Assembly (NCBI RefSeq): GCF_004362045.1
Contig: NZ_SNWX01000022.1
Location: 1 to 49,347, forward strand
Direction of reading: 5' to 3'
Source: Halanaerobium saccharolyticum
Lineage (GTDB): Bacteria; Bacillota; Halanaerobiia; Halanaerobiales; Halanaerobiaceae
DNA: 49,347 nt
The notes under the pieces are model-generated. The model was not told the origin of the DNA. It did not search any database and saw nothing but the letters and a program-made list of their open reading frames with translations. Shown here in pieces: positions 1 through 49,347 of the stretch. The translations under genes and the position numbers were made by a program. Each line of letters opens with the position of its first letter. The first letter of the stretch is position 1.

Positions 1-93
1 AATTAATTCTTAATGAACCGCCCAGTACCGAACGGTACGCTGTGGTGGTGTGAGAGGACGGGGAATAAACTAATTATTTCCCTCCTACTCGAT
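1..93 (+). mobile_element. 3' end of a group II intron (domains V and VI), truncated by the window edge
   Basis: Positions 15-50 fold into a domain V-like hairpin: the outer arm ACCGCC pairs with GGTGGT and the tip is GTACC-GAAC-GGTAC. Positions 54-90 fold into a domain VI-like stem (GAG/CTC at the base, GGGAATAA against TTATTTCCC) with an unpaired A at 87. That A lies 7 nt before the likely 3' splice end at 93 (...CTCGAT), the usual branch-point distance. The intron body and any reverse transcriptase ORF lie left of the window. The intron abuts the ribosome-binding site of the next gene, so it interrupts an intergenic region, not a coding sequence. Confidence 0.8.
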
Positions 94-117
94 TAAATTA
101 ATTAAGGAGGACAATAA

Positions 118-1143
118 ATGAGCATTAAAATTACTGTTAATGGAGAAGAAAAAGAAGTTAATAAAGGTTTAAATCTGGCTGAGCTGCTGGGTGAGCTGGA
201 TGTAGATCCTGAGGTGACTGTTGTTAAATTAAATGATTCGATGGTACCCCAGGGAGAGCTGGCAGAAAGAGATGTGGAGTCAGGTGATAATATTGAATAT
301 ATTTTCTTTATGGGGGGAGGAGCTTTCGATTTAACGGAAGAAGAAATCGAGCGCTACAGCCGCCATATTATTCTAAAAGACCTGGGAGGTACAGGTCAGC
401 AGAAAATTAAAGATGCGAAGGTGCTGGTAGTTGGAGCAGGAGGACTTGGTTCTCCTGCTGCTTTTTATCTGGCAGCTGCCGGAGTTGGAACCCTGGGTCT
501 GGTTGACAGTGATCATGTTGATCTGACAAATTTACAGCGTCAGATTCTTCATACAACTGAAGATACAGGTCGGCCCAAGGTGGAGTCAGCCCGCGAAAAA
601 CTGGAAGCGATGAACCCCAATGTGGATGTAAAAACATATAATCAATATTTGAATAAAGATAATGTGGAAGCAATTATTGCTGATTATGATATTATAGTGG
701 ATGGAGTCGATAATTTTCCCACCCGCTATCTTTTAAATGATGCCTGTGTGATGGCCGGGAAACCGCTGGTTGAGGCTGGAATTCTGCAGTTTTCAGGTCA
801 GCTGACAACTATTATGCCGGGCGAGGGTCCCTGCTACCGCTGTATTTTTGCTGAGCCACCAAAAGAAGGAGCGATCCCGAGCTGTCAGGAAGCAGGAGTG
901 CTGGGAGCAATCGCAGGTACAATTGGAACCCTGCAGGCGACAGAAGTTTTAAAGCTGATTACCGGTATTGGGCGCCCACTTGTCGGCAGAATGTTAGTTT
1001 ATGATGCAAAAGACCTTTCTTTTAGAGAGGTAGAAGTCAAAAAAAGTGATAACTGTGATGTCTGTGGTGATAATCCGGTGATTACAGAGCTGATGGAATA
1101 TGAGCTGAGCTGTAATCTGCACCAGCAGCAGGCTGAGGCATAA
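118..1143 (+). CDS. ThiS/MoaD-like sulfur carrier fused to a MoeB/ThiF-type E1 activating enzyme
   Basis: Residues 1-68 form a ubiquitin-like ThiS/MoaD domain ending in Gly-Gly-Gly (66-68). Residues 71-315 form an E1-like adenylating domain. Visible in the latter are the nucleotide motif GAGGLG (106-111), NLQRQ (138-142), K154, D198 in DNF, zinc ligand pairs C239/C242 and C313/C316, and a candidate catalytic C256. Such enzymes adenylate the C-terminal Gly of a carrier protein before sulfur transfer. Here the carrier is inside the same chain, so its Gly-Gly is internal; it must be cut out, or the domain acts in another way. The start is well supported by AAGGAGG at 104-110. The next gene, 21 nt downstream, is a JAMM protease, the obvious candidate processing enzyme. 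The exact pathway (thiamine, molybdopterin, cysteine or thiolation) is unresolved. Confidence 0.9.
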   Translation: MSIKITVNGEEKEVNKGLNLAELLGELDVDPEVTVVKLNDSMVPQGELAERDVESGDNIEYIFFMGGGAFDLTEEEIERYSRHIILKDLGGTGQQKIKDAKVLVVGAGGLGSPAAFYLAAAGVGTLGLVDSDHVDLTNLQRQILHTTEDTGRPKVESAREKLEAMNPNVDVKTYNQYLNKDNVEAIIADYDIIVDGVDNFPTRYLLNDACVMAGKPLVEAGILQFSGQLTTIMPGEGPCYRCIFAEPPKEGAIPSCQEAGVLGAIAGTIGTLQATEVLKLITGIGRPLVGRMLVYDAKDLSFREVEVKKSDNCDVCGDNPVITELMEYELSCNLHQQQAEA

Positions 1144-1164
1144 ACACTGCAAAGGAGTGAGTCA

Positions 1165-1587
1165 ATGTCAAAATTAATTCTAAAAAAAGAAGATTATCAG
1201 AAAATCCTGGAGTATTCCCTGCAGCATAAACCGGTAGAGGCCTGTGGAATTATAGCGGGTATTATTGATGAAGATGCGGGAAAATATTTTTCAACAAAAG
1301 TTTATTTAATGGAGAACACCAAAAACAGCCCCGAACATTATTTAATGGAGCCGGAAGAGCAGTTTGATGTTTTTAAGGATATGAGAGAAAATGAACTTGA
1401 TTTCATTTCAGTATTTCATTCTCATCCTCATTCACCGGCGCATCCCTCACAGGAAGACATAGATATGGCCAATTACAAAGAGGCTATTTATTTAATTATT
1501 TCTCTACAGCAGGAGCAGGAAGATTTTAGAGCCTATTTTATTAAGAATGAGCAGCCGGAAGAAATAGAAGTTGAAGTGCAAATTTAA
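1165..1587 (+). CDS. JAMM/MPN+ (JAB domain) metalloprotease
   Basis: A 140-residue single-domain zinc metalloprotease of the JAMM/MPN+ family. All metal and catalytic residues are visible: E25 (in VEACGIIAG) and the signature H85-S-H87-P followed after seven residues by S95-x2-D98. Family members cut isopeptide or peptide bonds after ubiquitin-like Gly-Gly tails; the mycobacterial relative Mec releases cysteine from the sulfur carrier CysO. It is cotranscribed with the upstream carrier-E1 fusion (21 nt gap, SD AAAGGAG). I infer that it either frees the carrier domain at its internal Gly-Gly-Gly or releases a product from it. There is no signal peptide, so it acts in the cytoplasm. Confidence 0.9.
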   Translation: MSKLILKKEDYQKILEYSLQHKPVEACGIIAGIIDEDAGKYFSTKVYLMENTKNSPEHYLMEPEEQFDVFKDMRENELDFISVFHSHPHSPAHPSQEDIDMANYKEAIYLIISLQQEQEDFRAYFIKNEQPEEIEVEVQI

Positions 1588-1632
1588 ATTTTTTGTAGTT
1601 AGCCAGCCTCTCAAAATTAAGCTGAATATTAT

Positions 1633-1662
1633 TTGCTAATTACTAGCAATTTGCGATATAAT
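1633..1662 (+). promoter_or_regulatory. Candidate sigma-A promoter for the coiled-coil gene
   Basis: TTGCTA at 1633-1638, 18 nt spacer, TATAAT at 1657-1662. It lies 40 nt before the ATG at 1702, which argues that the upstream in-frame TTG at 1633 is promoter sequence and not the start codon. Confidence 0.5.
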
Positions 1663-1701
1663 AAATATACTGGAGAATACGAAGAGGGGCAGGTGAACCA
1701 G

Positions 1702-2136
1702 ATGTCAGAAGCTAAAATTTTAGAAACATTAATTGATCGCTTTGATCGGCTTGAAAACAAATTGGAGGAACATGATCAACGGTTTGATAATATTGATAGT
1801 CGACTCGATGAGCATGATAAGCGTTTTGATCAAATTGATAACCGGCTCGATGAGCATGATAAGCGTTTTGATCAAATTGATAACCAGCTTGATGAACATG
1901 ATCAGCGTTTTGATAAGCTGGATAATATTCTTGAAAATTATGATATTAAACTCTATAATATCAGCAAAACACTAAATAAACGTAGTGATCAATTAGATGA
2001 ACTGGATTACACAATTGATAAGATTCACAGTCAAACTGTTCGCCTGAGCCTTGAACAGGGCAAACTGGCCATGAAAATTGATCAACTTAAAAACACAAAA
2101 ACAGAAAAAAGTGAGGAAAATATCAACAGTATTTAA
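1702..2136 (+). CDS. Coiled-coil protein with tandem 14-residue repeats, function unknown
   Basis: 144 residues from the ATG at 1702; an in-frame TTG at 1633 would add 23 residues but overlaps the promoter. Residues 20-77 contain four copies of a 14-residue unit of the type LDEHDKRFDQIDNR. This is two heptads each, with regular hydrophobic spacing, so a long coiled coil is expected. The protein is highly charged with no signal peptide and no membrane segment. It resembles the protein encoded at 6362-6781 in its first residues and heptad style, so the two are likely paralogs. I recognise no catalytic motif. It sits alone between the JAMM gene and cysD with its own promoter and terminator, so it need not belong to sulfur metabolism. 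Confidence 0.75.
   Translation: MSEAKILETLIDRFDRLENKLEEHDQRFDNIDSRLDEHDKRFDQIDNRLDEHDKRFDQIDNQLDEHDQRFDKLDNILENYDIKLYNISKTLNKRSDQLDELDYTIDKIHSQTVRLSLEQGKLAMKIDQLKNTKTEKSEENINSI
1762..1929 (+). repeat. Four tandem 42-bp coding repeats
   Basis: Units start at 1762, 1804, 1846 and 1888. Units 2 and 3 differ only at the penultimate base (CCGG versus CCAG ending), so they look recently duplicated. Units 1 and 4 are more diverged. Because 42 is a multiple of 3 and encodes two heptads, copy number can change without breaking the frame or the coiled coil. Confidence 0.9.
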
Positions 2137-2179
2137 TGATGATTAAATATTGCTGACATAATTTTAAACTAAATATCAG

Positions 2180-2216
2180 GAGCAGTTCCAGGCAGTTAAA
2201 AGGAACTGCTCTTTTT
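2180..2216 (+). terminator. Rho-independent terminator after the coiled-coil gene
   Basis: Stem GAGCAGTTCC (2180-2189) pairs with GGAACTGCTC (2202-2211), 12 nt loop, followed by TTTTT (2212-2216). Confidence 0.85.
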
Positions 2217-2304
2217 GAATGGGCTTGTTTTTGTTGTCTTACTTTGATAAAATTTAGTTAATTTAAATTAAGTAGATTTAGCTCAATAATTACATTAAAT
2301 TAGA

Positions 2305-2377
2305 TATAATGATAACACCAAAAAGATAAGTATAAATCCGGGATTTATTTTCCATTATTTTCCAAGTACCCGGTACC
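2305..2377 (+). promoter_or_regulatory. cysDNC leader: -10 box and two short palindromes
   Basis: TATAAT at 2305-2310 is a plausible -10; I see no convincing -35. Two perfect odd palindromes follow in the leader: AAATCC-G-GGATTT (2335-2347) and GTACC-C-GGTAC (2366-2376). The second belongs to a sequence shared with the inverted repeat at 6838-6878. No known riboswitch class is recognisable. SD AAGGAGGG is at 2379-2386. Confidence 0.4.
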
Positions 2378-2392
2378 TAAGGAGGGTCAAAT

Positions 2393-3274
2393 TTGGATCA
2401 TTTAGACAAATTAGAAAGCAGAAGTATTCATATTTTACGAGAAGCATACAGTGAATTTAAAAATATCTGTATGCTGTGGTCAGTTGGTAAGGACTCAACA
2501 GTTATGCTCTGGCTGGCCAGAAAGGCGTTTTTTGGACATGTTCCAATCCCACTGGTACATATTGACACCAGCTATATGATTCCCGAGATGATTGAGCACC
2601 GGGATAAGCTGGCTAAAAAGTGGAATCTGGATATGATTTACGGCCAGGATGAAGAGACTCTGGCAGCAGGAGACACTTTTCCCAATGGCAAGGCAACTCA
2701 CTTAGAATGCTGTGGGCGTCTGAAAACAGCTGCGCTAAAGAATACCTTAAATGGTAACTGGCGCCGCTACCGATATAATCATAATAAAGATGAGTACGAA
2801 CTGGACAGCAACCGTGAACCTTATACAGGTGTTATTGTTGGTGCCAGAGCAGATGAGGAAGGTTCCCGCTCTAAAGAGAGATATTTCTCTCCCCGGGACC
2901 GCAACAATGACTGGGATATTGGAGATCAGCCGCCTGAGTTCTGGGATCAGTATAAGACAGACTTTGCACCGGGGACCCATGTCCGGATTCACCCGCTTTT
3001 AGACTGGACTGAGCTTGATGTCTGGGAATATATTCAGCGGGAAAAGATTCCGATGGTCTCACTCTATTTTGATCAGGGTCAGGGTAAACGCTATCGTTCT
3101 TTAGGCTGTGCTCCCTGTACTGAGCCGGTGGAATCTACGGCATCCACAGTTGATGAGGTCGTAGAAGAGCTGAAAACCGGTAAGTTTGCCAATATCGCTG
3201 AGCGTGAGGGAAGAGCTCAGGATAAAGAAGATGGTGGCGGTCTGGAAGAACTGCGTAAAGACGGGTATATGTAG
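2393..3274 (+). CDS. cysD: Sulfate adenylyltransferase subunit 2 (CysD)
   Basis: 293 residues, normal length for CysD, the catalytic subunit of the heterodimeric ATP sulfurylase that makes adenosine 5'-phosphosulfate (APS) from ATP and sulfate. The PP-loop motif SVGKDS is at residues 30-35. Other family landmarks seen are [22 protein letters not shown], the [10 protein letters not shown] segment and the C-terminal [13 protein letters not shown]. The start is TTG with a strong SD (AAGGAGGG, 6 nt upstream), preferred because CysD proteins start right before DHLDKLE. It is the first gene of cysD-cysN-cysC, 6 nt from cysN. In an anaerobe this supplies assimilatory APS/PAPS; no sulfite reductase lies in the window. 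Confidence 0.95.
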
Positions 3275-3280
3275 GGGGTA

Positions 3281-5095
3281 ATGATGAAGAATACAAAAGG
3301 AGAACAGGATTTAAATTTAGTTATTGCAGGACATGTTGATCACGGGAAAAGCACGATTATCGGAAGAATGCTGGCAGACACAGATTCTCTGCCTGAGGGT
3401 AAATTAGAACAGGTTAAGGAAACCTGCCGCAAAAACTCCAAGCCATTTGAATATGCTTTTCTCTTAGATGCTCTAAAAGATGAACAGGCTCAGGGAATTA
3501 CTATTGATTCAGCCCGGGTCTTTTTTCAGACAGATATGAGACAGTATATTATTCTTGATGCCCCGGGACACATTGAGTTTTTAAAAAATATGGTAACCGG
3601 TGCGGCAAGAGCGGAAGCGGCTCTTTTAGTAATCGATGCCTCAGAGGGAGTTAAAGAAAACTCCCGCCGCCACGGCTACATGCTTTCCATGCTCGGAATC
3701 AAACAGATTGCAGTTGTGGTCAACAAGATGGATTTAGTTGATTATGATCAGGATACATATAAGCAGATTGTAGCTGAATACACCGACTTTTTAGCTGAGA
3801 TTGGTTTAGAGGCAGAGACCTTTATTCCAGTCAGCGGGATGCTCGGTGATAATGTAGCAGATAAGTCAGAAAATATGGACTGGTATCAGGGACAGACAGT
3901 TTTAGAACAGTTAGACAGCTTTGAAAATGAAGCTTTACCGCATAATAAACCATTTAGAATGCCGGTTCAGGATGTTTATAAATTTACCAAAGGTGGAGAT
4001 GACCGCCGCATAGTTGCCGGGACAGTAGGCGCCGGAGAAATGAATGTTGGAGATGAGGTTGTTTTCTATCCCTCCGGTAAAAAAAGTACGGTTAAAAGTA
4101 TAGAAGGATTTGCAGAAGATAAGCAGCACAAAGTTAAGGTCGGTAAGGCAACCGGATTTACTCTTGATGAACAGATTTATATCACCCGGGGTGAACTTGC
4201 TGCCCGAGCTGATGAGGAAGAGCCAGAGGTTTCGGCACGAATTAAGGCCAATTTATTTTGGCTGGCCCGCCAGGACTTAGTTAAGGATAAGGTATATTAC
4301 TTAAAAGTAGGAACTGCTAAAATTAAGGCCCGTCTGGAAAAAATCAATAGAGTCATTGATGCTTCCAATTTAAATCAGGATGAAAACAAGGAAAAGATTG
4401 AGCGCCATGATGTGGCTGAGGTAGTTTTTAAACTTGATAAAGCAATGGCCTTTGACCTGGCAGGAGAGATTGAAGAAACCAGCCGTTTTGTTATTGTCGA
4501 TGAATTCGAGATTGCCGGTGGTGGAATTATCTCCGAGGCTCTAAAAGATGAGCAGAGCTGGGTTAGAGAAAAGGTTATGCGTCGTAACTACAAGTGGGAG
4601 CAGTCCTTGATCAGTCGGGAAGAACGGGCGGAAAAATATAATCAGAAATCAACTCTGATTTTAATTACCGGAGAAGAAGATGTAGGTAAAAAACCAACAG
4701 CGAAAGCTTTAGAGAAGAGATTATTTAATGATGGGAAGATGGTTTATTTCCTCGGTATTGGTAATCTACTCTATGGTGTTGATGCTGATATTAAAAACGG
4801 TGACAGTGAAAAGAATAAGGAAGAGCATTTACGCCGTCTGGCAGAGGTTTCTCATTTAATGCTTGATGCAGGAGCGATTTTAGTTGTAACAGCGGTTGAG
4901 TTGAGTCAATCCGATTTGGAATTGATCAAGACAACGGTTAACCCCCAGCAGATCGAGACAGTCTGGCTGGGAGATAGGGTAACAACTGATTTAGAATTTG
5001 ATCTCCAGATTCCAGAATTCACTTCTGAGGATCAGGTTTCAGCCCAGATTAAGGGCCTGCTCCAGGACAGGGGGATTATTTTTAGACCATGGTAG
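3281..5095 (+). CDS. cysN: Sulfate adenylyltransferase subunit 1 (CysN) with a degenerate C-terminal APS-kinase-like domain
   Basis: The GTPase subunit of ATP sulfurylase. GTPase motifs are intact: G1 GHVDHGKS (17-24), GITID (72-76), DAPGH (93-97), NKMD (148-151), followed by EF-Tu-like beta-barrel domains to about residue 430. From about 455 to 604 there is a CysC-like extension as in NodQ/CysNC fusions, but its P-loop reads GEEDVGKK (about 464-471). The Ser/Thr after GK is lost and the DGDN/R motifs are absent, so kinase activity is unlikely. A complete cysC overlaps the end of this gene (7 nt), consistent with the fused domain having become structural. Start ATG 3281 or ATG 3284; GGGGG at 3274-3278 fits either. 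Confidence 0.93.
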
Positions 5096-5664
5096 ATAAC
5101 ATTAAGTGGCATTCAGGTGAAATAAATAAGGCTGCCCGGGAGGAACTGCTGGGGCAGCAGGGAATAGTTTTATGGTTTACCGGGCTTTCGGGCTCCGGTA
5201 AATCAACCATTGCTGTTGAGGTGGAAAAGGAGCTTTACCGGAGGGGTAAAGCTTCCTACCGCCTTGATGGTGATAACCTGCGCTTTGGTTTAAATAAAGA
5301 TCTCGGTTTTACTGCCGAGGACAGGGTGGAAAATATCCGCCGGATCGGTGAGGTAGCTGCTCTTTTTGCAGATGCCGGACTGATTACCCTGGCTTCTTTT
5401 ATTTCTCCCTACCGTGCCGGCAGAGAGGCTGCCCGGCAGGCTGCAGGGACAGAAAACTTTAAGGAAATCTATATTAGAGCCAGTGTTGAGGCCTGTGCTG
5501 AGCGGGATCCCAAAGGACTTTACGCAAAAGCCAAAAAAGGTGAAATCGAAAACTTCACCGGGATATCAGCTCCCTATGAGGAACCGGAAAATCCTGAGCT
5601 GGTAGTTGATACCGAAAACTTGAGCCTTGAAGAATCAGTAAAATTGGTACTGGGAGTGATTTAA
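5089..5664 (+). CDS. cysC: Adenylyl-sulfate kinase (CysC)
   Basis: 191 residues, standard length. It phosphorylates APS to PAPS. The P-loop GLSGSGKST (32-40), the [15 protein letters not shown] segment, the RVENIRR motif, the FISPYRAGR loop and the [14 protein letters not shown] segment are all present, so this copy should be active, unlike the domain fused to CysN. The ATG lies inside the end of cysN (start 5089, cysN stop 5093-5095), implying translational coupling. It is the last gene of the sulfate activation operon. Confidence 0.95.
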
Positions 5665-5759
5665 ATTTTAACAAATTGGTCAGTTGAAGGCCGATCCTGA
5701 TAGCTCAACCTGCAACTCATTATTTTTATAAATATAAGCTTCAGAAGGAGTAATAGATT

Positions 5760-6203
5760 ATGATTAGAAAAATGTCAGCCTGGATTTTTGTTGTAATCTG
5801 GATGGGGCTAATCTTCAATTTTTCTGCTCAAAATGGTGCAGAATCTTCCCGGATGAGCCAGGGAATTTCTAAAAAATTATATGAACTATTTAATAATCTT
5901 CCTCTTGTCGAGCTTGAATTTAGCTTTTTCCACAGCTTTATTCGTCAGGCTGCTCACTTTTTTGTCTTTTTTGTTCTGGCCCTGCTATTAATTAATGCTT
6001 TTAGAATGAGTGGAGTTGTTATTAGGTATTCCATTTTCTATACACTTTTAATAGCTGTTATTTATGCAGCTCTAGATGAATATCATCAGAGCTTTGTTCC
6101 CGGTAGAGCAGCTGAATTGAAGGACATTTTTACTGATACTCTGGGTATTTTAGTAGGTGTTGGTTTTTATCGGACGGTTATTTTTATATTTAATTTTTTT
6201 TAA
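5760..6203 (+). CDS. VanZ-like family integral membrane protein
   Basis: 147 residues with four predicted membrane segments (about 8-24, 60-80, 90-108, 122-145). The VanZ-family landmarks are clear: FNFSAQNG near the N-terminus, FIRQAAHFFVFFVLALLL, and the motif DEYHQSFVPGRAAELKDIFTD. The family is named after the teicoplanin-resistance protein VanZ, but most members have no assigned function and this one should not be read as a resistance gene. SD AGAAGGAG precedes the ATG by 8 nt. It is not obviously linked to the cys genes; a 95-nt gap separates them. Confidence 0.85.
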   Translation: MIRKMSAWIFVVIWMGLIFNFSAQNGAESSRMSQGISKKLYELFNNLPLVELEFSFFHSFIRQAAHFFVFFVLALLLINAFRMSGVVIRYSIFYTLLIAVIYAALDEYHQSFVPGRAAELKDIFTDTLGILVGVGFYRTVIFIFNFF

Positions 6204-6361
6204 TGAAACAGTAAAGAGAGCTTAAAATTTATTATTAGCTTTTTTCTTTAATATCCTTGCCAATCCATTTTCAAAGTAATATAATTAAACTAATGAATAA
6301 TTAATTTTAAATAGATTTTAAAAGTTTATGGAGAAAACAGAGAAAGGAGAGTGAAAATGAG

Positions 6362-6781
6362 GTGGCTGAAGATAAAACATTAAACTTAATCCTTTCGAAG
6401 ATTGAAGATCTTGATACTAAGTTTGATAAGTTGGATACTAAGGTTGATAAACTGGATACTAAGATTGTTAAACTGGACTCCAGGGTTGATAAACTGGACT
6501 CCAAACTTACTGCTCTGGATTCTCGAGTTGATGGCCTGGAAGTTAATCTTTCAAACTTTAGAGGAGAATTCAATAGTTTTAAAGAGGAGACAAATGATAC
6601 ATTAGCTCGAATTGAGAAAAGAGTTAATGCAACATTTGACCAGGTTGGAGGTTTAAGTGAATACAGAACCACAACTGAAACTCAACTTGATAATATTGAA
6701 TCCGACATGTCTTTTTATGCTCGCAAACAGATTGAAAATGAAAAAGAAATATATAAATTAGAAAAGAAACTGGCAAAATAG
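6362..6781 (+). CDS. Coiled-coil heptad-repeat protein, function unknown
   Basis: 139 residues. The N-terminal half is a run of about six 7-residue units of the type LDTKVDK/LDSRVDK, then a less regular helical part ending in a charged C-terminus. There is no signal peptide or membrane helix. It resembles the 1702-2136 protein at its start (M-[SA]-E-x-K-x-L) and in composition, so the two are probably paralogs. The GTG start is chosen by that alignment. The SD-like AAAGGAGA at 6343-6350 is better spaced for an ATG at 6357, which opens only an 8-codon ORF in another frame (stop by 6383). This is either an overlapping coupling peptide or coincidence. Confidence 0.7.
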   Translation: MAEDKTLNLILSKIEDLDTKFDKLDTKVDKLDTKIVKLDSRVDKLDSKLTALDSRVDGLEVNLSNFRGEFNSFKEETNDTLARIEKRVNATFDQVGGLSEYRTTTETQLDNIESDMSFYARKQIENEKEIYKLEKKLAK

Positions 6782-6793
6782 CCGCTTTAACAG

Positions 6794-6826
6794 CCTCTCC
6801 TGTGAGCGAAAATGGGAGAGGTTTTT
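6794..6826 (+). terminator. Rho-independent terminator after the second coiled-coil gene
   Basis: CCTCTCC (6794-6800) pairs with GGAGAGG (6815-6821), then TTTTT (6822-6826). Confidence 0.8.
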
Positions 6827-6837
6827 AAATTTATAGT

Positions 6838-6878
6838 CTAGGTACCAGGTTCAAAAAGGTTTTTTTGCTGGTACCTAG
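6838..6878. repeat. Perfect 11-bp inverted repeat around GGTACC
   Basis: CTAGGTACCAG (6838-6848) and CTGGTACCTAG (6868-6878) are exact reverse complements separated by 19 nt rich in A and T. A related sequence occurs in the cysD leader: the complement of 2366-2379 reads TAGGTACCGGGTAC, against TAGGTACCAGGTTC at 6839-6852. This looks like a short dispersed palindromic element; it could also act as a hairpin in the leader of the transporter mRNA. Confidence 0.7.
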
Positions 6879-6909
6879 ATATACATTATTTGTCGGAAAG
6901 GATGGTTTT

Positions 6910-8301
6910 ATGTTAAAATATTTCAAAGAGATTAGTAAATATATCGGGATAGTTTTTTTCGTGATTCTACTAATCTTACCTCCATTTGCAGGTTTAAGTC
7001 CAGCCGGACAGCGGGCGCTGGCAGTTTTTGTGCTGGTTTTAAGCTTCTGGGTTACCCATGTGCTTCCTCTATCAGTGACTTCACTGCTGGGAATTGCCTT
7101 GCTGCCCTTACTAAATGTGATGAGCCTCGAACAGACTTTTTCTTTGTTTGGTTCTAAAGCAATCTTTTTTATTCTGGGAGCTTTAATTTTAGCTTCCGGT
7201 TTATACCAGACAGGACTGGGATCCAGGCTGGCTTTTAAAATAATTTCTTTTAGCGGCAGCAGCCCTTTAAAACTTTTATATGGAATTTTATTTTCAGCAG
7301 CATTTTTGTCTTTAATAATGCCGGCACATGCAGTAGCTGCTCTGCTTTTACCGATAGTCTTAGAAGTTGTAATTAGCTTAGACTTAAAACCATTAGAGAG
7401 TAATTATGGTAAGCTGCTATTTTTAACGATGTCCTGGGGAGCAGTTATTGGGGGAATTACAACCTACCTGGGTGGAGCTCGTAATCTGCTGGCTGTTGGC
7501 CTTTTAGAAAAGCATTATGGAATTTCAATTGGCTTTTTTGAATGGATTAAATACAGCTGGCCGCTGCCAACATTACTTCTAATTATTCTGGCAGTGATTA
7601 TTGCAAAATTTGCTGATATTGATATCGAGGATACCTCCTCTTCTTTTGAAAAATTGAAAGCTAAATCAGATGCAAGAGGAGGTCTGTCAAAATCTGAAAA
7701 GAAAATGATTGCAATTTTAGGGACAGTAGTATTAAGCTGGTTATTTTTATCTCAGTTAATTGATATTGCAATTACAGCTCTGCTTGGAGGAGTCTTAATT
7801 GTCGCTTTTAAGGTAGTGACCTGGCAGGAAGTAGAGGAATATGTAAACTGGGGAGTAATTTTAATGTATGGGGGAGCGGTAGTAGTTGCCTCATCTCTTG
7901 TGGAAACCGGAGTTACTGACTGGATGTCGGAAAGGTTTTTCTCACAACTGGAAATAGCTCCATTGTTGTTTGTTGTTTTGATGGCGATTTTCACTTCAGT
8001 TTTAACTGAAGGAGTAAGTAATGTTGCTTCTGTTGCAGTAATTTTGCCCTTAGCTTATAGTGCTGCTGAAGCCTACAGTCTAAATCCAATTCTTTTAACA
8101 TTATCTGTTGCTTTATCTGGTGGTCTTGCTTTTCTGCTGCCGATGGGAACTCCGCCAAATGCAATTGCTTTTTCCTCAGGGTATTATGAGATTAAAGATG
8201 CCTTAAAATGGGGGCTTTTGCTCAAAGTACTCGGCTGGATTATTTATATCTTAGTTGCCAGATTTTATTGGCCGCTGATAGGACTGGATATTTTTGTTTA
8301 A
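6910..8301 (+). CDS. SLC13/DASS-family anion:sodium symporter
   Basis: 463 residues from the ATG at 6910 (SD GGAAAGG, about 7 nt spacing); the in-frame TTG at 6865 lies in the inverted repeat and is rejected. There are about 11-12 hydrophobic segments. Family landmarks: an N-terminal LSPAGQRALAVFV stretch, the first hairpin segment GGARNLLAVG, TEGVSNVASVAVILPL, and MGTPPNAIAFSSG near the C-terminus. DASS proteins import dicarboxylates or sulfate, usually with sodium. Position 1.2 kb downstream of cysDNC makes sulfate a reasonable guess, but dicarboxylates cannot be excluded from sequence alone. It has its own upstream terminator, so it is a separate transcription unit. Confidence 0.85.
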   Translation: MLKYFKEISKYIGIVFFVILLILPPFAGLSPAGQRALAVFVLVLSFWVTHVLPLSVTSLLGIALLPLLNVMSLEQTFSLFGSKAIFFILGALILASGLYQTGLGSRLAFKIISFSGSSPLKLLYGILFSAAFLSLIMPAHAVAALLLPIVLEVVISLDLKPLESNYGKLLFLTMSWGAVIGGITTYLGGARNLLAVGLLEKHYGISIGFFEWIKYSWPLPTLLLIILAVIIAKFADIDIEDTSSSFEKLKAKSDARGGLSKSEKKMIAILGTVVLSWLFLSQLIDIAITALLGGVLIVAFKVVTWQEVEEYVNWGVILMYGGAVVVASSLVETGVTDWMSERFFSQLEIAPLLFVVLMAIFTSVLTEGVSNVASVAVILPLAYSAAEAYSLNPILLTLSVALSGGLAFLLPMGTPPNAIAFSSGYYEIKDALKWGLLLKVLGWIIYILVARFYWPLIGLDIFV

Positions 8302-8425
8302 ATGGCTTTAAAATTGTAACTCTCTGGTATATAATATTAAGGTAGTAAACAAAGAGATTATGCAGAAAAAATTAGGGAAATGACTAATTATATTTAAATA
8401 AGTGTTAAATTTGTGAGGGATAAAG

Positions 8426-8902
8426 ATGAAAAAATATATGTTGATTTTATTCAGTTATGGGGATCTAAAAAAAATTAATGAGCACCTGGAAAAAATAATA
8501 AGCAAAAATGATAAACTTTTTGTGAGAGCTGTAATGTTTGAGAATGTACCTAAACTTTCTGAACATCTAATATCTGATGAGGGAGTTTTAGGAAAGAAAG
8601 TTGTACGTGATTTAGAAAATTCTGTTGTTGACATTTATCATGATAATGCAAAAAAATACTTAGAAGAAATAAAAGAAATGGCAGCCAAAAATAAATTTGA
8701 GCTGGACACAAAATTAGTTGATGATCATGATTTAGAAAAATTAAAAAAAGAGATCACAGCAGCAGAACTTGATAGAGTCTTTATTAATTTTTCTCATAAC
8801 GAATATATTTCCAACCAGGTTAAAGAGGAAAAGATTAAAAGCTGGTTGAAAAAGATCAAACTGCCGCAGGATATTTTTTATGATGGTAAGCTGGAAAGGT
8901 AA
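8426..8902 (+). CDS. Small UspA-like (universal stress protein fold) protein, tentative
   Basis: 158 residues, no signal peptide. The arrangement resembles the UspA alpha/beta fold: a beta strand MKKYMLILFSYG, helices, VVDIYHDNAKKYLEEIKEMAAK and a late strand DRVFINFSHNEYIS. The ATP-binding glycine motif G-2x-G-9x-G of nucleotide-binding Usp proteins is not seen. SD is GAGGGATAAAG before ATG. It lies 124 nt after the DASS transporter on the same strand; Usp-like proteins often accompany membrane transporters, so a regulatory role is possible but unproven. It could also be an unrelated hypothetical protein. Confidence 0.45.
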   Translation: MKKYMLILFSYGDLKKINEHLEKIISKNDKLFVRAVMFENVPKLSEHLISDEGVLGKKVVRDLENSVVDIYHDNAKKYLEEIKEMAAKNKFELDTKLVDDHDLEKLKKEITAAELDRVFINFSHNEYISNQVKEEKIKSWLKKIKLPQDIFYDGKLER

Positions 8903-8954
8903 ATAGCCCTATAAGCACTCCTGGCAGATTTTACTAAATGCTAAGAGTTTTTTG

Positions 8955-9704
8955 TTAATCCTTTTCTACAATAATTAATTTTTTAGAATCAAAATTATCA
9001 ACTTTTGCTTTGTCTGTGGTAATAAATTTATTGCAGTCATTTATATCTGCAAAAACATAGCGAGAATCAGCGCCAATTTTAGTAGAGTCCGCTAAAAAAT
9101 ATACTTCTTTAGATTTTTCAATTACAATTCTATTAATTTCTGCAACGTCAATATTTGAAGTTGAAAGACCATTATCTAAGGTAATCCCAGAAGCTCCAAT
9201 AAAACATTTATCAAAATTCATATTAGAAACCTGTTTAATTGCAGAAGGACCAACTAAAACTGCAATATTAGTCAGGACACTGCCCCCCAATAAAATTGTT
9301 TTAATTTTATACTTTAATAATTCATCTATGTGAAAAGCACCATTGGTCACGACTGTAACATTTTTCCCTTTTAAATGTTTTATAATATGGTTTTCAGTTG
9401 TTCCGGGACCTAAAAAGATAAATTGTCCGTCTTTGACTAGGGTAGAAGCATAACTGGAAACCGCTTCTTTTTCTTCTTTATTAAGTTTCATTTTTTCTTC
9501 AAAAGATTTTTCAGCAACACTAACAACTAATTTAGCTGCTCCGCCTGTTAAAATTTCTACTTGACCTTCTTCTTCCAAAGTTTTAAGATCTCTCCTCACA
9601 GTTGCCACAGATACATCTGTCTTTTCCTGAATTTCATCTAAATAAACTATATCCTTTGAATGCAGTAAATCTAAGATTAAATTTCTTCTTTTGTAAGGAA
9701 TCAT
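8955..9704 (-). CDS. DeoR-family transcriptional repressor
   Basis: 249 residues, normal for DeoR/GlpR regulators. An N-terminal winged helix-turn-helix (about residues 1-55; VSVATVRRDLKTLEEEG is the recognition-helix region) is followed by a DeoR C-terminal sensor domain (about 75-230) with the ribose-phosphate-isomerase-like fold. Visible landmarks are LGPGTTE and GASGITLDNGLSTSN. Such repressors usually bind a phosphorylated sugar made by the pathway they control. SD on the minus strand is AAGGAGG just upstream. It is divergent from the ABC importer operon starting at 10005 and is its likely regulator, with methylthioribose-1-phosphate or deoxyribose-1-phosphate type metabolites as plausible inducers. 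Confidence 0.9.
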   Translation of the reverse strand: MIPYKRRNLILDLLHSKDIVYLDEIQEKTDVSVATVRRDLKTLEEEGQVEILTGGAAKLVVSVAEKSFEEKMKLNKEEKEAVSSYASTLVKDGQFIFLGPGTTENHIIKHLKGKNVTVVTNGAFHIDELLKYKIKTILLGGSVLTNIAVLVGPSAIKQVSNMNFDKCFIGASGITLDNGLSTSNIDVAEINRIVIEKSKEVYFLADSTKIGADSRYVFADINDCNKFITTDKAKVDNFDSKKLIIVEKD

Positions 9705-9757
9705 TTTAGATCAAACCTCCTTAATATTTTTTAATATTATCATTTTTTTTCAAAAAA

Positions 9758-9814
9758 AACAAGCTAGAAAATAAAAAAACAAGCAAAAAAATCATATTTT
9801 GGCGTAAAACATGC
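9758..9814. promoter_or_regulatory. Three phased AACAWGC direct repeats, candidate DeoR operator
   Basis: AACAAGC at 9758-9764, AACAAGC at 9778-9784 and AACATGC at 9808-9814, starts 20 and 30 bp apart, so all lie on one DNA face. Each is preceded by A residues and followed by an A-rich stretch. They lie between the divergent deoR-type gene and the importer operon. DeoR-family proteins typically bind repeated short sites, so this is the best operator candidate in the 300-bp gap. Confidence 0.45.
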
Positions 9815-9925
9815 TAAAAAGTGAATATTTTTTTAAAAAATTGATTTATCATGAAAAAATAAGTTTTAATATGGAGTAATTGACCAATATATAATCAAAA
9901 AATATCAAATATTTTCAAAAAGAGC

Positions 9926-9954
9926 TTGACATCGTGAAATCTGAGTGCTATTAT
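9926..9954 (+). promoter_or_regulatory. Strong sigma-A promoter of the importer/salvage operon
   Basis: TTGACA (9926-9931), 17 nt spacer, TATTAT (9949-9954), about 45 nt before the start codon of the solute-binding protein. The spacer shares 12 of 17 bases with the promoter at 28947-28975. The rest of the gap 9705-9925 is very A/T rich and shows only the phased repeats. Confidence 0.85.
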
Positions 9955-10004
9955 TAAGATAATAAATAATTTTCAAAAAATTAAAAATTCAAGGGGAGAT
10001 TTAA

Positions 10005-11087
10005 ATGAAAAAGCTGGCTTCAAAATCTTTAGTCTTATTGTTGGTTATCTCTTTTTTAATGGGTGCAAGTTTAATGGTTATGGCCCAGGAAGTTCCAGAA
10101 GCAATAGCTGGTAAAGACTTAAAAATGGCTTTAGTTAAAGAGTGGGGAACTGGTACTCATATGATGATGCATATTAATGGAAGCAAGGCTGAAGCTGAAA
10201 AATATGGTATCGATTTAAGCGTAATTGATGCCAATAACGACTTATTGGAAATGACAAATGGTATTGAAAATGCTATTTCTAATGAAATGGATGCTATTTT
10301 AATTTCTCACGGTAAGGCAGATGCTTTATATGCCTCTGTAGAAAAAGCATTAAAAGCCGGTATTCCAGTAATTGTTTTTGATAATGATTTTGATGTTCCT
10401 CGTGAAATTCATCAGGGTAAATTAGTTTCGATTGACCAGTATGATTTGATGATGGGTTTAATTTCTCAAATGTCACTAGTTGAAGAAATGGATGGAGAAG
10501 CCAATGTAGTTTACAATCGTGTAGCTAATGTTCCTCCAACTGATAAAAGGCATAGAATCTGGGAAGGTGCTATTTTACCAACATATACAGGTATTGAGGT
10601 TGTAGCTACAATTGACCAGGGAACAGATAACCCAATGGGAGATGCTCAAACTGCCTTAGAAACAATATTAACTACCAGTGATGAAGGTGAAATTGATGCT
10701 GTATATGCAGTGTGGGATGAATATGCTAAAGGGTTTTACAATGCAATAGTAGATTCAGGTAAAGAAATTCCACTTTATTCTGTAGATATCTCCAATCAGG
10801 ATTTAGCTATGATGCAGGATCATCCGGAAATTTGGAGATCTTCAGCTGCTGTTAACCCTGCTATAGTAGGAGAAGTTCAAATCAGACTGGCCCTGAAAGC
10901 TCTTGCTGGCGAAGATATACCAAGGTATTATTCTTTAGATCCTGTTTTAGTTCATGTTGATGATCTTCCATCTAAAGAAGAAAAAAGAGTAACAATGGAT
11001 GATCTATCAGATATTTATGATGGCTGGGGAAGCAGTAATGCTTTTGTAGAAGACTGGATGCATACTTTAGAAGAATCAGTTAAATAA
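10005..11087 (+). CDS. Ribose-type ABC transporter substrate-binding protein (type 1 periplasmic fold)
   Basis: 360 residues. The signal peptide is about residues 1-27 (MKK..., hydrophobic core, cleavage after VMA|QE); no lipobox cysteine is seen, so it is a secreted or cell-surface protein. The mature part belongs to the RbsB-like Peripla_BP_4 group: NGIENAISNEMDAILIS, GIPVIVFDND and DAVYAVWDEYAKGF segments mark the two lobes. It is the first gene of an operon with an RbsA-type ATPase and RbsC-type permease, then MtnA, MtnK and an aldolase. I infer a 5-substituted ribose (5-methylthioribose or 5-deoxyribose) as ligand. A hairpin follows the gene and may raise its expression over the downstream genes. 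SD is AAGGGGAG. Confidence 0.88.
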   Translation: MKKLASKSLVLLLVISFLMGASLMVMAQEVPEAIAGKDLKMALVKEWGTGTHMMMHINGSKAEAEKYGIDLSVIDANNDLLEMTNGIENAISNEMDAILISHGKADALYASVEKALKAGIPVIVFDNDFDVPREIHQGKLVSIDQYDLMMGLISQMSLVEEMDGEANVVYNRVANVPPTDKRHRIWEGAILPTYTGIEVVATIDQGTDNPMGDAQTALETILTTSDEGEIDAVYAVWDEYAKGFYNAIVDSGKEIPLYSVDISNQDLAMMQDHPEIWRSSAAVNPAIVGEVQIRLALKALAGEDIPRYYSLDPVLVHVDDLPSKEEKRVTMDDLSDIYDGWGSSNAFVEDWMHTLEESVK

Positions 11088-11110
11088 ATTAAAATCAATA
11101 GAAAAAGACT

Positions 11111-11141
11111 AAAGCTTGCTGGGATTTACCCAGCAAGCTTT
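11111..11141 (+). other. Intercistronic hairpin after the solute-binding protein
   Basis: AAAGCTTGCTGGG (11111-11123) pairs perfectly with CCCAGCAAGCTTT (11129-11141) over a 5-nt loop. No T-run follows, so it is more likely an mRNA-stabilising or partial attenuation element than a full terminator. Confidence 0.8.
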
Positions 11142-11171
11142 ACTAAAATTCCTTTAATAGGAAGTGGTAGA

Positions 11172-12671
11172 ATGCTTGAGATGAAAAATATAACAAAAGA
11201 GTTTCCTGGTGTAAGAGCTTTAGACGGTGTAAATTTTAATGTTGGAGATTCAGAAATTCATGCTTTAGTCGGTGCCAATGGGGCTGGGAAAAGCACACTG
11301 ATGAAGGTACTGGCTGGAGTCTATAACACTTTTGATGGAGAAATTTTAATTGATGGAAGAAAAATTGATATTTCAAATCCCAAACAGGCGAAAAAAGAAG
11401 GGATTGTAATAGTTTATCAGGAAGTTGACACAGCCTTAATTCCATCTTTAAGTGTAGCAGAAAACATTATGATGGATTATATGATCAATGATCAGCAGAA
11501 TACTTTTATGGACTGGAAATATATTAAAAAGAGGGCAAAAGAAGAGGTAGAAGCTTTGGATTTAGATATCAATGTCAATAAGAATGTGGGAGAACTTTCT
11601 TTATCAGAAAAACAGATGGTTTTAATCGGTAGGGCAGTATTCTTGAAGGCTAAATATTTAATTTTAGATGAGCCAACAGCACCACTCAGCCTGGAAGAAT
11701 CAAAAAAACTTTTTGAAATTGTTAATAAGCTTCAGAATCAGGGAATGAGTATAATATTTATTTCTCACAGACTGGATGAAGTTTTTAAGATTTGTGAAAA
11801 GGTGAGTGTTTTAAGAAATGGTCAATTTATTGGCTCCTATGATCTTAAAGAGATGACTATTGATAAAGTGGTAGAGAAAATGCTGGGTCGAAAACTTGAG
11901 AACAGCTTTCCTAAAATTGACTGTGAAGTTAATGGAACAATTTTTGAGGCATCAAATTTATCGGGTAAAAATGGGATTGACAGCGTTAATCTTAAAGTTA
12001 GAGCCGGAGAAATAGTAGGACTGGCAGGGCTTGTTGGAGCCGGCAAAACTGAATTGAGTAAACTACTTTTTGGTGAATCAAAAGTTACTGCTGGAAAGAT
12101 CAAGCTGCATGATCAGGAAATTTATAATAACAATACTTACCAGGCGGTGACAAATGGACTGGCTTTAGTGCCAGAAGAAAGACATACAGAAGGAGTATTA
12201 GTTAATGAGTCGATAGAAACAAATCTGACTCTAGTGAATTTAGACCATTACTGCCGTAATTCATTTATGAGCAGAAGAAAAATCAAAGAAGCCAGTTTAA
12301 AGGTGATAGATAATGTTGGTATCAAAACTCCGAGTGAGAAGCAGTTGGTTAATAATTTAAGTGGTGGTAACCAGCAAAAGGTCTCTATTGGGAAATGGCT
12401 CTTAGCTGATTATGAAGTTTATATTTTTGATGAACCGACTAAGGGAATAGATGTAGGTTCAAAGGCTGAAATCTATAAGCTGATCGGTGAAATAGTAAGT
12501 AACGGTAAGGGTGTTATCTACGCCTCTAGTGAATTTGAAGAAATTTTAGGATTAACAGATAGAGTTTATGTAATGTATGATGGTAAAATTGTTAAAGAAT
12601 TAAAAACTAGTGAAACTGATGAAGAAGAGCTGTTATTTTATTCTACTGGAGGTGGAAGTAGTGAAGACTGA
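11172..12671 (+). CDS. Sugar ABC transporter ATPase, RbsA/MglA type (two ATPase domains)
   Basis: 499 residues, typical for the duplicated ATPases of ribose-type importers. Domain 1: Walker A GANGAGKST (35-43), a weak signature LSLSEKQ, Walker B LILDEPTAPL. Domain 2: Walker A-like GLVGAGKTE, full signature LSGGNQQK, Walker B YIFDEPTKGID. The pattern of one degenerate and one canonical signature is normal for this family. Cytoplasmic, it powers the permease encoded next, whose GTG start lies inside this gene (12661, overlap 11 nt). SD is AGGAAGTGG before the ATG at 11172. Confidence 0.93.
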   Translation: MLEMKNITKEFPGVRALDGVNFNVGDSEIHALVGANGAGKSTLMKVLAGVYNTFDGEILIDGRKIDISNPKQAKKEGIVIVYQEVDTALIPSLSVAENIMMDYMINDQQNTFMDWKYIKKRAKEEVEALDLDINVNKNVGELSLSEKQMVLIGRAVFLKAKYLILDEPTAPLSLEESKKLFEIVNKLQNQGMSIIFISHRLDEVFKICEKVSVLRNGQFIGSYDLKEMTIDKVVEKMLGRKLENSFPKIDCEVNGTIFEASNLSGKNGIDSVNLKVRAGEIVGLAGLVGAGKTELSKLLFGESKVTAGKIKLHDQEIYNNNTYQAVTNGLALVPEERHTEGVLVNESIETNLTLVNLDHYCRNSFMSRRKIKEASLKVIDNVGIKTPSEKQLVNNLSGGNQQKVSIGKWLLADYEVYIFDEPTKGIDVGSKAEIYKLIGEIVSNGKGVIYASSEFEEILGLTDRVYVMYDGKIVKELKTSETDEEELLFYSTGGGSSED

Positions 12672-13659
12672 AGAAAAAAATAGTATAGACTTATTTAATT
12701 TACTTTATAAATATGGAACTATTTTTGTTATCCTGGCCACAATTTTGTTTTTTTCAATATTCCTAGATAATTTTATGAAATTCTCTAATATAATTAATAT
12801 TTTCCGCTCGGTTTCGATAGTGGGTTTAATCTCATTGGCGATTACGATGTCTTTAACAGTCGATGGTTTAGATCTTTCAGCAGCAGCGATTGCAGGCTTT
12901 GCAGCTGTTATAGCAGCAAAGTTTATGGTTATCTGGGAACTGGGAACTGTGCCAGCAATAATCGTACCTATTTTAGTTGGAGTAATTGTTGGAGGAGTAA
13001 ACGCCTTTTTTATTATCAAAATGAATATTTCTGACCTGCTGGCTACTTTATCGATGATGTTTTTATTAACAGGTATTTCAGTAACTTTTCAGAGCGGTAC
13101 AGCAATTTATAATTATATGCCTCTCCCTAATAATCAGGGGATGGCACCAGGGGTCTTAACTGATGCCTATTTATTTTTAGGTAAGGGTACAATCTTTAGG
13201 ATTCCAGTTCCGGTAATTATTATGTTAATAGTAGCCTTGTTTGTATTTGTTTTTTTAAATCATACTAAATATGGCCGCTTCTTTTATATGATCGGTAGTA
13301 ATCAGGAAGCTGCAAAGCTTTCAGGAATTCCAGTTAAAAAATATAAAACAATAGCTTATATGATGTCAGGATTTATAGCTGCAGTAGCCGGCCTGGTTTT
13401 AGGAGCCAGAATGGGTTCTGGTGAGGTAAGTGCTGGAGACCCTTATTTAATGGATTCAGTTGCGGCTGCATTTATCGGCTTTTCAGTTTTTGGAATCGGC
13501 CGCCCCAATGCACTGGGTACCATTTTGGGAGCTTTACTGATGGGAACCCTATTAAATGGGCTGGTTATGATGAACTTCCCCTATTATTCACAGGATATCG
13601 TAAAGGGAATTGTCTTAATTCTAGCTCTAAGTCTGACATATTATAAGAAAAAGAACTGA
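12661..13659 (+). CDS. Sugar ABC transporter permease, RbsC type
   Basis: 332 residues from GTG 12661, preceded by GGAGGTGG and overlapping the ATPase gene. An upstream in-frame start at 12610 would add 17 residues inside the ATPase gene and lacks an SD. Multiple hydrophobic segments span the protein; family landmarks include GLISLAITMSLTVDGLDLS, GGVNAFFIIKMNISDLLATL and GPNALGT-like FGIGRPNALGTILGALLMG. It forms the membrane channel of the importer with the binding protein at 10005 and the ATPase at 11172. Confidence 0.92.
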   Translation: MKTEEKNSIDLFNLLYKYGTIFVILATILFFSIFLDNFMKFSNIINIFRSVSIVGLISLAITMSLTVDGLDLSAAAIAGFAAVIAAKFMVIWELGTVPAIIVPILVGVIVGGVNAFFIIKMNISDLLATLSMMFLLTGISVTFQSGTAIYNYMPLPNNQGMAPGVLTDAYLFLGKGTIFRIPVPVIIMLIVALFVFVFLNHTKYGRFFYMIGSNQEAAKLSGIPVKKYKTIAYMMSGFIAAVAGLVLGARMGSGEVSAGDPYLMDSVAAAFIGFSVFGIGRPNALGTILGALLMGTLLNGLVMMNFPYYSQDIVKGIVLILALSLTYYKKKN

Positions 13660-13704
13660 TAATTGATAGATGTTTTATTAAGCAAAACTCAAGGAGGAAT
13701 TTAA

Positions 13705-14763
13705 ATGACTAAAAGTATTGTACCAGCCAAACTAAATGAGAGTGATGATAAGTTAATCTTACTGGATCAAACATTATTACCGGAAGAAGAAAAATACTTA
13801 GAGCTGGATACCAAAGAAGGTGTCTGGGAAGCAATTAAAAAACTTAGTGTTAGAGGAGCACCTGCTATAGGAATTGCAGCGGCCTATGGTCTATATGTCT
13901 GTCTAAATAAAGTTGAAACTGATTCTGTGGCTGAGCTGGAAGAGGAAATGGAAGAAGTCAGCGATTATCTTGCTACTTCCCGGCCGACAGCTGTCAACCT
14001 ATTCTGGGCATTAAAGCGGATGAAAAAAAGATTTGAACTGGAAAAAGCTGAGGGCAAAAATGTTCAGGAAATAAAAGCAGCCCTTTTAGAAGAAAGTGAT
14101 GAAATTTTAGACGAAGACCAAAAAATGGATATTGCAATTGGAGAACATGCTCTAAATTTACTTGAGCCGGGAATGGGACTTTTAACCCACTGTAATGCCG
14201 GTGGACTTGCGACTTCCGGTTATGGAACTGCAGAAGCTCCAATGTATCTCGGTTATGACAAAGGTTATGATTTCAAAATCTATGCTGATGAAACAAGACC
14301 ATTACTCCAGGGTGCACGGATTACATCCTTTGAATTATATAAAGCCGGTCTTGATGTAACAGTAATTACTGATAATATGGCAGCCCAGGTGATGAAGGAA
14401 GGAAAAATAGATGCGGTTTTAGTAGGATCTGACAGAATTGCTGCCAATGGTGATGCAGCAAATAAAATTGGAACCCTGGGAGTTGCAATCTTAGCCAAAG
14501 AATATGGAATCCCAATGTATTTCTTGGCACCTACTTCTACTATTGATATGGAAACAGCAACCGGAGACGAGATTGAAATTGAATTAAGAGATCCCGAAGA
14601 AATAAGAAATGGTTTTGGCCGCCGCACCGCTCCGAAAGAAGTAAAAGCCTATAATCCGGCCTTTGATGTAACTCCAACTAAATACATTACAGCAATCATT
14701 ACCGAAAAAGGGGTAGTCAAAGCACCATTTAAAGAAAATATAGAAAAATTATTTAAAGACTAA
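13705..14763 (+). CDS. mtnA: S-methyl-5-thioribose-1-phosphate isomerase (MtnA) or 5-deoxyribose-1-phosphate isomerase
   Basis: 352 residues, normal length. It converts aldose 1-phosphate (5-methylthioribose-1-P or 5-deoxyribose-1-P) to the ketose 1-phosphate. Seen: [15 protein letters not shown] near the N-terminus, catalytic C163 in [10 protein letters not shown], and catalytic D243 in [10 protein letters not shown]. These match the MtnA Cys/Asp pair, not an eIF2B-type regulatory protein. NKIGT and [10 protein letters not shown] are also typical. It follows the importer genes by 45 nt with SD AAGGAGGA, so uptake and isomerisation are coupled. Which of the two 5-substituted substrates is preferred cannot be read from sequence. 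Confidence 0.92.
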
Positions 14764-14791
14764 TCTATTTCAGTTTAAGAATCTTTAAATT

Positions 14792-15916
14792 TTGGTGGTG
14801 ATAAAAATCAAGAGTATAGATGTCTTAGCGGTTGGTGATCCTGCAGTAGAAGTTTATAATGATTCCAAATATGGGTTTTTAGAAGAATTCAAAAAAACTA
14901 AAGATATTGATGTAAACTTTGAGATTGTTAGCTTCAATAAATATTACGAAGAATTGATGGAGTCTTTTCAGAAATATAAATATGATGTGGTGATGGTCGC
15001 CGGTCATTTATGGTTAAAGGAGTTTGTAGAAAAGGGTTATTTAGCAGAACTTAAATTGGCTGCAGCTCAAAATTACAACTATCTTGATATAGTGGCGGAG
15101 ATCAGAGAAGAGTTAGAATTGGATGGCAGAAGATATCTACTTCCCTCTTTTTCTGATGGACATATTTTAATTTATCGTAAATCAGATAAAACGAAAAATA
15201 TTGCTGAAAAAATAACGATCAAAGAACTAATTGCTGTTGTAAAAAGTTTTGAAAAACAGTCAGCTCCACTTGTGCTAAAAGCAGATGCCTCAGAAATATT
15301 TCTTGATCTTCTGCCCTATTTTAGAGCCAGAAGCCTGGAGCCTTTTTCAGAAACTGGACAATTTCTTTTAAATAATCAGTCCGGCAGAGCAGCCTTAAAT
15401 GATTATTTAGATTTAAAAAAATACTGCCAGAAAAATGTAATAAACTTCGGCAATCAGGAAGTTAAAGAAGCTATCCAAAAAAAGGAAGTAGAGCTGGCAG
15501 TAACCTGGAGTGGACAGCTGGGTACAGTAATGGATGAGCATTGTCTGGAAAAAGAATCTCTTGATTTTGCTTACTTTGAGCAGCCCTGGAAAACAACCTG
15601 GTCCTTTGCTTTAAATAACTTAAGTCAGAAAAAAGAGGCTGCAGCAGAATTTATGTACTATATTACTTCTCAAAAAGTGGACAAAGTTGTTGGTGCCCAC
15701 TGCGGTAATCCAACCCGCTTTTCTAATTTTGAAGCGGATCGGGATAAATTTCGCTGGTATAAAGTAGTACTTAAAATGCTGACTAACTCAAAAAGTCTGC
15801 CTGATCTAAAAAATACAGGCAGCTTAATTGGCAGCTGCAGTTGTGAATTTCATCAGGCATTAATGGGAAAGATAAGCGCTGAAGAAGCATTGAATAATAT
15901 AGAAAAACTAATATGA
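14792..15916 (+). CDS. Solute-binding-protein-like protein lacking a signal peptide
   Basis: About 374 residues, resembling family 1 extracellular solute-binding proteins (type 2 fold): KSIDVLAVGDPAVEVY strand, YDVVMVAGHLWLKEF, DGRRYLLPSFSDGHILIYRK, ELAVTWSGQLGTVM, and a C-terminal ISAEEALNNIEKL helix. The sequence begins directly with the first beta strand and only 28 nt separate it from mtnA, so there is no room for a signal peptide. It is apparently cytoplasmic. No second importer accompanies it. It lies between mtnA and mtnK, suggesting a role as intracellular ligand sensor, carrier or unrecognised enzyme. The start is unclear: TTG 14792, GTG 14795 and GTG 14798 lack a good SD, whereas GGTGGTGAT (14794-14802) would best serve an in-frame ATC at 14807. 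Confidence 0.75.
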   Translation: MVVIKIKSIDVLAVGDPAVEVYNDSKYGFLEEFKKTKDIDVNFEIVSFNKYYEELMESFQKYKYDVVMVAGHLWLKEFVEKGYLAELKLAAAQNYNYLDIVAEIREELELDGRRYLLPSFSDGHILIYRKSDKTKNIAEKITIKELIAVVKSFEKQSAPLVLKADASEIFLDLLPYFRARSLEPFSETGQFLLNNQSGRAALNDYLDLKKYCQKNVINFGNQEVKEAIQKKEVELAVTWSGQLGTVMDEHCLEKESLDFAYFEQPWKTTWSFALNNLSQKKEAAAEFMYYITSQKVDKVVGAHCGNPTRFSNFEADRDKFRWYKVVLKMLTNSKSLPDLKNTGSLIGSCSCEFHQALMGKISAEEALNNIEKLI

Positions 15917-15926
15917 GGTGATAAAA

Positions 15927-17135
15927 TTGGTTGAATATAAAATTTTAGATTCAAACTCAGTTAAAGATTATATTTTAGAAATCATGCCGGATTATTGTGC
16001 TGAGCGTGATGATTTAAAAGTAGAAGAAGTTGGAGATGGAAATTTAAACTTGGTTTTTAAAGTTAATAATTCAAAAGACTCTGCTAAAAAAACACTGATT
16101 TTAAAGCAGGCTTTACCCTATGTTCGACTGGTTGGTAAGGACTGGCCGATGACCAGAGACCGCTCCCGGATAGAATCAGAAGCAATCAAAGTACAGGCCA
16201 ATTACTGCCCTGATTATGTTCCAAAAATATTTTTTACAGATAATGAGATGAGTGTCTTTATTATGGAAGATTTAAGTGATTATAATTTATATGCCTATAA
16301 TTTAATGCAGGGCGAAAAAAATGACTATATAGCTGAGATAGTTGGCGAATTTTTAGCAGAGAACTTTTTCCACAGTTCAGATTTAGGAATGGATGCTAAG
16401 GAAAAGAAAAATGAGGTTAAAAAGTTTATCAACCCTGACCTCTGTAAGATCACAGAAGATTTAATTTTTACCGAGCCTTATTTTGATGTTGAAAGAAATA
16501 ATGTTTCTGAAAGTTTAAGACCATTTCTGGAAGAAGATTTCTGGCTGCGGGATGAATTAAAAACTGAGGTTGCTAAGTTAAAATATAATTTTATGAACCA
16601 TGCTGAAGCTTTACTGCATGGTGATATGCATACCCGCAGTATTTTTGTCAAAGATGACAGTGTTAAAATATTTGATCAGGAATTTGCTTTCTATGGACCA
16701 ATGGGTTTTGATTTCGGTCTATTTTTCGGTAATCTGCTGCTTAATTTTGTGACTCAGGAATACTGGAATAAAGATAAGGCAGTTGAGATGCAGGACCATA
16801 TTATTGAGGTTATAAATGATACCTGGCATAAATTTGAAGAAAGATTTTTAGAATTAATGGATCAGTCAGAAGATAGAATGTATTCTCTGGAAAGTATGAA
16901 AGATATTTTTATCAAACACCTATTGGCAGAAATTGCTGGCTACACAGGTACTTCAGCTATTCGCAGGGTACACGGTCTGGCAGGTGTTCCTGAATTCTGG
17001 GATATTGAAGATGAAAAAACCAGAGCTGATTTAAAGATTAAGGCACTGAACCTTGGTTCTGAATTAATAGTAAAAAGAAAAAATTTTGAGAGTATAGATG
17101 ATTTGCTGGATGTAGTTAGAAAGTATAAAATTTAA
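15927..17135 (+). CDS. mtnK: S-methyl-5-thioribose kinase (MtnK)
   Basis: 402 residues from TTG 15927, chosen because GAGGTGAT (15915-15922) is a near-perfect SD ending 4 nt before it; GTG 15918 lies inside that SD. MtnK uses ATP to phosphorylate 5-methylthioribose (or 5-deoxyribose) at C1. The aminoglycoside-kinase-like fold is evident: GDGNLNLVFKV loop, PYVRLVGKDWPMTRDR, FIMEDLSDYN hinge, catalytic HGDMHTRS (from residue 231) and metal-binding DQEFAFYGPMGFDFG. Together with MtnA and the aldolase it forms a three-step route to a C3 product. The gene follows the solute-binding-like gene closely. Confidence 0.92.
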   Translation: MVEYKILDSNSVKDYILEIMPDYCAERDDLKVEEVGDGNLNLVFKVNNSKDSAKKTLILKQALPYVRLVGKDWPMTRDRSRIESEAIKVQANYCPDYVPKIFFTDNEMSVFIMEDLSDYNLYAYNLMQGEKNDYIAEIVGEFLAENFFHSSDLGMDAKEKKNEVKKFINPDLCKITEDLIFTEPYFDVERNNVSESLRPFLEEDFWLRDELKTEVAKLKYNFMNHAEALLHGDMHTRSIFVKDDSVKIFDQEFAFYGPMGFDFGLFFGNLLLNFVTQEYWNKDKAVEMQDHIIEVINDTWHKFEERFLELMDQSEDRMYSLESMKDIFIKHLLAEIAGYTGTSAIRRVHGLAGVPEFWDIEDEKTRADLKIKALNLGSELIVKRKNFESIDDLLDVVRKYKI

Positions 17136-17152
17136 AGCTGAAGGAGTTTTCT

Positions 17153-17794
17153 ATGAAATTAGAAAAAGAGCGGAATTTAATTGTTGAATACGGCAAAAAA
17201 CTAATTGACTCAGATCTAACTACAGGTACAGGTGGAAATTTAAGTATTTTAAATAAAGATAAAAAGCTGGTGGCGATCAGTCCCAGTGGTGTTGACTATT
17301 ATCAGGTCAAAAAAGAAGATATAGTAGTCATCGATTTAGACGGCAATATTGTTGAAGGAAATAACAAGCCTTCAAGTGAGTTAGCTATGCACTTAGCAGT
17401 TTATAATAATCGAGATGATATATTCTCAGTTATTCATACTCATTCAATTTATGCTACTTCAATTGCCTGTTTGAATATTGAGCTGCCGGCTGTGCATTAT
17501 ATGATTGCTGTTGCTGGAGATAAGGTTCCCTGTGCAAAATATGCTAGTTTTGGGACTGAAGAGCTGGCTCAAAACGCCATAGAAAGCCTCGGCAGCAAAT
17601 ATAAAGCAGTTTTACTGGCCAATCATGGTCTTTTAAGCTGTGGCCCTGACATCAAGGGAGCTTTCAATGTGGCTGAAGAAATAGAATATGTGGCTGAAGT
17701 TTATTTTAGAACTAAAGCAATTGGAGAACCGGTGATTATAGATTCAGCAGAAATGAAAAGGATGGAAAAAGCTTTTGAAACTTATGGTCAGTAA
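17153..17794 (+). CDS. Class II aldolase (fuculose-1-phosphate aldolase type), probable 5-methylthioribulose/5-deoxyribulose-1-phosphate aldolase
   Basis: 213 residues, zinc class II aldolase/adducin fold: TGTGGN (24-29), SPSG (43-46), catalytic E76 in SSE, zinc ligands H95 and H97 (HTHS) and H158 (ANHG). Generic homologs split L-fuculose-1-P into DHAP and lactaldehyde. Directly after mtnA and mtnK, it more likely performs the DHAP-shunt step: ketose 1-phosphate to DHAP plus 2-methylthioacetaldehyde or acetaldehyde. It replaces the MtnB/MtnW/MtnX/MtnD route, none of which is seen here. SD is GAAGGAG, 17-nt gap to mtnK. Last gene of the operon; a terminator follows at 17934. Confidence 0.85.
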   Translation: MKLEKERNLIVEYGKKLIDSDLTTGTGGNLSILNKDKKLVAISPSGVDYYQVKKEDIVVIDLDGNIVEGNNKPSSELAMHLAVYNNRDDIFSVIHTHSIYATSIACLNIELPAVHYMIAVAGDKVPCAKYASFGTEELAQNAIESLGSKYKAVLLANHGLLSCGPDIKGAFNVAEEIEYVAEVYFRTKAIGEPVIIDSAEMKRMEKAFETYGQ

Positions 17795-17933
17795 AGATTT
17801 AAGCTAATATGTTAATAGTGTTCATATTTAAATTCTGTTATAGATTTGAGCAGCAGTTTCAATAATCATTTTGTTGTAAGTTATACTGAATATTAAGCTG
17901 GATTTGAATAGAAAAAAATAAATTTTATGTCAT

Positions 17934-17982
17934 AAACTTCTTTTGGATTGAATTTAAGTTCTCAGTTCAAAAGAAGTTTTTT
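17934..17982 (+). terminator. Terminator of the salvage operon
   Basis: AAACTTCTTTTG (17934-17945) pairs with CAAAAGAAGTTT (17968-17979), followed by a T-run to 17982. The 314-bp gap 17795-18108 otherwise holds only the promoter/operator at 18016-18070. Confidence 0.85.
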
Positions 17983-18015
17983 ATTGCAAACCTCATAAAA
18001 GACAAATATTTAGAG

Positions 18016-18070
18016 AATAATATTTTTACTAAAAATTTTGCTTGACTTTTAGTAAAAATATTATTAAAAT
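18016..18070 (+). promoter_or_regulatory. Promoter with perfect 19-bp inverted-repeat operator upstream of the LysO-type gene
   Basis: AATAATATTTTTACTAAAA (18016-18034) and TTTTAGTAAAAATATTATT (18047-18065) are exact reverse complements, 12 nt apart. Each arm contains TTTTASTAAAA, itself a palindrome. The -35 TTGACT (18042-18047) sits between and abuts the right arm; 17 nt later TAAAAT (18065-18070) is the -10. A repressor bound here would cover the whole promoter. The same promoter and right-arm core recur at 19068-19096. Confidence 0.8.
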
Positions 18071-18108
18071 GTAGAATATACAAAAATAAATAAAAAAGGA
18101 GGGGTAAA

Positions 18109-19038
18109 TTGGCTAGCTGGCTTATATTTTTTAGTATTGGTTTGGGCTTTTTAATTGGCTATTCTTCGCTCTTAAACAGGCGGTTAATCAGATACAACAA
18201 GTATTTAACTAATGGAGGGTTATTGATTTTACTATTTTCGATGGGGGCGAAAATTGGGATGGACGATCAGGTTTTATCCCAGATCAGCCAGATAGGGTTT
18301 AAAGCATTTTTGTTTGCTCTAAGTGCTATTGTAGGCAGTGTACTAATGGTCTATATTTTTTTCAAAAATGACTCAAAAAGCTATAAAAATGACAGTTTCA
18401 GCAGCAGTGAGAGCGAAGGTGATGAACCAGCAGGTCATAAAGACACCATTATCATTGCCGTGACAGTGATGGCGGGTTTGATAATTGCTTTACTTTATCT
18501 GGATATGAGATATATTTCAATAATGAATCAGATTAGTAATTATGCCTTAATAGTGCTGTTATTTGGAGTTGGGATAGATATTGGTTTAAATAAAGAGATG
18601 ATGAGTTATCTGGTTAAATATGGCTGGAACATTATGATTTTCCCTGTTCTAATAGCCATCGGCAGTATATTGGGCACTGTAATTATCGGTTATCTGATTG
18701 GTTTTAACTTTAGCGAAGCAGCAGCAGTTGGGGCCGGTTTTGGCTGGTATAGTCTTTCTGGGATTATTTTATCTCAGATGCACAGTGTAGAACTTGGTTC
18801 GATAGCTTTTTTATCAAATATTTTTAGAGAATTTCTAACATTTTTACTTTTGCCTTTTGTGGTTAAGAGGTTTGGTCGAGCTGCCTCAATAGCTCCTGGA
18901 GGAGCAACCGCAATGGATGTAACTTTACCTATGATCAAAAAAGTTGGGGGAGAAGAGATGGTAGTTCCGGCTCTGGTGAGCGGAATGGTTTTAACTACAC
19001 TGGTCCCGATATTAGTGCCTTTTTTTATAAAATTATAA
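18109..19038 (+). CDS. LysO-type (YbjE/DUF340) amino-acid exporter
   Basis: 309 residues with about eight membrane segments and a hydrophilic loop (about 85-108). LysO-family signatures are clear: GAGFGWYSLSGIILSQ, SNIFREFLTFLLLPFVVKR and PGGATAMDVTLPMI. E. coli YbjE (LysO) exports lysine and toxic analogues. The start is TTG with strong SD AAAAAGGAGGGG. The leader is only about 30 nt, so there is no lysine riboswitch; instead it carries an operator-like palindrome shared with the ABC/glycosidase operon next door. That suggests induction by a glycoside-related signal and export of an amino acid or amine released from it. The substrate is not proven to be lysine. Confidence 0.85.
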   Translation: MASWLIFFSIGLGFLIGYSSLLNRRLIRYNKYLTNGGLLILLFSMGAKIGMDDQVLSQISQIGFKAFLFALSAIVGSVLMVYIFFKNDSKSYKNDSFSSSESEGDEPAGHKDTIIIAVTVMAGLIIALLYLDMRYISIMNQISNYALIVLLFGVGIDIGLNKEMMSYLVKYGWNIMIFPVLIAIGSILGTVIIGYLIGFNFSEAAAVGAGFGWYSLSGIILSQMHSVELGSIAFLSNIFREFLTFLLLPFVVKRFGRAASIAPGGATAMDVTLPMIKKVGGEEMVVPALVSGMVLTTLVPILVPFFIKL

Positions 19039-19053
19039 GAAATTTATTAAATT

Positions 19054-19096
19054 AATAATATTTTTACTTGACTTTTAGTAAAATAATTAGTAAAAT
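19054..19096 (+). promoter_or_regulatory. Promoter of the glycoside ABC operon, matching the LysO-type promoter
   Basis: TTGACT (19068-19073), 17 nt spacer, TAAAAT (19091-19096). TTTTAGTAAAA at 19073-19083 is in the same position relative to -35 as at 18047. AATAATATTTTTACT (19054-19068) repeats the first 15 bases of the 18016 arm. A further TTAGTAAAA at 19087-19095 covers the -10. Confidence 0.8.
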
Positions 19097-19140
19097 TTAA
19101 TTGTTCCAATATTTAAAAATTAAATCTATGGAGGGATAAC

Positions 19141-20418
19141 ATGAAAAAAGTTTTGCTTGTGATGGGATTAGTTTTGATGATGTCTGTAGTGATATTTGCT
19201 GGTAGTGTAACCGCCGCTTCTGAGGAATCAGAAGAAATTACTGTCTGGATTCCTGGTGATGAAGTAGAATATTCATTTTTTTATAACATGTTTGAAGAAT
19301 ATGAAAAGGTAAATGAAAATGTTGATTTTAAAATCGAACAGCAGCCTTGGGGTGACTACTGGACAAAACTTCCCTTAGAACTTCAGTCCGGAAGAGGCCC
19401 AGAATTATTTATGGCTCATACTGCTTATTCTGATGTTTTACTACCAAATTCTAAAGAACTTCCGTTTGAAGTAAGTGAATTAGAAAAAAGATTTAATAAT
19501 CCCGGTATCTTTTTAGGAGAAAACGGAAGACCTGTTTTTATTCCCTTAGTCTATTATGGAGCTGTAATGTACTATAATTTAGATCACTGGCAGGAAGCTG
19601 GTCTAACAGAAGAAGATGTTCCAGCAACCTGGGATCAGCTAGAAGAAGTTGCTCAAAAGTTAACAGTCTATGATGGTGATAAAGTTGTTAGAGCAGGTTT
19701 TGACTACAGTACCTGGTATACAATGGCTGACTTAATCTATCAGCAGGGACAGGGACTTGTAGATAAAAATGGGGAAACAACAATTGATTCTGAAGCAGGA
19801 GTAAATGTTTTAGAAAGAATTAAAAAATGGGAAAATGACTTGAGAATAAGTGACTTTACTCTGGGTAATGGTTCACCTGAAGATTCATTTTTAAGATATC
19901 AGTCTTCCATTATTTACGGACATGCCTGGATGGCTAACTGGTTTTCTTCTACAGATGAGGAGTTAAACTTCAAAGCTTTTCCAATTCCTGTCTGGAGTGA
20001 AGACGCACCGGTAGTTACCCGTGCTGATATGGAATTAACATTTGGTATTAGTAAAAATGTTACTGATAAACAGTATGAGGTGCTGGTTGACTTTACTGAA
20101 TTTGTTCTTAACAATGACCAGATAATGCTTGATATTGCTAATGGTTTCAGTGGAGTTTCTTCTCGTAAGGACTTAGTTGGAAAAGGTAAAGACTCGTCCA
20201 CAATTAAAGCAATTAATTCTCAGATGGATAAAATGATCCCAATGGTCTTCCCTCGGGAATATGAAACAGTAATTAGACAGACTATGGAAGAAGTGGCTGT
20301 TATGGATTTATCTATAGAAGAGGCTTTAAATAATGCTGTTCAGCAATTAAGTCTTTCAGATCTTACAAGTGTTAATTATTATGAAAACAATTATGAACAT
20401 GCTGAAGAACTAAAATAA
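19141..20418 (+). CDS. Carbohydrate ABC transporter substrate-binding protein (family 1)
   Basis: 425 residues. The signal peptide is about 1-26 (MKK..., hydrophobic core, cleavage near VTA|AS), no lipobox. The mature part is a type 2 periplasmic fold of the maltose/oligosaccharide group: ITVWIPGDEVEYSFF, QPWGDYWTKLPLELQSGRGPELF, FIPLVYYGAVMYYNLDHW, and several aromatic residues typical of sugar stacking. It heads an operon with two MalF/MalG-type permeases, a beta-galactosidase and a GH65 enzyme. The ligand is probably an oligosaccharide or glycoconjugate with both alpha-glucosyl and beta-galactosyl bonds. SD is TGGAGGGAT. Confidence 0.9.
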   Translation: MKKVLLVMGLVLMMSVVIFAGSVTAASEESEEITVWIPGDEVEYSFFYNMFEEYEKVNENVDFKIEQQPWGDYWTKLPLELQSGRGPELFMAHTAYSDVLLPNSKELPFEVSELEKRFNNPGIFLGENGRPVFIPLVYYGAVMYYNLDHWQEAGLTEEDVPATWDQLEEVAQKLTVYDGDKVVRAGFDYSTWYTMADLIYQQGQGLVDKNGETTIDSEAGVNVLERIKKWENDLRISDFTLGNGSPEDSFLRYQSSIIYGHAWMANWFSSTDEELNFKAFPIPVWSEDAPVVTRADMELTFGISKNVTDKQYEVLVDFTEFVLNNDQIMLDIANGFSGVSSRKDLVGKGKDSSTIKAINSQMDKMIPMVFPREYETVIRQTMEEVAVMDLSIEEALNNAVQQLSLSDLTSVNYYENNYEHAEELK

Positions 20419-20420
20419 TA

Positions 20421-20462
20421 TTTAAAGGGTGCCTTCAATAATATTTTGAGGGCACCTTTAAA
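20421..20462 (+). other. Intercistronic hairpin after the solute-binding protein
   Basis: TTTAAAGGGTGCCTTCAA (20421-20438) pairs with TTGAGGGCACCTTTAAA (20446-20462), one bulged base and one G-T pair, 7-nt loop. No T-run follows. Same position and style as the hairpin at 11111-11141. Confidence 0.75.
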
Positions 20463-20467
20463 ATGAG

Positions 20468-21364
20468 GTGATTGAGATTAAGATTAAAACAAATTCTCAG
20501 ATGGCTTCTCAGAAGGCTTTAATTATACTGGTCAGTGTTTTGATGATTTCATTTTACAGTGTATTTTCGATTGGACCAATGATTTATGCTTTTGTAGGAA
20601 GTTTTGCTGACTGGAATCCGATCAAAGATACTTTTCAATTTATTCAGTTTAATAACTATATCCATCTGTTTAATAACCAGCTGTTCTGGAAGTCATTAAA
20701 AAACACAATTTATTTTGTTGCAGTTGTAGTTACAGGAAGAGTAGTCCTGGGTTTTTTAATTGCTCTCGGACTAAATTCTATCAGAAAATATAAAAGTATG
20801 ATGCGCTCACTCTACTTTTTACCTGTTATTATGCCTATAGTAGCAGTTGCTTTAGTCTGGAAGTGGCTATATGATCCAAATATTGGCTTTTTTCAGATGG
20901 TATTATCTGCTTTTGGAATAACCAATGTTAAGTTTTTATTTGATCCAGATCTGGCTTTGCCTTCAATAATGCTGATGACTATCTGGAAAGATGTTGGCTA
21001 TGCAGTAATTATATTTTTAGCAGGTTTAATGGATGTACCTCAAAGTATTATTGAGGCTTCAGAGATTGATGGTGCCAATAAAAGACAGCAGCTCTGGAAT
21101 ATCATAATTCCAACTTTAAAACCAACTTTAATTTTTGTAATCATTACTTCTATTATTTCTTATTTTCAGACCTTTACTCAGATATTTATTATGACCAAAG
21201 GTGGACCTGGAACCTCTACTCATGTCCTGCTTTATATGATTTATCGTGAGGCTTTTCAGTATTATCGCTTTGGTTATGCTTCGGCAATTACTGTCTGTTT
21301 ATTTATTGTGATTATGATTGTAACCTTTATCCAGTTTAAAATTATGAAAGGGGGAGAAGTTTAA
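20468..21364 (+). CDS. Carbohydrate ABC transporter permease, MalF/UgpA type
   Basis: 298 residues with six membrane segments. The EAA loop that contacts the ATPase is visible as EASEIDGANKRQQLWNIIIPTLKPTLIF. Other landmarks: FVGSFADWNP near the N-terminus and MTKGGPGTSTHVLLYMIY. It pairs with the next permease, whose ATG overlaps this stop codon by 1 nt. The start is ambiguous: the GTG at 20468 lies within GAGGTGAT (20465-20472), which looks like the SD itself; that would point to an ATT at 20477 or to ATG 20501. Confidence 0.92.
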   Translation: MIEIKIKTNSQMASQKALIILVSVLMISFYSVFSIGPMIYAFVGSFADWNPIKDTFQFIQFNNYIHLFNNQLFWKSLKNTIYFVAVVVTGRVVLGFLIALGLNSIRKYKSMMRSLYFLPVIMPIVAVALVWKWLYDPNIGFFQMVLSAFGITNVKFLFDPDLALPSIMLMTIWKDVGYAVIIFLAGLMDVPQSIIEASEIDGANKRQQLWNIIIPTLKPTLIFVIITSIISYFQTFTQIFIMTKGGPGTSTHVLLYMIYREAFQYYRFGYASAITVCLFIVIMIVTFIQFKIMKGGEV

Positions 21365-22188
21365 TGACTAAAGCTAAATTATCAAAGGGGTTAATTTTTA
21401 CCCTCTTATTAATAGGTGGGATTGCAATGTCAATTCCTTTTATCTGGCTTTTATTTTCTTCTTTTAAACATAATAAAGAGATTATTGGTTATCCACCTAC
21501 TTTTTTTCCAGAAACATTTACCTTAACTCATTATTTGAATTTGAATTCTCGTTTTAATATTGGAAGATATTTTATGAACTCAGTTTTTCTTTCAACTGTA
21601 AAAACTGTACTTGCGGTATACACCAGCCTGCTCTGTGGTTATGTGCTGGCTAAATTCAATTTTTTCTTAAAGAATTTTCTTTTTAAAATTGTACTGTTTA
21701 CAATGATGGTTCCTTATATCATTACTGTAATCCCGGTTTATCAGATGATTACCGACTTTGGCTGGAAAGATCAGTACATAGCAATTATTGCTCCTACCAT
21801 CCTCTCCAGCTTTGGGATTTTTATGATGAGGCAGTATATAAAAACAGGGGTACCGGATGAACTTTTAGAAGCGGCAAGAATTGATGGTGCCGGGGAATTC
21901 AGGATATTCCATACAATTGTTATTCCCCTCTGTGTGAATATGATTTCAGCGCTGACAATTTTTCTATTTCTCTGGAACTGGGAGGATTTTCTCTGGCCTT
22001 ATCTGGTCTTAAATACCCAGGATAAATTCCCACTGGCAGTGGCCTTAAATATGTTCAGTGGTCAGAATACAACTAATTATGGTGGGCTTTTTGCAACCTC
22101 TCTGGTAACAATTTTGCCGGTTGTTATAGTTTATTTCATGTTCCAGAAGCGTTTTGTTGAAGGAATTTCAATGTCAGGTATTAAGTAG
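21364..22188 (+). CDS. Carbohydrate ABC transporter permease, MalG type
   Basis: 274 residues with six membrane segments. EAA motif EAARIDGAGEFRIFHTIVIPLCVNMISALTIFLF is clear, as is FLWNWEDFLWPYLVL after it and the C-terminal KRFVEGISMSGIK. It forms the heterodimeric channel with the preceding permease. No ATPase gene is found in this operon, so a shared MsmK/UgpC-type ATPase encoded elsewhere probably powers it. SD GGGGGAGA precedes the ATG. Confidence 0.93.
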   Translation: MTKAKLSKGLIFTLLLIGGIAMSIPFIWLLFSSFKHNKEIIGYPPTFFPETFTLTHYLNLNSRFNIGRYFMNSVFLSTVKTVLAVYTSLLCGYVLAKFNFFLKNFLFKIVLFTMMVPYIITVIPVYQMITDFGWKDQYIAIIAPTILSSFGIFMMRQYIKTGVPDELLEAARIDGAGEFRIFHTIVIPLCVNMISALTIFLFLWNWEDFLWPYLVLNTQDKFPLAVALNMFSGQNTTNYGGLFATSLVTILPVVIVYFMFQKRFVEGISMSGIK

Positions 22189-22199
22189 CAATTTTATAG

Positions 22200-25190
<2,991 letters not shown>

Positions 25191-25223
25191 AGACTGTGAT
25201 AATATTTTGTAATAGAGGAACTG

Positions 25224-27539
25224 GTGATAGAGATGATAAGAGATCATTTTAATAAAGAACTGAGAGAACTGATGTCAGATGATGAATGGTTAATTGTCAG
25301 AGAAGACTATAACCCTGATCAAAATCTGGCTTATGAATCATTATTCGGCCTGGCCAACGGCAGGATGGGAAATCGAGCTGCCTTTGCAGAAGGTGGAAAT
25401 AAAAAAACACTGCCTGCTAATTATATTCACGGAGTATTTGATAAATCAGAGGCATTTATGCGTGAGCTGGCCAATACACCAAACTGGCTGGAGTTAAAGA
25501 TGTATTTTTTAAGAGAGCCCTTTGGAATTGAAGATAATCAGGAGCTGAACGACTTTATTTCAGTTTTGGATATAAAAAAAGGAATACTTTTCCGCAGTTA
25601 TACGCTCACAACTCAGTCAGGTAGGAAGACAAAAATTGAAAAACTTAAATTCTTAAGCCGCTCCAACAGTTATTTAGGGGCAGTCAGAACTTACATTACT
25701 CCTTTAAATTACGGCGGTTTATTTGAGTTTGAAAACAGAATTGATGGTACAGTAACTAATTTTGCTGACTTTCCTAGATTTAGGGTCAAACACTTAAATA
25801 CTTTAGAGATAAACGATCTGGAAGGAAAGGGTGCCTTTCTAAAAAGTGAAACCAGAGATTTAGGCCTTCAGATTGGTACGGCAGCAGCTGTAGAAGTTAA
25901 AAATCTCAAAGGAGAAGACAGGCTGAAATCAAAACAGTTTAGAGCTTTTGGTGAGATAGCATGTGAATTTTTTGATCTGGAGCTGGCAGAAAATGAGACA
26001 GTTGTTATCGATAAGCTGGCTGCTGTCTGTACCGAGCGAGATCAGGAAGATGTCTACCAGGCCTGTTTAAAGAATATTGAAGAGTTTAAAGAAAAGGGTC
26101 TGGAAAGAGAGCTGGCCGAACATCTAGAAGTCTACAAAAAAATGTGGTCTCAGGCTGATTTAATTTTAGAGGGAGATAAAAAGATGCAGCAGGCTCTCCG
26201 CTATAATATTTTTCAGCTGATGAGTACCCCGAGTCCTGATGACAATCAGACAAATGTGGGAGCCAAGCTGCTCCATGGTGAAGAATATGGAGGCCATGCT
26301 TTCTGGGATACTGAGCTTTTTGTACTGCCATTTTTCAACTGGACTTTTCCGGAGATAGCAGAAAACCTGGTCGAATATAGATATAATCTTTTAGATAAGG
26401 CAAAAGAAAATGCCCGAGAAAATGGATATCAGGGTGCAAAATATCCCTGGGAATCAGCAGATACTGGTGAAGAAGAATGTCCGGCCTGGACTATTGAACC
26501 GGATGGTACCTGCTATCGCTGTTATGTTGCAGATTATGAGCATCACGTAACAGCTGCTGTTACTTTGGGAATGGCCAATTATGTTAAAATTACCGGTGAT
26601 CAGAAATTTATGAATAAAAAAGGAATTCATATTCTACTGGAAACAGCCAGATTCTGGGTCAGCCGTTTTAGCTACAATCAGGAACATGATTATTATGAGA
26701 TTTTAAAGGTTACCGGACCAGATGAATGGCACGAGCCGGTTGATAATAATGCCTATACCAATCATCTGGCAAAATGGAATATTGACTTTGCGCTGGAAAA
26801 GCTCAAAGAATATGAGGATTCAGACCCTGAGTTTTATAATCAACTCTGTCAGGAATTAGAAATTGATCGGAATCTAATTGAAGAATGGGAAAAACTAAGC
26901 GAAAAAATTTATACAGTTGGTGAGCAGGGATTAATTGAACAGTTTGAAGGCTATTTTGATCTTGAATGTGAGGTTATTAATCAGTGGGATGAAAATAAGA
27001 TGCCCTTAATGCCGGAGTCACTCAAAGGAAAAGATAAAAATGAGATCTGTATTTTAAAGCAGGCTGATGTGGTAATGCTGATGTTTTTACTGCCAGATAA
27101 ATTTGATTTAGAAACTCAGCGTATAAATTTTAATTACTATGAAAAAAGAACCCTTCACCGCTCATCTTTAAGCCCCAGTATTCACTGTATGATGGGTTTA
27201 AGGGTTGGAGACAGTAGAAGAGCTTATGATTATCTGGAGCGCTCGGCTTATGTTGATCTGGATAATAATCAGGGGAATACCAGAGAAGGAATCCACGCTG
27301 CTTCAGCCGGAGGAACCTGGCAGTCTGTAGTTTTGGGATACTGCGGTATGAAAATTGATCAGGACGGGACTCTTGCCTTTGAGCCATCTCTTCCCGATAA
27401 ATGGGAGCGGGTTAAGTATTCTATTAACTGGAAGGGTGAAATTCTGGATATTGAAGTAACTCAGCAGGACTTAAAAGTCAGCAGCAGAGAAAAATCAGTT
27501 GCAGAAGATATGTATTATAAAGTTAATTCCGAAAAATGA
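25224..27539 (+). CDS. GH65 glycoside phosphorylase (kojibiose/maltose phosphorylase family)
   Basis: 771 residues. GH65 enzymes attack alpha-glucosides with inversion, usually with phosphate to give beta-glucose 1-phosphate. Domain order is standard: N-terminal beta sandwich (to about 270), helical linker, (alpha/alpha)6 barrel (about 330-690), C-terminal beta domain. Catalytic E501 is in TGPDEWHEPVDNNAYTN; GGHAFWDTELF and NTREGIHAASAGGTW are family blocks. The HRSSLSPSIH phosphate-binding-type loop favours a phosphorylase over a hydrolase. The acceptor (kojibiose, nigerose, glucosylgalactose or other) cannot be told by eye. Human PGGHG, also GH65, removes glucose from glucosylgalactosyl-hydroxylysine. 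Start GTG 25224 or ATG 25233. Cytoplasmic, last gene of the operon. Confidence 0.92.
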   Translation: MIEMIRDHFNKELRELMSDDEWLIVREDYNPDQNLAYESLFGLANGRMGNRAAFAEGGNKKTLPANYIHGVFDKSEAFMRELANTPNWLELKMYFLREPFGIEDNQELNDFISVLDIKKGILFRSYTLTTQSGRKTKIEKLKFLSRSNSYLGAVRTYITPLNYGGLFEFENRIDGTVTNFADFPRFRVKHLNTLEINDLEGKGAFLKSETRDLGLQIGTAAAVEVKNLKGEDRLKSKQFRAFGEIACEFFDLELAENETVVIDKLAAVCTERDQEDVYQACLKNIEEFKEKGLERELAEHLEVYKKMWSQADLILEGDKKMQQALRYNIFQLMSTPSPDDNQTNVGAKLLHGEEYGGHAFWDTELFVLPFFNWTFPEIAENLVEYRYNLLDKAKENARENGYQGAKYPWESADTGEEECPAWTIEPDGTCYRCYVADYEHHVTAAVTLGMANYVKITGDQKFMNKKGIHILLETARFWVSRFSYNQEHDYYEILKVTGPDEWHEPVDNNAYTNHLAKWNIDFALEKLKEYEDSDPEFYNQLCQELEIDRNLIEEWEKLSEKIYTVGEQGLIEQFEGYFDLECEVINQWDENKMPLMPESLKGKDKNEICILKQADVVMLMFLLPDKFDLETQRINFNYYEKRTLHRSSLSPSIHCMMGLRVGDSRRAYDYLERSAYVDLDNNQGNTREGIHAASAGGTWQSVVLGYCGMKIDQDGTLAFEPSLPDKWERVKYSINWKGEILDIEVTQQDLKVSSREKSVAEDMYYKVNSEK

Positions 27540-27652
27540 ACTATTAATTGATAAAACATCAATTATGTGATATTTTTTATTTATAATCTTAAAAACTTTA
27601 GTTGTTTAACAGAATAAACCTTAAATATAAATTGAAGGAAAGGAGTGTTTAA

Positions 27653-28660
27653 ATGGCTACAATAACAGATATAGCAAAAAAAGCCAATGTATCTCCCTCA
27701 ACTGTTTCCAGAGTACTTAATGGCGATCAGAGTATAAGTGTTAAAGATGAAACCAGGAAGAAAATTTATGAAGCTGTAGAAGAACTAGAATATGTACCTT
27801 TAATTGAAAAATATTCAAAAAGAAAAAATACGACTGAGGAGCTGACTTTTTTAACTGTAACTTCTTTTAGTCAGGAAACAGAGATTGAGGATCCCTATTA
27901 TTTATCAATTTTCTATGGTGTAGAACTTGAATGTAAGGATAAAGAGATTAAGGTTGAAAAGATATATAAAAATAAAGATAAATTTGATTTTGATCCCGAA
28001 CTGAATGTTGATGGAATAATTGCTATTGGAAGTTTTTCTGAAGCTGAGATAAATAAATTTAGCAAATTGACTGATCATATAGTATTTGTGGATTCTGAGG
28101 TAGATAATCAAAAATATGACTCTATAGTTGTGAACCTTAAAAAAGTAATTGATAAAATCCTTGATTATTTATTTGAAAATGATTTTGAAGAGATAGGTTT
28201 TATCGGTGGTAGAGATGAAAACAAAAATGATATAATGGATCAGAGAGAAAAAGCCTTTATTGAATATATGAGCCACAGGGATTTATATAAGGAAGAGCAT
28301 ATTATCTTAGGAGAATTTTCCATTGATTCCGGCTATAAAATTGCAAAAGAGTCGATTGATATTGATAATCTGCCGGAAGCATATGTAGTTGCAAATGATT
28401 CAATGGCAATTGGAGTTTTAAGAGCCCTGCATGAAAAGGGAATTAAAGTTCCGGAAGATATTTCAATTATCAGTATTAATGATATTCCAACTTCTAAGTT
28501 TAGCATTCCCCCGCTAACTACAGTTAAGATCCACACTGAGTTTATGGGAATGATGGCAGTTAGAACTCTTAAAGAGAGAATCGAAAACAAAAGAGCTTTG
28601 CCAATAACGGTTAATATACCAACTGAAATGGTTATTCGCGGCAGTGTTAAATTGGAGTAA
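27653..28660 (+). CDS. LacI-family transcriptional regulator
   Basis: 335 residues. N-terminal HTH ATITDIAKKANVSPSTVSRVLNGD (1-25) with hinge region to about 60, then a periplasmic-binding-protein-like sensor domain with DGIIAIGSFSE, IGFIGGRDENK and AYVVANDSMAIGVLRALHEKGIKVPEDISIISIND. It follows the glycosidase operon in the same direction after a 113-nt gap and is its likely repressor. The shared TTTTASTAAAA palindromes upstream of the LysO-type gene and the ABC operon are the best candidate sites. SD AAAGGAG. Regulator-operator pairing is inference. Confidence 0.92.
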   Translation: MATITDIAKKANVSPSTVSRVLNGDQSISVKDETRKKIYEAVEELEYVPLIEKYSKRKNTTEELTFLTVTSFSQETEIEDPYYLSIFYGVELECKDKEIKVEKIYKNKDKFDFDPELNVDGIIAIGSFSEAEINKFSKLTDHIVFVDSEVDNQKYDSIVVNLKKVIDKILDYLFENDFEEIGFIGGRDENKNDIMDQREKAFIEYMSHRDLYKEEHIILGEFSIDSGYKIAKESIDIDNLPEAYVVANDSMAIGVLRALHEKGIKVPEDISIISINDIPTSKFSIPPLTTVKIHTEFMGMMAVRTLKERIENKRALPITVNIPTEMVIRGSVKLE

Positions 28661-28709
28661 AACAAAGATGTTTTACTTTAATTTTTTAAAAAGTTAATAA
28701 GCTAAATTG

Positions 28710-28758
28710 AAACTCCTTTCAAACTGGAAAAATAATTCAGTTTTTGAAAGGAGTTTTT
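28710..28758 (+). terminator. Terminator after the LacI-type gene
   Basis: AAACTCCTTTCAAACTG (28710-28726) pairs with CAGTTTTTGAAAGGAGTTT (28738-28756) with a small bulge, followed by T's; it may work in both directions. It lies in the 380-bp gap 28661-29040, whose right part holds the operator/promoter at 28883-28975. Confidence 0.85.
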
Positions 28759-28882
28759 GATATTAATAAAAGAAAACACCAAAATAAATTAACTAAATCA
28801 GCTAAAATTTAATCGTTTTATAAGTAAAATTATATCTTTATATAAAATAAAAAACTTTATTAGAATATTATTACATATATAT

Positions 28883-28975
28883 ATGGAAAACTTTCCATTT
28901 AAAAAATAAAAAAGCATAAAAAACAGAAAATTTTCCACTTTTTCTCTTGACATCGTCAAAAATGAGTATTATAAT
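28883..28975 (+). promoter_or_regulatory. Promoter of the ygc-like operon with two related palindromes 40 bp apart
   Basis: TTGACA (28947-28952), 17 nt spacer, TATAAT (28970-28975): a consensus sigma-A promoter. Upstream, TGGAAAACTTTCCA (core of the perfect ATGGAAA-AC-TTTCCAT, 28883-28898) and the similar CAGAAAATTTTCCA (28924-28937) have centres exactly 40 bp apart. RpiR-type regulators often bind TGAAA/TTTCA-like palindromes, so the RpiR protein encoded at 40071 is a candidate ligand. Confidence 0.65.
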
Positions 28976-29040
28976 AAATTTAAGTTAAAATAGTCAAACA
29001 AATTCAAAAATTTAAAATCATCAAACCGAGGTGGAAAAAA

Positions 29041-30537
29041 GTGAGTGTAATTGAAAAAGAACAGGAAGTTGTTGAGAATTTAGTTGATTTGTTGTCAGAA
29101 GAGCAGGTGAATACCAATAACGAGGATTTATATGAGGCATCAGTAGACAGATACAAAAAATATGCTTTTGCTCGTAATGCTCTTGATGTACCACAGCCAG
29201 TAGCAATTGTTTATCCGAATTCATCAGATGAGGTAAGCAAACTTTTACAATTCTGTAATGAAGAAAGAATTAATGTTATTCCAAGAAGTGGTGATACTTC
29301 TACAGAGGGGGGGTTAGAAAACTGGAAAGATATTACTGTTATAATTGATGCAGAAAATCTTAACAGAATAGTTGATATTGACACCTATAACATGCAGGCA
29401 ACTGTGCAGGCAGGTGTACCTTTAGAAGAACTGGAAGATGAACTTAGAGAAAAAGGCTTTACTACTGGACATTCTCCACAGTCAAAACCAGTTGCTAAAA
29501 TGGGGGGGCTTGTTGCAACCAGAAGTATTGGACAGCTCTCAACTCTTTATGGTGGAATTGAAGATATGGTAATTGGTTTAGAGTGTGTATTCCCTGATGG
29601 TCATATTTCTAAAATCAAAAATGTACCCAGAAGAGCAGGTGGCCCAGATATAAGACACATTGCAATTGGTAATGAAGGAACACTTTGTTACATAACAGAA
29701 GTTACAGTGAAAATATTTAAACATTATCCTGAAAATAATAAATTCTATGGTTATTTAACAGAAGATATTGAGACTGGAATTAAAGTTTTAAGAGAAGTAA
29801 TGGTTAATGGTTATCGTCCATCAGTTGCTAGAGCTTATTCTGAAGAAGATGCAAAACAGCATTTTTATCACTTCAGTAAAGATAAGTGTGTTTTAATATT
29901 AATGGCCGAAGGTCCGGAAAATATTGTTGAGGCCACAGGTGAAGCCGTCGAAGAAGCGGTGGATAAGTTTAGTGATGGCATTATAGAAGAGGTTGATAGT
30001 GAATTAATAGAGAACTGGTTTAATAATTTAAACTGGTCACAGCAGGATATAGAAGATGAGTATGAAGGTATGAAAGAAAATGATTCTCATGCTGGATTTA
30101 CTACTGAAATTTCTGCTGATTGGGGAACAATTCCTATAATCTATAACAATGTAATGGAAAGGATTAAAAATGAGTTTCCACGCGCTCATGAATTAACTTT
30201 ATTAGGTGGACATTCATCTCATAGTTATATAAATGGTACTAATTTATACTTTGTTTACAATTATGAAATTAACTGTGCTCCAGAAGATGAGTTAAGAGTT
30301 TATCACCACCCTATCCATAAGATTATAGTTGAAGAAACATTAAAACATGGCGGATCAATGTGTCACCATCATGGAATAGGAAAATATCGCAGTCAGTGGA
30401 CAAAAGAAGAACATGGATCAGCATATTATATGCTTGAAAAATTAAAAGAAGTTTTTGATCCTAATGGAATTATGAATTATGGATCAATTTATCCTAAAGA
30501 AGATGGAATCAAAAAATATATTAAAAAAGAAGAGTAA
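29041..30537 (+). CDS. FAD-linked dehydrogenase, GlcD/alkyl-DHAP-synthase-like (YgcU-like)
   Basis: 498 residues. An N-terminal FAD_binding_4 (PCMH) domain (about 50-230): PQPVAIVYPNSSDEV, VIPRSGDTST, VQAGVPLEEL, GGIEDMVIGLECVFPDG, AIGNEGTLCYITE. The C-terminal FAD-oxidase domain ends in GGSMCHHHGIGKYRSQW, a His-rich motif like that of alkyl-dihydroxyacetonephosphate synthase. It probably oxidises a hydroxy-acid or polyol; next-door EtfAB is the likely electron acceptor. It matches the role of E. coli YgcU. The GTG start has a good SD (GAGGTGG). First gene of a long operon. Confidence 0.85.
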   Translation: MSVIEKEQEVVENLVDLLSEEQVNTNNEDLYEASVDRYKKYAFARNALDVPQPVAIVYPNSSDEVSKLLQFCNEERINVIPRSGDTSTEGGLENWKDITVIIDAENLNRIVDIDTYNMQATVQAGVPLEELEDELREKGFTTGHSPQSKPVAKMGGLVATRSIGQLSTLYGGIEDMVIGLECVFPDGHISKIKNVPRRAGGPDIRHIAIGNEGTLCYITEVTVKIFKHYPENNKFYGYLTEDIETGIKVLREVMVNGYRPSVARAYSEEDAKQHFYHFSKDKCVLILMAEGPENIVEATGEAVEEAVDKFSDGIIEEVDSELIENWFNNLNWSQQDIEDEYEGMKENDSHAGFTTEISADWGTIPIIYNNVMERIKNEFPRAHELTLLGGHSSHSYINGTNLYFVYNYEINCAPEDELRVYHHPIHKIIVEETLKHGGSMCHHHGIGKYRSQWTKEEHGSAYYMLEKLKEVFDPNGIMNYGSIYPKEDGIKKYIKKEE

Positions 30538-30548
30538 AATTTAAAAAA

Positions 30549-30615
30549 GAGGTCTCCTTCTTTGAATTTAGCATTCACTACGGCAATAGTTTAAGCATTC
30601 AAAGAAGGAATCCTC
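30549..30615 (+). ncRNA. Structured leader element between the FAD dehydrogenase and MFS genes
   Basis: GAGG (30549-30552) and CCTTCTTTGAAT (30556-30567) pair with ATTCAAAGAAGG (30597-30608) and CCTC (30612-30615), leaving a symmetric 3x3 internal loop and a 29-nt apical loop. The loop has a possible ACTA/TAGT hairpin. AGCATTC occurs twice (30570-30576 and 30594-30600), so GAAT can pair with either copy, allowing two alternative folds. There is no T-run, so it is not a plain terminator. It may be an RNA processing site or cis-regulator; class unknown. The rest of 30616-30784 shows nothing else. Confidence 0.5.
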
Positions 30616-30784
30616 CTAAACCATTTTATCAGATATGAATTCAAATTCAAATAGATTTCTAAGTATGAGTAATTCAATTTATTTTTCTTGGGAAAATTTT
30701 GAATCTTATAAATTAAAAATTAAATCAACTTATTTATGAGATTTAATTATAAAATTTTATTTTTAATAAAAGAGGGAGGAAATT

Positions 30785-32083
30785 ATGTTAGATAATATAA
30801 AAAAGAAAGATCTAAATAGATATTTTCAGTTTACCTTAGTAGTTATTGCTGCTGGAGTTATTTATCCCCTGGTTTATTTAAGAACCCAATTTCAGGAAAC
30901 AATTCTTGCAGTATTTAATATGACAAATGGGCAGCTGAATAATATTTATTCTTTGTTGGGTTTAGTATTTATTTTTGGTTATTTACCAAGTGGTTTGTTG
31001 AGTGATAAATTTTCAGCTAAAAATCTGCTAGCCTTATCACTTTTGGGAACAGCAGGTGGTGGATTTTGGTTTGCCCAGGTTCCTGACCATCCACAGGTTC
31101 AGATCATCTTTGCTATTTGGGGCTTTTTTACAGTCTTTACTTTCTGGAGTGCCCATATGAAGTTGGTAAAAATGCTTTCAACAGATAAAGATGAAGGTAA
31201 GTTTTTTGGAATATTAGATGGTGGTAGAGGAGTTGTAGAAGCGGCTTTAGGAAGTGTGGCAGTTTTTATCTTTGCTAAAGTTCTTGGAGATGCGACAAAT
31301 ATAGCTGCAAAATCAGATGCTTTAATATCTGTAATCTATATGTATTCCTTTGTTTTATTAATTTCTTCTATTTTAGTATTTTTCTTCGTTAAAGAACATG
31401 ATAGTTCAAGTTCTAATGAAGAGGAAGGATATGAGCCGCCAAAATTAAAACTCTCAGATCTGAAGAAGATATTAAAAAATAAGTATATCTATCTGCAGGG
31501 TGGAATTGTTTTTATGGGATATTCAGTATTCTGGACCTCATATTATGTAGGTAGTTTTTTAGAAACAAATGTTGGAGCTACCTCTGTAGCTGTTGGTACA
31601 GTTATGGGTATAGTGCTCTGGATGAGGCCTGTAGGTGGTTTTCTTGGTGGTTATCTGGCAGATAAGATTGGAAAAGAAAAGACCATTGGAGGAGCACTTA
31701 CCGGGGGAGTTATCTGTCTTATCTTACTTGCCACCCTGCCGGTAAATCTTAACAATTATGTGTTTTACGGGTTGGCTATTGTTTTTGGTATTTTCTATTA
31801 TGCAATTCGGGGAACCTACTGGTCCTTATTAGGAAAAGCTAAAATAGATCCAGTAGTCATGGGTTCAGCAATAGGTCTGATTTCTTTAATTGGCTATTTC
31901 CCGGATATTGTTTTACCGCAGATGAATTCCTTTTTGTTTAACACCTTTGGTGGAAATGGGGGCTATAACGCCTACTTTATTGCAAGTGCTGTGTTAGGAG
32001 CTCTTGGTGTAGTTATTGCTGGAATTTATTATAAAGTTAATCAAAAAGAGAGAATAGAAAATGCTGAGGAAGAGGTTGCTTAG
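30785..32083 (+). CDS. MFS transporter (YgcS-like position)
   Basis: 432 residues with 12 membrane segments in two halves and a hydrophilic central loop (about 205-225). MFS landmarks: GYLPSGLLSDKFSAKN after segment 2 and GGYLADKIGKEKTIGG after segment 8. It most likely imports the organic acid or polyol processed by the neighbouring oxidoreductases. A single MFS gene between FAD dehydrogenase and etfB matches the E. coli ygc locus composition (YgcS). SD GGGAGGA; it is followed 7 nt later by etfB. Confidence 0.88.
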   Translation: MLDNIKKKDLNRYFQFTLVVIAAGVIYPLVYLRTQFQETILAVFNMTNGQLNNIYSLLGLVFIFGYLPSGLLSDKFSAKNLLALSLLGTAGGGFWFAQVPDHPQVQIIFAIWGFFTVFTFWSAHMKLVKMLSTDKDEGKFFGILDGGRGVVEAALGSVAVFIFAKVLGDATNIAAKSDALISVIYMYSFVLLISSILVFFFVKEHDSSSSNEEEGYEPPKLKLSDLKKILKNKYIYLQGGIVFMGYSVFWTSYYVGSFLETNVGATSVAVGTVMGIVLWMRPVGGFLGGYLADKIGKEKTIGGALTGGVICLILLATLPVNLNNYVFYGLAIVFGIFYYAIRGTYWSLLGKAKIDPVVMGSAIGLISLIGYFPDIVLPQMNSFLFNTFGGNGGYNAYFIASAVLGALGVVIAGIYYKVNQKERIENAEEEVA

Positions 32084-32090
32084 TTAAATC

Positions 32091-32885
32091 ATGAAAATTA
32101 TATGCCTGGTTAAATATGTACCAAATGTAGAAGATATAAAATATGACTATGAAGAGAATGTGCTGATAAGAGATAATGTAAAGCTGATTTTAAATCCAGA
32201 TGATGCAGCAGCAGTAGCTTATTCCTTAAAAGCAAAAGAAGTTAACCCAGATCTCAGTATTGAGGTTTTAACTATGGGTCCTAAATCAGTAAGACCATTT
32301 GTTGAGGATCTGCTGCGGAGAAACGTAAATAAAGCTACTATTATTTCTGATCCTGCTTTTGCAGGCAGTGATACTTATGCAACCAGCAAGATTCTTGCAA
32401 GTTATTTAAAAGAAAAGGAATATGACTGTATCTTAACGGGAAGTAAAAGCCTGGATGGGGATACAGCCCATGTTCCGGCTCAGCTGGGGGAATTGCTTAG
32501 TTTAAATCAGATGTCGAATATTATAAGTATTGATCAGGATTCTTTTAATGAAAAATCAGCTATTATTGAGGTTGAAAGTGGAGACAAAACACTTACCTAT
32601 AGGATGTCATTTCCTGCAATTTTAAGTTTCAGAAAAGAAACAGGTTATGAACTGCCATATATTAAGTATGAAAATATGTCACTGGATGTTAGTGATAAAT
32701 TAAACTTTATCTCAAATGAAGAACTCCAATTAGATGAAGATATGATAGGTCTAAAAGGTTCTCTGACAAGGGTTGCCAATACTTATAATAAAAACTTTAA
32801 AGAAAAGAATAAAATAGTAGTAAAAAATGATGATCAGGGTATTGATTATGTATATTCATTTTTAAAAAAGAAAGGCTTTGTTTAA
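32091..32885 (+). CDS. etfB: Electron transfer flavoprotein beta subunit (YgcR-like)
   Basis: 264 residues, ETF beta fold: KIICLVKYVPNVEDIKYD at the N-terminus, LNPDDAAAVAYSLKAKE, the nucleotide-binding block LTGSKSLDGDTAHVPAQLGELL and MSFPAILSFRKETGYELPY. It forms a heterodimer with the next gene product. Whether the beta subunit binds AMP (classic ETF) or a second FAD (bifurcating ETF) cannot be settled by eye. SD is weak; translation is probably coupled to the MFS gene, which ends 7 nt upstream. Confidence 0.92.
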   Translation: MKIICLVKYVPNVEDIKYDYEENVLIRDNVKLILNPDDAAAVAYSLKAKEVNPDLSIEVLTMGPKSVRPFVEDLLRRNVNKATIISDPAFAGSDTYATSKILASYLKEKEYDCILTGSKSLDGDTAHVPAQLGELLSLNQMSNIISIDQDSFNEKSAIIEVESGDKTLTYRMSFPAILSFRKETGYELPYIKYENMSLDVSDKLNFISNEELQLDEDMIGLKGSLTRVANTYNKNFKEKNKIVVKNDDQGIDYVYSFLKKKGFV

Positions 32886-32886
32886 G

Positions 32887-33843
32887 ATGAAAAAAAGTTT
32901 AGTTTATATAGATCCAGAAAACGTTCAAAATTCGATAGAAATTCTAGAGGTAGTAGCTCAAATTCACCAGGAAGAAGATTTCAAAAGTTATGGAGCTCTA
33001 ATCAATAACTCAACCTCTATCCAGGGATTACATCAATTTGATTATATAATTAATATTCAGAATCAAAACTTAAAAAATTATGACCCGGTTGCAGTTACGG
33101 ATGTTATGGAGCAGTTGAATAAGAAATATAACTTTGACAGTATTATTATTCCGGCAACACATTTCGGGAGAATGCTTGCTCCACGCCTGGCAATGAGGCT
33201 GCATGTCGGACTGGTTGCTGATGTAACTAAAATCAATCATAACGGAGAAAATCTTGAACTGGTAAGACCTGCGTTTAGTGGAAGAATAATGGCGGGAATT
33301 ATTACTGAAGCCAGAAAACCAATAATGTTAAGTGTTAGACAAAATGTTTTTGCTTATGATGTTCAGGCTGATAAAGAGGCTGAAGTTATTGATTATCAGC
33401 CTGAAAACTTTAAGCAGGGTGAGATTGAATTATTAAATATTCAGGAGAATAATATTTCTTATGATATTAGAGAAAGTGAAATTCTTGTTTCAGGAGGTGG
33501 TGGAACTCTTAAAAATTTTGACCAGATAAAATTATTGGCTGATAAATTAAATGCTGAAGTGTCTGCAAGTAGAAAGATAATTGATAATGGAAAAGCTGAT
33601 AGAAATATTCAAGTTGGTCAATCAGGAAAAACAGTAAGTCCAGACTTATATATTGCTCTTGGAATTAGTGGAGCCATAGAACATGTTGCTGGCTTAAAAA
33701 ACATAGATAATATTATTGCAGTTAATATAAATAAAAGTGCTCCTATCTGCAGTCTTTCAGATATTGTTGTTGAAGGTGATGCGTTGGAGTTTGTTAAAAA
33801 ATTATCAGATAAGATTGATGAAAATGAAGATCAAAAAAATTAG
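32887..33843 (+). CDS. etfA: Electron transfer flavoprotein alpha subunit (YgcQ-like)
   Basis: 318 residues from ATG 32887, 1 nt after the etfB stop; the upstream in-frame TTG 32878 lies inside etfB. The C-terminal FAD domain is intact: VSGGGGTLKNFDQIKLLADKL, the SRKIIDNGKADRNIQVGQSGKTVSPDLYIALGISGAIEHVAGL block and AVNINKSAPICSLSDIVVEGDA. It carries electrons from the FAD dehydrogenase encoded at 29041. No ETF-quinone oxidoreductase gene is nearby, so the final acceptor is unknown; in an anaerobe confurcation or bifurcation with ferredoxin is possible by analogy with the lactate dehydrogenase/Etf complex of Acetobacterium. Confidence 0.92.
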   Translation: MKKSLVYIDPENVQNSIEILEVVAQIHQEEDFKSYGALINNSTSIQGLHQFDYIINIQNQNLKNYDPVAVTDVMEQLNKKYNFDSIIIPATHFGRMLAPRLAMRLHVGLVADVTKINHNGENLELVRPAFSGRIMAGIITEARKPIMLSVRQNVFAYDVQADKEAEVIDYQPENFKQGEIELLNIQENNISYDIRESEILVSGGGGTLKNFDQIKLLADKLNAEVSASRKIIDNGKADRNIQVGQSGKTVSPDLYIALGISGAIEHVAGLKNIDNIIAVNINKSAPICSLSDIVVEGDALEFVKKLSDKIDENEDQKN

Positions 33844-33854
33844 GGGGATTTAAA

Positions 33855-34634
33855 ATGGAAATTATGGACTTTAATATGGATATGTTTAATTTAGAAGGAA
33901 AGAATGCTCTAGTTACAGGAGGAAATACAGGTCTTGGTCAGGCGTTTTCAACTGCACTTGCAAAAGGCGGAGCTAATGTTATGGCAGTGAGCTTACAGGG
34001 TGATGGAGGAGAAACAAAGGAAATGATTGAAGCTTGTGGGAATGAATATAAGTTTATGGAAGCGGATATTACTGAGGATGGCAACTGCAAAAAAGCTGTT
34101 GATGCTGTTGTAGACGAATGGGGAAGTATTGATATCCTGGTAAACTGTGCTGGTATTTCTATAAATGTTAGAGATGTTACCAAATATACCAGAAAAGAAT
34201 GGGATAAAATGGTTTCTGTAAATCTAACTGCTGCCTTTGAGATGATCCATGAAGCTTCTAAGTACATGATTGAACAGGAAAGTGGAAAAATTATTAATAT
34301 CGGTTCTTTATTTTCATTCTTAGGTGGACAGTGGTCACCTGCTTATGCATCCACCAAACATGGTATTGTTGGCCTGACTAAAGCTATGTGTGATGAGTTA
34401 GCTCAGTTCAATATCCAGGTTAATACAATAGCGCCTGGTTACTTTAAAACTGAACTAACCGAAGAAACTAGAAATGATGAAGAAAAGAATCAAACTATTT
34501 TATCTCATATTCCAGCAAATAGATGGGGAGACAAAGCTGATCTAATGGGAGCATGTGTATTTTTAGCAAGTCCTGCTTCTGATTATGTAAATGGAACTGT
34601 ACTTACTGTTGATGGTGGATACTTAGTACGATAA
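33855..34634 (+). CDS. Short-chain dehydrogenase/reductase (YgcW-like)
   Basis: 259 residues, classical SDR. Cofactor motif TGGNTGLGQAF near residue 22, NCAGI, active-site Ser in NIGSLFSF, YxxxK as YASTKHG, and PGYFKTELT. The stretches GGQWSPAYA, HIPANRWGD and FLASPASDYVNG, with C-terminal DGGYLVR, agree closely with my recollection of E. coli YgcW, a 2-deoxygluconate-dehydrogenase-like protein. It probably oxidises or reduces a polyol/keto-sugar acid with NAD(P). SD GGGGGA; 11-nt gap from etfA. Confidence 0.92.
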   Translation: MEIMDFNMDMFNLEGKNALVTGGNTGLGQAFSTALAKGGANVMAVSLQGDGGETKEMIEACGNEYKFMEADITEDGNCKKAVDAVVDEWGSIDILVNCAGISINVRDVTKYTRKEWDKMVSVNLTAAFEMIHEASKYMIEQESGKIINIGSLFSFLGGQWSPAYASTKHGIVGLTKAMCDELAQFNIQVNTIAPGYFKTELTEETRNDEEKNQTILSHIPANRWGDKADLMGACVFLASPASDYVNGTVLTVDGGYLVR

Positions 34635-34661
34635 AATATAATAGAAAAGGAGAATTCTAAA

Positions 34662-36101
34662 ATGTCAAAATTTATTTTAGGTATAGATCAGGGAACACAA
34701 AGTACAAAAGTAACTATTTTTGATACTTCGGGCCATAAAATAGTGTCACACACTGAACAGCTAAGAGAAATTCAATTAGGAGAAAATGGTGAAGCACTTC
34801 ATCCAGATGATGATTTATGGACCAGTCTTCAGTTAACCTGTAACCGGTTATTTGAAAAGTTTGAAGGAAATAAAGATGACATTATTGGGGTCGGCCTATT
34901 ATCTATTAGATGCTGTAGAGCAGTTATGAAAGAAAATGGTGAATTGTTTTCACCGGTTCAAAGTTGGATGGATACCAGGCTTTCGCGGCCATATGAGCCT
35001 AAAAGTGATGAGATTAGATATGTAACTACTACTACAGGTTATTTAACACACAGGTTAACAGGAGAGACTAAAGATACAAGATCAAATTATGTAGGACCCT
35101 GGCCAATTGACCCTGAAACTTTAGAATGGTATGACAACGGGAAAAAATTCACAACTCCAAAAGAAATGTTATTTGAGTTAGTAGACCCGTCAACTGTTTT
35201 AGGTGTGGTTACTGAAAAAGCTGCTGAATTAACTGGGATTCCCGCAGGTACACCAGTAGTTTCTACTTCGAATGATAAGGCAGTTGAAGGTTTAGGTGCA
35301 GGATTGTTAAATGATGGGACAGTACTTGTTTCTTTAGGTACATACATTACATCTATGATGTTTGGAGATAGTTATGATTCTGAACCTAATAATTATTTTA
35401 CTAATCCAGGGGCAACACCCGGCTCATGGTTATATGAAAGTAACGGTATTAGAAGGGGAATGTCTACTGTAACCTGGATTAAAGATCTTCTGGGAAGTGA
35501 TATTCTAAAAGAAGCAGATAAAAGAGGGATTTCTCCAGAAAATTATTTGAACGAACTGGCTGAAGATGTTCCTGCAGGAAGTGAAGGCTTATATACAATC
35601 TTACACTGGTTACCAAGACCAAGCAAACCATATGAAAGAGGAATTATGTTAGGCTTTAATGGTAAACATAAAGGCCCTCATATGTTTAGATCAATTCTTG
35701 AAGGTATTGCTATGACAATGAAAAATAATGCTCAGGCTATGTGTGATGAATTGGGTATTGATTTAAACGAGATTGTTGTAAGTGGTGGTGGTTCCAAAGG
35801 GGATTTGTTTATGGAAATATTTTCTGATGTATTTGGAGTTCCAGCACATAGAAATGAGGTCAATGGTGCGGCTGGACTGGGATCTGCTATTTGTGCAGCT
35901 TTAGCTCTTGATGTATATGATACTCGGGAAGAAGCAATAAAAAATATGGTTAGACATGAAGATACTTTTGAACCAAATTTAGAAAATCATGAGTTTTATA
36001 AAGAAATTAATGAAAAAGTGTATCAGCATATTCCAGATCATAATGAAGAACTCTTAAAAAGATCGAATCAGATTATAAATGAGGAAATGGTAACAGTTTA
36101 A
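34662..36101 (+). CDS. FGGY-family carbohydrate kinase (YgcE-like)
   Basis: 479 residues, two actin-like ATPase domains. N-terminal phosphate loop GIDQGTQSTKVTIFD; second-domain SLGTYITSMM; adenosine-site block VVSGGGSKGDLFMEIFSDVFGVPAHRNEVNGAAGLGSAI. Substrates of FGGY kinases include xylulose, ribulose, gluconate and glycerol; this one is not assignable by eye. In the window it closes the ygcU/S/R/Q/W/E-like gene set and probably phosphorylates the product of the SDR step. SD AAAGGAG; a hairpin follows at 36116. Confidence 0.9.
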   Translation: MSKFILGIDQGTQSTKVTIFDTSGHKIVSHTEQLREIQLGENGEALHPDDDLWTSLQLTCNRLFEKFEGNKDDIIGVGLLSIRCCRAVMKENGELFSPVQSWMDTRLSRPYEPKSDEIRYVTTTTGYLTHRLTGETKDTRSNYVGPWPIDPETLEWYDNGKKFTTPKEMLFELVDPSTVLGVVTEKAAELTGIPAGTPVVSTSNDKAVEGLGAGLLNDGTVLVSLGTYITSMMFGDSYDSEPNNYFTNPGATPGSWLYESNGIRRGMSTVTWIKDLLGSDILKEADKRGISPENYLNELAEDVPAGSEGLYTILHWLPRPSKPYERGIMLGFNGKHKGPHMFRSILEGIAMTMKNNAQAMCDELGIDLNEIVVSGGGSKGDLFMEIFSDVFGVPAHRNEVNGAAGLGSAICAALALDVYDTREEAIKNMVRHEDTFEPNLENHEFYKEINEKVYQHIPDHNEELLKRSNQIINEEMVTV

Positions 36102-36115
36102 TCAACTTAATAAAA

Positions 36116-36153
36116 TATAAACTGGCAAATGTATTATAATTTGCCAGTTTATA
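36116..36153 (+). other. Hairpin between the kinase and BCCT genes
   Basis: TATAAACTGGCAAAT (36116-36130) pairs perfectly with ATTTGCCAGTTTATA (36139-36153), 8-nt loop. A short T-run follows only 7 nt later (36160-36165), so it may be a weak terminator or attenuator dividing the ygc-like genes from BCCT-surE. Confidence 0.65.
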
Positions 36154-36188
36154 TTAGATATTTTTACATATTTTAAGGGGGGGTTATT

Positions 36189-37775
36189 TTGAAAAATAAT
36201 AAAATAAACAATAATGAAGGAAATCCGGATTCAAAAAAAACAACTCAGAAAATACGCCCATATGTATTTTATCCTACATTTATTTTGCTTATCTCAACAA
36301 TAGTTTTAAATTTTACAAATGAGAATTTATTTTTGGAAATTACTTCAGCTGCTAAGAATTTTATGGTTGTTGATATGGGCTGGTTGTTTAGTATTGCTGG
36401 GGGATTAAGTGTTATTATAATTATCTTCGTTTATTTTTCTCCTCTTGGAGAAGTGAAATTAGGTGGAGAAGATGCTGAACCAATGCTTAGCAGACCATCC
36501 TGGTTTGCAATTACTCTCTGTACAACTATTGCTGCAGGAATTTTATTTTGGGGAACAGCAGAACCAATGTGGCATTTTGCCTATCCACCAGAGTCTTTGG
36601 GAATTAAACCAAGATCTGTAGAAGCCGCTAAATTTGCAATGGAAACAATGTATTTACACTGGACTTTTATTCCTTATGCGATTTATACAGTTCCAACCAT
36701 AGTTTTTGGTTTTGCCTATTATAATATGAAAAGAACTTTTAGTGTAGGTTCACAAATAGCACCTTTAGTAACTCAAAAGAGGCAGAATAGATTTAATAAC
36801 ATAATTGATGCGGTTGTACTTTTCACTGTTGCTACAGGTATTTCCTCTTCTTTTGGTACTGCAGTAATGAATATGGGTGGAGGAATGAATGCTCTATTTA
36901 ATATAAATAATAGCAAATCACTCTGGGTTATGATTACAATAGTTGGGACAATAGCTTTTATAATTTCTTCAGGAACAGGTCTGATGAAAGGAATTAGAGT
37001 TCTTTCAAATGTTAATATGTATATTTACTATATAATAATTGCTGTATTACTAATATTGGGTCCATCAGTTTATTTTTTAAGAGTTGGCACAGAGACTTTT
37101 GGTGTATTTTTAGACAATATTTTTAGTAGAGCACTTTTTACAGGAGGAACAGCCGGTGATCAATGGGCATCAGACTGGACTATGTTTTACTGGTCTAACT
37201 GGATGGCCTGGGCACCTGTTTCTGCAGTTTTTCTTGCCAGAGTTGCTTATGGTTATAAAATTAAAGATGTTATTTTAATGAATTTTGTATTTCCGAGTAT
37301 ATTTAGTACTATCTGGATGACAATATTATCAGGTACTACTATTAATTATCAAATGACAGGAAAAGTTGATGTTTTGGGAATCATGAGTGAACAGGGTTCG
37401 GGTGCAGCAGCTTATGCTGTTTTAGGTGAGCTTCCCTTTTCTGGATTGATAATTGGCCTTTATCTCCTGGCTGTTATGATTTCATTTATTACAGCTACTG
37501 ATTCAACTACTAATGCAATGTCTAGTATTAGTACTGCTGGAATAAAGATTGGAGATGAAGAAGCCCCTTTATTAATTAAACTAATTTGGGGAATAATCAT
37601 TGGTGGAATAGCTCTTGTATTTATTACAACTCTAGGATTGGATGGAATAAAAATGATGTCCTATTTGGGTGGATTCCCTGCACTTTTCTTAGGTTTATTC
37701 AGTATAGCATCTTTAGTATTAATAATGAGAAGGCCAGAAAAATTTGATATAAAAGTTGAAGAAAAGGATGATTAA
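36189..37775 (+). CDS. BCCT-family transporter
   Basis: 528 residues, 12 predicted membrane segments, LeuT-like fold. Recognised by FWGTAEPMWHFAYPP and the conserved Trp segment TMFYWSNWMAWAPVSAVFLARVAYG (from about residue 330). BCCT proteins carry betaine, choline or carnitine. The glycine-rich sodium/substrate loop of BetP (GMGIG before FWG) reads TIAAG here, so substrate or coupling may differ from osmolyte uptake. The hydrophilic N-terminus is about 25 residues. TTG start with a strong G-rich SD (AAGGGGGGG). surE starts 3 nt after its stop codon, indicating a two-gene unit. Confidence 0.88.
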   Translation: MKNNKINNNEGNPDSKKTTQKIRPYVFYPTFILLISTIVLNFTNENLFLEITSAAKNFMVVDMGWLFSIAGGLSVIIIIFVYFSPLGEVKLGGEDAEPMLSRPSWFAITLCTTIAAGILFWGTAEPMWHFAYPPESLGIKPRSVEAAKFAMETMYLHWTFIPYAIYTVPTIVFGFAYYNMKRTFSVGSQIAPLVTQKRQNRFNNIIDAVVLFTVATGISSSFGTAVMNMGGGMNALFNINNSKSLWVMITIVGTIAFIISSGTGLMKGIRVLSNVNMYIYYIIIAVLLILGPSVYFLRVGTETFGVFLDNIFSRALFTGGTAGDQWASDWTMFYWSNWMAWAPVSAVFLARVAYGYKIKDVILMNFVFPSIFSTIWMTILSGTTINYQMTGKVDVLGIMSEQGSGAAAYAVLGELPFSGLIIGLYLLAVMISFITATDSTTNAMSSISTAGIKIGDEEAPLLIKLIWGIIIGGIALVFITTLGLDGIKMMSYLGGFPALFLGLFSIASLVLIMRRPEKFDIKVEEKDD

Positions 37776-37778
37776 TTT

Positions 37779-38591
37779 TTGCTAAAAGCTAAAGATAAAC
37801 CACTGATTTTAATTACAAATGATGATGGAATTAATTCTCCAGGTCTTAAAGCTCTTGCTGAAGCGATTAACCCAATTTGCAATTTGTTGATAGCAGCACC
37901 TATGGAACAGCAGACCGGGATGGGAAGGGGTTTTCTCAAAGGTGATGAGGTTGGTATTATTGAAAAGAAAAATATCCAGCTCAATGATCAAATAGTTGAG
38001 GCCTATGCTGTTAATTCATCACCGGCACAGGCTGTAGCTCATGCTGTTTTAGAACTGACAGATAAAAAACCTGATTATTGTATTAGTGGAGTTAATTATG
38101 GTGAAAATCTTGGTTTAGCATTTACCTGCAGTGGAACTTTAGGTGCTGCCTTTGAAGCTGACAGTTTGGGAATACCTGCTGTTGCTTTTTCGAGAGCTTT
38201 TCCTTTTAATAAGCAGAAATCTAATAATTTTAGTAGTTTAGATTGGGAAGCAGAAAAATATCATATCAGAAATATTATTAAAAATATTACAGCAAATGGC
38301 TTTCCCCAAGATGTTCGCATTTTAAATGTCAATTTTCCAATAGATATAGATCAGGAAACAAAGGTGCGCATTACGAGGCAGGCTTATATGAATTATGCTC
38401 AATATATGAAACCGGAAGATAGAAATTTTTCTAAAGGGCATAGTCTAAAATGGAAATTGAATCCTGAAATAGAAAAATTAAAAAAAGATACTGATATTTA
38501 TGCAGTGCATTTTGATAAAATAATCTCTATAACACCTTTGAATTCAAGGATGTCTGTAGATACAGATAATTATTATCAGAAGTGGTCTTAA
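37779..38591 (+). CDS. surE: SurE-like 5'/3'-nucleotidase (acid phosphatase)
   Basis: 270 residues. SurE is a divalent-metal phosphatase acting on nucleoside monophosphates and other phosphate esters. Metal site NDDG (14-17), SSPAQAV and SGVNYGENLG are present, as is GTLGAAFEADSLGIPAVAFSRA. The TTG start has a moderate SD (AAGGAT). Most surE genes sit next to pcm or housekeeping genes; here it is tightly coupled to a BCCT transporter, suggesting a dedicated role on a transported or intracellular phosphate ester. No signal peptide. Confidence 0.88.
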   Translation: MLKAKDKPLILITNDDGINSPGLKALAEAINPICNLLIAAPMEQQTGMGRGFLKGDEVGIIEKKNIQLNDQIVEAYAVNSSPAQAVAHAVLELTDKKPDYCISGVNYGENLGLAFTCSGTLGAAFEADSLGIPAVAFSRAFPFNKQKSNNFSSLDWEAEKYHIRNIIKNITANGFPQDVRILNVNFPIDIDQETKVRITRQAYMNYAQYMKPEDRNFSKGHSLKWKLNPEIEKLKKDTDIYAVHFDKIISITPLNSRMSVDTDNYYQKWS

Positions 38592-38651
38592 CTATTGTCA
38601 ATTTTTAAAAAATTATTTTACACTATAATTAAAGTAAGTTAGGTGAAACTA

Positions 38652-39968
38652 ATGAAAAATGTTGGGGACATGGATCTGGATTACTTGTGTACAGGATGTG
38701 GAGGTTGTGAAGTAATATGTCCAACTGATGCAATAAAAATAAAGTTAAAAAATGATGTATATCTTCCTCAGGTAGATGACAATAAATGTATAAAATGTAA
38801 TAAATGTTTATTAGGATGTCCTGGGTTATCATTAAATTCAAAGAAATATTCAGATATGATTCTTAAGGTAGAGGAATCTACCAAGGAAGATTTTATGCTT
38901 GGTAAATTCATATCAAATTATCTGGCTTATTCAACTGACAAAAAATTAAGGTTTGAAGCTGCTACAGGTGGTCTGGCAACCAGTATATTAATTTATCTAT
39001 TTAATGAAAATATTATTAATGGAGCAGTAGTTACAAAAATGAATGAGCAGGATAAAACGAAAAGCAAAACTTTTGTGGCTCAAAGTATTGAAGAGATCAG
39101 AAGTGCTAAAACTTCAAAATATTGTTCTACTCATCCATTATCAACATTAAAGGAATTAAAAAAAACCAGTAAAGATAAGAAATTTGCATTTGTTGGTCTG
39201 CCCTGCCATATTCATGGTTTGAGAAAGATTCAGGAACAAGAAAAATGGGTTAAAGATAAAATCATATTTTCAATTGGAATTTTATGTACCCACTCTGTTG
39301 ATTATTCAGGGACGAGACTTATATTGGATAAAATGGCCTGTGGTAAAGAAAATTTAATTGGAATCCAATATCGTGGTAATGGCTGGCCAGGTTCAGCGGC
39401 AATTGAATATAAAGATAAAAAAATATCAATTCCGTTAGAAAACTACTGGAATCCTTATTTTGGGCCTTATTTTTTTACTCCATATAGATGCATCAGCTGT
39501 AATGATTTAACAGCTGAATTAGCAGATGTTTCTCTAGGAGATGCTTTGTTAAAAGATATTGAAGAAAATGATGATCAAGGGACTTCAATTGTTATCAGCC
39601 GAAATAATTTTGTAGAGAAGATTATAAAAAAAATGGCAGATAAAAATTTGCTTTCTATAGAAAAAATTTCAAAAAATATAATTAAAGAATCTCAACAAAA
39701 CATACTTATAAGAAAAAAAGTAACTTTAGCTTATAGGTTGAGCTTATTTAGATTTTTTTCAAAGGCAATACCTGAAACTGAAGATAAAATATCTTTTTCT
39801 AATGATATGATTAGTCAAAAAACAAAAGGCTATTTGGGAGCCTTTTTAATCTGGTTTAATTCTTATTTAAGCAAAACAAAGATTGGCTATAACATTATTA
39901 AATTATTACCAGTTAATTTTTTAAAAAAATATTCATATTATGTTAATAGAATAGCAGGTCGAAAATAG
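38652..39968 (+). CDS. Iron-sulfur flavoprotein of the FrhB/FdhB (F420 hydrogenase beta) family
   Basis: 438 residues from ATG 38652, with SD AGGTGA; the in-frame GTG 38643 lies within that SD. The N-terminus holds two [4Fe-4S] ferredoxin motifs: C13-C16-C19-C23-P and C46-C49-C52-C56-P. The FrhB N and C domains follow, with AATGGLATSILIYLF, GLPCHIHGLRKIQ, the ILCTHSVDY block and a further Cys pair in YRCISCNDLTAELADVSLGDAL. In bacteria, members transfer electrons between ferredoxin and flavin-bound substrates and are often misnamed F420 enzymes. A TATAAT at 38624-38629 suggests its own promoter. It could serve the Etf/FAD system upstream, but that is speculative. Confidence 0.82.
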   Translation: MKNVGDMDLDYLCTGCGGCEVICPTDAIKIKLKNDVYLPQVDDNKCIKCNKCLLGCPGLSLNSKKYSDMILKVEESTKEDFMLGKFISNYLAYSTDKKLRFEAATGGLATSILIYLFNENIINGAVVTKMNEQDKTKSKTFVAQSIEEIRSAKTSKYCSTHPLSTLKELKKTSKDKKFAFVGLPCHIHGLRKIQEQEKWVKDKIIFSIGILCTHSVDYSGTRLILDKMACGKENLIGIQYRGNGWPGSAAIEYKDKKISIPLENYWNPYFGPYFFTPYRCISCNDLTAELADVSLGDALLKDIEENDDQGTSIVISRNNFVEKIIKKMADKNLLSIEKISKNIIKESQQNILIRKKVTLAYRLSLFRFFSKAIPETEDKISFSNDMISQKTKGYLGAFLIWFNSYLSKTKIGYNIIKLLPVNFLKKYSYYVNRIAGRK

Positions 39969-40070
39969 AATTAATTTATTATCACTTGACGTATTTGAAT
40001 CATAATTATATAATTAATTACAAATTGTGGATATATAATAAATGAAAAATAATAAGGATTGTGATTTGTA

Positions 40071-40787
40071 TTGATTAATATTGATTTAGGTAATCTAAAT
40101 GATTTTGAAAAAGAAATATATGAAAACTTACTTGAATATTCAGAGGAGAATCCAGCTTTTCGGATTAAAGAGGCAGCAGAAATATGTGATTGTTCTGTGT
40201 CAAAAATATCTAAATATGTAAAAAAATTAGGTTTTGATAACTATAAGCAGTATATTGCTTTTTTATATGATGAAGAAATACCTGATAAAGAACAGTCAGA
40301 TGAATTAACAAGACTTAAAAAGTTTATTGATGATTTTGATATGACAATGATTAATGAATTTATCGAATTGATTAATGATCATGAAAAAGTTGTTCTATTT
40401 GGGTATGGTCCTTCTGGGGCTGTTACCGAGTATTTTGAATATAAATTTAGGACTTGTACAGACAAAATGGTTATTTCTTTGTCTGACGAGACTTCTATAG
40501 CATCGATGCTTGACAAAAAAACTTTACTATTAATATTTACTGCGACTGGTTCTTTTTGTTCTTTTAAGCCTATATATGAGGAGGCTAAGGGGAAAGGAGC
40601 AAAAGTGGCTATATTGATAGAAGAATATAATACTTCACTTTTTAATCAATGCGATCGAATTTTTTGGTTATCTAAATATAATCAACCAGATTATTTAGAA
40701 CCATATCAAAAAACAAGAACAGTATTTTTTATATTCATTGAAGAAGTTATCCGGCAGATGATATTAAATAAAAAATCTAAAGAATAA
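40071..40787 (+). CDS. RpiR-family transcriptional regulator
   Basis: 238 residues. N-terminal HTH_6 domain (about 1-75; RIKEAAEICDCSVSKISKYVKKLGFDNYKQ) and C-terminal SIS sugar-phosphate-binding domain (about 95-225; KVVLFGYGPSGAVTEYFEYKF, LLLIFTATGSFCSFKPIYEEAK). RpiR proteins sense phosphosugars. It is the only regulator near the ygc-like operon and may act at the palindromes at 28883 and 28924. TTG start at 40071; the SD is poor and nearby alternatives exist, so the start is uncertain. Very A/T-rich gene. Confidence 0.88.
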   Translation: MINIDLGNLNDFEKEIYENLLEYSEENPAFRIKEAAEICDCSVSKISKYVKKLGFDNYKQYIAFLYDEEIPDKEQSDELTRLKKFIDDFDMTMINEFIELINDHEKVVLFGYGPSGAVTEYFEYKFRTCTDKMVISLSDETSIASMLDKKTLLLIFTATGSFCSFKPIYEEAKGKGAKVAILIEEYNTSLFNQCDRIFWLSKYNQPDYLEPYQKTRTVFFIFIEEVIRQMILNKKSKE

Positions 40788-40841
40788 ATAATTAATTATA
40801 AAAACTGATTATATAAAAATACTAAATTCTTAATGAAAAGG

Positions 40842-40880
40842 GCAGTTTCTAAGATTAATTATTGAGAAACTGCTTTTTTA
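40842..40880 (+). terminator. Terminator after the RpiR gene
   Basis: GCAGTTTCT (40842-40850) pairs with AGAAACTGC (40865-40873), then TTTTTT. Confidence 0.85.
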
Positions 40881-40915
40881 GTATTTATATGAATGTTTTA
40901 TACTAAAAGTATTTT

Positions 40916-41683
40916 TTATTTCCCCACATAATCCTTCACCTGCTGATAAATTTCTTCCGCCCGCTCACTATAATCCATTGAATCATGAATCACCTCAATA
41001 TATCCCCGATCCTTAATAATTTCAATGGTTTCTTTAAAATTAATATCATAGATCCAGCCGAGCTGCATAACCTTTAAATCATTGATTGTTTCCAGCTTAT
41101 CATAATTGATCGATTCTTTCCGCAAAACCTTATTATAGATCTCATCATTAATCCTGGCTTCAGTCGAAAGTTTGATCAAATAATCTTTCTGGCTGCGTTT
41201 TTTATAGCGGCTGATAAAAATATTGAAGATATCAAGCTTATCAGCATCCCGAATCAGTTTTGCAAAAAAGATTTCCTTTTGATTATTAAAATATTCTTCT
41301 TTGAGATCCGGCTTATTGTGCTGCTCAACCGCCCTATAAACTATATTTCTGGACTCCTGTTTCAGTTCATTCAGCAGCTGATTTTCTTTAATTACCTCAA
41401 CTCCCAACTTTCCGTGATCCTCAGATTTATAGTCAGAAAATGTTTTATATTTCTGATACTGCTTAAATCTCCCTATATCATGATAGAGGGCTATAATTTT
41501 AGCCAAATATTTTTCCTTTTCGGTCATTTTCATTTCCGTAATTATTTCTGCCATATCCTGAGCTACCCTTCTGCTGTGCTCTATTTTCAAATTAATGTTT
41601 TTTTGATCCTTTTCTTTTTCCAGTTCAAATTGAGCTGTATATAGATTAAACCATTTATTTAATTTCTGGTATATATTCTGCAT
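40916..41683 (-). CDS. HD-domain phosphohydrolase
   Basis: 255 residues on the minus strand. HD metal-site residues are visible in order: EHSRRV, LYHDIGRF (HD pair), DHGKLG, VEQHNK and RDADKLD. The family hydrolyses phosphate esters such as nucleotides; specificity cannot be told. SD on the minus strand is GAGGAGGC. It is convergent with the RpiR gene and divergent from the HAD gene, so it is a lone transcription unit. Composition is less A/T-rich than the block to its left. Confidence 0.85.
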   Translation of the reverse strand: MQNIYQKLNKWFNLYTAQFELEKEKDQKNINLKIEHSRRVAQDMAEIITEMKMTEKEKYLAKIIALYHDIGRFKQYQKYKTFSDYKSEDHGKLGVEVIKENQLLNELKQESRNIVYRAVEQHNKPDLKEEYFNNQKEIFFAKLIRDADKLDIFNIFISRYKKRSQKDYLIKLSTEARINDEIYNKVLRKESINYDKLETINDLKVMQLGWIYDINFKETIEIIKDRGYIEVIHDSMDYSERAEEIYQQVKDYVGK

Positions 41684-41827
41684 TCTAAAAGCCTCCTCTC
41701 AGCTTTAAATTCTATTATAGTTTAAAATCAGCTTCATGTAAATGAACAGTTTAACATTTAAAACTTTATGTTATAATAAAAATGTACAAGAAAATATCAT
41801 AAAAATATCTAAAAAGGACTGATTACA

Positions 41828-42496
41828 GTGATCAAAGCAGTAATTTTTGATATGGATGGCTTAATGTTTGATACAGAAAGGCTGTCTAAAGAGCTCTGGC
41901 AGCAGCTTGCTCAAAAAAAGGGCTATAATTTTGAAGATGATTTTTTTGACCGGATGGTCGGCCTGGATTTAGAAGCCACCAAAGAAGCATTTAAAGAGGA
42001 TTATGGGCAGGACTTTCCTTATCTTAAGATGAGAGAAGAAAAAAATGAGCTGCTCAAAGAATATGTAGAACAAAAAGGAGTTCCTGTAAAAGAGGGGCTG
42101 AGAGAAATAATTGCTTATTTAAAAGAAAATGAGTATTTAACTGCTGTCGCTTCTTCCAGCCACAGAGATAGGATCGAATTTTACTTAGAATCCGCCGGTT
42201 TAAAGGATGAATTTGATTATTTAATTGGTGGAGATGAGGTGGAAAAAAGTAAGCCGAATCCGGAAATTTTTCTTAAGGGGATAAAAGCGCTGGGGGTCAG
42301 TCGAGATGAGGCTCTGGTTCTTGAAGATTCAGTTCACGGGATAAAGGCAGCAGCTCAGGCAGGTATTAGGGTGATTTTAATCCCTGATTTAGTCGAGCAG
42401 GCACCAGAAGTGGAGGAGCTGATTTATAAAAAGTTAAAGAGCTTAAAGGAGCTGAAATCTGAGCTGGAAAAAGGTAATAAACTTAAATCTTTTTAA
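41828..42496 (+). CDS. HAD-family hydrolase, beta-phosphoglucomutase-like
   Basis: 222 residues. HAD motif I FDMDGLMFD (nucleophile D8, acid D10), alpha-helical cap (about 17-80), motif II ASSSHRDR, motif III Lys in EKSKPNPEIF and motif IV LEDSVHG. It is a phosphatase of sugar phosphates or a beta-phosphoglucomutase; the latter would process beta-glucose 1-phosphate from the GH65 enzyme, but the gene is 14 kb away from it and has its own unit. GTG start, SD AAAGGA. Confidence 0.85.
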   Translation: MIKAVIFDMDGLMFDTERLSKELWQQLAQKKGYNFEDDFFDRMVGLDLEATKEAFKEDYGQDFPYLKMREEKNELLKEYVEQKGVPVKEGLREIIAYLKENEYLTAVASSSHRDRIEFYLESAGLKDEFDYLIGGDEVEKSKPNPEIFLKGIKALGVSRDEALVLEDSVHGIKAAAQAGIRVILIPDLVEQAPEVEELIYKKLKSLKELKSELEKGNKLKSF

Positions 42497-42661
42497 GACC
42501 TAGGCTTTAGCAGGAGTTTTTCTTTGGCTGAGATTATAAAAAGAGGTATAAAAAAGTTATTGTTGAATTAAAATAGTAGAATGATAATTTTTACTAATAA
42601 GTTTAAGCTGATTTATAGTTGGACTTAACTTAAATTATAAGCTGGAATTGAGGAATCTTGC

Positions 42662-44002
42662 ATGAACAGACTTTTCAATGAACTAAAAAATATTTTTGCA
42701 GTAATTATTATAATAGTTATACTTCTGTCATATTTTGGTGTATTTATACCGCTGAAAAATGAGCTGGAAGATTCGATACATGAAAACTTTAGGAATTTAG
42801 TCTCAATTGCTGAGATGGAACTTGAAAATCATTTAAGCAGAGCTTTAATAGCTGCAGAATCTTTATCACGCAGGACAATGATCAAAAATGAATTAGGTAG
42901 GTATATAAGAGGGGAGATATCTTTTTCACAGCTGCAGAGATATATCCAGGCTAAATATGAAGATGAAGCTTCAGTACTTAAAAATATTCTTGCAGCTTAC
43001 AGGTTTATAGATCATAAAGTGGTTGCCCATTATGGAGGGGGATATTTAGAGGTTATTGATAATCTTAAATTTAGTCAAAAACAGGATAGTTTATTAAAAA
43101 TTAATGAGGATCAAAAATACATAATTTTAAAGTCACCTATTAAGGATGAGCAGGGAAATAAATTGGGCAGTGATTATCTCATTTATGATTTAAGAGGTAC
43201 TCTGTTGGAGCTCAATCATTTAAATTCAGAAGATATTAATTATACTATTTTAAGCAGTTCTGATCAAGCAGAAAGTGAAATTGAAAATGATGATTTAGTA
43301 GAAAGAAGAAGATTGTTGGGTACAGATTATTACTTAAAGGCGGAAACTACCTCAGCCTTAATTTATGATAAAATCAGCAATATATCCTATAGAATTATGC
43401 TGACTGTACTGGCTGCAGTCTTAATTATTTCTCTGATTGTAATTAAATTTTTACATAAGGCATCAGTAAAAATCGTTGAGAGTTTAAGGAAAGAGCTTGA
43501 GGAAAAAACTAAAGAGGCAGAAACCGATGAAATGCTGGGCATTTATAACCGTTCTAAATTTAACCAGGAGCTAAATAGAGAAATAGACAGAGCCAAAAGA
43601 TATAATAATTCTCTATCGCTAATCATGATTGACATTGATTACTTTAAGGAATTTAATGATAATTTTGGGCATCATGTTGGGGATGAAATTTTAAAGAAGA
43701 TTGTTTCTATAGTCAGGGAAAAAATTAGAAAACATGATATTTTAGCACGCTATGGTGGAGACGAATTTATGCTGATCTGTCCGGAAACTGAACTGCAGGA
43801 GGCGGAAATGCTGGCTGAAAGACTTAATAGAGCAATTGACAGCTATAACTGTGAGCACGACAATAATTTAAGCTGCAGTTTTGGAGTAGCTGAATTCAAA
43901 GCAGGTCAAAATGCCAAAGAATCTCTAATCAAAAGAGTGGATCAGGCTTTATACAGGGCAAAAGATGAGGGAAGAAATTGTGTCTGCAGAAATGGAGAGT
44001 AA
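42662..44002 (+). CDS. Membrane-bound diguanylate cyclase (GGDEF)
   Basis: 446 residues. A membrane helix at about 10-30, an extracytoplasmic sensor region (about 32-235), a second helix (about 238-262), a short coiled-coil linker and a C-terminal GGDEF domain (about 285-446). The active site is an intact GGDEF (365-369), preceded by the inhibitory I-site RKHD five residues upstream, so it should make c-di-GMP with product feedback. SD GAGGAA. The next gene encodes an HD-GYP protein 37 nt downstream. Confidence 0.92.
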   Translation: MNRLFNELKNIFAVIIIIVILLSYFGVFIPLKNELEDSIHENFRNLVSIAEMELENHLSRALIAAESLSRRTMIKNELGRYIRGEISFSQLQRYIQAKYEDEASVLKNILAAYRFIDHKVVAHYGGGYLEVIDNLKFSQKQDSLLKINEDQKYIILKSPIKDEQGNKLGSDYLIYDLRGTLLELNHLNSEDINYTILSSSDQAESEIENDDLVERRRLLGTDYYLKAETTSALIYDKISNISYRIMLTVLAAVLIISLIVIKFLHKASVKIVESLRKELEEKTKEAETDEMLGIYNRSKFNQELNREIDRAKRYNNSLSLIMIDIDYFKEFNDNFGHHVGDEILKKIVSIVREKIRKHDILARYGGDEFMLICPETELQEAEMLAERLNRAIDSYNCEHDNNLSCSFGVAEFKAGQNAKESLIKRVDQALYRAKDEGRNCVCRNGE

Positions 44003-44038
44003 ATCTTTATTTAAAAAGACTAATTTGGGGTGCTGAAG

Positions 44039-46213
44039 ATGCATAAATTAAAAGAGGAAATTAAGGTTATACTGATATATTTAATAATTGGTCTGAGCTG
44101 GATATATTTTTCAGATAAAATATTGCTGCTTTTTGTTGCTGATTCCAGTCAGGTTAATCAGCTGCAGACTTATAAGGGGATTTTCTATGTAATTTCTACT
44201 GCCCTCATTTTTTACTTTTTATTTAAAAAGTATCTAGACAATCTAAGAAGTCAAAAAATTAAGCTGAAGGATAATAATTTCAAATTAAAAAAATATAATC
44301 AGGAGATAAAAACTGTTAATCAAGAGCTTGATCAGTCTCTAAACAGGCTGGAGGAGCTTAATCAGCGTTTTATCAAAATGATCAATTCTGTTTCCAGTTT
44401 AAACGAGAAGACAAAGCTTGACGAAGAAGATTTTTTATCAGATCTCCTGCTCAATTTAATAGAAATAGTACCGGAAGCCGATTATGGCAAAATATATCTA
44501 ATTGAGGACCAGCAGTGTAAATTTATAGATTCTGTTGGACATCAAATAGAAATACTTAAGGATATTCAGATTAGTGATCAATACCTGCTTGATTTTAACA
44601 GTGATGGCGTAAATTTTTCCAGAGATTTTTCGATTGCTGTAGATCAGCTGCCGGAAGCGGAAAAAGTTAAATTTATGCAGGCTGTAAAAAAAGTAAAGGA
44701 GTCAATGTTTGTTGATATTAAAATAAAAAACAAGGTGGTTGGCCGGATTTCTTTAGATGTTGCTGCCGAGAGTGATAAAACTTTTAATGAGGGCACTGTT
44801 AATATTTTGGAATCATTTTCAACACTTGCTTCTTCATTTTTCGCCTATAAAAGATTTGATAAGCTGCAGGGTAAATTTACTAAAGAGCTGATTTCTTCAA
44901 TTATTAAAATTTTAGAAATGTACGATGTCTATACTAAAGGCCACTCAGAAAATGTTGCTAATTTATCCCTGCTGATTGCTGAAGAGCTTGGACTTTCTGA
45001 GGAAAAGGCGCTTGATTCTTACTGGGCAGGGATGGTGCATGATATTGGGAAACTGCTGGTGCCGGTTCAGATTCTAAATAAAAAGTCTAAGCTTGAGGAT
45101 TATGAATATGAATTAATAAAAAAACATCCAGGCTGGAGCAGTAAGGCTCTTTCGAATTCTGAGACTTTAGAACATATTGTGCTTTATCATCATGAAAGGT
45201 GGGACGGCAGAGGCTATCCGGAGGGTTTAAAAGCTGATCAGATTCCGCTGGTTTCTCAAATAATTGCTGTCGCAGATGCCTGGGATGCAATGACTTCTGA
45301 TCGGTCTTACAGAAATTCACTGTCTAAAGAAGAAGCCTTAAAAGAAATTAGAGAAAATAAAGGCACTCAGTTTTCACCCCGGGCTGCAGAAGCTTTTTTA
45401 AGGGTGATGGAAACAAAAGAGCTTGACATTAAAAGTGATGTTCGGGCTAAATTTGAGGCTTTAGAAAGTGAAGAATTCAAATTAGATAAAAGTCAGTATT
45501 TTGAATCCCTATTTAAAAAATCAAATGAAGGAATAGTAATTTTGGATCAAAATTTCAAGATAAAAAAAGTCAATGAATATTTTGTAAAACTTTTTGGATT
45601 TAAGGAAAGTGAAATTCTGGGAAGAAAGATAAGAGATGTTCTAATTCCAGCTGAAAAACTGGATGAAGTTCAGACAAACATCAATCATTTGATTGCTAAG
45701 CAGGAGGTAAATGCCCAAACATACAGGAAGAAAAAGGACGGGAAAAGAATTGATGTTGAAGTTCAGGCTTTTTCACTTAATTTAAAGGGAGATGAAGTTG
45801 AGTATTATGTAATTTACAGGGATATCAGTGAACTGGAGGCTGCTAAAAGTAAATATGAAAATTATAAAGGACGCTATGAAGCGCTTTTTGAAAATGAAAG
45901 TACGGTGATGCTGATTATTGATCCCGATTCCGGCAAGATTATTGACGCCAATCCTGCTGCTGTTAATTTTTACGGCTGGTCGAAAGAAAGGCTGAAGTCG
46001 ATGAAAATTTCTGAGATCAATGTTCTAACTGAAAAGGAATTAAAAGAAGAGATGAAGTCGGCCAGAAGGAAAAACAAAAAGCACTTTAATTTTATCCATC
46101 AGACTAAAAGAGGTGAGTTAATGGAAGTTGAAGTCTACTCCCAGCCGATTAATTTTGGCAGTAAGGATTTTCTGTATTCAATTGTTCATGAAAAGAAAAA
46201 AGTTAGGGTTTAA
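44039..46213 (+). CDS. Membrane sensor with GAF-like, HD-GYP and two PAS domains (c-di-GMP phosphodiesterase)
   Basis: 724 residues from ATG 44039 (SD GGGGTG; the GTG at 44030 overlaps it). Two membrane helices at about 8-30 and 45-66, coiled coil, GAF-like domain (about 105-275), HD-GYP domain (about 280-450) with HDIGK (334-338) and HHERWDGRGYP (from 384), then two PAS domains (about 490-610 and 620-715). HD-GYP domains degrade c-di-GMP. PAS domains after the output domain are a less common order. It opposes the diguanylate cyclase encoded just upstream; the pair likely sets a local c-di-GMP signal. Confidence 0.9.
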   Translation: MHKLKEEIKVILIYLIIGLSWIYFSDKILLLFVADSSQVNQLQTYKGIFYVISTALIFYFLFKKYLDNLRSQKIKLKDNNFKLKKYNQEIKTVNQELDQSLNRLEELNQRFIKMINSVSSLNEKTKLDEEDFLSDLLLNLIEIVPEADYGKIYLIEDQQCKFIDSVGHQIEILKDIQISDQYLLDFNSDGVNFSRDFSIAVDQLPEAEKVKFMQAVKKVKESMFVDIKIKNKVVGRISLDVAAESDKTFNEGTVNILESFSTLASSFFAYKRFDKLQGKFTKELISSIIKILEMYDVYTKGHSENVANLSLLIAEELGLSEEKALDSYWAGMVHDIGKLLVPVQILNKKSKLEDYEYELIKKHPGWSSKALSNSETLEHIVLYHHERWDGRGYPEGLKADQIPLVSQIIAVADAWDAMTSDRSYRNSLSKEEALKEIRENKGTQFSPRAAEAFLRVMETKELDIKSDVRAKFEALESEEFKLDKSQYFESLFKKSNEGIVILDQNFKIKKVNEYFVKLFGFKESEILGRKIRDVLIPAEKLDEVQTNINHLIAKQEVNAQTYRKKKDGKRIDVEVQAFSLNLKGDEVEYYVIYRDISELEAAKSKYENYKGRYEALFENESTVMLIIDPDSGKIIDANPAAVNFYGWSKERLKSMKISEINVLTEKELKEEMKSARRKNKKHFNFIHQTKRGELMEVEVYSQPINFGSKDFLYSIVHEKKKVRV

Positions 46214-46254
46214 GCAGCTTCACTTGCGATAAATAATAGTAATCAATTTTATTA

Positions 46255-46314
46255 AAATGCTCCCAAAGGAATGAAGAAAGTGAGAGATTAAATTTTCTTC
46301 TTGAGGGAGCATTT
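46255..46314 (+). terminator. Long hairpin, probable terminator after the HD-GYP gene
   Basis: AAATGCTCCC (46255-46264) pairs with GGGAGCATTT (46305-46314), and inside it GAAGAAA (46273-46279) pairs with TTTCTTC (46294-46300). The 327-bp gap 46214-46540 holds this element and the LacI promoter region. Confidence 0.65.
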
Positions 46315-46425
46315 ATTTATGCAGCTATATAAATAGTTTAAAAGTGATTAATAATTGAATCCAAATATTTAAAATATAAAAAATATTAAAAAAATAAAGG
46401 ATTTATTAATGTCGTGTCTAATATA

Positions 46426-46459
46426 TATAATAGGTAATAAAAAAATGAAAACGTTAACT
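46426..46459 (+). promoter_or_regulatory. Candidate -10 box and LacI-type/cre-like operator
   Basis: TATAAT at 46426-46431 (possible weak -35 TTATTA at 46403-46408) is followed by TGAAAACGTTAACT at 46446-46459, which matches 13 of 14 positions of the CcpA cre consensus and has the central CG typical of LacI-family sites. It could be an autoregulatory site or a cre. Confidence 0.55.
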
Positions 46460-46540
46460 GTTAAGGTTTAAGTTAAAATTTGTTTTGATAACAATATTAT
46501 TAATATTCAGAATATTAATAATATAGAGAGGGTTTTTCAA

Positions 46541-47557
46541 ATGGCAGCAACTTTAAAAGACATAGCTAAAAAAGCAGGTGTTTCAATTACTACAGTTTCA
46601 CGGGTAATCAATAATAAAGACTCTGTTATTCCAATTAAAGATGATACCAAAAATAAGGTTTTAGAAATAGCAGCTGAACTAAATTATAGACCTAATATTA
46701 ATGCCCGATCACTTTCTACTAAAAAGTCTTATAATCTGGGTTTGATACTTGATTATCTAGATCCTTATTTTAGCGATATAGTAAATAGTATTGAAAAAAG
46801 TTCCCGAGAAAAAAATTATAATTTGATTTTATCGATGCTTAATAATAAATCTTTTGAAGAAATTATTAATAACCTGCTTTACCAGAGTTCTATTGAAGGA
46901 ATTTTAATTGGCGGCACAAAAAAGCTGATTAAGAAGAATAGGATTTTTAATAAGTTAAAAAAACTTAATGTACCTATAGTGTTAATAGCCCATTATTTTA
47001 ATGATATTCCCAGCATCAATATTGATGATTTTAGGGGAGGATATTTAGCGGCTGAACATTTAATTGAACTGGGGCATCAAAAAATTGCCATTATTACAGG
47101 CCCTGATTATGAAAATCGAAAAGATTCTCAACAGCGATTAATGGGCTATAAAAAAGCTATAACTGAAAACTCTATTGAGTTAAGAGAGGATTATATTCTG
47201 GAAGGGAATTATTCTTATCACAGTGGTTATCAGAATATGAAAAAATTATTAGGAAACAGAGAACTTCCAACAGCAGTTTTTGCGGCTGAAGATCAGATGG
47301 CTTTAGGGGCTCTAAAGGCTGCTTATGAGCTGGGAGTTAGAATTCCAGAGGATATTTCATTAATTGGTTTTGATAATATTATTCAAAGTAGATATTCTAC
47401 TCCCAGTTTGACTACAATCTCTCAACCTAGAAGAGAAATGGGAAGGGCTGCGATTAATCTGCTGGTTAGTTTAATTGAAAATGAAAAAGATGAATTTAAA
47501 GAACAGCAGATATTCACCCCAAAATTAATTAGTAGAGAATCGACTTGTAGTATCTAA
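46541..47557 (+). CDS. LacI-family transcriptional regulator
   Basis: 338 residues. HTH TLKDIAKKAGVSITTVSRVINNKD at 4-27, hinge with NYRPNINARSL, then the sensor domain with LGLILDYLDPYFSDIV, SINIDDFRGGYLAAEHLIELGHQKIAIITGP and FAAEDQMALGALKAAYELGVRIPEDISLIGFDN. SD is AGAGAGGG. It precedes a family 5 solute-binding protein gene in the same direction and probably regulates that transporter. Confidence 0.92.
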   Translation: MAATLKDIAKKAGVSITTVSRVINNKDSVIPIKDDTKNKVLEIAAELNYRPNINARSLSTKKSYNLGLILDYLDPYFSDIVNSIEKSSREKNYNLILSMLNNKSFEEIINNLLYQSSIEGILIGGTKKLIKKNRIFNKLKKLNVPIVLIAHYFNDIPSINIDDFRGGYLAAEHLIELGHQKIAIITGPDYENRKDSQQRLMGYKKAITENSIELREDYILEGNYSYHSGYQNMKKLLGNRELPTAVFAAEDQMALGALKAAYELGVRIPEDISLIGFDNIIQSRYSTPSLTTISQPRREMGRAAINLLVSLIENEKDEFKEQQIFTPKLISRESTCSI

Positions 47558-47666
47558 ATTAAAATTTAAATTTTTTCTTTGATTTATTTCAATAAAATTT
47601 TTCAAAAAAGGGGGGACAAAGATTCTATTTGTTGACTGTGGTTTCTAATAGCATGGGAGGTATAAA

Positions 47667-49211
47667 ATGCGTAAAAATGTAACTCTGATATTGTTCTTGG
47701 CCCTTTTATTGATTGGAAGTTCTATGGTGATGGCCCAGGAAAAAGGTGGCACTCTTCGTTTTGCTATGATTGATACACCACCTTCTTTAGACCAGCAGGT
47801 TATTACTTCTGACCTGGCTACAATTATTGCTCAGCATATTTTTGAAGGTCTTTATACATTTAACTCAGAATATGCTCCTGTACCAATGTTAGCTAAGGAT
47901 TCGGAAGTGAGTAATGATGGCAAGCTGGTTACGATTAATTTACGAGAAGGAGTTACTTTCCACAATGGAAAAGAAATGACTTCTGAAGATGTAGTTGCAT
48001 CTCTGGAAAGATGGGGAGAATTTGGTGTTCGGGGACCAGTTCTATTTGAATACATTGATAAAGTAGAAGCAAACGGAAAATATTCGGTGAATTTACATTT
48101 CTCCGAAGCTTTTTCACCCTGGAAATCAATGCTGGCCTTTATCAACGGTGGTCCTGTAATTTTGCCTAAAGAAATTATGGAAAATGCAAATGAACAACCA
48201 ATTAAACCAGAAGAATATATTGGTACAGGACCTTACCAATTTAATGAGTGGAATACGGGACGCTATATTTCTTTAACTAGATATGATAATTATGCAATGA
48301 GAGAAGAAGAGTCAGATGGTTTTGCCGGTCAGAGAATATCCTACCTTGATGAATTGAAATTTATCCCTGTACCAGAAACTGGCACAAGGGTCAATGGAGT
48401 CAAAGCTGGAGATTATGATTATGCACAGAGAATGCAGGGAGACATGTATGAGAGCTTAAAAGAAAATGAAAGAGTTGAAGTTTTAGTTAATCAGGGTGCT
48501 CAATTTGGCGAGTTGTTTTTCAATCAGAAACAGGGTTTGATGACTAACACTAAACTTAGACAGGCTGTTTTGGCTGCTCTTGATATGAAACCAGTACTTC
48601 AGGCTGCTCATGGACATCCAGATCTCTGGGATCAAAATGGTTCTATTATGCCAGAAGGTACTATCTGGTATTCAGAAGCAGGTATTGATAAGTACAGTCA
48701 GGGTGATCCAGAATTAGCTAAAAAACTTGCAGAAGAGGCAGGTTATAATAATGAAAGAATCAGATTTATGACTACAACCTCTTATCAAACAATGTATGAC
48801 AGCTGTGTTGTTATAGCTCAGCAGTTATCAGAAGCCGGATTTAATATTGATCTGCAGATCTATGATTGGGCAACAGTAGCTACCAGAAGAAATGATCCAG
48901 AAGTCTGGGACTTTTTCTATACCTGGCACGGATTTGTTCCGGATCCAATTCTCTACACTTTCTTAAGTCCAACCTATCCTGGTTGGTGGGATACCCCAGA
49001 AAAACGAGAATTAGTAGGTCAATTTACTAAAACTATGGATCAAGAAGAAAGAACCGAAATTTGGTCAGAACTGCAGGAACAGATCTATACTCATGTTCCA
49101 ATTGCTAAAACTGGAGACACTTATACCTATGATATAACAAGTCCTAATGTTAAAGGCTTTGGTCAAACTTCCTTAATCTGGCCTAAATTCTGGAACGTAT
49201 GGATTGATTAG
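47667..49211 (+). CDS. ABC transporter substrate-binding protein, family 5 (peptide/oligosaccharide type)
   Basis: 514 residues. The signal peptide is about 1-23 (cleavage VMA|QE, the same end as the protein at 10005), no lipobox cysteine. SBP_bac_5 landmarks: LRFAMIDTPPSLDQQ, FEGLYTFNSEYAPVPMLAKD, LREGVTFHNGKEMTSEDVVASLERW, GTGPYQFNEW and LRQAVLAALDMKPVL. The family binds peptides, nickel or, in many anaerobes, oligosaccharides. The preceding LacI-type regulator favours a sugar ligand here. Permease and ATPase genes would lie right of the window. SD GGGAGG. Confidence 0.9.
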   Translation: MRKNVTLILFLALLLIGSSMVMAQEKGGTLRFAMIDTPPSLDQQVITSDLATIIAQHIFEGLYTFNSEYAPVPMLAKDSEVSNDGKLVTINLREGVTFHNGKEMTSEDVVASLERWGEFGVRGPVLFEYIDKVEANGKYSVNLHFSEAFSPWKSMLAFINGGPVILPKEIMENANEQPIKPEEYIGTGPYQFNEWNTGRYISLTRYDNYAMREEESDGFAGQRISYLDELKFIPVPETGTRVNGVKAGDYDYAQRMQGDMYESLKENERVEVLVNQGAQFGELFFNQKQGLMTNTKLRQAVLAALDMKPVLQAAHGHPDLWDQNGSIMPEGTIWYSEAGIDKYSQGDPELAKKLAEEAGYNNERIRFMTTTSYQTMYDSCVVIAQQLSEAGFNIDLQIYDWATVATRRNDPEVWDFFYTWHGFVPDPILYTFLSPTYPGWWDTPEKRELVGQFTKTMDQEERTEIWSELQEQIYTHVPIAKTGDTYTYDITSPNVKGFGQTSLIWPKFWNVWID

Positions 49212-49219
49212 TATCTTTT

Positions 49220-49251
49220 ATTATAGGGCTCCCAACTGGGAGTCCTATAAT
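49220..49251 (+). other. Hairpin after the family 5 solute-binding protein
   Basis: ATTATAGG-GCTCCC (49220-49233) pairs with GGGAGT-CCTATAAT (49238-49251), 4-nt loop, one G-T pair, no T-run. Third example here of a non-terminating hairpin directly after a solute-binding protein gene. Confidence 0.75.
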
Positions 49252-49347
49252 TGATAACGTCAAATAAAATATGATAGTTACCATAAAATGTAAGTAAATA
49301 GTAATAGATCACCACTAATTTTAATTATAATAAAAATATTCAAAATG

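What the first reader, a model, noticed from the sequence alone, without database searches (positions are those of the whole stretch)
29041..36101. Anaerobe version of the uncharacterised E. coli ygc locus
FAD oxidase, MFS, EtfB, EtfA, SDR and FGGY kinase correspond one to one with YgcU, YgcS, YgcR, YgcQ, YgcW and YgcE; the SDR shares long stretches with YgcW as I remember it. Presence in a distant anaerobe shows that the set moves and works as a unit. FAD oxidase plus EtfAB resembles the lactate dehydrogenase/Etf complex, so flavin-based bifurcation or confurcation is possible. The kinase and SDR suggest a sugar acid or polyol.
Basis: partly seen in the sequence, partly recalled or inferred. 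Interest (0 to 1): 0.75.

Follow-up and report, generated by a model that had tools for sequence, protein, structure and literature searches.

The report
Betaine-linked version of E. coli ygc
A Halanaerobium-type salt-loving anaerobe carries a six-gene operon built around the same three unstudied enzymes as the E. coli ygc locus, and its neighbours in many bacteria suggest that these enzymes take apart a betaine-type nutrient, possibly the ether-linked head of betaine lipids.

Summary
The six genes are real and form a bounded unit: a 12/12 promoter match at 28947-28975 and a 17-pair stem-loop just after the kinase. The one-to-one match to the ygc set is only partly right. SDR, FAD enzyme and kinase are YgcW, YgcU and YgcE (62, 57, 45%; reciprocal best among the E. 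coli proteins compared). The MFS is YqcE-like, not YgcS. EtfB's best E. coli hit is FixA, and anaerobe EtfA forms a group apart from YgcQ. The conserved core is SDR + FAD enzyme + kinase; electron carriers and transporters are exchanged. By sequence the FAD enzyme is closer to the ether-making enzyme AGPS than to LctD, with AGPS active-site residues kept in 54 of 54 rows; the fold alone does not decide. BCCT carriers lie within 10 kb in 10 of 34 genomes against 0.51 expected. Six of 57 loci also hold an aspartase-like lyase and a betaine-aldehyde-type dehydrogenase. Proposal: catabolism of a trimethylammonium compound with a glycerol ether, such as deacylated DGTS. No biochemistry; the betaine link is the firmer half, the ether a bold inference.

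The parts
28884..28897 (.). palindrome TGGAAAACTTTCCA, likely operator of the RpiR regulator
   Evidence: only exact match of TGGAAAANTTTCCA in the genome; palindromes of this type lie upstream of the core operon in 23 of 25 loci with this RpiR
28926..28936 (.). GAAAATTTTCC, likely second operator
   Evidence: region conserved in L080 and L007
28947..28975 (+). promoter-like TTGACA-17-TATAAT, 12 of 12
   Evidence: 58 promoter-like sites in the region against 67.5 in shuffles; this is the only 12/12
29041..30537 (+). FAD enzyme, YgcU orthologue, AGPS-like (VAO fold)
30785..32083 (+). MFS transporter, YqcE-like
32091..32885 (+). EtfB of bifurcating type (LDGDT, Gly123)
32878..33843 (+). EtfA of the anaerobe group
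33855..34634 (+). SDR dehydrogenase, YgcW orthologue, KduD-like
34662..36101 (+). FGGY kinase, YgcE orthologue
36114..36155 (+). terminator-like stem-loop, 17 pairs, T-rich tail
   Evidence: 4 such sites in the region, 4.9 expected from shuffles; this one is the longest and lies directly after the kinase stop
36189..37775 (+). BCCT transporter, of the subfamily shared with lyase-linked BCCTs of Bacilli
37779..38591 (+). SurE-type phosphatase, follows BCCT in all four Halanaerobium operons read
38643..39968 (+). FrhB-like iron-sulphur flavoprotein, possible electron partner
40071..40787 (+). RpiR/SIS-type regulator of the cluster found at 25 of 57 core loci

Best explanation
A catabolic operon for a trimethylammonium (betaine-type) compound that carries a glycerol moiety on an ether; best candidate glyceryl-trimethylhomoserine, the deacylated core of the betaine lipid DGTS. 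MFS and/or BCCT take it up. The KduD-like SDR oxidises the secondary alcohol next to the free CH2OH, the FGGY kinase phosphorylates that CH2OH, giving an alkyl-dihydroxyacetone phosphate, and the AGPS-like FAD enzyme runs AGPS chemistry backwards (Tyr403 takes the C1 proton, flavin N5 holds the triose, the alcohol leaves, water enters), giving DHAP and homoserine betaine. EtfAB takes electrons from the flavin, either because cleavage is oxidative or because the FAD enzyme does the alcohol oxidation: to NAD with ferredoxin in the anaerobe, through YgcRQ-YgcNO to quinone in E. coli. Some Bacilli and a Vibrio have, next to the core, a betaine-aldehyde-type dehydrogenase and an altered aspartase (Bacilli also an alcohol dehydrogenase) that would release fumarate and trimethylamine; the window genome lacks these and would export the betaine, perhaps through the BCCT. 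Shown: gene content, homology, co-localisation, operator. Inferred: substrate, order of steps, every reaction.
For: Core: SDR in 54, kinase in 53 of 57 loci chosen by the FAD enzyme, with MFS, BCCT, OpuC and Etf types exchanged. FAD enzyme nearest to AGPS by sequence and by Foldseek (ranks 1-31); AGPS R419 and Y578 (mutants named) and the HHH triplet match R264, Y403, H442-444, invariant in 54 of 54. AGPS chemistry from passages of PMC3509576. BCCT within 10 kb in 10 of 34 genomes, expected 0.51; 7 of 27 after dropping same-genus repeats, expected 0.40; in four genomes it is the only BCCT. Four Bacilli loci run SDR-FAD-kinase-BCCT behind one palindrome. Aspartase-like lyase and ALDH (best model betaine-aldehyde dehydrogenase) beside the core in 6 of 57 loci. 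Elsewhere the same lyase module sits with a BCCT 62-80% identical to the Bacilli core-linked ones (4 of 5 modules read in G171, G174, G341, G051, G257) and with a histidine kinase, sigma-54 regulator and glycine-betaine-type binding protein (3 of 5), the trio that also follows the core in L022. The lyase has N145 to S, T104 to I, Q191 to C against AspA in 12 of 12. YgcS is 57.7% identical to the MFS of a lyase module. Regulators RpiR (25 loci) or GlpP-like (26 loci) fit a phosphorylated triose-like signal.
Against: No biochemistry or growth data. Enterobacterial loci, E. coli included, have no BCCT, OpuC or lyase beside the core. AGPS needs no electron carrier (PMC3509576), so ether exchange alone does not explain the Etf; most Bacilli loci have no Etf. 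VIA-align puts D-lactate dehydrogenases slightly above AGPS (Z 27.8 against 25.2), from a model of pTM 0.73. The SDR is KduD-like and the kinase nearest to XylB/LsrK models, which also suits a sugar acid or ketose. Lyase module and core meet in only 2 of 299 genomes of the G038 order (lyase 6, core 23). The window genome has no close lyase (best 33%) and no MttB. Nothing in the loci marks a glycerol ether or DGTS directly.
Confidence: 0.38

Rival explanations
1. One reading: a sugar-acid or polyol pathway. The FAD enzyme is an Etf-linked dehydrogenase of the GlcD/LctD kind that oxidises a 2-hydroxy acid or polyol; SDR and kinase process the product; BCCT and OpuC genes lie near because halophile genomes are rich in osmolyte carriers.
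For: SDR 44% to KduD and best NCBIfam models KduD/gluconate 5-dehydrogenase; kinase of XylB/LsrK type; fold Z highest with D-lactate dehydrogenases; E. coli loci carry no betaine gene; an Etf partner is typical of a true dehydrogenase.
Against: AGPS residues invariant in 54 of 54 and R264, Y403, H442, H443 absent from GlcD; BCCT enrichment 10 against 0.51 reckoned with the real number of BCCTs per genome; BCCT inside the palindrome-led operon in four Bacilli.
Confidence: 0.27
2. A free betaine is the substrate (carnitine-like, homoserine betaine, or glycerophosphocholine) and no ether is cleaved; the FAD enzyme oxidises a hydroxyl of it and the core makes a betaine-bearing keto compound.
For: Same transport evidence; homoserine betaine is a real dissolved osmolyte (PMC13403184, passages); the E. 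coli YgcS paralogue YaaU lies beside caiT and fixABCX.
Against: The lyase module that would handle homoserine betaine occurs without the core in 4 of its 6 genomes, so the core is not needed for it; an FGGY kinase and a GlpP-like regulator suit a glycerol-like part.
Confidence: 0.2
3. The core makes ether lipids in the forward direction: AGPS-like enzyme plus SDR as alkyl-DHAP reductase.
For: AGPS and a keto reductase are successive steps of ether-lipid synthesis (recalled); AGPS likeness.
Against: The operons hold carriers, an RpiR or GlpP-like regulator and Etf, and I saw no recurring acyltransferase or fatty-alcohol gene; E. coli is not known for ether lipids (recalled).
Confidence: 0.05

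Closest known systems
E. coli K-12 ygcQRSU-W / yqcE-ygcE locus
   Same: SDR, FAD enzyme and FGGY kinase are orthologous (62, 57, 45%); an Etf pair and a YqcE-type MFS are present
   Different: one strand and one operon here; Etf of another group; no YgcN, YgcO, YgcP or YgcS; BCCT, SurE, FrhB-like and RpiR added
Alkyl-DHAP synthase (AGPS), PDB 4bby, 2uuu
   Same: closest solved sequence; R419, Y578 and HHH positions kept
   Different: about 20-27% identity over the structure match; bacterial operon with Etf, carriers and regulator; cleavage direction is inferred
Acetobacterium LctBCD lactate dehydrogenase/Etf complex, PDB 7qh2
   Same: VAO-fold FAD subunit with EtfAB of bifurcating type
   Different: the FAD enzyme scores 73 bits only against LctD; the genome has another EtfAB on contig C18 beside a frame that matches GlcD at 35%
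Aspartate ammonia-lyase (AspA/AspB), for the partner module of Bacilli
   Same: family and SS loop of aspartase
   Different: amine-pocket positions N145, T104, Q191 changed in 12 of 12; not in the window genome

Membership tests
ygc-type locus | orthologous SDR + FAD enzyme + FGGY kinase | tested here: met
   (reciprocal best among 23 E. coli proteins)
ygc-type locus | YgcS-type MFS | tested here: not met
   no hit to YgcS at E 1; best is YqcE
ygc-type locus | YgcR/YgcQ-type Etf | tested here: not met
   EtfB best with FixA; EtfA in a separate group
ygc-type locus | YgcN/YgcO electron outlet | tested here: not met
   and the map: no such gene in the unit
AGPS (alkyl-DHAP synthase) | active-site Arg419, Tyr578, His615-617 | tested here: met
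AGPS (alkyl-DHAP synthase) | ether exchange on acyl-DHAP | not testable with these tools
   needs an enzyme assay
AGPS (alkyl-DHAP synthase) | structure closer to AGPS than to D-lactate dehydrogenase | tested here: inconclusive
   Foldseek ranks AGPS first, VIA-align D-lactate dehydrogenases slightly higher
LctBCD-type lactate dehydrogenase/Etf complex | FAD subunit nearest to LctD/GlcD | tested here: not met
   AGPS 182, LctD 73 bits; YgcU 574, YdiJ 86, GlcD 74 bits
bifurcating Etf | small residue (Gly123) for beta-FAD in EtfB | tested here: met
   9 of 9 anaerobe EtfB; YgcR-type rows also keep Gly, so it does not separate them
bifurcating Etf | second FAD bound and NAD/ferredoxin coupling | not testable with these tools
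   needs the protein
BCCT carriers | over the Pfam cut-off, Trp-rich segment kept | tested here: met

The most novel reading that the evidence does not exclude
The ygc core, E. coli K-12 included, is a widespread bacterial route that opens the glycerol ether of betaine lipids (DGTS) by AGPS chemistry run in reverse, and its partner module holds a new aspartase-like enzyme that releases trimethylamine and fumarate from aspartate betaine.
Probability: 0.27. Interest if true: 0.88.

Novelty: new variant of a known kind. Interest (0 to 1): 0.7.

Why it matters
The ygc locus is among the stretches of E. coli K-12 without an assigned function; the searches listed no paper whose title or abstract start assigns one. 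Here it gets a concrete, cheap-to-test substrate class, and the test can be made in E. coli K-12, in Halanaerobium, or in Bacilli whose operon also holds the BCCT. If the ether reading holds, it is a bacterial way to break betaine-lipid ethers without oxygen, and a new source of trimethylamine; the listings showed no description of either in the library held.

Tried and rejected
Rejected: MFS = YgcS. Rejected: EtfAB as orthologues of YgcRQ. Rejected: the LacI gene at 27653 as regulator of the unit; by family it is EbgR and lies behind an Ebg-type glycoside cluster, while an RpiR of the core-linked cluster lies at 40071. Weak test: co-occurrence of lyase and core in the G038 order, 2 of 299 genomes with both against 0.46 expected by simple product. 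Led nowhere: MttB in the own genome (0 matches); the FGGY review PMC3245297 does not name YgcE (find, 0 places). The L007 member of the 'OpuCA' cluster is a polar amino-acid ABC gene, not OpuC, so I count OpuC only where permease and binding-protein clusters are also present (L019, L022, L025, L060; L021 has the permease cluster only). Palindrome search: of 18 distinct sites of TGGAAAANTTTCCA in 18 genomes, 10 are at core operons and 8 elsewhere; 7 of the 18 genomes have none; of the perfect form TGGAAAATTTTCCA, 8 of 8 are between RpiR and the core. Loci L011 and L015 have the RpiR but no site by my pattern; L021 and L063 were not scored because a longer reverse frame hid the FAD gene in my ORF picker; L057 and L058 (21% identity) were left out before all counts. 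A notebook entry to 83 gives 1 of 31 for loci without RpiR; recounted it is 1 of 30. The headgroup route was written in the notebook after I had seen the plain annotations 'lyase family', 'aldehyde dehydrogenase' and 'alcohol dehydrogenase' but before the subfamily scan, so it is a half-blind prediction. The roles of AspA pocket positions, the KduD reaction and AGPS facts beyond PMC3509576 are recalled.
Full report
WHAT IS THERE. The window (contig C22 of a 3.36 Mb genome) holds six same-strand genes at 29041-36101 with Pfam families FAD_binding_4 + FAD-oxidase_C, MFS_1, ETF, ETF + ETF_alpha, adh_short and FGGY. The host is a Halanaerobium relative: the closest named locus is H. polyolivorans, 90% in the FAD enzyme. 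The genes lie 247, 7, -8, 11 and 27 bp apart. A perfect sigma-70-type promoter match lies at 28947-28975 and a 17-pair stem-loop with a T-rich tail at 36114-36155, just behind the kinase stop. After that come BCCT, SurE, FrhB-like and RpiR genes. Four of 38 genomes of the order, this one included, have a full-length FAD enzyme; in the three others the order FAD-MFS-EtfB-EtfA-SDR-kinase-BCCT-SurE is the same.

COMPARISON WITH E. COLI. Against the K-12 ygc region, FAD/YgcU, SDR/YgcW and kinase/YgcE are clear orthologues (56.8, 62.2, 45.0%), reciprocal best among 23 E. coli proteins. The MFS matches YqcE and not YgcS. EtfB is nearer to FixA than to YgcR. An EtfA tree of 34 rows puts 22 enterobacterial-type and 8 anaerobe rows in two groups, both 100/100, with FixB, YdiR and the genome's other EtfA on the anaerobe side. 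So the set is not one to one; the Etf was replaced or recruited separately.

THE CONSERVED UNIT. One genome-contig scan gave 52 loci (two at 21% identity were left out); with the window, K-12 and five plasmid loci this makes 57. SDR is in 54, kinase in 53 (some losses are contig ends). Divergence of the three is correlated (r 0.79-0.83 over 51 loci). Carriers vary: YqcE-type 26, the window's MFS type 11, YgcS-type 23, BCCT 9, OpuC permease plus binding protein 4. Etf is of two types (22 and 8 EtfA). Regulators are RpiR in 25 and GlpP-like in 26 loci, one or the other in 48 of 57.

OPERATOR. Upstream of the core operon 23 of 25 RpiR loci, but only 1 of 30 scored loci without it in the fetched stretch (L007, whose promoter region is alike), carry palindromes of the GGAAAnnTTTC / GAAAnnTTTCC type. 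In the window these are at 28884-28897 and 28926-28936, in a stretch kept in L080 and L007. In 18 genomes the perfect form TGGAAAATTTTCCA occurs 8 times, always between RpiR and the core; the looser form has 8 of 18 sites elsewhere. This points to a dedicated regulator and names 40071-40787 as the window's.

THE FAD ENZYME. Its best PDB sequence match is AGPS (182 bits), then glycolate oxidase (102), D-lactate dehydrogenases (about 81) and LctD (73). AGPS Arg419 and Tyr578, named as mutants in PDB titles, and HHH615-617 align with R264, Y403 and H442-444 (display), all invariant in 54 of 54 family rows; GlcD has none of R264, Y403, H442, H443. A model of the window protein (pLDDT 74, pTM 0.73) matches AGPS first in Foldseek, whereas VIA-align gives D-lactate dehydrogenase Z 27.8, LctD 26.4 and AGPS 25.2. 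Sequence and active site speak for AGPS; the fold alone does not decide. PMC3509576 (passages) describes AGPS: a tyrosine takes the C1 proton, flavin N5 forms an adduct with the DHAP part, and an alcohol is added; no net redox.

THE BETAINE LINK. BCCT genes lie within 10 kb of the FAD gene in 10 of 34 genomes; from the real BCCT numbers 0.51 were expected (Poisson P 2e-10), or 7 of 27 against 0.40 after dropping same-genus repeats (P 2e-7). In G011, G012, G013 and G042 it is the genome's only BCCT. The window BCCT is 37-51% identical to the other core-linked and lyase-linked BCCTs but 30% to its own second BCCT and 23% to CaiT. Six loci (five Bacilli, one Vibrio) have an aspartase-like lyase and an ALDH within the stretch read, and the five Bacilli also a Zn-ADH. 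Family scans of the L018 set give aspartate ammonia-lyase (504 bits, cut-off 510), betaine-aldehyde dehydrogenase as best ALDH model (529, cut-off 669) and an NDMA/class III-type ADH; none reaches its curated cut-off. Having seen the plain annotations, I wrote the expected route (homoserine betaine, aldehyde, aspartate betaine, fumarate + trimethylamine) in the notebook before that scan. The lyase keeps the SS loop but changes three positions of the aspartase amine pocket in 12 of 12 sequences, while the aspartase-like neighbour genes of two modules keep the Asn. Of five modules read where the core is not adjacent, 4 carry a BCCT of this subfamily and 3 a histidine kinase, sigma-54 regulator and OpuAC-type binding protein, the trio also found behind the core in L022; the fifth (L126), like Peribacillus L096, has a YgcS-like MFS, and L096 adds malic enzyme.

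ETF. The window EtfB has LDGDT with Gly123; PMC12630350 (passages) calls this glycine invariant in bifurcating Etfs, with bulkier residues in canonical ones. 9 of 9 anaerobe EtfB keep Asp-Gly; FixA and YdiQ do not; most YgcR-type rows read EGQN or EGNS, Gly kept but the rest lost.

MECHANISM. My reading: SDR oxidises HOCH2-CH(OH)-CH2-O-R at C2 (KduD oxidises the alcohol next to a CH2OH, recalled), the kinase phosphorylates the CH2OH, and the FAD enzyme cleaves the resulting alkyl-DHAP to DHAP and R-OH. R is proposed to be homoserine betaine, making the substrate deacylated DGTS. What does not fit smoothly is Etf, since AGPS chemistry needs no acceptor; either cleavage here is oxidative or the FAD enzyme performs the alcohol oxidation. 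Homoserine betaine is a measured dissolved metabolite (PMC13403184, passages) and DGTS is made by a marine Phaeobacter under phosphate stress (PMC10132767, passages).

VERDICT. Core unit: near certain. Betaine-type substrate: about 0.6. Glycerol ether of a betaine: about 0.3. The papers listed give no function for ygc (search listings only).

Noticed in passing
L078:9053-16462 (G013), L082:7831-15260 (G015), L083 (G020): A second AGPS-like FAD enzyme (34-35% to the window's) in other Halanaerobium genomes, in an operon with a GntR regulator, a 377-aa protein without Pfam match, a DeoC/LacD aldolase, an FGGY kinase and a GlpA-like flavoprotein (L083 is a short contig).
   Followed up: partly
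L018, L023, L025, L053, L061, L062, L096, L124-L128: Aspartase-like lyase + betaine-aldehyde-type ALDH + ADH module with altered amine pocket; a candidate trimethylamine-releasing enzyme.
   Followed up: yes
L128:6665-9264 and 13350-14537; L125:5792-6988 and 11136-13757: A mandelate-racemase-family gene (L128), a second ALDH before the lyase and a GbsB/lactaldehyde-reductase-like iron ADH behind it: perhaps an epimerase and a choline-type step for betaines.
   Followed up: no
L050:13621-19140: Photobacterium: a second FAD oxidase and a ferredoxin-domain EtfA between the core and a BCCT.
   Followed up: no
window 19141-28660: Sugar ABC transporter, GH2 (Ebg/LacZ type), GH65 and an EbgR-like LacI regulator, a separate glycoside cluster just before the operon.
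   Followed up: no
window 38643-39968: FrhB-like protein with ferredoxin domain at the end of the extended operon, also in L007 and (in two frames) L081: possible electron partner of the Etf.
   Followed up: no
window 13705-17135: mtnA and methylthioribose kinase near a sugar-type ABC ATPase.
   Followed up: no
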